Shown here: positions 1 to 35,836 of the stretch, one piece after another
Layout: each line of letters starts with the position of its first letter
Position numbering within the stretch: the first letter of the stretch is position 1
Translations under genes and position numbers: made by a program
Virus record (IMG/VR): IMGVR_UViG_3300021964_000217
Coordinates: 1-35,836 of that record
Direction: 5' to 3' (one strand)
DNA length: 35,836 nucleotides
Source of the DNA: a virus
Notes under the pieces: generated by a model
The model's database searches: none
Told to the model about the DNA's origin: nothing
The model's input: only the letters and a program-made list of their open reading frames with translations

Positions 1-149
1 TCATAGGCCGTGGATCTCTACCTTTAGTCATTTCTTTTAATTGCAAAGCTAGTGCGCCCATAACACTTGATGATATTAAAAAATCAGCCATATAAGAGCC
101 TTTACGTTTTGCTCCTTGCTGGGTTATGCCTCTTATTAAATGAGTGTTA
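1..149. repeat. Terminal direct repeat, left copy (contig closure)
   Basis: The first 149 bases are the same as the last 149 bases of the window except for one position (T at 127, C at 35814). The repeat lies inside a coding sequence and the reading frame continues across the joined ends, so it marks a circular or circularly permuted assembly, not a pair of insertion-type repeats. The unit genome is 35,687 bp. The mismatch changes an isoleucine codon (ATA) to a valine codon (GTA) on the minus strand. Confidence 0.95.
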
Positions 150-2026
150 ACTAATGTTACTCCAAAATTTTTATACATGGCAAACGATCTAGTAAGCTCA
201 CCAGAAATAGTGCCTGGCGATGTATCTCCTACTAATGATACCCTTCCCCTCAAACTTGTTGATGGCACAGCAAAATTAGTTTCTGTGTTTATCATTTCCA
301 TTACACGCAAGCTTACATTCCTTGCGGTATCACTATCTATATCTGTCCTGGTTCTAATATTTTCGACACTTAAAAAGGATGCACCTTCATGTGTATATAA
401 ATCAGAAGATCTTATAATATCCCATTTATCAGATCCCAAACCATATCGTTCTAAAGTTTTTTTTATTGGATCATCTAATTGATTAAAATTTTTATTTACT
501 TGATCTCCAAGATAACCCAAAAATTCCATTCCAAAAGACCATCGACCAGCTGTTGTAAATGGTGACAAAAAACTTGCCCTCATAACAAAATCACCTATAC
601 GTCTGGTTATTTCTGGCCCAGAAATATCACCTATAAACCTCATTTGTGCTGCGGCTATACTAGTCCAACCTTCCGCAATAAGACCTAATCTTACAGCTAA
701 TTTACCTTTTTCTTTTGCTCCTAATGGATTTAAAAATTTTAAATAATCTGTAACTGTTGATACTTGTGGCAAACCAACAAAACCTCGTGTCAATCTTCCA
801 AAATTCATATCAGTAAGAGCAGCTATAGCAGCAGCTCCAAGTTGAGCTGATTGTAAAACTTGCCTTAAACCAGCAAAGGTATTGCCAAAAAAACTATCTA
901 TTGGAGCATTATTTACACCAACAAAGGCATCGTATAATGTGTCTAAATATTTTCCTTGTTTATTTGCATTATCTAAACCTTTTTGATCTCCTGGCTTCAC
1001 TTCTTTTTTTATTTGTGTTTTTATATAGTTTATACTTGCAGAAGGGTTTGGCCCTAATACATCCATCTGAGCAATTTCTTTAGACATAGAGCTTATATGT
1101 CCAATCATTGTGTCAAAAGGATTTGAATTTCCAAATTTTTCTTGATATTCCAACCATACATCTGCATTTTTAAAAACTAAAAATCTATGATCTTGCCGTC
1201 TATTAGATATAGACTTTCCTTGTAAAACAATAGAATCTGGCTTTACTTTATTAAGACCTCCAGAACTTATAGTTTCGTATACATCTGTCAAAGCAAAATA
1301 CAGACGATCTTCAGTAAACTTTAAACCAGTGGTTTCATCTAACATTTTATCAAGATCAAGTTTGTCTTTTACAAAATTAATCCATTCAGCTCTTGATACT
1401 TTGCCTACCGCAACCATGTCATGTATTTGCGGCATACCCCAATCTGATCTTCTTGCTATAGATCCACCAGCTCTATTAAATTCTAATCTTAAATATTCAG
1501 CAGCTTCTTTCCAAGCTAGTGCAAATTCTTTTGCGCTTACATCCCCAGTATCTTGACCAAAAACCTCACGGACCATATTTTTAAGTTGCGCTTTATTTCT
1601 AACCTCACCAATAAGGTTTCTTTTAAATGTTGCTAAAACATCATAAAGTTTTGCTGTTGCAGTTTGTTTAATTGCATTTTCTCTTTGGACAAGGCTTGAA
1701 AAATTTGAATGAACATCTGCATCAATAAGGCTTGCAGAAGCTTTGCCATAGTTAGCATTGCCAGCTGTGTCTCTATAGCTTCTTAAATTTTTTTCAATAT
1801 TTTTAAAAGCTTGAACTTGTAATAATTTTTTTCTTTTTTTTTCTATACTTATTCTTTTCAAGGCATCAAATGTATCTTTAGCTGCTTGAGCTTGCGCTTG
1901 CCCTCTGTTCATACTACCGCTATACTCAACCTCTAATTCAATAAATAAATCAGAAGCTAGTCTTGCCTGGTCATCATTTAAATTACCTTCATTACGACCA
2001 TTAGTAATACAATCCAAAAAACTCAT
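1..2026 (-). CDS. Large internal virion / ejection-type protein, N-terminal part (824 aa across contig ends)
   Basis: The minus-strand frame opens with ATG at 2026, overlapping the TGA of the upstream gene as ATGA and preceded by an AAGGA-type ribosome site. It runs off the left edge and resumes at the right edge. In circular coordinates it is 2475 nt, exactly 825 codons, so the product is 824 aa. It has an alpha-helical, charged N-terminus with KKRKK-type stretches and, near residue 187, a GGSIARRSDWGMPQIHD segment of a kind I associate with very large phage proteins encoded next to internal virion proteins. The middle is rich in small residues and may be membrane-active. Its place after the internal virion genes and before the fibre suggests a protein carried in the virion and ejected with DNA, in the position of T7 gp16. 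No transglycosylase motif was seen. Function is inferred from position. Confidence 0.75.
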   Translation of the reverse strand, partial: MSFLDCITNGRNEGNLNDDQARLASDLFIELEVEYSGSMNRGQAQAQAAKDTFDALKRISIEKKRKKLLQVQAFKNIEKNLRSYRDTAGNANYGKASASLIDADVHSNFSSLVQRENAIKQTATAKLYDVLATFKRNLIGEVRNKAQLKNMVREVFGQDTGDVSAKEFALAWKEAAEYLRLEFNRAGGSIARRSDWGMPQIHDMVAVGKVSRAEWINFVKDKLDLDKMLDETTGLKFTEDRLYFALTDVYETISSGGLNKVKPDSIVLQGKSISNRRQDHRFLVFKNADVWLEYQEKFGNSNPFDTMIGHISSMSKEIAQMDVLGPNPSASINYIKTQIKKEVKPGDQKGLDNANKQGKYLDTLYDAFVGVNNAPIDSFFGNTFAGLRQVLQSAQLGAAAIAALTDMNFGRLTRGFVGLPQVSTVTDYLKFLNPLGAKEKGKLAVRLGLIAEGWTSIAAAQMRFIGDISGPEITRRIGDFVMRASFLSPFTTAGRWSFGMEFLGYLGDQVNKNFNQLDDPIKKTLERYGLGSDKWDIIRSSDLYTHEGASFLSVENIRTRTDIDSDTARNVSLRVMEMINTETNFAVPSTSLRGRVSLVGDTSPGTISGELTRSFAMYKNFGVTLVNTHLIRGITQQGAKRKGSYMADFLISSSVMGALALQLKEMTKGRDPRPM

Positions 2027-5000
2027 GCAACACATCCTTCTAAGCGATCTAACATACGTTGATCTTGTGCAAATTCAGCTTCAAGTTCTCGCAAGGATTG
2101 TGTCCTAGCTTTTATCTCGCCGCCTTCTGCTATTGTTTCTGTAGGTATTTGGTAATCTAAATCGTCAGTTAAACTTGTTTGTTCTGTAACTTGCGAACTT
2201 GGGCCATCAATTCTTTGCCCTGGGATGTTTTCATCAATGCTTCTGCCGCTTCCTCCGCCCTCTCCTCCGCTTCTGAGAAATTGTATGTCCTCAAAGATTC
2301 CGTCTGGATCTTCTTTGATTGTTGGACTTTCTCCGAGTTTTTGGTTGTTGTCGATTTCAGCGTAGCCATCAGCTTTTCCTTGTTGTTTCAAACTTGCATA
2401 AGTTTTTTTAGGTTTGCTACCTATAGACCTAACATAACCTGGACTAATTAATCTACCAGTTTTTACAAATCTCTTTAGCATCCTATTAACAGCATTTTGC
2501 GCTGTTACATCCATATTAGCTATTGTTACCTGGTAGCCTTTTGATTTAAGTTTATCTATTTGTTTAGAGATTTTATCGGCATTATCACCAACTTTAGGAA
2601 TAACTACATTAGTTCCATCGTCAATAATTAATTCTTTTACAAAAGTTGCAAGTGTGGAACTTTCTTCGTGAACAGCAGCTGCGCCTAAACCACCTTGAAA
2701 TTCTGGCAATGCTTTTTTTGCATCATCTGCATCAATGATTGCTGCACCAATATTTCTTGCAATTTTATTAGCGTATGTACTTTTACCAGCAGCTGGTGGC
2801 CCAAGAACAATTACTGCTTTTTTTTCATTTTTAATAAAATTTGATGGTACTTGTAGCTGTTCATCAGTAAAAGCTAACTTTTTTGCTCGGTCAATTAACG
2901 AGTTTACGCCTAAAGCGTATCCTTTTAAGGTCACTCCGTCAATAATAAATTCTCTATTATCGAACCATTCTTTTCCTAAATAACCATCCATTTCGTTTGT
3001 TTTAGGAATTTTGTCAGCTTCTTCTATAGCTTTTAAAACAGCTGGATGATTATCAATTTCCTGGTCACTTAAACCTTGGTCAAGTTTTTTGTCTAAATCT
3101 TGTCTAGCTTCTATATCAGACGTAAAACCTTCTTGCCGCCTTATTTCACCAAATATATCTTCTTCTAATTGATTTGCTTGTTGAGTTGATCCAGGGCCAG
3201 CAGCTTCCTCAAAATCGTTTAAACTTGTTTCTGGTTTAATCGCATCTGTGTCGCTTTGCGGCGTATCATTGAAAGAGCGTCTAAAGTCGCTAGCTGATAC
3301 CCTTTCGAAATCGCCTTGTCTAATTGCGTTTCTGACAGCGTTGAGGAAATTTGAAGTAGGTCGTTTGTAATTTCCTGTTTCCCTGGCGATTTTTGCTGCT
3401 TCTGTGAGCGCATCGCTAAGCGGTCCTTTTCTGTTTGCAAGCGCTGAGAGGAGCGCAATCGCTTGGCCATCTTGATTTACCCTTTCAATATTTGAGTTTT
3501 TTGCTAATTGGTTACCTTCAGCTTCTACTCTTTCTGCATTTTTAACTAAACTTGAAAAAGCATTTTTATCTCGGCGTAAACTTTTTTGAGTTTGATCTAA
3601 TATTTTAGATCTTTCAACAAAAAAACTTTCAGCAATTATCTCATCACCAAACAAGGATACTTGCTTTGTGTTTTCATATCCAGCATTTATAACTTGCTGT
3701 ACTATTGATTCAGCTTGAAACTCGTTATCTGGCAAATTTCTAGCCAATATAGACATTGCGGCTTCTTGCAAACTAGTGTTATCTGGAATTAATCTTCCAA
3801 CAACAGCTGCATACTTAGCTGGCACTTTATCGTTAATAACCATTCCAAATAAATTATCTGATAAATTAACAATAGCTCTAGCTTGTTTTACTAAATTAGA
3901 TGTCCTAGGTAGTTCTGATATTTTACTAGGATCAACCCTTAGTACTTTTGCTGCATCAACAGCTGTGCCAGATCCTTCTGCAATATTTTTTGTAGCAGCT
4001 ATAACCCTTGTTTCAGCTGGTGTATAACCATCTGTTTCTTTAAGTTTAATACCATATAATTTAACATCCTGGCCTTCGCTCTTTAATCTTTTGGCAAGAC
4101 CTAAACGCTGGTGTCCATCTGCAATAAACTGTCTACCATTTGCATATTCATAAACTACAATTTGTCCAGACTTAACAGCATCCCATTTTTTTACGCCAGC
4201 TAATCTGTCAGTCACACCACTTGCATCACCACCAGCTTTAAATTGAAATAGTTTTGCATCTACTTCAAGTTGGTCTGGATCAAATAAAAAAACCTCATTG
4301 TTTAAATTATCTGTTTCATAAATTGAACCAGGCGCTTTTGGATTAGCTATTGGTTCATCTGGAAGATCTGGATATTCATTACTTTCAAAAGATCTTTCAG
4401 CTGTTTTTAAATTATCAGCATGAACCTTATCATTATCTAATGGATTAGAATTTACGAAATCATCATTTTTTTCAATTACATTTTCTATAGTGTCAACATT
4501 AGGATTTTTAATGCCACTATCTTTAAAAGCTTTTAATCCCTTAGTTATTTGATCTGAAGTTAGGCTTATAGTTTTACCAGCAATATTAAATGCAAAAGGT
4601 GAAGCACCACCTATTAGACCACCTAATGCAACAGAACTCCAAAACTGCTGTGACGTATATTCTAAACCAAGTGATTCATACCAAGACTTAATTTTGGTTT
4701 GTGCCAAGGCTTCTGCACCAGCACCAACAATAGCTTGATTAAGAGCAATACCAGATAATTTACTACCAGCACCACCAAACATAAGACTTGTTAAAAGAAC
4801 TGGATCAGTAAGTGTTGAACCAGCTTCACCACCAAATCTGATTATAGCTGCTCCAGCACCAGGATTGTTTTCTACAGTTTCATTAAATTCTTTTCTTTTA
4901 TTTAAAGCTGTCTGCTTTGCATTTTTATATATTGTATCTAAATTTATATTTTGTAAATCTGGCAAAACATCTGGATTATCTTTTATTATTTTCTTAATAA

Positions 5001-5319
5001 AATTTGCAGATTTTTCATAATCTTGATACCTGGTTTCATCGAATAATTTTATACTTAAATTTTTTGCTGGATTGTATAATGCTTTTTTTCTACTAAAAAA
5101 AGACCTCGCAAAATCTCCTTTTAATTTGTCTTTATTTTCGTTTATAACATCCATTATCGGCTGCCATTGTTCTTCTAAAACTATAGCTTCAGACGTTGTC
5201 TTATTATTTGTTTGTGTAAAATTAAAAGCATCAATAAGATTTTTTTGCCAACCATCTTGGCCTTTTTGTATGCCTGGTCTATTTGCAAAAGTTTCTTTTG
5301 GAGAAAAAGCAAAACTCAT
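2023..5319 (-). CDS. Giant polyvalent virion protein with ParB-like and zeta-toxin-like kinase domains (1098 aa)
   Basis: Residues about 350-460 look like a ParB N-terminal domain, with FIADGHQRLGLAKRL near residue 400. Residues about 833-960 look like a zeta-toxin P-loop kinase: VLGPPAAGKST is the Walker A motif, followed by IIDADDAKK and by HEESSTLATF plus a VVIPKVGDN strand. Zeta toxins phosphorylate UDP-N-acetylglucosamine, and both domains recur in the large polyvalent proteins that phages package and inject. The first 250 residues include helical, Gly/Ala-rich stretches that could contact membrane. The gene overlaps its neighbours by 4 bases on each side in the internal virion protein block. 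I infer a virion-carried effector that acts just after DNA entry. The substrate and catalytic competence of the kinase are not shown by the sequence alone. Confidence 0.8.
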   Translation of the reverse strand: MSFAFSPKETFANRPGIQKGQDGWQKNLIDAFNFTQTNNKTTSEAIVLEEQWQPIMDVINENKDKLKGDFARSFFSRKKALYNPAKNLSIKLFDETRYQDYEKSANFIKKIIKDNPDVLPDLQNINLDTIYKNAKQTALNKRKEFNETVENNPGAGAAIIRFGGEAGSTLTDPVLLTSLMFGGAGSKLSGIALNQAIVGAGAEALAQTKIKSWYESLGLEYTSQQFWSSVALGGLIGGASPFAFNIAGKTISLTSDQITKGLKAFKDSGIKNPNVDTIENVIEKNDDFVNSNPLDNDKVHADNLKTAERSFESNEYPDLPDEPIANPKAPGSIYETDNLNNEVFLFDPDQLEVDAKLFQFKAGGDASGVTDRLAGVKKWDAVKSGQIVVYEYANGRQFIADGHQRLGLAKRLKSEGQDVKLYGIKLKETDGYTPAETRVIAATKNIAEGSGTAVDAAKVLRVDPSKISELPRTSNLVKQARAIVNLSDNLFGMVINDKVPAKYAAVVGRLIPDNTSLQEAAMSILARNLPDNEFQAESIVQQVINAGYENTKQVSLFGDEIIAESFFVERSKILDQTQKSLRRDKNAFSSLVKNAERVEAEGNQLAKNSNIERVNQDGQAIALLSALANRKGPLSDALTEAAKIARETGNYKRPTSNFLNAVRNAIRQGDFERVSASDFRRSFNDTPQSDTDAIKPETSLNDFEEAAGPGSTQQANQLEEDIFGEIRRQEGFTSDIEARQDLDKKLDQGLSDQEIDNHPAVLKAIEEADKIPKTNEMDGYLGKEWFDNREFIIDGVTLKGYALGVNSLIDRAKKLAFTDEQLQVPSNFIKNEKKAVIVLGPPAAGKSTYANKIARNIGAAIIDADDAKKALPEFQGGLGAAAVHEESSTLATFVKELIIDDGTNVVIPKVGDNADKISKQIDKLKSKGYQVTIANMDVTAQNAVNRMLKRFVKTGRLISPGYVRSIGSKPKKTYASLKQQGKADGYAEIDNNQKLGESPTIKEDPDGIFEDIQFLRSGGEGGGSGRSIDENIPGQRIDGPSSQVTEQTSLTDDLDYQIPTETIAEGGEIKARTQSLRELEAEFAQDQRMLDRLEGCVA

Positions 5320-7358
5320 CTTACTAATCCATAATATTCAATAGCATCTATTACTAATTCTGTTCCATCTGGATGCTGAACATAGCGAAAATCAGCATCA
5401 CCTTTTTCACCACGCCCAAATTTGTAAACGCCATCTCCTATTGCATAAATGCCTATGTCACCTTCGTTAATATCTTTTATTAATTTTGTATCTAAAAACT
5501 TACCAGTTTGAGCCAAAATATTGTTAGGCGTTAGTTTTTCTAACATATTTGTAAGCATATCAGCTGTTAAAGATGATGGTATTAATGTTTGCACATCATT
5601 TACTTCGTCAATACCGCCAGTGCCTTTATTCGTTCTACCAAGAGATAACTGCAATGCTTTTTCAAGTAGATCATCATCAAGCGATGTAATGCCAGCATCA
5701 TTAGCTAACTTTGTATAAATATATTTAGTTAAAGATCGTGTTGATCCTTGAACAGAACTATCTAATTCTGTCAATGCTGGGCCGATAGTTTCAAGTATAG
5801 TATCATTTGCATCAGAAGAATAATCTGCTGGCGTTGCGCCGTTTTTAATAAGCTCATAACCTTGCAATGCCAAAGTTGCAGCTTCAATATTTTTAGTTTT
5901 TATCAAACCTCCAATGTGCGCAAAATCTGAACCATTTTCATTTAATTCAGTTAAAACATCACCAGACTTACTTCCAAACCCAGAATTAATAATTCCATAA
6001 ACCGCAAGCTTTTCATCTATATCAGCATTTTGTAAATACGTTGTAAGCGCTTTTGTTTCATCATCTGTAAAATATTTTATATCACTTCCATAAATAGCAC
6101 TTACTTTACTAGCTTGTTTAATTCTGACAGCAATTTGATCGCTTATGTCTGTTGAGAAATCCATCGGTTGAAATTTTATTACACCAGTTTTAGCTGCAAA
6201 AGATATTGGATCACTGTTCAATTCAGTTTTCATATTACTATAAAAACTTTTCATATCTTTCAGTAAATCTGTTTCATACTCAGTGTCTAAACCAACACCT
6301 TCAACATTGGCTATTCCGTTTTTTTCTATGTCAATAATGTAATTATTTACTTGTGTAGGCGTTGATTTTTTTAAAACATCAAAAATATTGTTTTGTAAGT
6401 TCAATCTTTTTACAAGCTCAATACCTTTTGAAAAACCCATTTCTTTAGCTTTTGTTGCAAAGCCATTTATAATTTTTTCAGATACAGATCCGCCTTTTTT
6501 TATGACATCATTAAGATCTTTGATGCTTGAAACAAATTCTTTTTGATCTGCTTTGATAGTTCTTTTATCTCCATTAACATCAGCCTGGAAACTTCTTATG
6601 AGTTGTCTTATTTTTGCTTGTCCTAATGACCTTGGTGGATTGTTTTTTAAATTTTTAATTAAATTTTCTTTTGCATTTAAATCGTTTAAGTTGTCAAAAT
6701 CATTATATATTTTACCTTCAGTTATGTTTGCCATCATAGCGTTTTTAGCTGTTAGAGCTTGTGTTGAGTCGTAATACTGAAGTCTTTTTAATTTATCAAA
6801 TATGCCTTCTTTTTTATTAGGTTTATCACCAAACAGTTCGTTTAATGCAGCGTGTTTTTCAGCAGCATTTCCATAAATTGAATCATACCTTAATTGCTCA
6901 ACTCTTGATAAATGTGTTGCAGCTTGGTCATTTATTCTTCTGTTTCTACTGTTAGTTGCTACTGAAACTCTTTTATTAATATAATCTATTTCAGATTCAT
7001 TAAGATAATCTCTTTGAGCTACATCATTTGTAAAATCTTTTGATATTCTTAGTCTTGCTTTTTCTGCTTCCTTATCAAAGTATGTGTCTGCTTCACTACT
7101 AGGCATGGAAAAAGATTTGTTTTTTATTTCTTCTAGCTCTTTATTAAATGAAACAATGCCTTTTTGTTTTTGTGCTTCATAGTCGTTTCTACGTTCAATC
7201 TCATAAAACTGTAAACTTGTTTTCATAGCTTGGTCACCAAAGCTAGCCATAGCTTGTGATCCAGCAGACAGCGCACCTGGACTTGCTCGCACACTCATAT
7301 TTATACCGCCAGAACGATTTGATAATTTAGCTTGTGATTTGTAGGTTGGAACTCTCAT
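5316..7358 (-). CDS. Internal virion (core) protein, T7 gp15-like by position (680 aa)
   Basis: This long, mostly alpha-helical protein follows the gp14-like gene with a 4-base overlap and precedes the giant ParB/zeta protein. The N-terminus (RVPTYKSQAKLSNRSGG, then MSVRASPGALSAGSQAMASFG) is typical of phage internal core proteins. No enzyme motif or membrane span is clear. T7 gp15 is 747 aa, so the length fits. In that family the protein forms part of the ejection channel through the host envelope. The call rests on length, composition and synteny. Confidence 0.65.
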   Translation of the reverse strand: MRVPTYKSQAKLSNRSGGINMSVRASPGALSAGSQAMASFGDQAMKTSLQFYEIERRNDYEAQKQKGIVSFNKELEEIKNKSFSMPSSEADTYFDKEAEKARLRISKDFTNDVAQRDYLNESEIDYINKRVSVATNSRNRRINDQAATHLSRVEQLRYDSIYGNAAEKHAALNELFGDKPNKKEGIFDKLKRLQYYDSTQALTAKNAMMANITEGKIYNDFDNLNDLNAKENLIKNLKNNPPRSLGQAKIRQLIRSFQADVNGDKRTIKADQKEFVSSIKDLNDVIKKGGSVSEKIINGFATKAKEMGFSKGIELVKRLNLQNNIFDVLKKSTPTQVNNYIIDIEKNGIANVEGVGLDTEYETDLLKDMKSFYSNMKTELNSDPISFAAKTGVIKFQPMDFSTDISDQIAVRIKQASKVSAIYGSDIKYFTDDETKALTTYLQNADIDEKLAVYGIINSGFGSKSGDVLTELNENGSDFAHIGGLIKTKNIEAATLALQGYELIKNGATPADYSSDANDTILETIGPALTELDSSVQGSTRSLTKYIYTKLANDAGITSLDDDLLEKALQLSLGRTNKGTGGIDEVNDVQTLIPSSLTADMLTNMLEKLTPNNILAQTGKFLDTKLIKDINEGDIGIYAIGDGVYKFGRGEKGDADFRYVQHPDGTELVIDAIEYYGLVR

Positions 7359-7861
7359 ACAGTTGACTTTCCATATCGTGCATTGATTTGTGAGTAAGAA
7401 GAAGCGCCAGATAATAAACTACTACCAGCTTTAAAATATGATGCTCTCATAGCAGCTCTTCCGTACATCCTATTTAAATTTGCAGACATACGTTCTTGAG
7501 TGCCTTTTTCTTTAAGCTCTGCTTTACCTACTTTTGCATTATATCGTCTGATAGCCACTTCTTCATCTGCTTCTTGGGCGTTTGCCAAGGCAACTTTAAG
7601 TGGTGTTCCAGTGTCAGCCATCCATCCATTAAATCTAAATGACTGAGATGTTGCTGCTTGTAGATTGTCAAACTCACGCCTAAATCTACCAATTTCGACT
7701 TCTTCCATAAGAACGAGTTGTTCTGCATCTTGCTCAGCAACTTGAGCATTACGTTCATTTACCTGGGCATTATAATTATAAGCTCTTTTTTGATCTCTAC
7801 CAGCTTGGATAGATCCAGCTGCACTAAATACTGCACTTGCTATAGCTGCTTCTGCTGCCAT
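7355..7861 (-). CDS. Internal virion protein, T7 gp14-like (168 aa)
   Basis: The first 20 residues are a small, hydrophobic Ala-rich segment (MAAEAAIASAVFSAAGSIQAG). It is followed by a long helix with NYNAQVNERNAQVAEQDAEQ, the usual pattern of gp14-type internal virion proteins that embed in the outer membrane during ejection. The C-terminus is rich in Ala, Ser and Gly. T7 gp14 is 196 aa, so length and gene order (gp13-like, gp14-like, gp15-like) agree. The gene overlaps the downstream core protein by 4 bases, consistent with translational coupling. Confidence 0.7.
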   Translation of the reverse strand: MAAEAAIASAVFSAAGSIQAGRDQKRAYNYNAQVNERNAQVAEQDAEQLVLMEEVEIGRFRREFDNLQAATSQSFRFNGWMADTGTPLKVALANAQEADEEVAIRRYNAKVGKAELKEKGTQERMSANLNRMYGRAAMRASYFKAGSSLLSGASSYSQINARYGKSTV

Positions 7862-8301
7862 TAAAAAACCCTCGCCATTCTATAATAATCTTGTCCGTCT
7901 GGACCATATTTGCGCATAATGCCTTCATGCTCAAAACCTAGAAATTCAGCAAATCTTTTTGCTTCTGGCCAATCAGATCTAACACCAGCTTGAACTCTTA
8001 CAAAATTATGATCGTGAATCATTTTATCAAAATTATCTTTGATGAGTTTTATGACACTAAGTTTTTTATTTGGCATTTTATCTGATGCAACTATCCAGCC
8101 TTCACCAACTCCATTCCAAAGTGGTTTTATGCCAGCGCTTGCTATGACATAACCATCAATCAAACCAGAAAAAGCTAGTCCAGGTGCAACTAATCCATGA
8201 GCTATATCTTCAGCCATACCAAATGATTTTCTAGCCATTTTACTCATATCGCCATCTAGGATAGACTCAATATGTTCTGGCTTATAATCTACCATTATCA
8301 T
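7861..8301 (-). CDS. gp13-like / GNAT-fold protein (146 aa)
   Basis: The sequence resembles DUF2833 proteins such as T7 gp13, which have an acetyltransferase (GNAT)-like fold. Visible features are a strand-rich centre with WNGVGEGWIVASDKMPNK and a C-terminal FAEFLGFEHEGIMRKYGPDGQDYYRMARVF, the usual last strands of a GNAT domain. The start is MIMVDYKPEHI; the second ATG (MVDYK) is also possible. It overlaps the tail tube B gene by 4 bases. In T7, gp13 helps virion assembly; whether this copy acetylates anything is unknown. Confidence 0.65.
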   Translation of the reverse strand: MIMVDYKPEHIESILDGDMSKMARKSFGMAEDIAHGLVAPGLAFSGLIDGYVIASAGIKPLWNGVGEGWIVASDKMPNKKLSVIKLIKDNFDKMIHDHNFVRVQAGVRSDWPEAKRFAEFLGFEHEGIMRKYGPDGQDYYRMARVF

Positions 8302-10892
8302 TGATCGAATGTTTGCAGCCTTGGGAATATTGCTAATACAGTTAATGGCAATGGTTGATCTTGCCTTACAAAAACAAAACCATCATTATCATAACCACCT
8401 CTAAACTCGACTTCCTTATCTCCAGTAAACATTCCTAAAGCTTCCGACATATCATCCGCTGAAGATCTAAATGGTATAAGATCTAGTTCTGCTTCTGAGC
8501 TACCCACCTTAACTCCTACTGATTTATATAATCTCAGCGTAATATTATTTATTCTTTTGTTTTTGCCTTGTGATGTGCCTTCTGTTCCGCCAGCATCTAT
8601 TCTCATAGTTTGCAATGTTGATTTATAATTAAATCCTATATGTGCTTTTTGCACTGATCTAGCCAGTGTAATACCTCCAGACGATACAGTTCTGTCTGGA
8701 TGTGTTGCGCCATCACCCAGGACAACAATCTTTTCACCTTCTAAATGTGTTAAACCAGATATAGATGTTGCTGCTGTGCCGCTATATGTTAGGCCGCAAT
8801 CGACAAAGTAAGCATCTTTTATATCTGTACCAAACTCATAATTACTTAAATATTCTATATACCTTACAGTTGATCCATTCACAGTTCTCTTTACAATCAT
8901 ATAAAGATCATCTTCATCAGCTGTGCCAGGTATTGTCGCAATAGATTCAACAACCGCATTACCCTGGTTTGTTGTTGTAAGCCTGGTCGGATCGCTAGTT
9001 TCTATTGTCGTATAGCCAGTTGTTTCTGGATCAGTTTCTGTTATTGTAATTACGTTTGCTGCTGGATTAGCCACAGTAAAATCTGAATGTGCATTTATCC
9101 TGGTAAATATATTATCTGCTGTTGTGTTGTTATCTGTATGCGGTCTAAAACCAAATGTTGTATCTGTAGGATCTGAAGCACCAGCAGCTTCACTTACAAA
9201 TGTTATTGTTTCTCCATCTGTCTTAGTAATCTTTATTGTTGTACCTACAGCTATATTTGCATAGTCAGTCACAGTTATTGTTGCATCACCAAACCTACCG
9301 CCTAAAATATGCTCGTGCCAAGCAACGACTTGTTCTTCTCGTCTATATGTCATACCAACAAGAAAACCATTAGTAAGCACACACCAAATCACATTGTCTG
9401 GCTCTTGTTGCCAGGCCATTTCAACAATACCAGTTTCAGTAATATGTTCTGCAAGTATCGTTAAATCTGGCGCATTATAACTATCGGTATCAAAGTTAAA
9501 TACTAATTCTCGCAACTTTCTTAAAGCTCGTTGAACGAACAATGTTACTGGTCCTACATTTATAGGCTGTATATCTGCTGTTCCATAACTCGCTTGTCGT
9601 TTTATTTGTGCATTAGTTGGACTAAGTGGTTCAGCAGATCCACTAGCAGACACAGCAAATTCACCACCACTTGTACCAACAATTAACACCCTAGATGATG
9701 CTAAATATCTTATGACGTTTACCTGGCTAGATCCTATCGTATAACTCAAAGCATCCGCAGCATTAGTTCCATCTGCAAAATCTTCAAAATCACCAGCCAC
9801 AGAAAAGAATACTGTTTGTGGTTGTGTTGTTGTTCCAGCAAACACTAGGCGTTCTTCATAAAAACTCACACACGCTGGAAAACCAGTTGTTACAGAAAAA
9901 GCTCCTAAACTAAAATCATCATCTGCTTCTAATACACCAGCAACAGTAATTGTAGCGCCAGCTGCTTCATCAACAACATCTACTGAAGGTGCAAATAACA
10001 TTGTATCGTCTGTTACCTGGACAAGTAATGCAGAACTATTATTGTTTGCAGGCGTACTAGCGCCAGTAATAACAACCTTTTGCCCTACCTTAAAACCTTC
10101 TTTTACAAAGTTTGCAGCACTATCAACTATTCTATCATTATGTTCTAGTCCAGTAGCGCTTGGATCTCCTTCAGCAAAACTTAATGTCGTTGCCGTCATA
10201 CTCGGCATCAATTCAGTTCTGCCAGCTGTATTTTCTTGGACAGCCGCAGTCACAGTTGTTGCATTAGTAAATGCAGTAATCTTTGCAAAACCATCATGTA
10301 GCTTAATTAATCTGCCAACATCTGTTGAAGCAAACAAATCAGCACTAGCTGTAATTGTTACACTTCCAGTTCTGCCATTAGCCGTTAATGTTGTTGCTGT
10401 CGTATTAGGATCTTGCATAGGACCACGCCTAAAATCTACAGCTGTAAATGTCCAGGCTGTGTGGCTTGTCCTTGTTATCTTATAAACTGGATGTGATGGA
10501 TGCACTAGGTACATAACATCTGCGCTTTGTGTAAACTTTATTTGTGCGACTTCAGCTGAAGTGTAAACAGTTACGACTTCAACAGCTGATCCGCCACTTG
10601 TTACAGTTCCACCATCTTTGTGTATTCTAAAATATAAATTGCCAAACTCAAGTATGTAAGCTTGTTCAACATTAAATTCAAAAGGTATCAATCTTGTTGC
10701 ATTAGCACTGGCTTTTACAGTGTTTACATAAATTGTACCTGGCCTTCGGCTTGCGCCACCATGAGGATGCACTGTAAAATTTTGCATGGTTTTAGAACCA
10801 TTAAAATACTTACTTATATCAGTGCGACCATCTAGCCTTGGCGATAGCTCACCAGCTGTAAAGTTATTTAAGGTTGGTGAAGCCTTGGCCAT
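8298..10892 (-). CDS. Tail tube protein B / nozzle (864 aa)
   Basis: The N-terminus (LNNFTAGELSPRLDGR, then MQNFTVHPHGGASRRPGT) is the signature of podovirus tail nozzle proteins of the gp12 or stabilisation type. The body is beta-rich with a Thr/Ala-rich insertion (about residues 160-320), consistent with propeller and knob domains. At 864 aa it is somewhat longer than T7 gp12 (794 aa). Its start abuts the stop of the tail tube A gene, sharing one base. The protein forms the distal tail tube to which fibres attach. Confidence 0.85.
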   Translation of the reverse strand: MAKASPTLNNFTAGELSPRLDGRTDISKYFNGSKTMQNFTVHPHGGASRRPGTIYVNTVKASANATRLIPFEFNVEQAYILEFGNLYFRIHKDGGTVTSGGSAVEVVTVYTSAEVAQIKFTQSADVMYLVHPSHPVYKITRTSHTAWTFTAVDFRRGPMQDPNTTATTLTANGRTGSVTITASADLFASTDVGRLIKLHDGFAKITAFTNATTVTAAVQENTAGRTELMPSMTATTLSFAEGDPSATGLEHNDRIVDSAANFVKEGFKVGQKVVITGASTPANNNSSALLVQVTDDTMLFAPSVDVVDEAAGATITVAGVLEADDDFSLGAFSVTTGFPACVSFYEERLVFAGTTTQPQTVFFSVAGDFEDFADGTNAADALSYTIGSSQVNVIRYLASSRVLIVGTSGGEFAVSASGSAEPLSPTNAQIKRQASYGTADIQPINVGPVTLFVQRALRKLRELVFNFDTDSYNAPDLTILAEHITETGIVEMAWQQEPDNVIWCVLTNGFLVGMTYRREEQVVAWHEHILGGRFGDATITVTDYANIAVGTTIKITKTDGETITFVSEAAGASDPTDTTFGFRPHTDNNTTADNIFTRINAHSDFTVANPAANVITITETDPETTGYTTIETSDPTRLTTTNQGNAVVESIATIPGTADEDDLYMIVKRTVNGSTVRYIEYLSNYEFGTDIKDAYFVDCGLTYSGTAATSISGLTHLEGEKIVVLGDGATHPDRTVSSGGITLARSVQKAHIGFNYKSTLQTMRIDAGGTEGTSQGKNKRINNITLRLYKSVGVKVGSSEAELDLIPFRSSADDMSEALGMFTGDKEVEFRGGYDNDGFVFVRQDQPLPLTVLAIFPRLQTFDQ

Positions 10893-11482
10893 TACAACCT
10901 CGCATTAATAAATGTATTAGCAGCTAATACTTCACTATCAGTTATGCTTGCAGTATTTATGGTGTTACCTTCTGTTGCATCTACAAACCTAGCTTCAGTT
11001 AGTTTGTTTCTATAAAGATCATACATTGCTGCTGTTAATGTAGTGCTGCCTATCAAAGCATAAGCTATATCAGCAGCTATAGCCGCTTCAATCGTGTTAA
11101 TTAATAATTGATCGTATTCATTAGGATCTAATTTTCTTGCAACATAAACAAGATCTACTGAGCTTTCGTCAGTCAAAAGTTTACGCCCTTCAATTTCAAA
11201 TTTTATTTCTGGATCTGAAAGTTTCAAAACTCGCAAACAAAATGGATCTGTCGGTAAAGTGAATTGTTTTGAATATGTAAAACTTGGTGCTTCAGAGTCA
11301 GCCGCTAAAGTCTGTCTTGCTATTAAACAGTTCCAAGGATGCGCTCTAAAAACACTATCCCTTACAGATGCGTATCTTTGATTACATATTCTGCCAGCCT
11401 TACTATCTTCATTCAAAGCAAGGATAGTAGATGCACCAATCATATTTAATGCTGAGTTACATATATCAACCGCAGAAGCCAT
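10892..11482 (-). CDS. Tail tube protein A / gatekeeper (196 aa)
   Basis: The N-terminus SAVDICNSALNMIGASTI, followed by YASVRDSVFRAHPWNCLIARQ, is the conserved beginning of T7 gp11-type adaptor proteins (Cys-Asn near the start, RD near residue 40, then PW). The length equals that of T7 gp11 (196 aa). It joins portal to tail nozzle in the virion. The gene starts just downstream of an intrinsic terminator that follows the capsid and cement genes, so its expression is probably lower than theirs. Confidence 0.85.
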   Translation of the reverse strand: MASAVDICNSALNMIGASTILALNEDSKAGRICNQRYASVRDSVFRAHPWNCLIARQTLAADSEAPSFTYSKQFTLPTDPFCLRVLKLSDPEIKFEIEGRKLLTDESSVDLVYVARKLDPNEYDQLLINTIEAAIAADIAYALIGSTTLTAAMYDLYRNKLTEARFVDATEGNTINTASITDSEVLAANTFINARL

Positions 11483-11495
11483 TATTAATTCCTAT

Positions 11496-11526
11496 AAAAA
11501 AGGACAGCGCATTGCTACGCTGTCCT
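11496..11526 (-). terminator. Intrinsic terminator after capsid/cement genes
   Basis: On the minus strand a 9-bp perfect stem (arms 11501-11509 and 11518-11526, AGGACAGCG and CGCTGTCCT on the plus strand) with an 8-base loop is followed at once by a run of U residues (plus-strand A run from 11496). It lies between the cement gene and tail tube A. A partial terminator just after the capsid gene is also found in T7, where it raises capsid expression over the tail genes. Confidence 0.8.
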
Positions 11527-11532
11527 GGTTGT

Positions 11533-12009
11533 TTAATTTATAACGTATTCAATAATGAATGACATTGTACCAGCAGTACCACCAGTTGCATTAAATGTAG
11601 CTGCAACGTAGTAATGACCGCCTGGATCTGAGGAATCACCAGCTATAGTGTAAACCTCTTGACCAGCAGTATTAATATCTGCCGCTTCAAATCTTACATC
11701 TGTCATAGCAGCTGCATCAGCAACGGAGCTTGCAAAGCAATCTTCGTCTTTAACAACACCATCGCTAGTGTATAAACCTACATTAAAAGTACAGCTGCCA
11801 CCTAAAGTGTCGCTGCCTACCTTTAATGAGCTTATTCTAGCGTTAGTTGGTATTGGAGCTAACATAACAATATCATTGTCTGTGCTATCTCCAGCCGCTA
11901 ATTCGATAGTGCCTTGAGCAATTCTAGTTGTTCCAGTTAACAAACCAGCATCACTCATTGTGTATGTAGCTTCAAAATTGGCTACGAGATCAGAATTTTT
12001 TGTAGTCAT
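11533..12009 (-). CDS. Putative capsid cement / decoration protein (158 aa)
   Basis: A small beta-rich protein coded directly after the major capsid gene, with 14 bases between them. It has many Thr, Ser, Ala and Gly residues, alternating hydrophobic strands (ARISSLKVGSDTLGG, GHYYVAATFNATGGTAGT) and no helix-rich region, as expected for a beta-sandwich. In BPP-1 the neighbour of the capsid gene, Bbp16, is a cement protein of similar size; I base the call on this synteny and fold type and have no specific motif. It is read before the terminator at 11496-11526, so it should be made at capsid-like levels. Confidence 0.6.
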   Translation of the reverse strand: MTTKNSDLVANFEATYTMSDAGLLTGTTRIAQGTIELAAGDSTDNDIVMLAPIPTNARISSLKVGSDTLGGSCTFNVGLYTSDGVVKDEDCFASSVADAAAMTDVRFEAADINTAGQEVYTIAGDSSDPGGHYYVAATFNATGGTAGTMSFIIEYVIN

Positions 12010-12023
12010 TTTCTATCTCCCAA

Positions 12024-12887
12024 TTAAGCTGATTCATCACAAAGGATAGAAACCACTTTAGCTTCTTCCATTCGTGTTGCACCAAAAGTTGAACAATAAA
12101 AGACTTGAGTTGAGTAGGACTTGTCTGCTCTCTCATCAATCTTCGCCATTACGTCTTTTCCAACAGCCATTTTGATTCCATCTTCAGCCCATGCAAAACA
12201 AGTTCTGATGCTGGAAGCCACAGCTAGCCTAGTAGACATTATGAATTTAAAACCCATAAATGTATCGACTTCACCAGCAACAAGCGCTTTCACAGTATTA
12301 AAATCGCTTGATGTTATTTGTGTCGTACCAAGTAGTGCTTCAACTTGAGCTGGAGCTACCGCAATGTATCTTGGAATAGACGGATCAACAGAACCTTCAT
12401 CCAAAATTTTCTTTGCATTGATTAGCTTTGCTATAGTTAAATCAGCTGATCCATGAGCAATAATATTACCAGCAAGCATTGAAGTATCAGTGCTTCCGCT
12501 TGATCCAGTTTTTGCTGTACCAGTTGCGGCAGTAATGATTGCATCATCCATTGATCTTCCCATTGCCGCAGCAGCTGCTTGAGCATAGGTTGATGTAGGA
12601 TCAATTAACATTCTTATTTTGTCAGCATCATCAATAAGATCCGCCCACTCATAAGAATCCATAGTTACCATTCGTCTTGAATGAGGTGTATCAAGGATCT
12701 GTGTATCTTGATGCCTTGATGTTCTTTTGACCGCAGCGGTTGCACCTACCTGGTCAAAAAAGGCTTTCTCACCAGTTACAGCTTCCTCGGACACAGAACC
12801 ACGAAGCAAAGAACCTCTTTGCTGCGATAATAACTGTACGTTAGAACTAAACTGATTAACGAAAGCGGTAGTGATTTGTGAACTCAT
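12024..12887 (-). CDS. Major capsid protein (287 aa, HK97-type fold expected)
   Basis: The gene follows the scaffold and one small gene, and precedes the cement gene and a strong terminator. Features typical of podovirus capsid proteins are a helical N-arm (ITTAFVNQFSSNVQLLSQQR), EEAVTGEKAFFDQVG, SRHQDTQILDTPHSRRMVTM, a long helix with AQAAAAAMGRSMDDAIITAA and a C-terminal YSTQVFYCSTFGATRMEEAKVVSI strand set. The protein is short for the fold but has the expected N-arm, E-loop and spine order. I think it is closest to the BPP-1 (Bbp17) group, though this needs a structural comparison. Confidence 0.82.
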   Translation of the reverse strand: MSSQITTAFVNQFSSNVQLLSQQRGSLLRGSVSEEAVTGEKAFFDQVGATAAVKRTSRHQDTQILDTPHSRRMVTMDSYEWADLIDDADKIRMLIDPTSTYAQAAAAAMGRSMDDAIITAATGTAKTGSSGSTDTSMLAGNIIAHGSADLTIAKLINAKKILDEGSVDPSIPRYIAVAPAQVEALLGTTQITSSDFNTVKALVAGEVDTFMGFKFIMSTRLAVASSIRTCFAWAEDGIKMAVGKDVMAKIDERADKSYSTQVFYCSTFGATRMEEAKVVSILCDESA

Positions 12888-12949
12888 TTCACTTTCTCCG
12901 TTAGTTTAAGATTAAAATTAAAACGCTACCTGGGGAATCCAGACGTAAG

Positions 12950-13147
12950 TTATTTATTGTTGCGAGGGCCTTTGCTTATCTCGACTATTTTGCTAGTGTT
13001 TTTTTTTGAAGGGCCATTAGGCTTGTCTCCTTTATCACACCATTGCAAATACTTGTCAGCTCTATCTAGTGGATCATCTATAATCCTACCAGATCCAGTT
13101 TCGAGTACCATTCTCAAAACCTCTAGCCTAAATTCTCTTTCATCCAT
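12950..13147 (-). CDS. Small protein between scaffold and capsid (65 aa), unknown
   Basis: A 65-aa charged protein with helical N-terminus (EREFRLEVLRMVLETG) and a Lys/Gly/Pro-rich, probably disordered tail. Its ATG overlaps the scaffold stop. The same-strand position between scaffold and capsid genes supports it as a real morphogenesis gene. I recognise no family. A shadow frame on the plus strand is less plausible because the whole region is read leftwards. Confidence 0.6.
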   Translation of the reverse strand: MDEREFRLEVLRMVLETGSGRIIDDPLDRADKYLQWCDKGDKPNGPSKKNTSKIVEISKGPRNNK

Positions 13148-13983
13148 TATACCATCTCCCTATATCTCATAGCTTCATCAACGTAAAAACTATGCTGTGG
13201 ATGTTTTGCATCCCAGTAAGGTGAGCTTGGTTGTGTAAGTTCAGCCAGCTTTTCAGAAGCTTCATTAGGTGATAATCCGCCAGTTGTTTTAACACCAGCC
13301 AGTGTATCTTCACCCATTTTTTCTTTCATATACTGTCCTATATTAACCATTGTCTTAATAATTGCTGGATGATCCCCTAGTTTCATACCATTACTAAGTG
13401 TTAAATCTTCAAATTCTTCTACTGGAATAGCGCTAAAATTATCTAAAACGCCTTTTCCTACAGCCATTCTATCGTCAAATGCCTGGCCATATTCTTTTTT
13501 CAAATCTAAAGCCACCTGGTTTATTTGATCTTCAGTAACATTTGCTGATTGTTGGACCTGGTTTCCATTAAATTCATTATATTTATTTAACAAATTCTGT
13601 GCTTGGTGAGGTAACAATCCTACTTCATGCGCTGTTTTCTTGAACCAATTTACCATATCAGCGTTTTCTGATTGGCCATCTGGTAATTTATTTTCTAATT
13701 GGTAATCTTCAGCACTTGCTGGCCTACCAACTTTGTCATAAAAACTGTTCCAATCGTCTGATGTAGCAAATTTACCAGGCTTTACAACCTTATCTGCACC
13801 TATCATAGACTGTGCATTAACATAAGACTTAGCTAGTGATCCTACATCCTGGATAGTTTCTAATGATTTATGACTTCTAATATCTTCTGGAATTTCTGAG
13901 CGCCAATCATTCTGTACTGGCTGCGCAGACGGAGCTTGTCCAGCATCTACTGGAGCTTCCGCTACCTGGGCTTCTTCACTCAT
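13147..13983 (-). CDS. Scaffolding protein (278 aa)
   Basis: This is an acidic protein with an Ala/Pro/Gln-rich disordered start (AQVAEAPVDAGQAPSAQPVQ) and then DWRSEIPEDIRSHKSLETI, which recurs in phage scaffold proteins. Long helical segments follow, including FDDRMAVGKGVLDNFSAI, and the C-terminus has a short helix ending YRE-type. It lies just upstream of the capsid gene, the usual scaffold place. It should guide procapsid assembly and then leave. Confidence 0.75.
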   Translation of the reverse strand: MSEEAQVAEAPVDAGQAPSAQPVQNDWRSEIPEDIRSHKSLETIQDVGSLAKSYVNAQSMIGADKVVKPGKFATSDDWNSFYDKVGRPASAEDYQLENKLPDGQSENADMVNWFKKTAHEVGLLPHQAQNLLNKYNEFNGNQVQQSANVTEDQINQVALDLKKEYGQAFDDRMAVGKGVLDNFSAIPVEEFEDLTLSNGMKLGDHPAIIKTMVNIGQYMKEKMGEDTLAGVKTTGGLSPNEASEKLAELTQPSSPYWDAKHPQHSFYVDEAMRYREMV

Positions 13984-14201
13984 GTTTCTACTATGTCCTC
14001 TCTAGTTTTTGGTTCTTGCAGCATTGATAATAAAAATAAGACTACAGTTCGCTGCCCTTCTCTGTAGGCTGTTTCGTTAGGATCTTGTGAAAATGTAGAT
14101 CCATTAATGTGATACCTGGATTGCAAATCTTTCATTACAATCTGGCCATCTTTAGTATTTAAAAGTGTCTTGTAAGCTAGCCTAAGATCTTGAATATTCA
14201 T
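13980..14201 (-). CDS. Bbp19-like small structural protein (73 aa)
   Basis: A short helical protein: IQDLRLAYKTLLNTKDGQIVMKDLQSRYH, then SQDPNETAYREGQRTVVLFL. This pattern, a helix with a DG turn followed by an EGQR(T/N)V helix, is that of the Bbp19-like phage family found between portal and capsid genes. It overlaps portal by one base and scaffold by 4 bases. Role unknown, probably in head assembly. Confidence 0.65.
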   Translation of the reverse strand: MNIQDLRLAYKTLLNTKDGQIVMKDLQSRYHINGSTFSQDPNETAYREGQRTVVLFLLSMLQEPKTREDIVET

Positions 14202-15826
14202 TAAACAACACCTAAACCTTGTGCCGCTTTAAGCGCTGGAGCTGCATTACCAGCTGCTTCTGCTACTTGTTGAGCTTGTTGTAATTCTCTTTGCTGCGCT
14301 TGTCTTTCAGCTCGTTGTTCACGAATGGCTGCAACTTCTTCATCGCCTCTAACAGCTGTTGCTGGCACTGATAAAGCTCGTATCATATGTTTAGTTAATC
14401 CATCACTATCAACAAAATCCATGATACCTCTGTCGATTTGCATAATAGGACCTAATAACTCAAACAATCTTATTGCAGATTGTACATCACCCATGCGCTG
14501 TGCTTTAGCTAATGGACTTACATACTCTATGTTTATGTCATTATTCTGTATAAATTCTGGCGCAGTTCTAAATAATTGTTTCCTTGCTAAAATATTATAT
14601 GTTCGAGTTATAAGCGGCTGTAGTAATTCAGCTTGCAATCTTCCCAATACTGGCCCAAGTAGTCTCATCTTTTCTTCAGTACGCTGGACAACTTCTGTTG
14701 CTGTCATCTGTGGCCCTTGGCCCAAGATTAACTGGTCAACGTAGAAAGCTGATTGGATAGCTTTTCTACGTTGTTCTTCCATGTTTAAACCTAATGGATT
14801 ATTTGCGCCTATGTTTAGCGGCTCTATTCTATCCCTTGATCCAGATCTATAAAAATTAAGGCCGCCAGGTACAGTTCTTATAGGGAGTATAAAACCATCA
14901 TCTGGAACAAGTAGTGGAGGATCAACTTGTTTTTGGGCGGCCCTAATTGTTACTTCAGACATTTTATTAAGCATTTTTATGTCTGCTAAAGCGGTCATGG
15001 CTGGGGATCGACCATAACCAATTTCATAACTAGCTTTTAAATATCTTGGCGCAAGATATGGAAACTCATCAAAACCGCTTTCTGATAAAACTTTTTTTTC
15101 TTCAGCATCGTAATACACAGAAGCAAATGGTTTGTTTACAGAATCCAACCTAGTAACGTCTATATCATCCCTCGGATAAACTGCATGGACTAATTCAATC
15201 AAAGAATAAGGATCTTGTTCGCTTTGTTTTACAACTTTTTGTGGTACAAGTTCAGCTCCAAAACGATTGATGGCTGCTCGCATAGGCATTTTGAATTTAC
15301 GAAATACTGTATCAACACGGCCATATTCATTTTCTGAAACATAACACTCACCAATATGCCTGGTACTAAATCTTAAAGAACTTGGTGTAGGTTCGTCATC
15401 GCCTTCGACAAACATGATGCCAGTACCAAAAGTGATTAGATCATGGTATAATTCGTGTATTTGTTCTTGAAAATTAGAGCTGGCAAACTCTTGATACATA
15501 ACATCTTCAACACTCTCCAGCCATTCTTTAGCTTCGTCATTGCCGTCTAATATTAAATCACCAAACCTAAGACTAAACCATTTAGTGCTAGGGTTAGTAA
15601 GCATCCCATGTAATGAAGCCGACATAAGTTCTGCCGCATGAATTGCTGTACCATCAAAAATAAGTTCAGATCTTTTGTCACCAGGAGATCTAACTTTATT
15701 AATATCTGCTTTTCTTGGAACAACAAAATCTGCTATTTCTTGCCAATGCGATTCCCAAGTAACTCTTTGTGCAGCTAAACTACCAAATCGTTCATTAAGT
15801 ATTCTCGCTAAATCATCTGAAGCCAT
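14201..15826 (-). CDS. Portal (head-tail connector) protein (541 aa)
   Basis: The N-terminus (RILNERFGSLAAQRVTWESHWQEIADFVVPR) and the ASLHGMLTNPSTKWFSLRF segment are those of the podovirus head-tail connector family (T7 gp8 type). The length of 541 aa matches T7 gp8 (536 aa). Residues about 300-370 carry the wing/stem region (LPIRTVPGGLNFYRSGSRD), and the C-terminus has an Ala/Gln-rich helix, as in the crown of other portals. A dodecameric ring at the DNA entry vertex is expected, working with TerL and tail tube A. Confidence 0.9.
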   Translation of the reverse strand: MASDDLARILNERFGSLAAQRVTWESHWQEIADFVVPRKADINKVRSPGDKRSELIFDGTAIHAAELMSASLHGMLTNPSTKWFSLRFGDLILDGNDEAKEWLESVEDVMYQEFASSNFQEQIHELYHDLITFGTGIMFVEGDDEPTPSSLRFSTRHIGECYVSENEYGRVDTVFRKFKMPMRAAINRFGAELVPQKVVKQSEQDPYSLIELVHAVYPRDDIDVTRLDSVNKPFASVYYDAEEKKVLSESGFDEFPYLAPRYLKASYEIGYGRSPAMTALADIKMLNKMSEVTIRAAQKQVDPPLLVPDDGFILPIRTVPGGLNFYRSGSRDRIEPLNIGANNPLGLNMEEQRRKAIQSAFYVDQLILGQGPQMTATEVVQRTEEKMRLLGPVLGRLQAELLQPLITRTYNILARKQLFRTAPEFIQNNDINIEYVSPLAKAQRMGDVQSAIRLFELLGPIMQIDRGIMDFVDSDGLTKHMIRALSVPATAVRGDEEVAAIREQRAERQAQQRELQQAQQVAEAAGNAAPALKAAQGLGVV

Positions 15827-16954
15827 TTATAATCCTAATAAAGTTTTTCTGCGGATAGGCGCACCGCCTACAATACCTTGAGCTGAAGTTAATATTGTGC
15901 CTTTTGATCGACCACGCTTACGCTCTTCTTCTTCTTCTTCGTCATCACCAGCTCTAACAACATCCCTGGGATTTGCAGATCCAGTTGTATTGTCTGCTGG
16001 CGGATCTGTTACAGTATCGCCTGGCGGATCGTAAACATTATCATCACCGCCTAAATTATCATCACCACCATCATTGTCATCTGGTGTTGTGCCGATATCC
16101 ATACCGCCGCCACCGCCACCAGGATCACCACCTGGCTCGCCACCAATATCCATGCCGCCATCGCCGCCACCTGGATTGCCACCAGGACCAGGATCATCTG
16201 GTACTGGATCATCGTCTATATCAACACCGCCATCTGGTTCATCTGGTTCTGTAGCTGGATCATCACCAACTATAGATTCATCGTCACCTATGCCTTCATC
16301 TTGGTCAGTTCCATCGTCTGGTGTGTCTGATCCTGGTTGCCCAGTATCTGGACTTCCAACATCTGATCCACCGCCGCCTTCTTCTGAGCTTCCATCTCCA
16401 GGACCATCGTCTGGGCCTACACCTGGATCATCTTCATTGCTTGGATCGTCACCAACTACCGAGTCATCTTCTTCTGCGCCATCACCAGGATCTGGATCAC
16501 CACTATCATCACCAGGACCATCGCCAGGACCATCACCTGGTCCTACACCTGGATCATCCTCATTACTAGGATCATCGCCTACAGTTGAATCATCTTCTTC
16601 AGCACCATCGCCTGGATCTGGATCATTTCCGTCATCATTACCGCTGTCATCATCACCTGGGCCTGGATCTGGACTGCTTGGTGGTTCTGGATTATAGCCT
16701 GGATCTTCTTCTGGTGGATTATAGCCTGGATCATCGCCACCGCTATCATCGCCTGGCCCATCTCCAGGACCTACGCCTGGATCGCCAGGTCCGCTAGGAT
16801 CATCACCAACTGTTGAATCATCATCATTTCCATCATCTCCAGGGCCATCACCTGGTCCTACACCAGGATCACCAGGTCCGCTGGGATCATCACCGACATT
16901 AGAGTCATCATCGCCGCCATCATCGCCACCATCATCGCCGCCATCATCACCCAT
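15827..16954 (-). CDS. Acidic Gly/Asp/Pro repeat protein with conserved C-terminal tail (375 aa)
   Basis: I place the start at the ATG at 16954 (MGDDGGDDGG), 17 bases after the acyltransferase stop; an upstream ATG at 17050 would overlap that gene by 80 bases. Residues 1 to about 330 are low complexity, almost only Gly, Asp, Pro, Ser and Glu, with at least five copies of an S-x-VGDDP unit. A short Asp/Glu-rich stretch and an Arg/Lys patch follow, ending SKGTILTSAQGIVGG and KTLLGL. The same tail type ends the polyproline protein two genes upstream. The protein must be disordered and very acidic and may bind calcium. It is coded directly before portal. It could be a virion or head-assembly protein; function unknown. 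Confidence 0.75.
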   Translation of the reverse strand: MGDDGGDDGGDDGGDDDSNVGDDPSGPGDPGVGPGDGPGDDGNDDDSTVGDDPSGPGDPGVGPGDGPGDDSGGDDPGYNPPEEDPGYNPEPPSSPDPGPGDDDSGNDDGNDPDPGDGAEEDDSTVGDDPSNEDDPGVGPGDGPGDGPGDDSGDPDPGDGAEEDDSVVGDDPSNEDDPGVGPDDGPGDGSSEEGGGGSDVGSPDTGQPGSDTPDDGTDQDEGIGDDESIVGDDPATEPDEPDGGVDIDDDPVPDDPGPGGNPGGGDGGMDIGGEPGGDPGGGGGGMDIGTTPDDNDGGDDNLGGDDNVYDPPGDTVTDPPADNTTGSANPRDVVRAGDDEEEEEERKRGRSKGTILTSAQGIVGGAPIRRKTLLGL

Positions 16955-16970
16955 TGAGCAGTATAAAGGA

Positions 16971-17390
16971 TTATTCCAGAAGTTTATTTGGTCCAATAAG
17001 CCCTTTTTTCTGTTTAGTAGGTCTATACCAATATCCAGTTTCAATTCCATGTTCCTTATTAAAATACTGCACAGTGTCTTTCACAATAAATGAGACATGA
17101 CCAAAGGGAGCGACAAACTCAGCCAGCCATAAATTTTTACCAGATTGCCAGTATTCAGACTGCATAGTTGCGCCGTCTAATAATTTATCCAGCACTTCAT
17201 CAGACACAAAGGCGTAAGAACAAAAACCCACAAGCTTTTGTTTTTTATTACGCCAGTACCTATATTGTTTTAGTTTTAATGGTGTATCAAAGCTCTTAAT
17301 CAATAAATTGAATCTAAGTGGCCTATGAAACTTACTATGCTTAACAAGCTCCATAACCTCACCAAAATTAGGACTTCTTCGTTGCACCAC
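16971..17390 (-). CDS. HlyC-like (RTX toxin-activating) lysine acyltransferase (139 aa)
   Basis: Several stretches match the HlyC family, which transfers a fatty acyl group from acyl carrier protein to lysines of RTX toxins. FGEVMELVKHSKFHR fits the HlyC segment around its catalytic His (here His22); LVGFCSYAFVSDEV fits the central strand; YWQSGKNLWLAEFVAPFG fits the W-SG--W----APFG signature. The second catalytic position, Asp92 in HlyC, is Glu91 here. The GTG start at 17390 is chosen because it keeps the segment before His22 and overlaps the previous gene by 23 bases; ATG at 17354 is the alternative. Flanked by two low-complexity genes whose products share a C-terminal lysine-bearing tail. 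No toxin gene is seen, so I infer a phage protein as substrate. Confidence 0.75.
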   Translation of the reverse strand: MVQRRSPNFGEVMELVKHSKFHRPLRFNLLIKSFDTPLKLKQYRYWRNKKQKLVGFCSYAFVSDEVLDKLLDGATMQSEYWQSGKNLWLAEFVAPFGHVSFIVKDTVQYFNKEHGIETGYWYRPTKQKKGLIGPNKLLE

Positions 17391-17598
17391 CTAATAACGT
17401 CTTATACGCCACTCCATCTTCTTCACCCAATACGCCCTGCGGTGAAGTCATTATGGTTTTTTTCCTAGACATTCTTTTTGGATCTTTCATTTTATCCTCT
17501 AACTCACTCCTCTTAGTCGGTGCTGGTACAGCTTGCGCTGGAGGTGGTGGTGGTGGAGGTGGTGGTGCTGGCTTACTGCCGCCAAATAATCCGCCCAT
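17368..17598 (-). CDS. Polyproline small protein with conserved C-terminal tail (76 aa)
   Basis: The sequence begins MGGLFGGSKPAPPPPPPPPP and continues with a charged linker (KRSELEDKMKDPKRMSRK) and the tail KKTIMTSPQGVLGEE...YKTLLGG. Short proteins with this MGG(L/F)FG plus polyproline layout often follow terL in podoviruses. The tail matches that of the acidic repeat protein at 15827-16954 in order and spacing (K-T-I-x-TS-x-QG-x-x-G, then KTLLG). It starts one base after the terL stop. It is probably a virion or packaging-associated protein; function unknown. Confidence 0.7.
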   Translation of the reverse strand: MGGLFGGSKPAPPPPPPPPPAQAVPAPTKRSELEDKMKDPKRMSRKKTIMTSPQGVLGEEDGVAYKTLLGGATKKS

Positions 17599-17599
17599 A

Positions 17600-18886
17600 T
17601 TACATTGCTCCTATACTATTAAATGGATTATAACTACTATCTGCTATTGCTTGTGGTGGCCGTTCAAAACCTCGGTTTTCCCTTACACCCACAGCAAAAT
17701 ATCTCCAGGCATCAGCCGCATGGCTGGCCCAATCATGTACTGGACTATTCCTAAAAGTCCTTAATCTTTCATTATAAGCTCGGTGATACTGCCTTAATGC
17801 TTCTAATCCAGCCTTACAATTTACTTGGTCAAACCAACAACGGCTGAGAATAAGTTGCGCAGCGTGTATGCCATCTTCAACTGGCAGCTTTGGTACAACC
17901 CTAAAATTAATTCCCAAATCGTATGAGATCTCACGGCGGCTCTTGCCAGAGCCAAGTTCTCTAACCTCAATATCATGCGGCGCATTGTGGCTTCCATAAA
18001 AATAGCCTTTACCTGTAAGTATTTTCGCATAATGCGGTAACCCTTCATTCCTGGCTTCATAAAAATCTATAACATGGATGGCTCTACCAACACTCTGTGT
18101 AAACCAAATAGCTGTGCTATCACCTATACCAAGATCCCACCAGGTATCTACTTTTTGCGATTGGTCATAGGGAACATTTCCTATGCGCCCACTTTCCTGG
18201 GCAACTTGCAGTTCTTTTCCAAAAATAGCTCCTGGTACATTAGCAACCCAGGAACATTCAAACTCTTGTTCAAACTGGTCCTCAGTCATCATCAACCTGG
18301 CAGCTTCTAATTCTTCAGCATCTACTATCTCAGTTTCGCTAGCCTTATAAACTTGTGTAAACCAATCCTTATTACTCTGCGCTGCTTCATACAAATCAAA
18401 AAAAGCATTGTGACCTCTAGGTGTTCCAATAAAGAACGCCCATCCCTTCCTATCCGATAAAGCTGGCCTTAACACTTCTGGAAATAAACTTTCTGGCATA
18501 TCAGCCATTTCATCCAGGACAGCTCCATCAAGGTATATACCTCGTAAACTGTCATAATTCTCAGCACCTAGCAGCTGTATCCTCGATCCATTAGGAAGAT
18601 CACACCTAAGTTCAGTCTCATGGAATCTTACCATAGGAACTTTACCAGCAAACTGCTTTAGATAATCCCATGCCACAGCTTTCGCCTGGCGGTATGTAGG
18701 CGCTATATAAGCGTACCTGGGATTCGTTTTATCATTAAGTATCGCATCCCTCAGTAAATGGTTTATGGCCATCACAGTCTTGCCAAATCGTCTATGGCAT
18801 ACCACAACTCCCCAGCGGTTAGTTGTAAGCTCGTTATGAAGCTTTGCCTGGAGTGGTCTAGGTGAATACGGAATCTCGATGTTCAT
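17600..18886 (-). CDS. terL: Terminase large subunit (428 aa)
   Basis: ATPase motifs are visible: Walker A variant CHRRFGKT at residues 30-37, Walker B YLDGAVLDE with Asp125-Glu126, and coupling motif FFIGTPRG at 151-158. The nuclease half has WWDLGIGDSTAIWF with Asp251 and a later DWASHAADAWRYFA with acidic metal ligands near the C-terminus. At 428 aa it is a short, complete TerL. The gene is separated from terS by 235 bases with a terminator-like hairpin. It packages DNA into the procapsid through the portal. Confidence 0.92.
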   Translation of the reverse strand: MNIEIPYSPRPLQAKLHNELTTNRWGVVVCHRRFGKTVMAINHLLRDAILNDKTNPRYAYIAPTYRQAKAVAWDYLKQFAGKVPMVRFHETELRCDLPNGSRIQLLGAENYDSLRGIYLDGAVLDEMADMPESLFPEVLRPALSDRKGWAFFIGTPRGHNAFFDLYEAAQSNKDWFTQVYKASETEIVDAEELEAARLMMTEDQFEQEFECSWVANVPGAIFGKELQVAQESGRIGNVPYDQSQKVDTWWDLGIGDSTAIWFTQSVGRAIHVIDFYEARNEGLPHYAKILTGKGYFYGSHNAPHDIEVRELGSGKSRREISYDLGINFRVVPKLPVEDGIHAAQLILSRCWFDQVNCKAGLEALRQYHRAYNERLRTFRNSPVHDWASHAADAWRYFAVGVRENRGFERPPQAIADSSYNPFNSIGAM

Positions 18887-19121
18887 GGCTTAGACACTCT
18901 CCAATCAGTATAATATATACATATAAAGATGCGGCCTAATTCTGGGTGTATGGGGGTCTTGTTCTGCAAAAAAAAGCCAAATACGAGTTAGCTACTCGTA
19001 ACTATTTGTAGGCTGCGTAACAATCACCAGCAATCCAGTGGCAAAACTTTATAAATATCTTATTAATTATTTCTCGTGTGCGAGATCACTGCCAAACAAT
19101 ATCTACAGAAATACGCAGATC
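18887..19121. other. Intergenic region between terS and terL with two hairpins
   Basis: The 235 bases hold no convincing gene. On the minus strand they contain, in reading order, a 5-bp stem with 4-base loop (19072-19085, TCTCG and CGAGA), then a 7-bp stem followed by a U run (18968-19000, listed apart), then an AT-rich stretch with TATTAT/TATACT (about 18910-18925) that may be a -10 box in front of terL. A packaging (pac/cos) site is also often located near terS; none can be proven from sequence alone. Confidence 0.5.
18968..19000 (-). terminator. Intrinsic terminator between terS and terL
   Basis: On the minus strand a 7-bp perfect stem (plus-strand arms TACGAGT at 18982-18988 and ACTCGTA at 18994-19000, 5-base loop) is followed by TTTGGC and eight U residues. 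This would stop much of the transcript that enters from terS, so terL probably needs read-through or its own promoter. Confidence 0.7.
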
Positions 19122-19544
19122 CTAAACAATCTCCAGATTGCCATTCGCCCAGGACAAAGTAACCTGGCCATTGTTAGCAGCTGTTTTATCTTCTGCCTTA
19201 TCCCTAACACCTAACGGCTGCATCTGCCTAATATGCTTATCCATATGATCTGCTTGCAACCTTCTTCTTTGTACTTCTGCCATTGCCAGCTTAGGATCGT
19301 CTGGTAAAGCCATGTTAACCAGGTCAAGTATCTGATCCCTCATAACCTCGCATTGCAACGCTCTAGCCTTACGATACATCGAATGAGCTTCATCATTCTC
19401 TTGCACCCATCTAAGCACAGTACGCCAGCTAGGTAAGCTCTTAGTATTGTTACATATCCTGGTTAAGCTTTCACCTTCAGCAATACGCTCACAGATCTTT
19501 TCCATCTGTGGTTTTGTAACTCTTATCTTAATAACTTTAGCCAT
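19122..19544 (-). CDS. terS: Terminase small subunit (140 aa)
   Basis: A basic N-terminal DNA-binding region (KIRVTKPQMEKICERIAEGESLTRICNN, then LPSWRTVLRWVQENDEAHSMYRKAR) matches the helix-turn-helix start of the common phage small terminase family. A helical centre (MRDQILDLVNMA, AEVQRRRLQADHM) and a C-terminal tail that would contact TerL follow. Length is typical. It is the first gene of the late transcript and begins just after a promoter-terminator pair (19556-19638). Confidence 0.85.
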   Translation of the reverse strand: MAKVIKIRVTKPQMEKICERIAEGESLTRICNNTKSLPSWRTVLRWVQENDEAHSMYRKARALQCEVMRDQILDLVNMALPDDPKLAMAEVQRRRLQADHMDKHIRQMQPLGVRDKAEDKTAANNGQVTLSWANGNLEIV

Positions 19545-19555
19545 TAATCCAGCTC

Positions 19556-19583
19556 AAAAAAAAACCTGGTATCTCCTACCAGG
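19556..19583 (-). terminator. Leader terminator upstream of terS
   Basis: Plus-strand arms CCTGGTA (19565-19571) and TACCAGG (19577-19583) form a 7-bp perfect stem with a 5-base loop. On the minus strand it is followed by nine U residues (19556-19564). It lies in the leader between the putative late promoter and the terS start codon at 19544, so by sequence it would stop late transcription soon after initiation unless overridden. Confidence 0.75.
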
Positions 19584-19609
19584 CGTTAACTTAACTAATC
19601 TTAACAAAA

Positions 19610-19638
19610 ACTCTAATATTTTCAGATCATTTAGTCAA
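19610..19638 (-). promoter_or_regulatory. Putative late-operon promoter
   Basis: On the minus strand TTGACT (19638-19633) and TAGAGT (19615-19610) are separated by 17 bases, a sigma70-type arrangement. Initiation would fall near 19603, only about 20 bases before the leader terminator hairpin. Unlike the other promoters of this phage it has no complete 17-bp operator. Confidence 0.6.
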
Positions 19639-19685
19639 GCAACTTGATTTAAAAAAATTAATTTAAATTTATTTCGTCATACTAC

Positions 19686-19714
19686 TTGACTTTTAACGTC
19701 AATAGTCTCATATT
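19686..19714 (+). promoter_or_regulatory. Early plus-strand promoter with overlapping 17-bp operator
   Basis: TTGACT (19686-19691) and CATATT (19709-19714) have a 17-base spacer. The palindrome-like operator TTGACTTTTAACGTCAA (19686-19702) covers the -35 box and part of the spacer. The sequence up to the -10 box is nearly the same as that of the integrase promoter. It faces the operon starting at 19747, so the same repressor would shut it in the lysogen. Confidence 0.65.
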
Positions 19715-19746
19715 AATAATATAGGTTAACAACAAGAGGAGAAACA

Positions 19747-20013
19747 ATGAGCGCTTTCAACGGATGGATTGATACTTTCATTGAGGAGAAAGGTATTGAT
19801 ACCGCTCACAACTTTGAGTTTGACGAAGCTGGTACGTTTCACATCGTAGAAACTGCCACTGTCATTGCCTGGATGAAAAAGCTAGACGATAGCACTAAAG
19901 CTAAGATAATGCACAATTTCATTAAGATCGACTTCTTCAATGGAGATCCCATGCACTTCATGGAGTTCATAGCCAAAGGCATGGTCAAGGCAACTTACGG
20001 AGTAGCTGCCTAA
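19747..20013 (+). CDS. Conserved-type unknown protein (88 aa), first gene of early operon
   Basis: It starts at an ATG behind a strong AAGAGGAG ribosome site. The product begins MSAFNGWIDTFIEEKGID and is acidic and helical, with KAKIMHNFIKIDFFNGD and HFMEFIAKGM. Proteins with this layout are familiar to me from marine phages but I know no function. Its stop is directly joined to the next gene's ATG (TAAATG), so the two are probably translated together. Codon choice is less AT-rich than in the late genes. Confidence 0.7.
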   Translation: MSAFNGWIDTFIEEKGIDTAHNFEFDEAGTFHIVETATVIAWMKKLDDSTKAKIMHNFIKIDFFNGDPMHFMEFIAKGMVKATYGVAA

Positions 20014-20763
20014 ATGAAAAGGCTAGTTCACGGAACGCCAATCACCCCAAAAAGATTGTTACCGCAGCTCAAAGGCAAAAGCTTTTGTGTCAGTTATATG
20101 CACCCAGAGCAGCTTGCTGAGTGCATTGAGCTTGTTGGTGACAATCAGATATTGATCCTGGACAACGGAGCTTTCACCGCCTGGAAAAAGGGCATCACTC
20201 TTGATGCTGCCTGGTGGGATGGCTTCTATGCCTGGGCCAATGATGCGATGGACAAGTGTCCTAATGCAGTGTGTGTGATTCCAGACGTTATCAACGGCGA
20301 TGAAGCTAGCAACTTGCAGCTGATCGCTGATGCCATCAAAGGTGGCAAAATCAAGTATCCAGAAAGAGCAATGGCCATATGGCATATGAATGAGAGTTTT
20401 GAGCAGCTAGAAAAGTTATTCAGAATTTTCAATTTCGTAGGCTTCGGCAGCTGCGGCGAGGTTGACATTGCCAAGAACAAACCAGGCAGCGCTTACATCG
20501 CCAAGATCAAGCAAGCCTGGGCATTTATGGATTACTGGCAAAAAAAGTACGGCATTGATAAGCCTTGGATTCACATGATGAGAGGTTTGGGAGTGCTTCA
20601 CAAAATTGGTTTCGACAGTGCAGATAGCTGCAATATCGCCATGAATCACTGGAGAAACAAAAACAATGTTGTTCACCATGTAGCTCAGTTTGCAGACAGA
20701 CTAGAAGCCAAGGTTAACAACCAGGAATTGAACGAGCTTCCCTTGTTCAATGTTGCAGCTTAG
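20014..20763 (+). CDS. TGT/DpdA-like (7-deazaguanine transglycosylase-type) TIM-barrel protein (249 aa)
   Basis: Segments fit, in order, the tRNA-guanine transglycosylase superfamily: ILILDNGAFTAW (residues 46-57) at the place of the DSGG(Y/F)Q motif with Asp50; CVIPDVINGD (87-96) with Asp91; VGFGSCGEV (142-150) at the place of the G-LA-GE strand; and HMMRGLG (187-193) followed by GFDSADSC (199-206), where Asp201 or Asp204 would be the nucleophile. The zinc-binding C-terminal motif of tRNA enzymes is absent, as in the shorter phage DpdA-type enzymes that put preQ0-type bases into DNA. No queuosine-pathway gene is present, so the base would come from the host. DNA modification against restriction is the inferred role; family assignment is from motif order only. 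Confidence 0.55.
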   Translation: MKRLVHGTPITPKRLLPQLKGKSFCVSYMHPEQLAECIELVGDNQILILDNGAFTAWKKGITLDAAWWDGFYAWANDAMDKCPNAVCVIPDVINGDEASNLQLIADAIKGGKIKYPERAMAIWHMNESFEQLEKLFRIFNFVGFGSCGEVDIAKNKPGSAYIAKIKQAWAFMDYWQKKYGIDKPWIHMMRGLGVLHKIGFDSADSCNIAMNHWRNKNNVVHHVAQFADRLEAKVNNQELNELPLFNVAA

Positions 20764-20775
20764 AAAGGAGAAACT

Positions 20776-20943
20776 ATGCACGATTTTGTTTTATACCAGG
20801 TCATAAAGAAATACCAGAATCATTGGCTTATTGCTGCTGATGGTAAGTTGATGGATGGACCAGATGGGCCAGGTAGATATTTCACTACCAAAAAAGCAGC
20901 GGTTGCTTTCATCAAGAAATACTACAACAAAAACTTTAAATAA
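20776..20943 (+). CDS. Small basic unknown protein (55 aa)
   Basis: The ATG at 20776 follows an AAAGGAG ribosome site 6 bases upstream, and the frame ends at TAA 20941-20943, just before the next gene's ribosome site. The product begins MHDFVLYQVIKKYQNHWLI, continues with DGKLMDGPDGPGRYFTT and ends in a basic helix (KKAAVAFIKKYYNKNFK). It looks like a small one-domain DNA- or RNA-binding protein, but I recognise no family. Confidence 0.7.
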   Translation: MHDFVLYQVIKKYQNHWLIAADGKLMDGPDGPGRYFTTKKAAVAFIKKYYNKNFK

Positions 20944-20952
20944 GGAGAAAAT

Positions 20953-21420
20953 ATGAGCGCATTTATCGTAAACCCAGAACACATAGCAGCATTAGTTGCT
21001 TACACTCAAGCACCTACCAACAAGATGCACTGCTACAACATTCACACCAAGCAAGAGATAAACAACACTGCGAAAAACTTTTGTGATGTTCTTGCCAAGG
21101 CCAACGTCAACAGTGTTGATGCCAAGTATGGCCACAACAATGAGCATTATAGCGATGAGTATCTTGAGCATTTAATGTTGTTTCCAAATGAGTGTTTTGC
21201 TGAGCTACAAAAATTCAAAAGTTTGATGGGATTTTATGGTTGCCCAACCTTAACTGATGCAGACATCTATAACATGGCGCAATGCTTAGAATACCAAAGC
21301 TGCGAGGTTGACAACTGGACACACACTGATGCTTACTGGTTGATCCAGGCAATCAAAGGTGCAGCTGGTAGGAAGATGGCTAGCGGCGCTGCTGTTCAGT
21401 GGAATTATGAAGCTGCTTAA
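20953..21420 (+). CDS. Unknown protein (155 aa), last gene of early operon
   Basis: A TAAGGAG ribosome site precedes the ATG. The start MSAFIVNPEHIAALVAY is of a kind seen in several phage proteins of unknown function. The middle has His/Asn/Tyr-rich stretches (KYGHNNEHYSDEYLEHL) and the C-terminus has CLEYQSCEVDNWTHTDAYWLIQAIKGAA. No catalytic motif is certain. It ends 137 bases before the convergent minus-strand operon, with a shared hairpin between them. Confidence 0.7.
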   Translation: MSAFIVNPEHIAALVAYTQAPTNKMHCYNIHTKQEINNTAKNFCDVLAKANVNSVDAKYGHNNEHYSDEYLEHLMLFPNECFAELQKFKSLMGFYGCPTLTDADIYNMAQCLEYQSCEVDNWTHTDAYWLIQAIKGAAGRKMASGAAVQWNYEAA

Positions 21421-21460
21421 TAAAAAAAACTAAGCAAAAAACAACAAATAAATAAGTTCC

Positions 21461-21510
21461 TCAAAAATTTAAAAGAAAATGAAACCAGGCCCATTCACGA
21501 ATGGACCTGG
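21461..21510 (-). terminator. Hairpin terminator between convergent operons
   Basis: Arms CCAGGCCCAT (21485-21494) and ATGGACCTGG (21501-21510) form a 10-bp stem with one mismatch and a 6-base loop. On the minus strand the hairpin is followed by a U-rich stretch (complement of 21461-21484), so it should end the minus-strand operon. It also sits 64 bases after the plus-strand operon and may act on both. Confidence 0.65.
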
Positions 21511-21556
21511 ATAGATCTTCATAGAGATTGCCAATCAAGAAATAATTTAAGAATAC

Positions 21557-21940
21557 TTAGAGCTTGTAGTAAAGCCTAATCAAAGCATCTTTATACCTAC
21601 GTTTCACAATCCTAGGATCATTAAGACCTAGGATTTTTGCTATCTTAGTCCACTTAGGACCTCTATCAGTAAATGCAGCTGAATGTGCAACTGCCCATAC
21701 AAGCCGTCTATCTTCGTCATCCATCTTAGTTAAAGCCAAATCTACAGCAACATCTAACCTGGTAATCTGATCTGGACTAGCTTTTAACCTGGTTGGTTCT
21801 GTTGTGCTGTAACCATAAGATGACCATTCAGTAAAATAATCTGGCCAGTTTGCCATCTTCTGCTTTCTAAAAGGACTAGGCAATTTTCTTTCTGTTTCCG
21901 CAGCTTCAAAGAATAAATCATTTAACTGCGCAACATCCAT
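21557..21940 (-). CDS. DUF6362-like helix-turn-helix protein (127 aa)
   Basis: The order of features fits DUF6362: an N-terminal ETERKLPSPFRKQKMANWPDY, a central helix (ITRLDVAVDLALTKMDDEDRRLVWAVA), and a C-terminal sigma-like helix-turn-helix (WTKIAKILGLNDPRIVKRRYKDALIRL). Members are small phage proteins of unknown function, probably DNA binding. It is the last gene of the minus-strand operon and overlaps the preceding gene by one base. It is one candidate for a late-gene activator, by position only. Confidence 0.6.
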   Translation of the reverse strand: MDVAQLNDLFFEAAETERKLPSPFRKQKMANWPDYFTEWSSYGYSTTEPTRLKASPDQITRLDVAVDLALTKMDDEDRRLVWAVAHSAAFTDRGPKWTKIAKILGLNDPRIVKRRYKDALIRLYYKL

Positions 21941-22317
21941 TACTTGCGCTCTTTTCTGAGCTTGTCATCCATGTCTCTAAGCCAGTTAAATTTATCAAAT
22001 ATAGGAATATGGTCCAGGTTAATTACCAGGTCTTTATAAGCTTCTTCTGAGTATTTTTTTCTTAGCTTAGATAAAACTCGTCTTTGTAACTCATCAATGG
22101 GAAACTTTGCGCTTCGATCCACAGCTGCTGCATAAGCTGGATTCTTTTTCTTAGCTGTTAACTTAGCTAAGCTATTTATCTTAGCTAAGTTATTATTCTT
22201 AGCTAAGCTATCTAAGCTATTTTTTTTATTTAAGGAATTAATTGGATTGCTAAGTTGTGCGCTAAGCTTAGCTACATGATTTGCTTTAGAAGAAATTTTA
22301 CAGTCATCGTGATTCAT
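21940..22317 (-). CDS. Lys-rich protein with 6-residue repeats; gene carries 18-bp iteron-like repeats (125 aa)
   Basis: The product has an Asn/Ser/Leu/Lys-rich N-terminal half with six-residue units (NNLAKI, NSLAKL) followed by a charged helical C-terminus (PIDELQRRVLSKLRKKYSEEAYKDL ending RKERK). The DNA of the repeat holds three copies of the palindrome CTTAGCTAAG exactly 18 bases apart (22162, 22180, 22198), beside an A/T tract. Its start overlaps the previous gene by 14 bases. I recognise no family. A replication initiator with an origin in its own gene, as in lambda O, is a possible reading. Confidence 0.6.
   Translation of the reverse strand: MNHDDCKISSKANHVAKLSAQLSNPINSLNKKNSLDSLAKNNNLAKINSLAKLTAKKKNPAYAAAVDRSAKFPIDELQRRVLSKLRKKYSEEAYKDLVINLDHIPIFDKFNWLRDMDDKLRKERK
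22162..22272. repeat. Iteron-like palindromes (3 x CTTAGCTAAG, 18-bp period) with A/T tract
   Basis: CTTAGCTAAG, a perfect 10-bp palindrome, starts at 22162, 22180 and 22198. An A/T-rich tract follows (about 22209-22242), and a perfect 12-bp palindrome GCTAAGCTTAGC lies at 22261-22272. Regular spacing of palindromes close to an A/T tract is the layout of iteron-type replication origins. It could also simply reflect a repetitive peptide. Confidence 0.55.
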
Positions 22318-22588
22318 CTGTCAACCCCCCATGAATAAAAAAATAATTTCCGCCATCCAAATTGTGGTCTGAGTTGGCTTCGCCGCAGTCCATCCTCGCT
22401 AATTTATTTTCAATATGAAACTTAACAGCATCACTTGCATAGAATCTTTCACCTGGTTTTAATTTATTTTTAAAACTTAGTGTTAGTCTGGCAGCTAAAT
22501 TTTCATATAACTCCTGGTAATCACCAAGCTTGTCAGCTCTATCTTTTAATATTTGTGCAGCTGTTTCTGCATACTGGTGTGGATTCAT
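22304..22588 (-). CDS. DUF6378-like small protein (94 aa)
   Basis: The helical pattern AAQILKDRADKLGDYQELYENLAARL, then a short segment and DAVKFHIENKLARM, then a closing DGGNYFFIHGGL helix, resembles DUF6378-type phage proteins, which have the same order of a Gly-Asp-Tyr turn, a helix with K-AR and a final helix. Function of that group is not known to me. It overlaps the upstream 53-aa gene by 4 bases (ATGA). Confidence 0.55.
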   Translation of the reverse strand: MNPHQYAETAAQILKDRADKLGDYQELYENLAARLTLSFKNKLKPGERFYASDAVKFHIENKLARMDCGEANSDHNLDGGNYFFIHGGLTDESR

Positions 22589-22746
22589 TTAATAATCCTA
22601 TCAAAATGATCTACCTTCAACTCTTGTGCTTTCCAGGCAGCTCTTTCAGCTGCTAGCTCTTGCTGTGTTAAGGGCCTTGCCTTTTTCATTAATGCTTTGC
22701 AAATTTGTGATACTGGATTTGCACCAGTTTTGTTAGAATGACCCAT
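22585..22746 (-). CDS. Small unknown protein (53 aa)
   Basis: The frame runs from ATG at 22746 to TGA at 22585 and fits exactly between the VRR-NUC stop and the next ATG, with 4-base overlap downstream. The product begins MGHSNKTGANPVSQICKALM, followed by a basic KKARPLTQQELAAERAAWKA helix. The tight packing supports it as real. Function unknown. Confidence 0.65.
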   Translation of the reverse strand: MGHSNKTGANPVSQICKALMKKARPLTQQELAAERAAWKAQELKVDHFDRIIK

Positions 22747-22747
22747 T

Positions 22748-23137
22748 TTACCTTCCCCTTAGTTTTATTAATCCCTCTAAAAATTCTTGCACCTGGTCAA
22801 CAGATCTGCACAGCTGCCAGATACCGCCAGCTTCTTCAAGTTTGTCTCTTATAAGTATCTGATTAGCAGTCGCTTTACCCTTGCTGCCTTTAACCTCAAT
22901 AAATATAGATAAGGATGCACCGCATAACGTCTGATCGCCTGGCACAAATATTTCTATGTCTGGCCAGCCAGCTTTTGTTCCCATACGTTTTTGCTTAACC
23001 TTAAAAGCAACATGACGATTACCCTCATTTGGTGAATGATGCCAAACTGATCCAGGCGGTAACATAATATCTAACCATCTTGCGATTCGCAGATGAACTA
23101 TATCTTCCGAATCAATTTCTGCGGATAATGAAGTCAT
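22748..23137 (-). CDS. VRR-NUC family nuclease (129 aa)
   Basis: The PD-(D/E)XK motifs of the VRR-NUC family are in order: HHSPNEGNRH with the first Glu, KRMGTKAGWPDIEIF with the Gly-Trp-Pro-Asp, SIFIEVKGSKGK with the Glu-Val-Lys, and a Gln-bearing helix (ANQILIRDKLEEAGG). Small stand-alone VRR-NUC proteins of this length occur in many phages and act on branched DNA. I chose the ATG at 23137; a GTG at 23149 also opens the frame but its ribosome site overlaps it. It overlaps the Cro-like gene by 26 bases. Confidence 0.85.
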   Translation of the reverse strand: MTSLSAEIDSEDIVHLRIARWLDIMLPPGSVWHHSPNEGNRHVAFKVKQKRMGTKAGWPDIEIFVPGDQTLCGASLSIFIEVKGSKGKATANQILIRDKLEEAGGIWQLCRSVDQVQEFLEGLIKLRGR

Positions 23138-23324
23138 TAGGCGTGACACTCCCCATAGTTACATCTAAGATTAAACTCAAATGTTTAGGACTTGGCGTAA
23201 GTGCTTGATTATGCTGCTTTGGTAAGCACCATCTTCGAGCTACAGTAGCTTCTTTAAACCCAAGTTTTTCAGCTAATTTTTTGTAACTTAAATTATTTTC
23301 TAATCTATATTCTTCTAATGTCAT
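23112..23324 (-). CDS. Cro-like helix-turn-helix regulator (70 aa)
   Basis: A short protein whose residues 1-35 form a helix-turn-helix (MTLEEYRLENNLSYKKLAEKL, then GFKEATVARRWCLP). It is divergent from the repressor gene and separated from it by 208 bases holding two operators, the standard arrangement for cro. It is the first gene of a six-gene minus-strand operon. The basis is motif and position. Confidence 0.75.
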   Translation of the reverse strand: MTLEEYRLENNLSYKKLAEKLGFKEATVARRWCLPKQHNQALTPSPKHLSLILDVTMGSVTPNDFIIRRN

Positions 23325-23532
23325 GCTTTTAGAAGTAACATAAAGTGATTTTAAACGTCAATACCCTAAATATATTTGACAATAATGACGTATAAAGTCA
23401 TAATAAAATCAATATAATGCAATTTAGCATACTTTTTACATCATTTTGTGTGTCTATTATAAAAAAACACAACATATTGTAACAATCCCATTGATGTAAA
23501 TAGTAGTTGGATAAAGAAAAAAAAGGAATAAG
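23325..23532. promoter_or_regulatory. Immunity control region between cro-like and repressor genes
   Basis: Rightward: TTGACA (23376-23381) and CATAAT (23399-23404), 17-base spacer, a strong promoter facing the repressor with a leader of about 120 bases. Inside its spacer is the operator ATGACGTATAAAGTCAT (23385-23401, perfect 5-bp arms). A second operator, GTGATTTTAAACGTCAA, lies at 23345-23361; on the minus strand its TTGACG would be a -35 box for the cro-like gene, with a weak -10. The rest, 23405-23532, is AT-rich with no gene that I can see. Confidence 0.65.
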
Positions 23533-24234
23533 ATGTCTGTACTAAAATTCAAATCTAATAAAAACACTGTAGTTATGCCTAACAATCTTGATGCCATGAT
23601 AAGAAGATCTGGTCTGCTTAATAAAGAAGTAGCAGAGCGTAAAGGGATTCGCCCAGAAACAGTATCAAGACATATTAGCGGTGCATTACAATTTACAATT
23701 AAAGATGCTGAAGAATATGCAATGATCCTAGAATGCTCTGCCCAGGATATTTTATTTGTTCAGCACCCTACTTATGTTTTTGGTTATCTTGATAATCATT
23801 TAGTAAATGTAATAACACCAGCTGAAAAACAAAAAGCGTTCTTCTTACCCTTTCCTACTAACGAAACTAGGAAAATTGTGATTTCGCAACACACGGACAA
23901 AGCAAAAAAATGGGCAAATGATAGAATGTATATGTTTGATTCTGCGCCTATTAACAAAGGCGAGGTTGATCCTAACTGTTTTATGACATTAAGCATTTTT
24001 ATGATTGATCGACACACACAACCACAAATGGGCCTTATTTACCCAGAACCAGGCGGCACATATACGATCAGCTCTAACGCTGATTCGCACACTCGTCTAG
24101 ATCAGTCAGTTGTAACTGGTGTTATTGGCCAGCCAGTCAATAAATTATCTGGTTTGAATCTCAAATGGGCGTGTCCTATGATAAGCTGCATAATAAGACC
24201 AGACTTACTTAATGTTGTTGAAAAAAAGTTTTAG
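23533..24234 (+). CDS. Phage repressor (CI-type, 233 aa)
   Basis: The N-terminus has a helix-turn-helix (LDAMIRRSGLLNKEVAERKG, then IRPETVSRHISGA) like that of Cro/C1 regulators, and the next helix (KDAEEYAMILECSAQDIL) is also typical. Residues about 75-233 form a beta-rich domain, as in oligomerising repressors. I do not see a clear Ala-Gly cleavage site or Ser-Lys pair of S24 peptidases, so induction may not use RecA-dependent self-cleavage. Divergent from the cro-like gene, with operators between. Its TAG stop lies within an inverted repeat that leads into the next promoter. Confidence 0.75.
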   Translation: MSVLKFKSNKNTVVMPNNLDAMIRRSGLLNKEVAERKGIRPETVSRHISGALQFTIKDAEEYAMILECSAQDILFVQHPTYVFGYLDNHLVNVITPAEKQKAFFLPFPTNETRKIVISQHTDKAKKWANDRMYMFDSAPINKGEVDPNCFMTLSIFMIDRHTQPQMGLIYPEPGGTYTISSNADSHTRLDQSVVTGVIGQPVNKLSGLNLKWACPMISCIIRPDLLNVVEKKF

Positions 24235-24268
24235 TCAACCCTCTTGACTTTATAAATCAAGCTATAAT
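24233..24268 (+). promoter_or_regulatory. Operator and promoter of the recombination operon
   Basis: TTGACTTTATAAATCAA (24244-24260) matches the phage operator. TATAAT follows at 24263-24268 as a consensus -10 box, though the nearest TTGACT is only 13 bases upstream, so the true -35 box is unclear. An inverted repeat AGTCAA/TTGACT (24233-24249, 5-base spacer) overlaps it and the repressor stop codon. A TTAGGAG ribosome site and ATG at 24299 follow. Confidence 0.6.
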
Positions 24269-24298
24269 AGGATCTTCTAATTCAATTTAGGAGATCTT

Positions 24299-25246
24299 AT
24301 GTCATTTATAGAAACACCAAGATATGCTTCAAGATTTAATTATCTTTGGCACTCAAACCCTAAATCAAAACTAAAATGCAAAGCTTTGTTTGACAAGGTT
24401 CATCTTAGACCAATGGTATCTGATGCCTGGGATATTTATCAGAATTTAAATAATGAAAAACATATTAGAGATAGAGCTTGGATTACTATTGAAAAGTTTG
24501 ATTCAAAGCTAAATGGTCAAGATAATGCAGCTATGGCTGGTGGCCGTACAGTGCAAGAAGCAGCTGATTCTATACTGATTGATAACATAGATCCTGGAGA
24601 AGCTATTGAAGAAGCTATACAAAGCTATAATAAATTTAAATCTCGCACATGGGATGATGGAACAGATGCTAACAAAAAGATTAAGTATGTAGATGAAATA
24701 GAAGCCGTAACAAAAAACGCTGTAGCTGGCTTACAAGAAGCCATGCAAAAAGATAATCAGATTGTTGGTGAAATAGAATACATAAAAAACCTAGCTGGCT
24801 GTGACCTACCACATAATACCAGGCCAGATTATAATAGGCGTGGAGATCTAAAAACTAAATGGTCCAGGATTAGCAAAACATCCAAGTCTGGTTTTGCAGC
24901 TGCAAGCTTACCTAAAAGTTTAACTGGTCCTTTTGAGCAAGCAGCCTTGTACCAGGTAGCTGGTTTCTGGGCGTGTAATGGCGGCCTACCACCCTTCTTA
25001 GTTTATGCAAATGCTTCAGACTACAAAATATTTGACCAGGATAACACACCAGAATTACAAGATGATTACTTAGCCGATATAGTACAAACAATCACCAGAT
25101 CACATAAAGCTACAGAAGAACTGCTGAAAGTAGCACAAGATAAAGATCATTTATTTAAATTAATTGAACCAGACTTTACGAATATCTGCTGGTCTGAGCC
25201 ACCAGTAATTATTGATGAAGCAAAAAAACTATGGGGGATCAAGTGA
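24299..25246 (+). CDS. RecB/Cas4-like PD-(D/E)XK exonuclease (315 aa)
   Basis: The nuclease core is RPDYNRRGDLKTKW (175-188), with Asp177 and the Asp183-x-Lys185 pair, followed by FEQAALYQVAGFW, which holds the Gln214-x3-Tyr218 motif of RecB-family nucleases. Upstream residues (GEIEYIKNL) supply further acidic positions. Together with the annealing protein two genes on, it resembles phage exonuclease/annealase recombination pairs. It starts from an operator-controlled promoter. I infer 5' end resection of phage DNA for recombination. Confidence 0.75.
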   Translation: MSFIETPRYASRFNYLWHSNPKSKLKCKALFDKVHLRPMVSDAWDIYQNLNNEKHIRDRAWITIEKFDSKLNGQDNAAMAGGRTVQEAADSILIDNIDPGEAIEEAIQSYNKFKSRTWDDGTDANKKIKYVDEIEAVTKNAVAGLQEAMQKDNQIVGEIEYIKNLAGCDLPHNTRPDYNRRGDLKTKWSRISKTSKSGFAAASLPKSLTGPFEQAALYQVAGFWACNGGLPPFLVYANASDYKIFDQDNTPELQDDYLADIVQTITRSHKATEELLKVAQDKDHLFKLIEPDFTNICWSEPPVIIDEAKKLWGIK

Positions 25247-25353
25247 AAGATCCCTGGTTATGGATAAGTGAGTTTTTTGGCGCTGTTTTTTTGTTCGCAT
25301 TTTTTTATTTTTTAATTTGGATTCTAGCCATTTTATTTCCAGGAGCTATGTAG
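25231..25353 (+). CDS. Small membrane protein (40 aa)
   Basis: The frame from ATG at 25231 to TAG at 25351 (or GTG at 25243, which overlaps the exonuclease stop as GTGA) encodes MGDQVKDPWLWISEFFGAVF and then one strongly hydrophobic segment rich in Phe, Ile and Leu. One transmembrane helix is expected. A GGAG just before its end serves the next gene. Function unknown. Confidence 0.6.
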   Translation: MGDQVKDPWLWISEFFGAVFLFAFFYFLIWILAILFPGAM

Positions 25354-25689
25354 ATGATAGATATATTAGAAACACCACCTAACATCCATAAAAACGCTAG
25401 AGAAACTGAACAATTAGCCTTGGAGTTTATCTTGCCAAAAATTAAAAAACTTCGCCTGGCTGTCCTTAAATCAATAGCAAGTTCTGGATGGACTGGTGGG
25501 AGAACTGGATCTGAAATTGTAAACGATATTGATGGCTACATTGTATCTGTAAGGCCCAGGTTAACTGAGCTGCATGAGTATGGATTAATAACACCAGGGG
25601 ATAAAAGAAAAAACGCTAGGGGATCTTATGAGTTGTCCTGGTTAATAACAAGTAAAGGTAAACAAGTTGCGGAGATGAATGATGAGTGA
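25354..25689 (+). CDS. Winged-helix DNA-binding protein (111 aa)
   Basis: The layout is helix (REtEQLALEFILPKIKKLRL), helix AVLKSIASSGWTGGRTGSEIV, recognition helix (YIVSVRPRLTELHEYGLI) and wing (TPGDKRKNARGSYELSWLITSKG). It fits the MarR-like winged helix found in phage proteins that govern replication or transcription. Start shares context with the preceding TAG (TAGATG). Role in this operon is unknown. Confidence 0.6.
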   Translation: MIDILETPPNIHKNARETEQLALEFILPKIKKLRLAVLKSIASSGWTGGRTGSEIVNDIDGYIVSVRPRLTELHEYGLITPGDKRKNARGSYELSWLITSKGKQVAEMNDE

Positions 25690-26299
25690 ATTAAAAGATG
25701 TAATGGCTGCTGTGAATGATCTCAATCAATCACATGGCGTAACACAAAAAGGCGGCAAGAAATATACAGAAGTTGCTAAAAGAGTTGAAGCTTTTAGAAC
25801 ACACTTCGGATTGAAGTATGGGATTACAACTAACATAGTTGTCGATAATGAAAAAAGAGTTGTTATTAAAGCTCAAGTATATGATCTATCAAATAAAGAA
25901 ATAGCAGTTGGCGAGGGATATGCAGAAGAAATAAGAGGTAGTTCCCTAGTTAATAAAACTTCAGCTATAGAAAACTGCGAAACGTCTGCAATAGGTAGAG
26001 CTTTAGCAAGCCTAGGATTACATGGCGGTCAATATGCTTCAGTTAATGAAATAGATAAAGCTGAAAACAATGAAAAAAACATTGATGAAAACAAAGACAA
26101 AAATAATGACCAGGAAAAATGGCAAAAAATAACTGAAAATTATTTACGAAATATTGATGAGATGAAGTCACAAAGTATGTGTATGCACTGGTTTAACAAT
26201 AACAAAGATGTTCTTAAAAATATGAAAGCAATAGTTCCAAGAATGTATGGAGAAATCGAGGAACATTATCAAAAAAAACTTAATTCACTACAACAATAG
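25679..26299 (+). CDS. Erf/Rad52-like single-strand annealing protein (206 aa)
   Basis: The core shows KKYTEVAKRVEAFRTHFG, the strand VVIKAQVYDLSNKEIAVGEG, and SSLVNKTSAIENCETSAIGRALASLGLHGG, the characteristic Thr-Ser-Ala/Glu-Thr-Ser-Ala-x-Gly-Arg-Ala-Leu signature of phage Erf/Rad52-type proteins. The tail from about residue 135 is an acidic, Asn/Lys-rich linker (NEKNIDENKDKNNDQEK) with a final helix, like the flexible end that binds SSB or other partners. Two ATG codons (25679 and 25682) are possible. It pairs with the upstream exonuclease. Confidence 0.6.
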   Translation: MMSELKDVMAAVNDLNQSHGVTQKGGKKYTEVAKRVEAFRTHFGLKYGITTNIVVDNEKRVVIKAQVYDLSNKEIAVGEGYAEEIRGSSLVNKTSAIENCETSAIGRALASLGLHGGQYASVNEIDKAENNEKNIDENKDKNNDQEKWQKITENYLRNIDEMKSQSMCMHWFNNNKDVLKNMKAIVPRMYGEIEEHYQKKLNSLQQ

Positions 26300-26307
26300 G
26301 AGCTACT

Positions 26308-26652
26308 ATGGGAAACTCACCACAATTTTCTAATACTAATATAAAATTTCAAAGACCAGTATCATCTTCAGATGACAATATTGGGCAAAAAATCAAAGTA
26401 AGTGTTTGGTTAAACTTTGATAATGGCTGGGATGAAGAAGCAAAAAGACCTCATCCGCCTACAGCAGAACAACAAAAAAGCATTGAAGATATACATAGAC
26501 AAATAAAAGATCTTGGTATGGAGCTTTCTTTGCAGCTGCAAGAATTTGATAGCAAAATGAATATAGCTAGAGCTAGAGCATTTTGTAATGATTTAAGATA
26601 TGAAACAAACCAAGTAAATGAAGGAGTAGTTAATGGTTTTGACGATTTATAA
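26308..26652 (+). CDS. Unknown protein (114 aa) in recombination operon
   Basis: An ATAGGAG ribosome site precedes the ATG by a few bases. The N-terminus is polar (GNSPQFSNTNIKFQRPVSSSDD), then KIKVSVWLNFDNGWDEEAKR may form strands, and the C-terminus is a helix pair (EQQKSIEDIHRQIKDL, then LSLQLQEFDSKMNIARARAF). It could be a small nucleic-acid-binding protein, given its neighbours, but no family is recognised. Confidence 0.6.
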   Translation: MGNSPQFSNTNIKFQRPVSSSDDNIGQKIKVSVWLNFDNGWDEEAKRPHPPTAEQQKSIEDIHRQIKDLGMELSLQLQEFDSKMNIARARAFCNDLRYETNQVNEGVVNGFDDL

Positions 26653-26893
26653 TAAAGCTTTGTTTAATCTTATTGAAACAACACAAATATTATTTGGGCC
26701 ATGTAAGCGTAAAGCATCTGAGTATGCTAGAGTTACTAGGATGGTAAAAGATGGATCTATTAATAGTATAACAGATCGTGGCAGATACTATGTGACAAGA
26801 AAAACATTAGAAGATTTTATGGGATCTGAAGAATCTTTGAATAAAGCTCTGCAAAACTTAGACAATGTTGTAGAGCTTTATCCAGATAATTAA
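26633..26893 (+). CDS. Excisionase-like small protein (86 aa)
   Basis: Residues about 25-65 (KRKASEYARVTRMVKDG, then INSITDRGRYYVTRKTLEDFM) follow the winged-helix plan of Xis/MerR-like proteins: a recognition helix, a beta-turn wing and the closing RKTLEDF helix. It overlaps the preceding gene by 20 bases and its last 4 bases overlap the integrase stop on the other strand. Place next to the integrase supports directionality control; the call is from motif shape and context. Confidence 0.55.
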   Translation: MVLTIYNKALFNLIETTQILFGPCKRKASEYARVTRMVKDGSINSITDRGRYYVTRKTLEDFMGSEESLNKALQNLDNVVELYPDN

Positions 26894-28107
26894 AAGTTGA
26901 TTTGAGCCATATCGTTTTGCAGCTTTTGCTTTCTTGCTAAGTCTTGCATCCAGTGACCATAAGTTCTTTGTGTAATAGCAATGTCACTATGGCCCATAAG
27001 ATTTGATACAGTCCAAACATCATTGCCATAAAACTCTAGCATCTTACTTGCATAGTAATGCCTTAGATCATGCCAGGTTAAGTTCTTATTACTAAGCTGC
27101 CTAACAACTTTTTGCAGCTGTTCACGCCAGGCAGATGTATTAACCATAGTATTATACTTAGTACCAAACACTAAATGTGTTTGAGCTGGTCTGCCTTGCT
27201 TTATGTAAAGCTCTTGCAGCTCCCTCATTAAAGTATTTTTAATTGGTACAGTTCTATTAGATGTCCTGGTTTTAACTCGACCTACACCGCCCTCTACTTT
27301 AATCTTTGCAGCTTTGTTAACTGTGACCTCAAACATTTTAAAATCTATATCTTCCCAGGTCAAAGCTCTTTGCTCACCAGCTCTTAATCCAGTTGAACAA
27401 GCAAACTTATATGCTAGGACGACAGACTTAGGCAAAAGCTTTTCTATATCATGTATGAAATCTGTAGATAACTTTTCCTTTTGCGGCTTGTTCTCCAGGT
27501 CATCATTGAAAGGTCTTTCAATAACAATATCAGACATAGGATTTTCTCTAATGCAGCCACAAACTTTAGCGTGTTTCATAAGTTTGTTAAACATAGATCT
27601 CATAGCAACCAAAGTCTTGTAACTTCTCTTACCTTTTTTACCAGAATTTTCTAATGCTGGGATGATGTAGGTTTTACAATGTTGTGCAGTAAGGTCGCTT
27701 ACTTTTAAATCAGCAACAGTGGTCATACCAATTTTTATTTCTAAAAAACTTTCAAAAACTTTTTTATATGAATCAAAGTATTGCGGAAGCGGCTTACCTT
27801 TTTTCATTCTGGTATATTCTTCCCAGTAAAAATGTCTTAATGGATTATTGTCTTTGATACGTTGATCCCATTCAGCTCGCATCTCATCATCTGGAAATGG
27901 ACCAAGTAAATCTTTGATTGTCCAGGTGAAACTTTCTTGTGAATGTTTATATTCTAATTTTTTAATTTTATCTAAAGCTTGTTCAGCTTCTTCCTTAGTA
28001 TGATAGAACTTTCTAGCTCCACCTACATTTCTAAGATCTAAAAGATAACAAGCTTTGCCTTGCTTTTGTTTACTCTTTTCTAAAGATATTTTTTTATTTT
28101 GTAACAT
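26890..28107 (-). CDS. int: Tyrosine integrase (405 aa)
   Basis: Catalytic residues are in the normal order: Arg242 in TGLRAGEQR, Lys279, HDLRH with His346 and Arg349, His373 in MGHSDIAITQRTYGHW and the nucleophile Tyr383. The N-terminal 60 residues are a basic arm-binding region. I start at the ATG at 28107 because GAGGTG lies 4 bases upstream of it; the ATG at 28119 would add MRCI and has no ribosome site. It is driven by the operator-bearing promoter at 28132-28160 and sits beside attP. Confidence 0.92.
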   Translation of the reverse strand: MLQNKKISLEKSKQKQGKACYLLDLRNVGGARKFYHTKEEAEQALDKIKKLEYKHSQESFTWTIKDLLGPFPDDEMRAEWDQRIKDNNPLRHFYWEEYTRMKKGKPLPQYFDSYKKVFESFLEIKIGMTTVADLKVSDLTAQHCKTYIIPALENSGKKGKRSYKTLVAMRSMFNKLMKHAKVCGCIRENPMSDIVIERPFNDDLENKPQKEKLSTDFIHDIEKLLPKSVVLAYKFACSTGLRAGEQRALTWEDIDFKMFEVTVNKAAKIKVEGGVGRVKTRTSNRTVPIKNTLMRELQELYIKQGRPAQTHLVFGTKYNTMVNTSAWREQLQKVVRQLSNKNLTWHDLRHYYASKMLEFYGNDVWTVSNLMGHSDIAITQRTYGHWMQDLARKQKLQNDMAQINF

Positions 28108-28131
28108 TATACACCTCATAGTTATATTTAT

Positions 28132-28175
28132 AATATGAGAGCCTTGACTATAAAAGTCAAGTGTATTGACGTTAA
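28132..28175 (-). promoter_or_regulatory. Integrase promoter with overlapping operator
   Basis: On the minus strand TTGACT (28160-28155) and CATATT (28137-28132) have a 17-base spacer. TTGACTATAAAAGTCAA (28144-28160) is a 17-bp operator with flanking C and G, making a 7-bp arm on each side. A further half-site, TTGACGTTAA, lies at 28166-28175. The box-spacer sequence resembles the promoter at 19686-19714. Confidence 0.65.
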
Positions 28176-28470
28176 GGTGTAAACTTATTCTCGTAAGGAT
28201 TTAAAATTTACAAAAGTGACATTTACACCCAATTTACACCCAGCATACATAGGCATCAAAAAAACTCAATAAAATCAATGGGAAAAGTGGTGATCCCTAC
28301 GAGATTCGAATGAGTGAACTTCTACTTCTGTGACTATCTATGCTTCTCTAGTCTAGGCTCACCTTACCTTTGTATAATATAAGATAATTAAAGTCAACTT
28401 CAGATAGCTGTAGAGCTTACACCTAATTTACACCTAAATATATTCTAGGTGTAAATTTATTCTCGTAGGG
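28174..28470. other. attP region: tRNA 3' end with flanking arm-type repeats
   Basis: The core on the minus strand, ATTCGAATCTCGTAGGGATC plus ACCA (28311-28288), is the 3' end of a tRNA: T-loop TTCGAAT, T-stem strand CTCGT, acceptor strand AGGGATC, discriminator A and CCA. No matching 5' part is present, so it is not a tRNA gene but the attP core copy that restores the host tRNA. Arm-type sites, consensus AGGTGTAAA, flank it: 28175-28183, 28221-28240 (two, inverted), 28417-28434 (two, inverted) and 28447-28455. The tRNA identity cannot be fixed from the half. Confidence 0.75.
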
Positions 28471-28562
28471 CAATTTTTGGTGGGATCTTTAAAATGTGGG
28501 GAAACGTCATAATCGCATATATATTAGTGGCGATTTAAGAGTCATACAGAAGCGAAAACAAT
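28471..28562. other. Short intergenic stretch between attP and the late-operon end
   Basis: No gene is visible. It holds the half-operator-like ACGTCAT (about 28504-28510) and a short inverted repeat AATCGC/GCGATT (about 28512-28535). The late-operon terminator hairpin lies at its right edge. Confidence 0.4.
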
Positions 28563-28584
28563 TCTAGGTTAAATCATACCTAGA
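28551..28584 (-). terminator. Putative terminator at the end of the late operon
   Basis: Arms TCTAGGT (28563-28569) and ACCTAGA (28578-28584) make a 7-bp perfect stem with an 8-base loop, followed on the minus strand by ATTGTTTT. It includes the stop codon of the last small basic gene. The U-rich part is short, so strength is uncertain. Confidence 0.5.
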
Positions 28585-28723
28585 CTTTTTTCTTTTTCTT
28601 TGGAAAACCAGCTTTCATGTTCGCATAAGCTTTAGGAGTAATGGTACTTTTCTTTTTGCTACGAGAAATACCTTTCTTTTTTCTGGCATTTATATTTGCA
28701 TAAAGTCCTGGTTTTTTAGCCAT
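28580..28723 (-). CDS. Small Lys-rich protein (47 aa)
   Basis: It reads ATG at 28723 to TAG at 28580 and begins MAKKPGLYANINARKKKG, continuing SRSKKKSTITPKAYANMKAG and ending in a Lys run. Small proteins starting MAKK-GLYANI followed by basic residues are known from many phages. Strong positive charge suggests nucleic acid or virion DNA binding. Role unknown. Confidence 0.7.
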   Translation of the reverse strand: MAKKPGLYANINARKKKGISRSKKKSTITPKAYANMKAGFPKKKKKV

Positions 28724-28735
28724 AATAATTACTCC

Positions 28736-28843
28736 CTATTTCTTTTTTTTAGACATCATTATTTTTTTTTGTAATGTAGGCGGTAATGTTTTTTGTTTTT
28801 TTGTAAGTGCTTTTTTCATAGGTTTCTTTTTTCCATATGCCAT
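28736..28843 (-). CDS. Small Lys-rich protein (35 aa)
   Basis: The ATG at 28843 lies directly after the stop of the DUF6321-like gene and the frame ends with TAG at 28736. The product begins MAYGKKKPMKKALTKKQKTL, then PPTLQKKIMMSKKKK. It is one of three consecutive basic small genes. No family is known to me; the tight spacing supports it. Confidence 0.55.
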   Translation of the reverse strand: MAYGKKKPMKKALTKKQKTLPPTLQKKIMMSKKKK

Positions 28844-29104
28844 TTAAGCTTTCCTTTTCTTGTTTTTGTTTGCAAAGTTTTTAGCTGCGGCTACAGATCC
28901 AAAACCCCATTTCTTTAATGCCAAAGCTTTCCTGGTTGGTTTGCCTTTAGCATCTTTCATAGGACCTTTCATTCCAGCGAACCTTGCAGCAAAAGATATT
29001 CGCCTAGGATTAGTGCCTTTATTTACTGGAGCTTTAACACCATAATGTTTTCTTCCAGCTGCATTTAAGCCACCTTTTGGATTCTGATATTTTTTAAGAG
29101 CCAT
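28844..29104 (-). CDS. DUF6321-like basic protein (86 aa)
   Basis: The sequence has GGLNAAGRKHYGVKAPVNKG, then NPRRISFAARFAGMKGPMKD and RKALALKKWGFGSVAAAKNF, the DUF6321 pattern common in marine podoviruses and cyanophages. It is very basic with a Lys/Arg tail. Function in those phages is not known to me. It overlaps the endolysin gene by 11 bases. Confidence 0.75.
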   Translation of the reverse strand: MALKKYQNPKGGLNAAGRKHYGVKAPVNKGTNPRRISFAARFAGMKGPMKDAKGKPTRKALALKKWGFGSVAAAKNFANKNKKRKA

Positions 29105-29546
29105 CTATTAATCCTTTGCGATAGCCATTTAATCTATCAAATGTAAGAAGTTCACCTCTAGGATCATCAGCTATAGAGCAGTGTACCCAGCCACTATTAC
29201 CACCAGTATAACATTCAAGAATGAGCTGATCATATTCCAGTTTGTCTTTTATGTAATGACAAAGATCCCAGTTAGATATACCAGGAACTTCAAAGTCTGC
29301 TGCCTGGCCTTTACAATGCTGACTTTTTTTTGAGCTACCTATAGCAATAGACAATTCTGGACAACGATAACCAGAGCTAACAGTAAAAGGTATTTTGTAA
29401 TGATCTCGTATTGGTTGCAAAATTTTTTCAGCTAAAATTTTTAGATAATATATTTCATCTGCACCAGGATTATTATTTATATCTCGGCGTTCAGCTGTTT
29501 GACTTTTAATTAATTCTTTAATTGAAAAATTATTTGATAACATCAT
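29094..29546 (-). CDS. M15-family peptidase, endolysin (150 aa)
   Basis: Zinc ligands of the M15 D-Ala-D-Ala carboxypeptidase family are visible: SKKSQHCKGQAADF with His77 and Asp84, and SGWVHCS with His122. SSGYRCPELS is the usual motif before the first zinc site. The length is that of stand-alone M15 endolysins. It should cut peptide cross-links of peptidoglycan for lysis. No signal peptide is seen; the holin-like gene immediately upstream in the same operon suggests holin-dependent release. Confidence 0.85.
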   Translation of the reverse strand: MMLSNNFSIKELIKSQTAERRDINNNPGADEIYYLKILAEKILQPIRDHYKIPFTVSSGYRCPELSIAIGSSKKSQHCKGQAADFEVPGISNWDLCHYIKDKLEYDQLILECYTGGNSGWVHCSIADDPRGELLTFDRLNGYRKGLIDGS

Positions 29547-29617
29547 TTTGGCTAAAATCTCCAGGTCTAATCATACCAGGACAATTAGTTACGTTGCTCC
29601 TGGCGCATCTGAGAAGG

Positions 29618-29995
29618 TTATTTTTTTTTAAATTTGTCTAAACCTTTTAATCCAAGGCCAGCAAGGATCGTTACATACAAAACATTCTGATACCAATCTG
29701 GTAACTCATTTAATCTTTGAAAGCCTTGTTGAACTATATCTTCCATACCTGGAATAAAGACCAAGATTACTGGGATTAAAACTATTACAGTAATGATCTC
29801 ATCTTTGTATGAGTTTTGTGTACTTTGCGCCATGATAAGTTCCCACTTGCTATCATGTGTCGCAGCAGTTTTCATAACCTCGGCTTCTGCTTCAGCCTTT
29901 GCTTTAGCTACAGCTCCCTTTGCTTTAGTCTGCTCTATCTTGGATTCCATAAAGCTAGATGCAAGGGATGCAAGCGGTGTTAAAAATTGTAACAT
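29618..29995 (-). CDS. Holin-like membrane protein (125 aa)
   Basis: The first half is an amphipathic helix with an Ala/Lys/Glu run (TKAKGAVAKAKAEAEAEVM). The second half has two hydrophobic segments (about residues 67-84, IITVIVLIPVILVFIPG, and 102-117, NVLYVTILAGLGLKGLD), and a basic tail. Phage proteins of this layout often lie just before endolysin genes. The holin role is inferred from topology and neighbours. The last GATC site before the site-free block falls inside this gene (29795). Confidence 0.6.
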   Translation of the reverse strand: MLQFLTPLASLASSFMESKIEQTKAKGAVAKAKAEAEAEVMKTAATHDSKWELIMAQSTQNSYKDEIITVIVLIPVILVFIPGMEDIVQQGFQRLNELPDWYQNVLYVTILAGLGLKGLDKFKKK

Positions 29996-29997
29996 AA

Positions 29998-30315
29998 TTA
30001 TTTCCTATTCATAAAAGCTGAAGCTCCCATGTAAGCAGCTACGATACCACCACCAGTAATATAAAATAGGTTTGATATATCTGCTAAAGCTTCTACTCTT
30101 GGTATCTCAACAACAAACATAGCAGCAGTGAACAATCCCATAGCAACAAGGCTTGCTGTTGCCATACGTCTTTGCGCTCTTTGTTTTCTTAAATCATGCT
30201 CAAGTTTTTTTATTTCGGTGACATGGCTAAGTTCTTCATCAGATACAATGCCGTCACCATCTTCGTCATACTCAGCATAAATAGATTCTTTTTGTAATTT
30301 CTTCTGAGCCATCAA
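29998..30315 (-). CDS. Membrane protein with EF-hand-like loop (105 aa)
   Basis: The EF-hand-like loop is EYDEDGDGIVSDEEL, with Asp17, Asp19, Asp21 and Glu28 at the calcium positions. It is followed by a basic coiled segment (EIKKLEHDLRKQRAQRR) and two hydrophobic segments (about 52-70 and 82-100). It might anchor in the inner membrane and sense or bind calcium; no function is known. First gene inside the site-free block at 29.8-33.9 kb. Confidence 0.7.
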   Translation of the reverse strand: MMAQKKLQKESIYAEYDEDGDGIVSDEELSHVTEIKKLEHDLRKQRAQRRMATASLVAMGLFTAAMFVVEIPRVEALADISNLFYITGGGIVAAYMGASAFMNRK

Positions 30316-30509
30316 TACACCTTTACTTTTTCTTTATCCACAAATGGTACGAGCTTACATATACACTCATATGTTTGTGGCTTATCGTCTTTCATAAAAG
30401 TTTGTTGGTTGAGTTTATCTTTGTAATCTACGCAATGATTTACGTTTTGGAAGTAAATACCACCAGTAGCAATACCATTCATAGTGCAAGCAAGTAGGAA
30501 AGCTGTCAT
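30312..30509 (-). CDS. Small secreted or lipoprotein-like protein (65 aa)
   Basis: It begins MTAFLLACTMNGIATGGIYF, a short hydrophobic start with Cys8 that could be a signal or lipobox. The rest has Cys residues (VNHCVDYKD, YECICKL) that could pair in the periplasm. Overlaps both neighbours by 4 bases. It may be a spanin-type or superinfection protein, but there is no proof. Confidence 0.55.
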   Translation of the reverse strand: MTAFLLACTMNGIATGGIYFQNVNHCVDYKDKLNQQTFMKDDKPQTYECICKLVPFVDKEKVKVY

Positions 30510-30976
30510 ATGATACCTTTCTTTTTGGCTATGATTGCTAGTACTGTGACAACACCTGATAATAAAGCAGTAATTAGTATAGCCAGTACAACTTTCATTA
30601 CTATTTCTTTTATCTTTTCTTTACGTTTCTCTGCTTTAATACGAGCATCTCTTCTAGCTTTGCGTGCATCAGCACAGTAAGATACATAGTCATTGTACAA
30701 ACCTGCTCTGCCGTATAGCTGCATGAACTCACGGAGCTGTTCGTTCTTAACTCGTATCTCTTCCAAAGCCATAAACTCTTCTAGGTCATTGTCTTCTTTA
30801 CCTAGAAAGTTAGTCCAAATACTGTTCTTTTTTTTGTGTAAATCTTGTTTGAGTTGTTCTTCAGCACTAACAAACTTGGAGATTGCTGCACCTGCTGAGG
30901 ATAGTTCTCGACCATTTTGAATGGTCTGTTTGATAATTGCAAAAGCACTATTAGCGACCACTAGCATTTCTAGCAT
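30506..30976 (-). CDS. Coiled-coil protein with C-terminal membrane anchor (156 aa)
   Basis: An N-terminal hydrophobic region (MLEMLVVANSAFAIIKQTI) is followed by helical, charged stretches (SKFVSAEEQLKQDLHKKK, LEEFMALEEIRVKNEQLREF, ARKARRDARIKAEKRKEK) and a clear C-terminal transmembrane helix (KVVLAILITALLSGVVTVLAI). I recall similar proteins from marine T4-like phages but know no function. Possibly virion or lysis related. Confidence 0.65.
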   Translation of the reverse strand: MLEMLVVANSAFAIIKQTIQNGRELSSAGAAISKFVSAEEQLKQDLHKKKNSIWTNFLGKEDNDLEEFMALEEIRVKNEQLREFMQLYGRAGLYNDYVSYCADARKARRDARIKAEKRKEKIKEIVMKVVLAILITALLSGVVTVLAIIAKKKGII

Positions 30977-30980
30977 AGTG

Positions 30981-31142
30981 TCACCTCATTAATAAAGTAG
31001 CCATCATAATGATTAGAGTTCCTGCTGTAGCTATCATGATGTGTTCAATGCGTTTGATGCGTAGGATAGTTTCTTTCCATCTCTCAGCACAGACAGCCTC
31101 ATGTGTATCTATCTGTGCCTTTACATCAGATGCCTTAACCAT
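30981..31142 (-). CDS. Small membrane protein (53 aa)
   Basis: The frame from ATG 31142 to TGA 30981 fits between its neighbours, overlapping the upstream stop by 8 bases. It begins MVKASDVKAQIDTHEAVCAE, continues RWKETILRIKRIEH and ends in a hydrophobic helix (IMIATAGTLIIMMATLLM). One transmembrane helix is expected. Function unknown. Confidence 0.65.
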   Translation of the reverse strand: MVKASDVKAQIDTHEAVCAERWKETILRIKRIEHIMIATAGTLIIMMATLLMR

Positions 31143-31365
31143 TAACAACCTCGTCATCTTCTTTGTCTTCTGACTTCAAAGATTCAATTAATGAGTTGGT
31201 AAAAGCATTTTGTGCTACAGTAATCTGGTCAAGTTGAAACTTCAGATTAGATGCTTTAGCCTGTAAGTCTTTTATCTGATTGATAAAGTAGGTTTGGTCT
31301 TGAGATAAATCTTCTTGATTGTACTCTTTACCATCAATAGTAATTACATTGTTCTGTTCAGACAT
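31135..31365 (-). CDS. DUF6447-like protein (76 aa)
   Basis: The pattern ITIDGKEYNQEDLSQD, followed by a long helix (YFINQIKDLQAKASNLKFQL, then QITVAQNAFTNSL), fits DUF6447. These occur beside fibre genes in cyanophages and other marine phages. The start is ATG at 31365, overlapping the upstream TAA (TAATG); a TTG six bases earlier is less likely. Probably linked to fibre function, but unproven. Confidence 0.65.
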   Translation of the reverse strand: MSEQNNVITIDGKEYNQEDLSQDQTYFINQIKDLQAKASNLKFQLDQITVAQNAFTNSLIESLKSEDKEDDEVVNG

Positions 31366-31676
31366 TACCAAGATACTCCGCTTGCTGTTGTTGGGTTAGC
31401 CATTGCATCTATCTGACTAGCTATTCCTGCTTCTATTGATGTAACTTCATCTGCACCAAGTGCATCTTTTGCCCATCCAATAGCCTGTGTCTCAGTTATA
31501 TCTGCATATGGTGTTGGTGTTCCTACAAGTGTTACACCGACTGTGCCATAAGCTGACCCTATGTTACCATCTGCGTCTTCATCAGATGCTCTCCAGTGCA
31601 ATATAGTCACAATATCTGTGTTATCTCCCTGCACTAAGTCTCTTTCCATATTTGCGATTGTCCAAGTTACTGCCAT
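31365..31676 (-). CDS. DUF7936-like protein (103 aa)
   Basis: The start MAVTWTIANMERD, then TILHWRASDEDADGNIGSAYGTVG and the closing GWAKDALGADEVTSIEAGIA with ASGVSW are those of the DUF7936 family. It is found downstream of tail fibres in marine phages. Beta-rich first half and one helix. Function unknown; perhaps a fibre accessory. Confidence 0.7.
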   Translation of the reverse strand: MAVTWTIANMERDLVQGDNTDIVTILHWRASDEDADGNIGSAYGTVGVTLVGTPTPYADITETQAIGWAKDALGADEVTSIEAGIASQIDAMANPTTASGVSW

Positions 31677-31677
31677 T

Positions 31678-31977
31678 TTATTCTCCTATATTACTAGCAT
31701 CATCACGTTGTTTACGATTTTGATAGTCGCTTCTCGCTGTTACAAGTGCAACAAAGTCTGCTTGATTAGATGGTATTGGGTCTGTAAAACTACTGTCATT
31801 CATTAACTTTGTAGTCCACTCTTGTTGAAACCTTTTCCAACAGTTGTTTATTTTGCCATCAATAGCACCTTGTATCCAATCATCTATCCCTGCATTATCT
31901 GTGTCGTTATACAAATCATTAGATAAAATCTTCTGTTGTATATCTGTTAATGTTACTGTCTTTGTGTGGTCTGCCAT
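31678..31977 (-). CDS. Small fibre-linked protein (99 aa)
   Basis: It begins MADHTKTVTLTDIQQKILSN, continues LYNDTDNAGIDDWIQGAIDG and ends QADFVALVTARSDYQNRKQR. Proteins of this kind follow the fibre gene in many marine phages. It starts 38 bases after the fibre stop. Could be a tail fibre chaperone; no proof. Confidence 0.65.
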   Translation of the reverse strand: MADHTKTVTLTDIQQKILSNDLYNDTDNAGIDDWIQGAIDGKINNCWKRFQQEWTTKLMNDSSFTDPIPSNQADFVALVTARSDYQNRKQRDDASNIGE

Positions 31978-32014
31978 TTTATAACTCCTTTATGTTACGT
32001 TGTTTCACTTTGGC

Positions 32015-35000
32015 TTATGCTACTAAGTAGCCTGTAAAATAAGACTCTGCATCTAAATCAGTTTGGACTGTTCCAGTTGCTTGATATACTTTAACAATCG
32101 CAGTATCCCCTGCATCCATATCTGCCAAAACAGACACATCTAAATTATGGTAGCTTAAGTCTTGGCTGTAACCTCTTGCATCATGAGTATGATAATATGA
32201 CCTATTAGAAGTGATAAGTTGTGTTTGATAATATGATGCTGCTGAGTCAATATTATTGAATAATACTAATACATTTAATTGATATTTTCCTGTTACAGGT
32301 GCAGTAAATCTGTATGTAGTATTGTTATAATCACTATTTTGGTCATATAATTCTGTTTCAAAAAGAACTGTAACTTGTGTAGCAGTTGCAATGTTAGATT
32401 GTTGACTAGCTACTTTAGCACAAAAAGCAGATTGATATGGCATAGTTACATGACCTGCTGAGTCTATTTTTATTCCATTTGGTGTGGTTACATTACCTCC
32501 TGCTCCACCATATGTTCCTGCACCTATTTTCAAACCATTTGCATCTGCACCAAACCAAGCACTACCTGCTGTTGTATTTGTCCTGCCTATCTTTAATTGA
32601 ACACCACCATCTAAATACTCTATGTCTAATGGAGATGCAGGACTACTAGTACCAATACCAACATTGCCACCATTAGGATTAAGCAATAAAGGATATTCAA
32701 CTCCTAAACTCGTCTGGTTTGTAACCTGCAACCAAGCTCCCGTTGCTCCTGCATTACCTATATCTAAAACAGCATTAGAACCAGACCCACTTGTGCGTAT
32801 ACGACCATATGTTTGAGTAGTTCCTGACGTAACTGGCAGTCCAGTTCCTGAACCAGCAATATGTAAGTTTGTTGCAGGGCTACCCGTCCCAATACCAACA
32901 CTGCCATTTGAAGTTATTCTAAATCTTTCTCCTAATGAACCAGCTAAGTGTCTAGTTGATACTACAAAATCTGCACTATTACTTGAGGTAGAAGTGCTAT
33001 TAGAAGTTCTTACTGCTCCTATTCTTACAACATCATGTCTTGAGCCACCCTTAAAGTTAATAGCCGATGAAGTATTATTTGTGTCATCTGTGTTATATAT
33101 TCCAAGACCACCAGTAAAATCATTTGCATTAAAGTCTGTACCTGCGTCTGAGTATGCAATTACAGTAGTCATATCAGGGTCTTCATCACCAATACCCACG
33201 TTGCCACCATTGGGATTAAGAGCAATTATACCTACTCCACCATTGCTTATACTTTCAATAACAAAAGGAGCTTGACCATTATAATCTTTCCAAATATCAC
33301 CGTAGTAATTAGATACGTCTTGATTGTTATCAGTAAACCTAATTCCTTCGTTAATTCCATTTACTGTTAGAGGTGCTGTTGGCGAACCTGTACCAACCCC
33401 CAATCGCTCAGCACTAGCATCCCAATAGAATTTTGGTGTTGTACCTGTGTCTTCGTAGAAGCTAATGTCGCCAGAATTATCAATAAGCATTGATGTTTTG
33501 CTTTGGTTTATGAATTTTGTTTGACCACTAGAATTATTTGCTATTGTTAGTTCATCTGTTGTACCTGACCCTTGTAGATAAAAATTAGAAAAACCTAATT
33601 GTAGCTTTGATGTAAAAGAATCTGGAAATGTAAGCAATAACTGCCTATAACTATCCGTGCTAACAGTCAACCCATCAGCCGTGACAGTACCATTAATATC
33701 AACATTCTGACTAGCATCAATCGTAATAGCATCTGTTCCTGCTGTTACAAATTTTAATATATCTGTGCCACCTCTATAGATACCAGTGTTAGTGTCGCTT
33801 GCAAAACCGATAGAAGGAGTGCCTACTGCACCATTCGGTAACAGTAAATTACCAGTCATTGTATCGCCAGTAGTCTGTACAAAGCCAGAACTATCTATTG
33901 CTGCATCTTGCCAGGCAGATCCAGTGTAAACTTTTAGAGTATTGCTAGTTGTATTGAAGTACAAATCACCAGCATTTAAAGCATCACCATCATTATCAAC
34001 AGATGGATCAGAACTCTTAGATCCTAAGTATGTATCATCAAAAGTATCAGCACTAGCAGCAGCTGCTGCTGCACTAGCTGCTGCATTGGTTTCTGATGTT
34101 GAAGCATTACTTTCAGATGTAGCTGCATTTGTTGCAGATGTTGAAGCTGCTGATGCTTGATTTGTAGCAGTCGTAGCACTTGTTGCTGCGTTAGTTTCTG
34201 ATGTACCAGCATTTGTTGCACTAGTTGCTGCATTTGATGCAGATGTGCTTGCGTTTGACTCTGATGTCGCTGCATTAGTAGCAGAAGTGCTTGCTTCACT
34301 AGCTTTTGTTGTCGCTGTAGTTGCTGAACTTGCAGCAGATGTTGCAGAGTTAGATGCGTTGGTAGCTGAAGTAGCAGCGTTTGTCTCTGATGTAGATGCG
34401 TTTGATGCACTTGTTGCAGCGTTTGTTTCACTTGTAGATGCGTTACTCTCGCTAGTTGCTGCATTGCTTTCACTAGTTGATGCTGCACTTGCACTATTAG
34501 CTGCATTAGTTGCACTTGTAGCTGCTGTTACAGCATCTACTAATAACTCGAAATGGTCTGTGTCTGTTAGTAAATCACCTACAACAGCATCTGCAACACA
34601 GATATATACGTTGTTTAATTGTGCAGCCGTGGTTGATTTAATGATATCTCTTACAACATATGTTTCTGTTGTCGTTGTTGTATCAGTGCCTTTGTATGTG
34701 CCTAATTCTTGTGTTACTGATAACTCACCAGAAGTGTCAAAGGCCAGGATTTTATTTGCTCTATCTGTTGCACCAACTGTAAATTCTGGCGATGTCATAG
34801 TATTAGTCTTTGATAGTTTAATAGTTCTATCAACTTCTTCTTGTAACTCTTGTGTTATAAAAGTTAATCTATCTAAAGCATCTTCATGGGATGTACTAGG
34901 AAACGGATCATTTTCAACATAGTCAGTTCCCTGGGATTTTGTAAGTGTTCTTAATATAACTACAGTTTCACCAGACTGAGGCCTTTGATCTGTTACAGAA

Positions 35001-35239
35001 TAATGCGCATCTGAAGGTGTGCCAGTATTAAATTTAAATAAAACATTTCCACCACCATCTGTGCCAGCGTTTGTTACAACATAGTGTGTATTCAGCGTTT
35101 TAATTGTTTCAGTACCAGCCGATGATCTTACAATCACAGTTAAATCAGCATCTGCAAATATTTTAAATCCATAAGCAAAGCTATGAAGCGTACCATTTGC
35201 TGAATACGAATTTTTAGTGATTGTTGTTGAAACTGTCAT
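32015..35239 (-). CDS. Tail fibre, receptor-binding (1074 aa)
   Basis: Residues about 1-150 match the T7-type fibre N-terminal adaptor (TVSTTITKNSYSANGT, FAYGFKIFADADLTV, DPFPSTSHEDALDRLTFITQELQEEVDR). Residues about 245-405 are a stalk of seven-residue Ala/Ser/Thr/Asn repeats (SATNAAT, SESNAST). After a GSAWQDA and FVQTTGDTMTGNL linker (about 440-465) comes a beta-rich shaft with repeated NPNGGNVGIG units. The C-terminus, from PYQSAFCAKVAS on, resembles a C1q/TNF-like globular domain (YRFTAPVTGKYQLNVLVLF). GATC and CCWGG sites stop at codon ~440, so the C-terminal two-thirds may be a recent exchange. It attaches to the tail and binds the host surface. Confidence 0.88.
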   Translation of the reverse strand: MTVSTTITKNSYSANGTLHSFAYGFKIFADADLTVIVRSSAGTETIKTLNTHYVVTNAGTDGGGNVLFKFNTGTPSDAHYSVTDQRPQSGETVVILRTLTKSQGTDYVENDPFPSTSHEDALDRLTFITQELQEEVDRTIKLSKTNTMTSPEFTVGATDRANKILAFDTSGELSVTQELGTYKGTDTTTTTETYVVRDIIKSTTAAQLNNVYICVADAVVGDLLTDTDHFELLVDAVTAATSATNAANSASAASTSESNAATSESNASTSETNAATSASNASTSETNAATSATNASNSATSAASSATTATTKASEASTSATNAATSESNASTSASNAATSATNAGTSETNAATSATTATNQASAASTSATNAATSESNASTSETNAAASAAAAAASADTFDDTYLGSKSSDPSVDNDGDALNAGDLYFNTTSNTLKVYTGSAWQDAAIDSSGFVQTTGDTMTGNLLLPNGAVGTPSIGFASDTNTGIYRGGTDILKFVTAGTDAITIDASQNVDINGTVTADGLTVSTDSYRQLLLTFPDSFTSKLQLGFSNFYLQGSGTTDELTIANNSSGQTKFINQSKTSMLIDNSGDISFYEDTGTTPKFYWDASAERLGVGTGSPTAPLTVNGINEGIRFTDNNQDVSNYYGDIWKDYNGQAPFVIESISNGGVGIIALNPNGGNVGIGDEDPDMTTVIAYSDAGTDFNANDFTGGLGIYNTDDTNNTSSAINFKGGSRHDVVRIGAVRTSNSTSTSSNSADFVVSTRHLAGSLGERFRITSNGSVGIGTGSPATNLHIAGSGTGLPVTSGTTQTYGRIRTSGSGSNAVLDIGNAGATGAWLQVTNQTSLGVEYPLLLNPNGGNVGIGTSSPASPLDIEYLDGGVQLKIGRTNTTAGSAWFGADANGLKIGAGTYGGAGGNVTTPNGIKIDSAGHVTMPYQSAFCAKVASQQSNIATATQVTVLFETELYDQNSDYNNTTYRFTAPVTGKYQLNVLVLFNNIDSAASYYQTQLITSNRSYYHTHDARGYSQDLSYHNLDVSVLADMDAGDTAIVKVYQATGTVQTDLDAESYFTGYLVA
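33999..34520 (-). repeat. Fibre stalk repeat region (7-residue Ala/Ser/Thr/Asn repeats)
   Basis: About 20 degenerate copies of a 21-base unit encode repeats of the type (S/T)-(A/E)-(T/S)-N-A-(A/S)-(T/S) in the fibre. On the opposite strand they give spurious long frames. The repeat length can vary by slippage and would set fibre length. Confidence 0.75.
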
Positions 35240-35836
35240 TATCTTACCTCAAAAATGTTTTCTAAATTAGGAGATCTTCTTGGTGATGTATTTCCTGGCT
35301 TCCACCAGTAATTTTGACCATATTGCTTTTTGTATCTTTTAACTGTTCTTCTCATTTTACTTTTTGCTTTTGGATCAGCCATAATGTTAAGCTGGTCTAA
35401 AACACCTCTTTCAAGAGCAAGCCTGGCGTACCATAAAGAACTACCTGGAGTGTATTTACCAGCAAATCTAACTAGGTCATTTGCTAAATTAACATCATCA
35501 CCTTTAATAGTTTTATGTATATTCCCAGCGCTCATTTTAATTAAATCATCGCCAAAACCAATAACTGGACCAGCTATTGTTTGACCTAAACTTCCACCAT
35601 ATCTGTTATAATCTGAGAATAAAAAATCACCATATATACCCAGGCCACCACCTTGTAAAAAAGCAGCTGTCCAAAACTCTGCATCTGTCATAGGCCGTGG
35701 ATCTCTACCTTTAGTCATTTCTTTTAATTGCAAAGCTAGTGCGCCCATAACACTTGATGATATTAAAAAATCAGCCATATAAGAGCCTTTACGTTTTGCT
35801 CCTTGCTGGGTTACGCCTCTTATTAAATGAGTGTTA
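35239..35836 (-). CDS. Large internal virion / ejection-type protein, C-terminal part
   Basis: This is the end of the 824-aa protein whose beginning is at 1-2026; the frame is open to the right edge and continues in phase through the terminal repeat. The ATG at 35778 (MADFLISS) is an internal methionine, not the start. The tail is Arg/Lys-rich (KSKMRRTVKRYKKQYGQN), like the basic ends of DNA-contacting internal virion proteins. It ends one base into the fibre start codon. Confidence 0.75.
   Translation of the reverse strand, partial: NTHLIRGVTQQGAKRKGSYMADFLISSSVMGALALQLKEMTKGRDPRPMTDAEFWTAAFLQGGGLGIYGDFLFSDYNRYGGSLGQTIAGPVIGFGDDLIKMSAGNIHKTIKGDDVNLANDLVRFAGKYTPGSSLWYARLALERGVLDQLNIMADPKAKSKMRRTVKRYKKQYGQNYWWKPGNTSPRRSPNLENIFEVR
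35688..35836. repeat. Terminal direct repeat, right copy (contig closure)
   Basis: These 149 bases duplicate 1-149 with C at 35814 in place of T at 127. See the left copy: it shows that the window contains the complete circularised phage genome plus the overlap. Confidence 0.95.

What the first reader, a model, noticed from the sequence alone, without database searches (positions are those of the whole stretch)
20014..20763. TGT/DpdA-like protein without a deazaguanine synthesis pathway
Seen: motif order DNGAF, Asp91, GFGSCGEV and FDSADS fits the transglycosylase superfamily, with no zinc site. Known: phage DpdA enzymes put preQ0-type bases into DNA and protect from restriction. Here it is an early gene in a small temperate phage that has no synthesis genes, so it would use host preQ0 or another base. 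If true, it could explain tolerance of the dense CCWGG/GATC sites.
Basis: partly seen in the sequence, partly recalled or inferred. Interest (0 to 1): 0.6.

Follow-up and report, generated by a model that had tools for sequence, protein, structure and literature searches.

The report
Lone DpdA enzyme in marine phage
A small marine phage carries one gene for an enzyme that swaps guanines in DNA for a vitamin-like base; the enzyme belongs to an already described family, and the evidence suggests it must borrow that base from a host that may itself have to scavenge it.

Summary
The ORF at 20014-20763 (+, 249 aa) is real, conserved and under strong purifying selection. It belongs to the TGT/DpdA superfamily: PHROG 887 E 1.7e-28; profile-profile match to the proven DpdAs of phages 9g and CAjan E 1e-9; confident (beta/alpha)8 model whose 19 best PDB matches are TGTs. 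Relatives include the lone DpdAs of Salmonella phages 7-11 and SEN1; published mass spectrometry found traces of dADG in phages 7-11 and MED16. In 12 of 38 distant metagenomic relatives, and near the gene in phages Pam5 and RHph_N3_2, lies YhhQ, a preQ0 transporter. The window has neither synthesis genes nor YhhQ. Its attP equals the end of tRNA-Glu of SAR116-type bacteria (48 of 49 bases in one genome). Of 17 genomes with that tRNA end, 15 have TGT, 11 QueF and only 3 QueC, so many would depend on salvaged precursor. The proposed benefit is not supported: GATC is at chance level, CCWGG is enriched also in sister phages without dpdA, dpdA+ phages avoid palindromes as strongly as dpdA- ones, and EcoRII cuts MED16 DNA. 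New member of a known kind, in an unusual host setting.

The parts
20014..20763 (+). lone DpdA/TGT-superfamily gene (249 aa)
   Evidence: phrog_887 E 1.7e-28; hhalign to 9g/CAjan DpdA prob 96.5, E 9.7e-10; AF2 pLDDT 90.6, pTM 0.89; best VIA-align matches TGTs Z 13.9-14.8, DpdA 7ui4 Z 13.3
20161..20163 (+). codon of D50 in the DNGAF motif (counterpart of LDSGAF in 9g DpdA; proposed acid/base residue)
   Evidence: invariant in A2; aligned to 9g LDSGAF; the role is recalled from TGT enzymology
20284..20286 (+). codon of D91 (IPDV; proposed base recognition)
   Evidence: invariant in A2; role inferred
20572..20574 (+). codon of H187, counterpart of the conserved His196 of 9g DpdA
   Evidence: alignment; 9g His196 position; His196 named in PMC6884629
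20623..20625 (+). codon of D204 in FDSADS (proposed nucleophile)
   Evidence: invariant in A2; aligned to 9g SCDSSS; role recalled from TGTs
19747..20013 (+). 88-aa ORF directly upstream, phrog_6004, unknown function; kept at 91% identity in dpdA-less sister L182
20776..20943 (+). 55-aa ORF downstream, no family; lies upstream of dpdA in L044 and L191
20953..21420 (+). 155-aa ORF ending the + strand block; present also without dpdA (L182, 49%)
26890..28119 (-). integrase
   Evidence: phrog_1 E 6.3e-47
28262..28310 (-). attP core: last 23 bases of a tRNA-Glu(UUC) gene plus 26 bases downstream, 48/49 identical to SAR116-type genome locus L126

Best explanation
The gene encodes a minimal lone DpdA without a zinc motif: a DNA guanine transglycosylase of the TGT superfamily. 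Proposed chemistry, inferred from TGTs: D204 at the end of strand 8 attacks C1' of a deoxyguanosine, guanine leaves with help from D50, and a 7-deazaguanine base (preQ0 or preQ1, recognised through D91 and the GFGS loop) takes its place. The phage makes no precursor and carries no transporter, so it draws on the host's pool. The likely hosts are SAR116-type alphaproteobacteria; many of them seem unable to make preQ0 but keep QueF, TGT and QueA, so the base is probably salvaged from outside and the phage enzyme competes with the host's queuosine pathway. Modification is probably sparse, as in the related lone-DpdA phages 7-11 and MED16, not a bulk shield. Shown here: family, fold, conserved residues, selection, missing pathway, att site. 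Inferred: DNA as substrate, base, host, benefit.
For: PHROG 887; tblastn matches in 102 phage records, at a relaxed limit 104, among them Salmonella phage 7-11 at 2e-12, SEN1 and SW9; hhalign to 9g/CAjan DpdA E 9.7e-10, while PdxJ (the best non-TGT barrel, one sequence) and SAR116 TGTs give E 0.72 and 0.3; AF2 model; the 19 top VIA-align rows are all TGTs. YhhQ lies next to the dpdA-like gene in 12 of 38 distant IMG/VR relatives and in RHph_N3_2, and one gene on in Pam5. Literature: phage 7-11 has 50 dADG per million nt, CAjan loses its modification without dpdA (PMC6884629); MED16 has 354 dADG per million nt (PMC8306585). Host: attB. Of 17 candidate genomes, over the family cut-offs: TGT 15, QueA 14, QueF 11, QueC 3, YhhQ 2, QueT 0; QueE by one query protein 2.
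Against: I measured no DNA modification and found none reported for this clade. Phage Orion, a lone-DpdA phage whose host cannot make preQ0, has no detectable modification; the same may hold here. The structural lead over ordinary TIM barrels is small (TGT Z 14.8, PdxJ 13.8, DpdA 7ui4 13.3; differences under 1 are ties), and plain Foldseek ranked generic barrels first. No Pfam or NCBIfam model matches significantly. The window clade carries no YhhQ. The candidate host loci have 29% G+C against 37% in the phage, a large gap for a phage and its host. The host genomes are single-cell or metagenome assemblies of untold completeness.
Confidence: 0.7

Rival explanations
1. A bulk anti-restriction DNA hypermodifier, which makes CCWGG and GATC sites tolerable.
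For: CAjan, Rosebush and 9g reach about 27-32% of Gs, and such DNA resists many restriction enzymes (PMC6884629). CCWGG is 2.4-fold enriched in the window.
Against: CCWGG is as enriched in near relatives without dpdA: L182 2.20 and L192 2.63. Palindrome avoidance is as strong in dpdA+ as in dpdA- phages (62/311 against 56/253), including complete absence of CCGG, CGCG and GGATCC in the window. The two measured lone-DpdA phages related to this protein carry 0.02 and 0.13% and EcoRII, BamHI and HaeIII cut MED16 DNA. Caveat: avoidance may reflect older hosts, and the dpdA- controls infect SAR11, so host and dpdA are confounded there.
Confidence: 0.12
2. A tRNA-acting transglycosylase that changes queuosine in host tRNA during infection or lysogeny.
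For: TGT fold; the best structural matches are tRNA enzymes; inferred hosts run a tRNA queuosine pathway.
Against: The profile match is to DNA-acting phage DpdA (E 9.7e-10), not to host TGTs (E 0.3). It lacks the CxCxxC motif of TGTs and shares the DpdA histidine. Phages 7-11 and MED16 have modified DNA.
Confidence: 0.1
3. A base excisionase or site-specific strand marker: the enzyme cuts out guanine, or exchanges it at a few sites, as a signal in packaging, integration or host takeover.
For: Lone DpdAs leave only traces of product, yet the gene is under strong purifying selection and is swapped in and out as cargo.
Against: YhhQ as neighbour in relatives argues for a real exchange with a 7-deazaguanine. 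No site has been identified.
Confidence: 0.06

Closest known systems
Lone ('singleton') DpdA of Salmonella phages 7-11 and SEN1/SW9 and Pantoea phage MED16
   Same: Homologous along the core (tblastn 7-11 2e-12, SEN1 1e-16, SW9 3e-17); no synthesis genes (for them by the papers); small size (7-11 234 aa, SEN1 276 aa); same motifs. MED16 itself was not aligned; it is placed by PMC8306585 with SEN1 and SW9
   Different: 28-32% identity; a marine HTVC010P-type podovirus instead of enterobacterial phages; inferred host often lacks QueC
DpdA of phages 9g and CAjan
   Same: Profile match E 9.7e-10; LDSGAF, His196 and CDSSS counterparts; no CxCxxC motif
   Different: Those are 306-317 aa and sit in clusters with FolE, QueD, QueE and QueC-like genes; separated in the tree by a very long branch (5.46 + 1.87 changes per column)
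tRNA-guanine transglycosylase (1iq8, 1efz, 2ash)
   Same: (beta/alpha)8 fold, best PDB matches Z 14.3-14.8 over 213-214 residues; DSGGF/DNGAF motif
   Different: No CxCxxC zinc motif (its presence in TGTs is recalled), shorter, 6-12% identity
DpdA of solved structure 7ui4
   Same: Same fold, Z 13.3, 214 residues, rmsd 3.6
   Different: 413 residues, 13% identity, not above the background barrels in Z

Membership tests
Phage lone DpdA (phrog_887) | sequence homology to a measured lone-DpdA phage | tested here: met
   phrog_887 1.7e-28; 7-11, SEN1 and SW9 hits; same side of the tree against 9g/CAjan (part of the inner branches weakly supported)
Phage lone DpdA (phrog_887) | no preQ0/G+ synthesis genes in the genome | tested here: met
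   tblastn with 13 Que/FolE/YhhQ-type queries, no hit at E<0.01 in the window and five relatives; 9g and CAjan controls hit
DpdA | TGT-type (beta/alpha)8 barrel | tested here: met
   eight strands alternating with helices, pLDDT 90.6; TGTs are the best structural matches, though the best TGT and PdxJ differ by just Z 1.0
DpdA | paired catalytic aspartates and the conserved histidine (His196 of 9g) | tested here: met
   D50, D204, H187 invariant in A2, aligned with 9g; catalytic roles not tested
DpdA | 7-deazaguanine in phage DNA that depends on the gene | not testable with these tools
   needs LC-MS/MS of nucleosides
tRNA-guanine transglycosylase (TGT) | CxCxxC...H zinc site after the barrel (recalled) | tested here: not met
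   no CxCxxC in the 249 aa (read)
tRNA-guanine transglycosylase (TGT) | match to the TGT family models | tested here: not met
   no Pfam match at E up to 10 and no NCBIfam TGT match at E up to 1; HMMER filters may drop weak matches

The most novel reading that the evidence does not exclude
In this clade a phage DNA modification runs on a scavenged micronutrient: hosts that cannot make preQ0 import it from seawater by a transporter that is neither YhhQ nor QueT, and a lone phage DpdA diverts part of that pool from tRNA queuosine into a few chosen sites of phage DNA, as a sparse mark rather than a shield.
Probability: 0.25. Interest if true: 0.65.

Novelty: new member of a known kind. Interest (0 to 1): 0.38.

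Why it matters
Lone DpdAs are common in phages (76 of 182 viruses in PMC6884629), but what they do is open: measured levels are zero or traces. This clade offers a clean natural comparison, since sister phages whose capsid proteins are 97-98% identical to the window's differ in carrying dpdA (L191 against L182), and a likely host group that keeps the queuosine pathway without, it seems, making its precursor. That makes the question of what lone DpdAs insert, and at whose cost, testable. If the salvage reading is right, it ties a phage DNA modification to supply of a dissolved micronutrient in the sea.

Tried and rejected
Rejected: dpdA as cause of the CCWGG enrichment. It looked strong at first (best 5-mer in 6 of 6 dpdA+ phages, z 14-21; rank 1 in 0 of 6 dpdA- Pelagibacter phages, one of which has z 5.0), but near relatives without dpdA show it too and distant dpdA+ loci mostly do not.

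Rejected: Brig1-type glycosylase. I recalled a TGT link for Brig1; a term search in the paper (PMC11078745) found no mention of TGT, DpdA or transglycosylase.

Rejected: Vsr repair as cause of the CCWGG excess; CTWGG/CCWAG is not clearly depleted (0.81-1.15).

Led nowhere: Pfam, NCBIfam and PADLOC scans of the protein; phmmer against PDB; Rfam and ARAGORN on the window; att-region DNA search in seven relatives (no match); integrase search in the SAR116-type loci (no match; the ORFs of L126/L123 look chromosomal, no prophage recognised). Foldseek against PDB alone gave generic TIM barrels. PdxJ control: only 1 of 6 fetched loci gave a PdxJ ORF that my filter recognised, so the control is a single sequence; the TGT side was 8 sequences of low diversity.

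Full report
What is there. The window is an HTVC010P-type podovirus: its capsid protein is 60-67% identical to those of Pelagibacter phages in the 15 rows listed. It has an integrase. The ORF 20014-20763 lies second in a + strand block of four small ORFs (19747-21420), next to the divergent terminase genes. The protein is conserved in 40 IMG/VR loci found with the single sequence and in 351 of 488 candidate stretches found with an alignment, of which the best 80 were kept. dN/dS against L013, L018 and L022 is 0.065, 0.043 and 0.072; for the other 12 of 15 homologues dS was saturated and no ratio could be given.

What family. PHROG 887 ('queuine tRNA-ribosyltransferase') matches at 1.7e-28; Pfam and NCBIfam do not. 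tblastn finds relatives in 102 of 50,697 phage records, at the relaxed limit 104, including Salmonella phages 7-11, SEN1 and SW9. An alignment of 37 sequences (A2) keeps D50-NGAFTA, D91, H124, G145-S146, H187, R190, S202, D204 and S205 invariant. Against 9g and CAjan DpdA, hhalign gives probability 96.5 and E 9.7e-10 over 149 columns and aligns LDNGAF with LDSGAF, H187 with H196 and SADSC with SCDSS; a PdxJ control gives probability 0.1 and E 0.72, the SAR116-type TGTs 0.2 and 0.3. His196 is the histidine that PMC6884629 calls conserved in DpdA and missing in DpdA2 (section read). The AF2 model has pLDDT 90.6 and eight alternating strands. VIA-align ranks 19 TGT entries first (Z 13.9-14.8), then PdxJ (13.8), with DpdA 7ui4 at 13.3. 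So fold alone is only modest evidence, and the family call rests mainly on sequence. In the tree, 7-11 and SEN1 group within the family, far from 9g/CAjan; 25 of 42 inner branches are well supported and the 7-11 branch is long.

Link to 7-deazaguanine. In phage RHph_N3_2 the next gene is DUF165 and in Pam5 a VUT family protein lies one gene on; both names stand for the YhhQ/QPTR family (recalled; PMC11130926, passages, gives PF02592 for QPTR and names YhhQ as its old name). With these two and CAjan's 'putative preQ0 transporter' as queries, a YhhQ relative lies next to the gene in 12 of 38 distant loci (L064-L102 without L077: hits in L076, L078, L081-L085, L087, L089, L090, L092, L097), and in none of the window-clade loci. 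Several of these loci are near duplicates. The window and G001-G005 have no YhhQ and no synthesis gene.

What lone DpdAs are known to do. From PMC6884629 (sections 8, 9, 11 read): 76 phages have DpdA only; 7-11 has 50 dADG per million nt (about 0.02% of Gs), Orion, with a preQ0-less host, none; CAjan has 32% of Gs as dPreQ0 and none without dpdA. From PMC8306585 (section 10 read): MED16 has 354 dADG per million nt (about 0.13% of Gs), and EcoRII, BamHI, HaeIII, EcoRI and others cut its DNA; its nearest viral homologues are SEN1 and SW9.

Host. 28262-28310 (-) reads as the end of a tRNA gene and what follows it. The 23-base core occurs in 19 stretches of the GTDB genome collection; ARAGORN calls tRNA-Glu there in 16 of 19, 15 with anticodon TTC and 1 with CTC. 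Titles name SAR116 in 8 of 19; others are mostly unnamed alphaproteobacteria or proteobacteria, one Rickettsiales and one gammaproteobacterial bin. In L126 (SCGC AAA536-K22, an unclassified alphaproteobacterium in NCBI taxonomy) the match runs over 48 of 49 bases, in L123 over 46 of 49 at a second copy. Four relatives carry other tRNA-like ends beside their integrase. Over the curated cut-offs, the 17 genomes have TGT 15, QueA 14, QueF 11, QueC 3, YhhQ 2, QueT 0; QueE, sought with one SAR116-type protein, 2. Of the 14 without QueC, 9 have QueF and 12 have TGT. G023, the best att match, has TGT, QueA and QueF and lacks QueC, QueE, YhhQ and QueT. QueF acts on preQ0 (recalled, and PMC5372724 abstract start), so preQ0 is expected in these cells although they seem unable to make it; PMC11130926 reports that further transporter families exist (passages). 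Against this: assemblies are incomplete, completeness is not told, and 13 host-type loci have 29% G+C.

Test of the proposed benefit. Maximal-order Markov counts give GATC 179/167 and CCWGG 148/61 in the window. CCWGG is the top 5-mer in 6 of 6 dpdA+ phages of the clade. But of 22 contigs with a related capsid gene that I examined (of 80 loci returned) only 1 has dpdA, and the closest dpdA-less ones are just as enriched (L182 2.20, L186 2.28, L192 2.63; contigs of 31.8, 19.9 and 34.5 kb, the locus itself being seen in L182 and L192). In L182 the flanking ORFs remain and dpdA is replaced by small ORFs; in L192 the block is one 61-aa ORF. So dpdA is exchangeable cargo, and CCWGG enrichment belongs to the clade. 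Palindromes with O/E under 0.2: 62 of 311 tested in six dpdA+ phages, 56 of 253 in six dpdA- Pelagibacter phages; non-palindromes 38 of 14,982 and 36 of 12,236 (sums over). Restriction pressure is thus still written in dpdA+ genomes.

Literature on novelty. A search for DpdA, pelagiphage, SAR116, 7-deazaguanine and HTVC010P in pairs gave 83 papers, 15 listed; none of the listed titles reports DpdA in this group, and the one of them opened (PMC9301287, passages) speaks of preQ0 synthesis genes. I did not read the others, so a report elsewhere is possible.

Verdict. A lone DpdA, new member of a known kind, in a phage group where I found no earlier report, and with a host setting that makes an open question about lone DpdAs testable. 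The anti-restriction role proposed is not supported by the evidence at hand.

Noticed in passing
window 1-35836; G001-G005; L182, L192: CCWGG is by far the most over-represented 5-mer (O/E 2.2-3.0, z 14-21) in this phage clade, with or without dpdA, in all coding phases; it is not enriched in 13 host-type loci (0.65). Cause unknown.
   Followed up: partly
window 1-35836: CCGG and CGCG are entirely absent (13 and 25 expected), also GGATCC and CTGCAG (14 each): strong palindrome avoidance; sister phages avoid partly other sets.
   Followed up: partly
window 28262-28310: attP matches the end of tRNA-Glu(UUC) of SAR116-type bacteria, a host assignment for an uncultured HTVC010P-type temperate phage.
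   Followed up: yes
L126 1410-1432 and 7628-7702; L123 5286-5308 and 6549-6623; L127 7069-7091: Two SAR116-type genomes carry repeated tRNA-Glu 3' fragments with other genes between them, like scars of repeated integration.
   Followed up: partly
L108 1109, L109 3044, L110 3059, L111 446: Relatives of the phage carry other tRNA 3'-like ends near their integrases; three share one core, tRNA-Leu-like from recall.
   Followed up: no
G011-G025 (candidate hosts): Many SAR116-type genomes have TGT, QueA and QueF but no detectable QueC, QueE, YhhQ or QueT, which points to an unknown preQ0 importer.
   Followed up: partly
L106 4989-5741: In lambdoid coliphage PhiR5_1 a member of the same family, annotated hypothetical, sits in the left early region just after the red genes.
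   Followed up: no

Follow-up and report, generated by a model that had tools for sequence, protein, structure and literature searches.

The window, the whole stretch of 35,836 nucleotides that we analysed, holds a near-complete temperate podophage, a marine virus of bacteria, and the ends of the record overlap each other by 149 bp. The best isolate matches of its TerL were HTVC010P-type pelagiphages, at merely 55 to 57% identity, and its gene order, running from the fibre to the capsid, portal and TerL genes, was like that of HTVC035P; on these sequence comparisons, the phage appears to be a distant HTVC010P-like relative. A terminase scan of genomes, used to search for the host, matched only MAG contigs and remote prophages, and the closest match, in a MAG labelled Euryarchaeota, was GATC-free over 16 kb. 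We found no C5 methylase in the window.

Much of the locus, a tail-fibre gene and the small genes behind it (Table 1), lies in a block devoid of GATC. The fibre is composed of a native part, an N-terminal anchor with a Ser/Ala/Thr-rich stalk (approximately residues 1 to 446), and a foreign distal part (residues 447 to 1074) that ends in a C1q-like head (residues 938 to 1073, Pfam E value = 3.5e-11), and its reading frame is unbroken across the junction. The 99-aa protein had no match in Pfam or PHROG, and its AlphaFold2 model was all helix (pLDDT 90.5); a structure search found no similar fold in the PDB and a weak similarity to one uncharacterised viral entry. It followed the end of a C1q-type fibre in 131 of 146 places, with a median gap of 43 nt, and we propose that it is a fibre chaperone or a tip-associated protein. 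Homologues of the gene at 30506-30976 were found in Roseobacter phages, with one weak match in a Pelagibacter myophage. An earlier note on this DNA had listed a DUF6447 gene in the block, which we did not find there, and had likened the genes to those of T4-like phages and cyanophages; their nearest relatives were instead uncultured marine podo- and siphophage contigs.

Table 1. Features of the fibre locus, with positions in the window and the evidence for each.
Feature	Position	Strand	Evidence
Imported host-recognition cassette, best estimate	30312..33905	-	HMM, homologue alignment starts, fibre depth drop, protein identities
Native backbone part of the GATC-free gap, not imported	29799..30311	.	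G001 identity, HMM score, native gene 29998-30315
Small protein, 65 aa, hydrophobic N-terminus, at left junction	30312..30509	-	Identities in relatives
Membrane-anchored protein, 156 aa, PHROG 32327	30506..30976	-	97% identical in G023/G024
Small membrane protein, 58 aa	30981..31157	-	~89% identical in G023
Small protein, 78 aa, PHROG 21153	31135..31371	-	80% identical in GATC-free G007
DUF7936 protein, 103 aa	31365..31676	-	Pfam PF25590, E 8e-24
Small helical protein, 99 aa, C1q-fibre partner	31678..31977	-	Position after C1q fibre ends; AlphaFold2
Tail fibre, 1074 aa	32015..35239	-	PHROG tail-fibre matches; Pfam C1q; junction depth profile
Fibre swap point, linker GSAWQDAAIDSSGFVQTTGDTMTG	33840..33950	-	Homologue depth collapse; GATC density step

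GATC occurred 179 times and CCWGG 148 times in the window, with GATC outside the block slightly above expectation. The reported absence of both from the block was exact: GATC lies at 29795 and 33918, CCWGG at 29748 and 33911, and neither occurs in between. The GATC-free gap spans 4,123 bp, and the next longest in the genome (886 bp) is 4.7-fold shorter. From the rest of the window, 23 GATC sites would be expected in the gap (Poisson P value = 8e-11), and a second-order Markov model fitted to the block predicted 14, with zero sites in 0 of 1,000 simulations. We then shuffled synonymous codons, with the protein and codon usage held fixed (n = 500); 10.9 ± 2.4 GATC sites were expected against 0 observed, and the minimum was 4. 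Since none of the 500 shuffles was site-free, the objection anticipated in the earlier note, that such a control might lose the sites as well, did not hold for GATC. It did hold for CCWGG, where only 1.0 site was expected and 37% of the shuffles also had zero, and we rejected its absence as independent evidence because it was not significant. The CCWGG contrast between block and backbone arises because the backbone is enriched three-fold in this site (91 coding sites versus 29 expected, z = 18.5). These results indicate that GATC is depleted beyond codon and amino-acid composition, as in type II restriction-site avoidance, and that CCWGG in the block is not, as judged by codon permutation.

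The word signature of the block is foreign. With GATC left out, its tetranucleotide signature correlated with its own backbone at r = 0.58, where backbone windows reached 0.75 or more, and with the phages G007, G010 and G012 at r = 0.86 to 0.88, where backbone windows reached at most 0.69. With GATC and CCWGG words masked, an HMM whose training set was other phages called a single foreign segment in the window, at 30506-33773, and in siblings it marked the corresponding slot as foreign. The block scored +49 per kb; when its proteins were recoded with backbone codons, the score was approximately +2 to +3 per kb rather than −25 to −104, so the amino-acid composition of the fibres contributes to the signature difference.

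The right edge falls, as the earlier note had placed it, at a swap point in the fibre linker after GSAWQDA. Fibre synteny was lost at 33.80 to 33.95 kb, and the number of loci with a fibre homologue was 75 at 33951 and had dropped to 0 by 33801. Across 41 related fibres, GATC density was 3.5/kb upstream of the swap point and 1.3/kb downstream, and it was lower downstream in 35 of them. The left edge had been set near a holin-like gene at 29.8 kb, and we moved it to approximately 30.3 to 30.5 kb. Homologue alignments begin there, near 30300 (41 loci) and at 30480 to 30500, and the genes before it are shared with siblings of normal GATC content: the gene at 29618-29995 was 97 to 100% identical and that at 29998-30315 was 96 to 99% identical (96% in G001, 99% in G003), which rules out a single clean transfer with its left edge at 29.8 kb. 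Nucleotide identity to G001 was 96 to 98% up to approximately 30.08 kb, and the log-likelihood ratio of 29799-30311 was backbone-like. The stretch from 29.8 to 30.3 kb belongs to the native backbone and lacks both sites only incidentally, and the imported stretch, of approximately 3.4 kb, comprises the tail-fibre tip and several small genes.

Relationships on the two sides of these edges are chimeric. The 156-aa protein was 97% identical in G023 and G024, whose TerL was 52% identical, and 72% identical in the closest backbone sibling, G001, whose TerL was 99% identical. At the left junction, the 65-aa protein was 95% identical in G025, 89% in G001 and approximately 50% in G003 to G005, which are syntenic up to approximately 31 kb. 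G001 was 88% identical through 31687 and then carried an unrelated fibre tail. Where the window has this block, siblings G001, G005 and G020 have different foreign modules, which contain few GATC or CCWGG sites.

Pieces of the block were 85 to 90% nucleotide-identical to GATC-free phages (G007/G008 at 31166-31687, G018 at 31641-32455) whose DNA otherwise did not match the window. The DUF7936 gene and its neighbour matched an unrelated 58-kb phage without GATC at 90% nucleotide identity; the DUF7936 protein was 92% identical in G007, where P4 was 96% identical, and 96% identical in G022. Donor-type contigs had 0 GATC in 58, 51, 38, 31 and 24 kb, versus 183, 157, 122, 90 and 79 expected, and the Dam family had no match in five GATC-free contigs. 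The cultured relatives HTVC035P, HTVC027P, Lederberg, CRP-3 and CRP-212 have normal GATC and were rejected as GATC-free donors; HTVC026P has about half the normal content. At least two sources contributed to the block, which is a mosaic. Word signature, HMM, junction and protein identities together support the earlier proposal that it was imported and that it encodes the distal, presumably receptor-binding portion of the fibre.

We think it very probable that the block is a host-recognition cassette gained by horizontal exchange from unrelated, GATC-free marine phages. One explanation without import is that the amino-acid and codon make-up of fibre tips and small membrane proteins excludes GATC. 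The codon-permuted expectation was indeed lower for the block (2.7 per kb) than for the backbone (4.2 per kb), which means that composition accounts for part of the drop. However, the codon permutation rules out composition alone, and proteins of the cassette were 96 to 97% identical in phages with unrelated backbones; we give this explanation next to no credence. Selection against GATC within this phage, for instance through methylation-sensitive control, would fit a depletion that is local and recurs at the same slot, but it is exceedingly improbable, because other tetranucleotides are altered too and the entire signature is foreign, and the sequences are common to other phage families. An assembly chimera of two metagenome phages is very unlikely. 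Exact-match searches of IMG/VR with sequence from the middle of the fibre and with the left junction returned no other contig that holds the exact block or that junction, and the precise junctions are therefore known from a single assembly. The middle of the fibre, at 33.50 to 33.65 kb, had no nucleotide homologue. Against a chimera stand the fibre frame, open for 1,074 codons across the junction, the siblings with the same architecture and breaks at the same places, and the self-overlap of the record.

A weightier alternative, to which we give somewhat less than an even chance, is that the module circulates in many hosts as a shared pool continually purged of type II sites by restriction, while backbones are not. 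Missing GATC would then be a standing property of the pool, not the mark of one recent donor. Among 34 dereplicated phages with normal flanks, whose loci were chosen through genes of this same module, a choice that favours its own pool, GATC stood at 0.20 of the composition expectation in modules and 0.99 in flanks (0.29 and 0.94 after codon permutation), and 16 of the 34 modules had no GATC at all. GGCC, CCGG, TCGA and GCGC were also rarer in these modules than in flanks, and the site-poor foreign modules of the siblings point the same way. However, many fibre tails in GATC-rich phages (L287, L322, L340) have ordinary GATC, and filtering is hard to distinguish from a series of recent imports out of GATC-free phages. 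The wider claim, that marine-phage host-recognition modules are a common pool swept clean of GATC, GGCC, CCGG and TCGA, since copies with such sites would not outlast transit through many hosts, is one that we entertain tentatively and rather doubt.

Under the preferred reading of a cassette from GATC-free donors, homologous or illegitimate recombination would swap everything between the fibre linker (~33.85 to 33.95 kb) and the small-gene cluster (~30.3 to 30.5 kb). The incoming DNA would derive from unrelated marine phages that are GATC-free genome-wide, a loss most simply explained by hosts that cut at GATC, and the recipient is a temperate phage without GATC avoidance; the block would thus carry the donors' word signature, zero GATC included, and the missing sites would be the visible mark of its origin. 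The native anchor and stalk would hold the fibre on the virion, receptor binding would presumably fall to the newly acquired distal part and its C1q head, and the helical partner encoded just downstream may aid the distal fibre in a chaperone-like manner. The C1q tip makes it plausible that the cassette changes host range.

The lack of one four-letter word helps to follow a gene transfer, here by connecting the fibre tip of one phage family with GATC-free donors in other families, independently of the host. If the depletion in the 34 modules reflects restriction filtering, host-range evolution and restriction-modification would be coupled at one locus, and if the pool reading is true, ordinary genomes would carry one restriction-proof island exactly where host range is set. 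The conserved pairing between fibres that end in C1q and a helical protein that has no name also provides a starting point for studying an undescribed partner of such fibres.

Metaviromic islands, defined by low virome-read recruitment, have been described in marine phages, including HTVC010P-like pelagiphages (PMC3909814). Like them, this locus is a variable host-recognition region with a tail fibre, C1q domain and conserved flanking genes in related podophages; we found a sharp difference between close relatives with syntenic flanks, a recognition domain and sharing across unrelated backbones. Unlike in those islands, the C1q head here is fused to the fibre, and GATC-free phages are indicated by the foreign signature; that paper contains none of the words restriction, oligonucleotide and tetranucleotide. 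Alteromonas phages A5, V22 and P24 share a host-recognition module of demonstrated function (PMC10579305), which likewise joins a fibre and a downstream partner gene on unrelated backbones. Their partner is a DUF4376 chaperone, whereas the partner here belongs to a C1q-paired, helical 99-aa family without a Pfam entry, with a predicted role. Finally, GATC was low in 46 of 46 phages whose hosts encode cognate enzymes (PMC6286503); its under-representation beyond chance is common to both cases, but avoidance there concerned whole genomes and here is confined to one imported module.

No GATC occurs anywhere between 29799 and 33917, a gap of 4,123 bp versus 886 bp for the second longest in the window; with 179 sites placed at random, the probability of a gap this long is about 5e-8. 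The block (29799-33910) would be expected to hold 23 sites at the rate of the rest of the window, 14 under a second-order Markov model of the block itself, and 10.9±2.4 when proteins and codons were fixed (0 of 500 permutations reached zero), so the GATC-free stretch described in the earlier note is real and highly significant. The weight put there on CCWGG, absent from 29753 to 33910, was not justified: codon permutation predicted 1.0 site in the block, and 37% of permutations likewise had none. Its absence looks striking only because the backbone is enriched (91 coding sites versus 29 expected by codon permutation, z 18.5). A backbone CCWGG excess was also noted for four sampled loci (L013, L016, L039, and L047), and the sister contigs G003 and G004 hold 224 and 240 sites versus about 26 expected by base composition; L056, L057, and L059, of the same TerL family, have zero. 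AGCT and GCWGC were over-represented as well, and no C5 methylase was found within the window. The backbone is without any CCGG or CGCG (17 and 14 expected by codon permutation), and this phage thus avoids another site set than the GATC-free phages do.

The block had been read as imported, broadly correctly: sequence matches, incongruence, word signature, and a hidden Markov model (HMM) all indicate that it is foreign DNA. Positions 31166-31687 are 90% and 31641-32455 76% identical to G007, a 57,957-bp contig without GATC whose DNA match to the window is limited to these pieces; the latter segment is 85% identical to G018, likewise GATC-free. The closest backbone relative, G001, matches in TerL (99%), portal (99%), and gene 29998 (96%), with a 156-aa protein (gene 30506-30976) just 72% identical and an unrelated fibre tail; in G023 and G024 the 156-aa protein is 97% identical although TerL is 52%. 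The tetranucleotide correlation of 30312-33860, with GATC left out, was 0.58 against its own backbone, where 31 windows had a minimum of 0.75 and a mean of 0.84, and 0.86-0.88 against G007, G010, and G012, where backbone windows reached at most 0.69. A two-state HMM whose models were trained on phages other than this one, run with GATC and CCWGG words masked, called 30506-33773 foreign at all three penalties, as the sole segment at the two stricter ones. The word score was +49 per kb in the block versus -25 to -104 in native genes; a control showed that amino-acid make-up raises it no higher than about +2 to +3.

The right edge was confirmed in the fibre linker after GSAWQDA, where the count of homologous fibres is 75 at 33951, 18 at 33876, and 0 at 33801; no more than about 110 bp separates this fall from the right edges of the GATC and CCWGG gaps. 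The left edge, previously set near 29.80 kb, had to be moved: relatives' alignments start at about 30300 (41 loci) or 30480-30500, and identity to G001 is 96-98% up to about 30.08 kb but no more than 66-72% across 30.48-31.06 kb. The stretch 29.80-30.30 kb is thus native.

The block sits in a phage genome that is near-complete at 35,836 bp and has nearly all genes on the minus strand. The ends of this genome overlap by 149 bp (1-149 versus 35688-35836; 99% identity, a single mismatch), which is compatible with circular closure or terminal redundancy. The best TerL identity to HTVC010P-type pelagiphages is 55-57%, and the phage is therefore a distant relative of that group. Adjoining the portal gene is a long low-complexity ORF (15827-17050) rich in Asp, Gly, and Pro, where GATC (23 per kb) and CCWGG (27 per kb) recur in a repetitive pattern and G+C reaches its maximum for the genome (52%).

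Landmark genes of the genome carrying the block
Feature	Coordinates	Position in structural cluster
Integrase	26890-28119	
Endolysin	29094-29546	
TerL	17600-18886	start of podovirus-type cluster
Tail fibre	32015-35239	end of podovirus-type cluster

A single acquisition, as proposed earlier, fits poorly, and the accompanying claim of a changed host range needs toning down to a possibility. The cassette is itself mosaic, since its left, middle, and right pieces differ in best match, and foreign-signature sequence with differing fibre tails fills the same slot in G001 (29296-contig end), G005 (13108-17340; CCWGG-free gap 4.0 kb), and G020 (9313-13503; 4.2 kb); G021-G025, which are more distant, have their GATC gap in the same module. 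These sequences indicate that the locus is an exchange slot rather than the site of one event. Across 41 fibre loci, GATC density was 3.5 per kb before the linker and 1.3 after it, and with codons permuted (31 dereplicated loci) observed/expected was 1.14 in the fibre head and 0.56 in the tail. In 34 dereplicated loci surrounding the 156-aa gene, the module held 50/174 expected GATC (0.29) and the flanks 481/511 (0.94); GGCC, CCGG, and TCGA were also lower in the module, with CATG, ACGT, and TGCA little altered. Four loci (L301, L304, L305, and L332) share the fibre head and are GATC-free throughout, and such phages would bridge the groups via homologous exchange at the linker. The restriction-site depletion of this module across the population is the aspect worth pursuing.

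The block may lack GATC because it was imported recently from phages free of the site, or because repeated passage keeps the pool it belongs to clean. Restriction by the putative donor hosts' enzymes is the simplest cause: among phages with cognate enzymes encoded by their hosts, all 46 are low in GATC (PMC6286503), and site purging is weaker in temperate phages. The GATC-free contigs avoid GGCC, CCWGG, and GCWGC too, to varying degree; none of the cultured pelagiphages checked was without GATC. Marine phage contigs of 31-58 kb (L261-L263, L254-L256, and L259-L260), from at least three unrelated lineages, have zero GATC versus 90-183 expected. L435, whose terminase is 70% identical to that of this phage and which has 0 GATC in 16 kb, lies in a MAG labelled Euryarchaeota and is probably a phage contig binned there.

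Besides the fibre end, the block encodes DUF7936 and four small proteins, some membrane-spanning, and a 99-aa protein (31678-31977) directly behind the fibre that most of the relatives sampled conserve at 60-96%. The 99-aa protein matched no Pfam or PHROG family, its family members yielding marginal matches only; AlphaFold2 predicted an all-helical fold (pLDDT 90.5) with no PDB match. It follows a C1q-type fibre end in 131/146 places (median distance 43 nt), among loci sampled via these same genes. This helical family occurs in marine phages of different families, nearly always immediately behind C1q-ended tail fibres. The C1q domain at the fibre end here also occurs among the host-recognition proteins that HTVC010P-like phages carry in metaviromic islands (PMC3909814). 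The C1q fibre and the 99-aa protein would correspond to the fibre-chaperone pairs described in Alteromonas phages (PMC10579305), and by this analogy the 99-aa protein is likely a chaperone or tip-associated protein.
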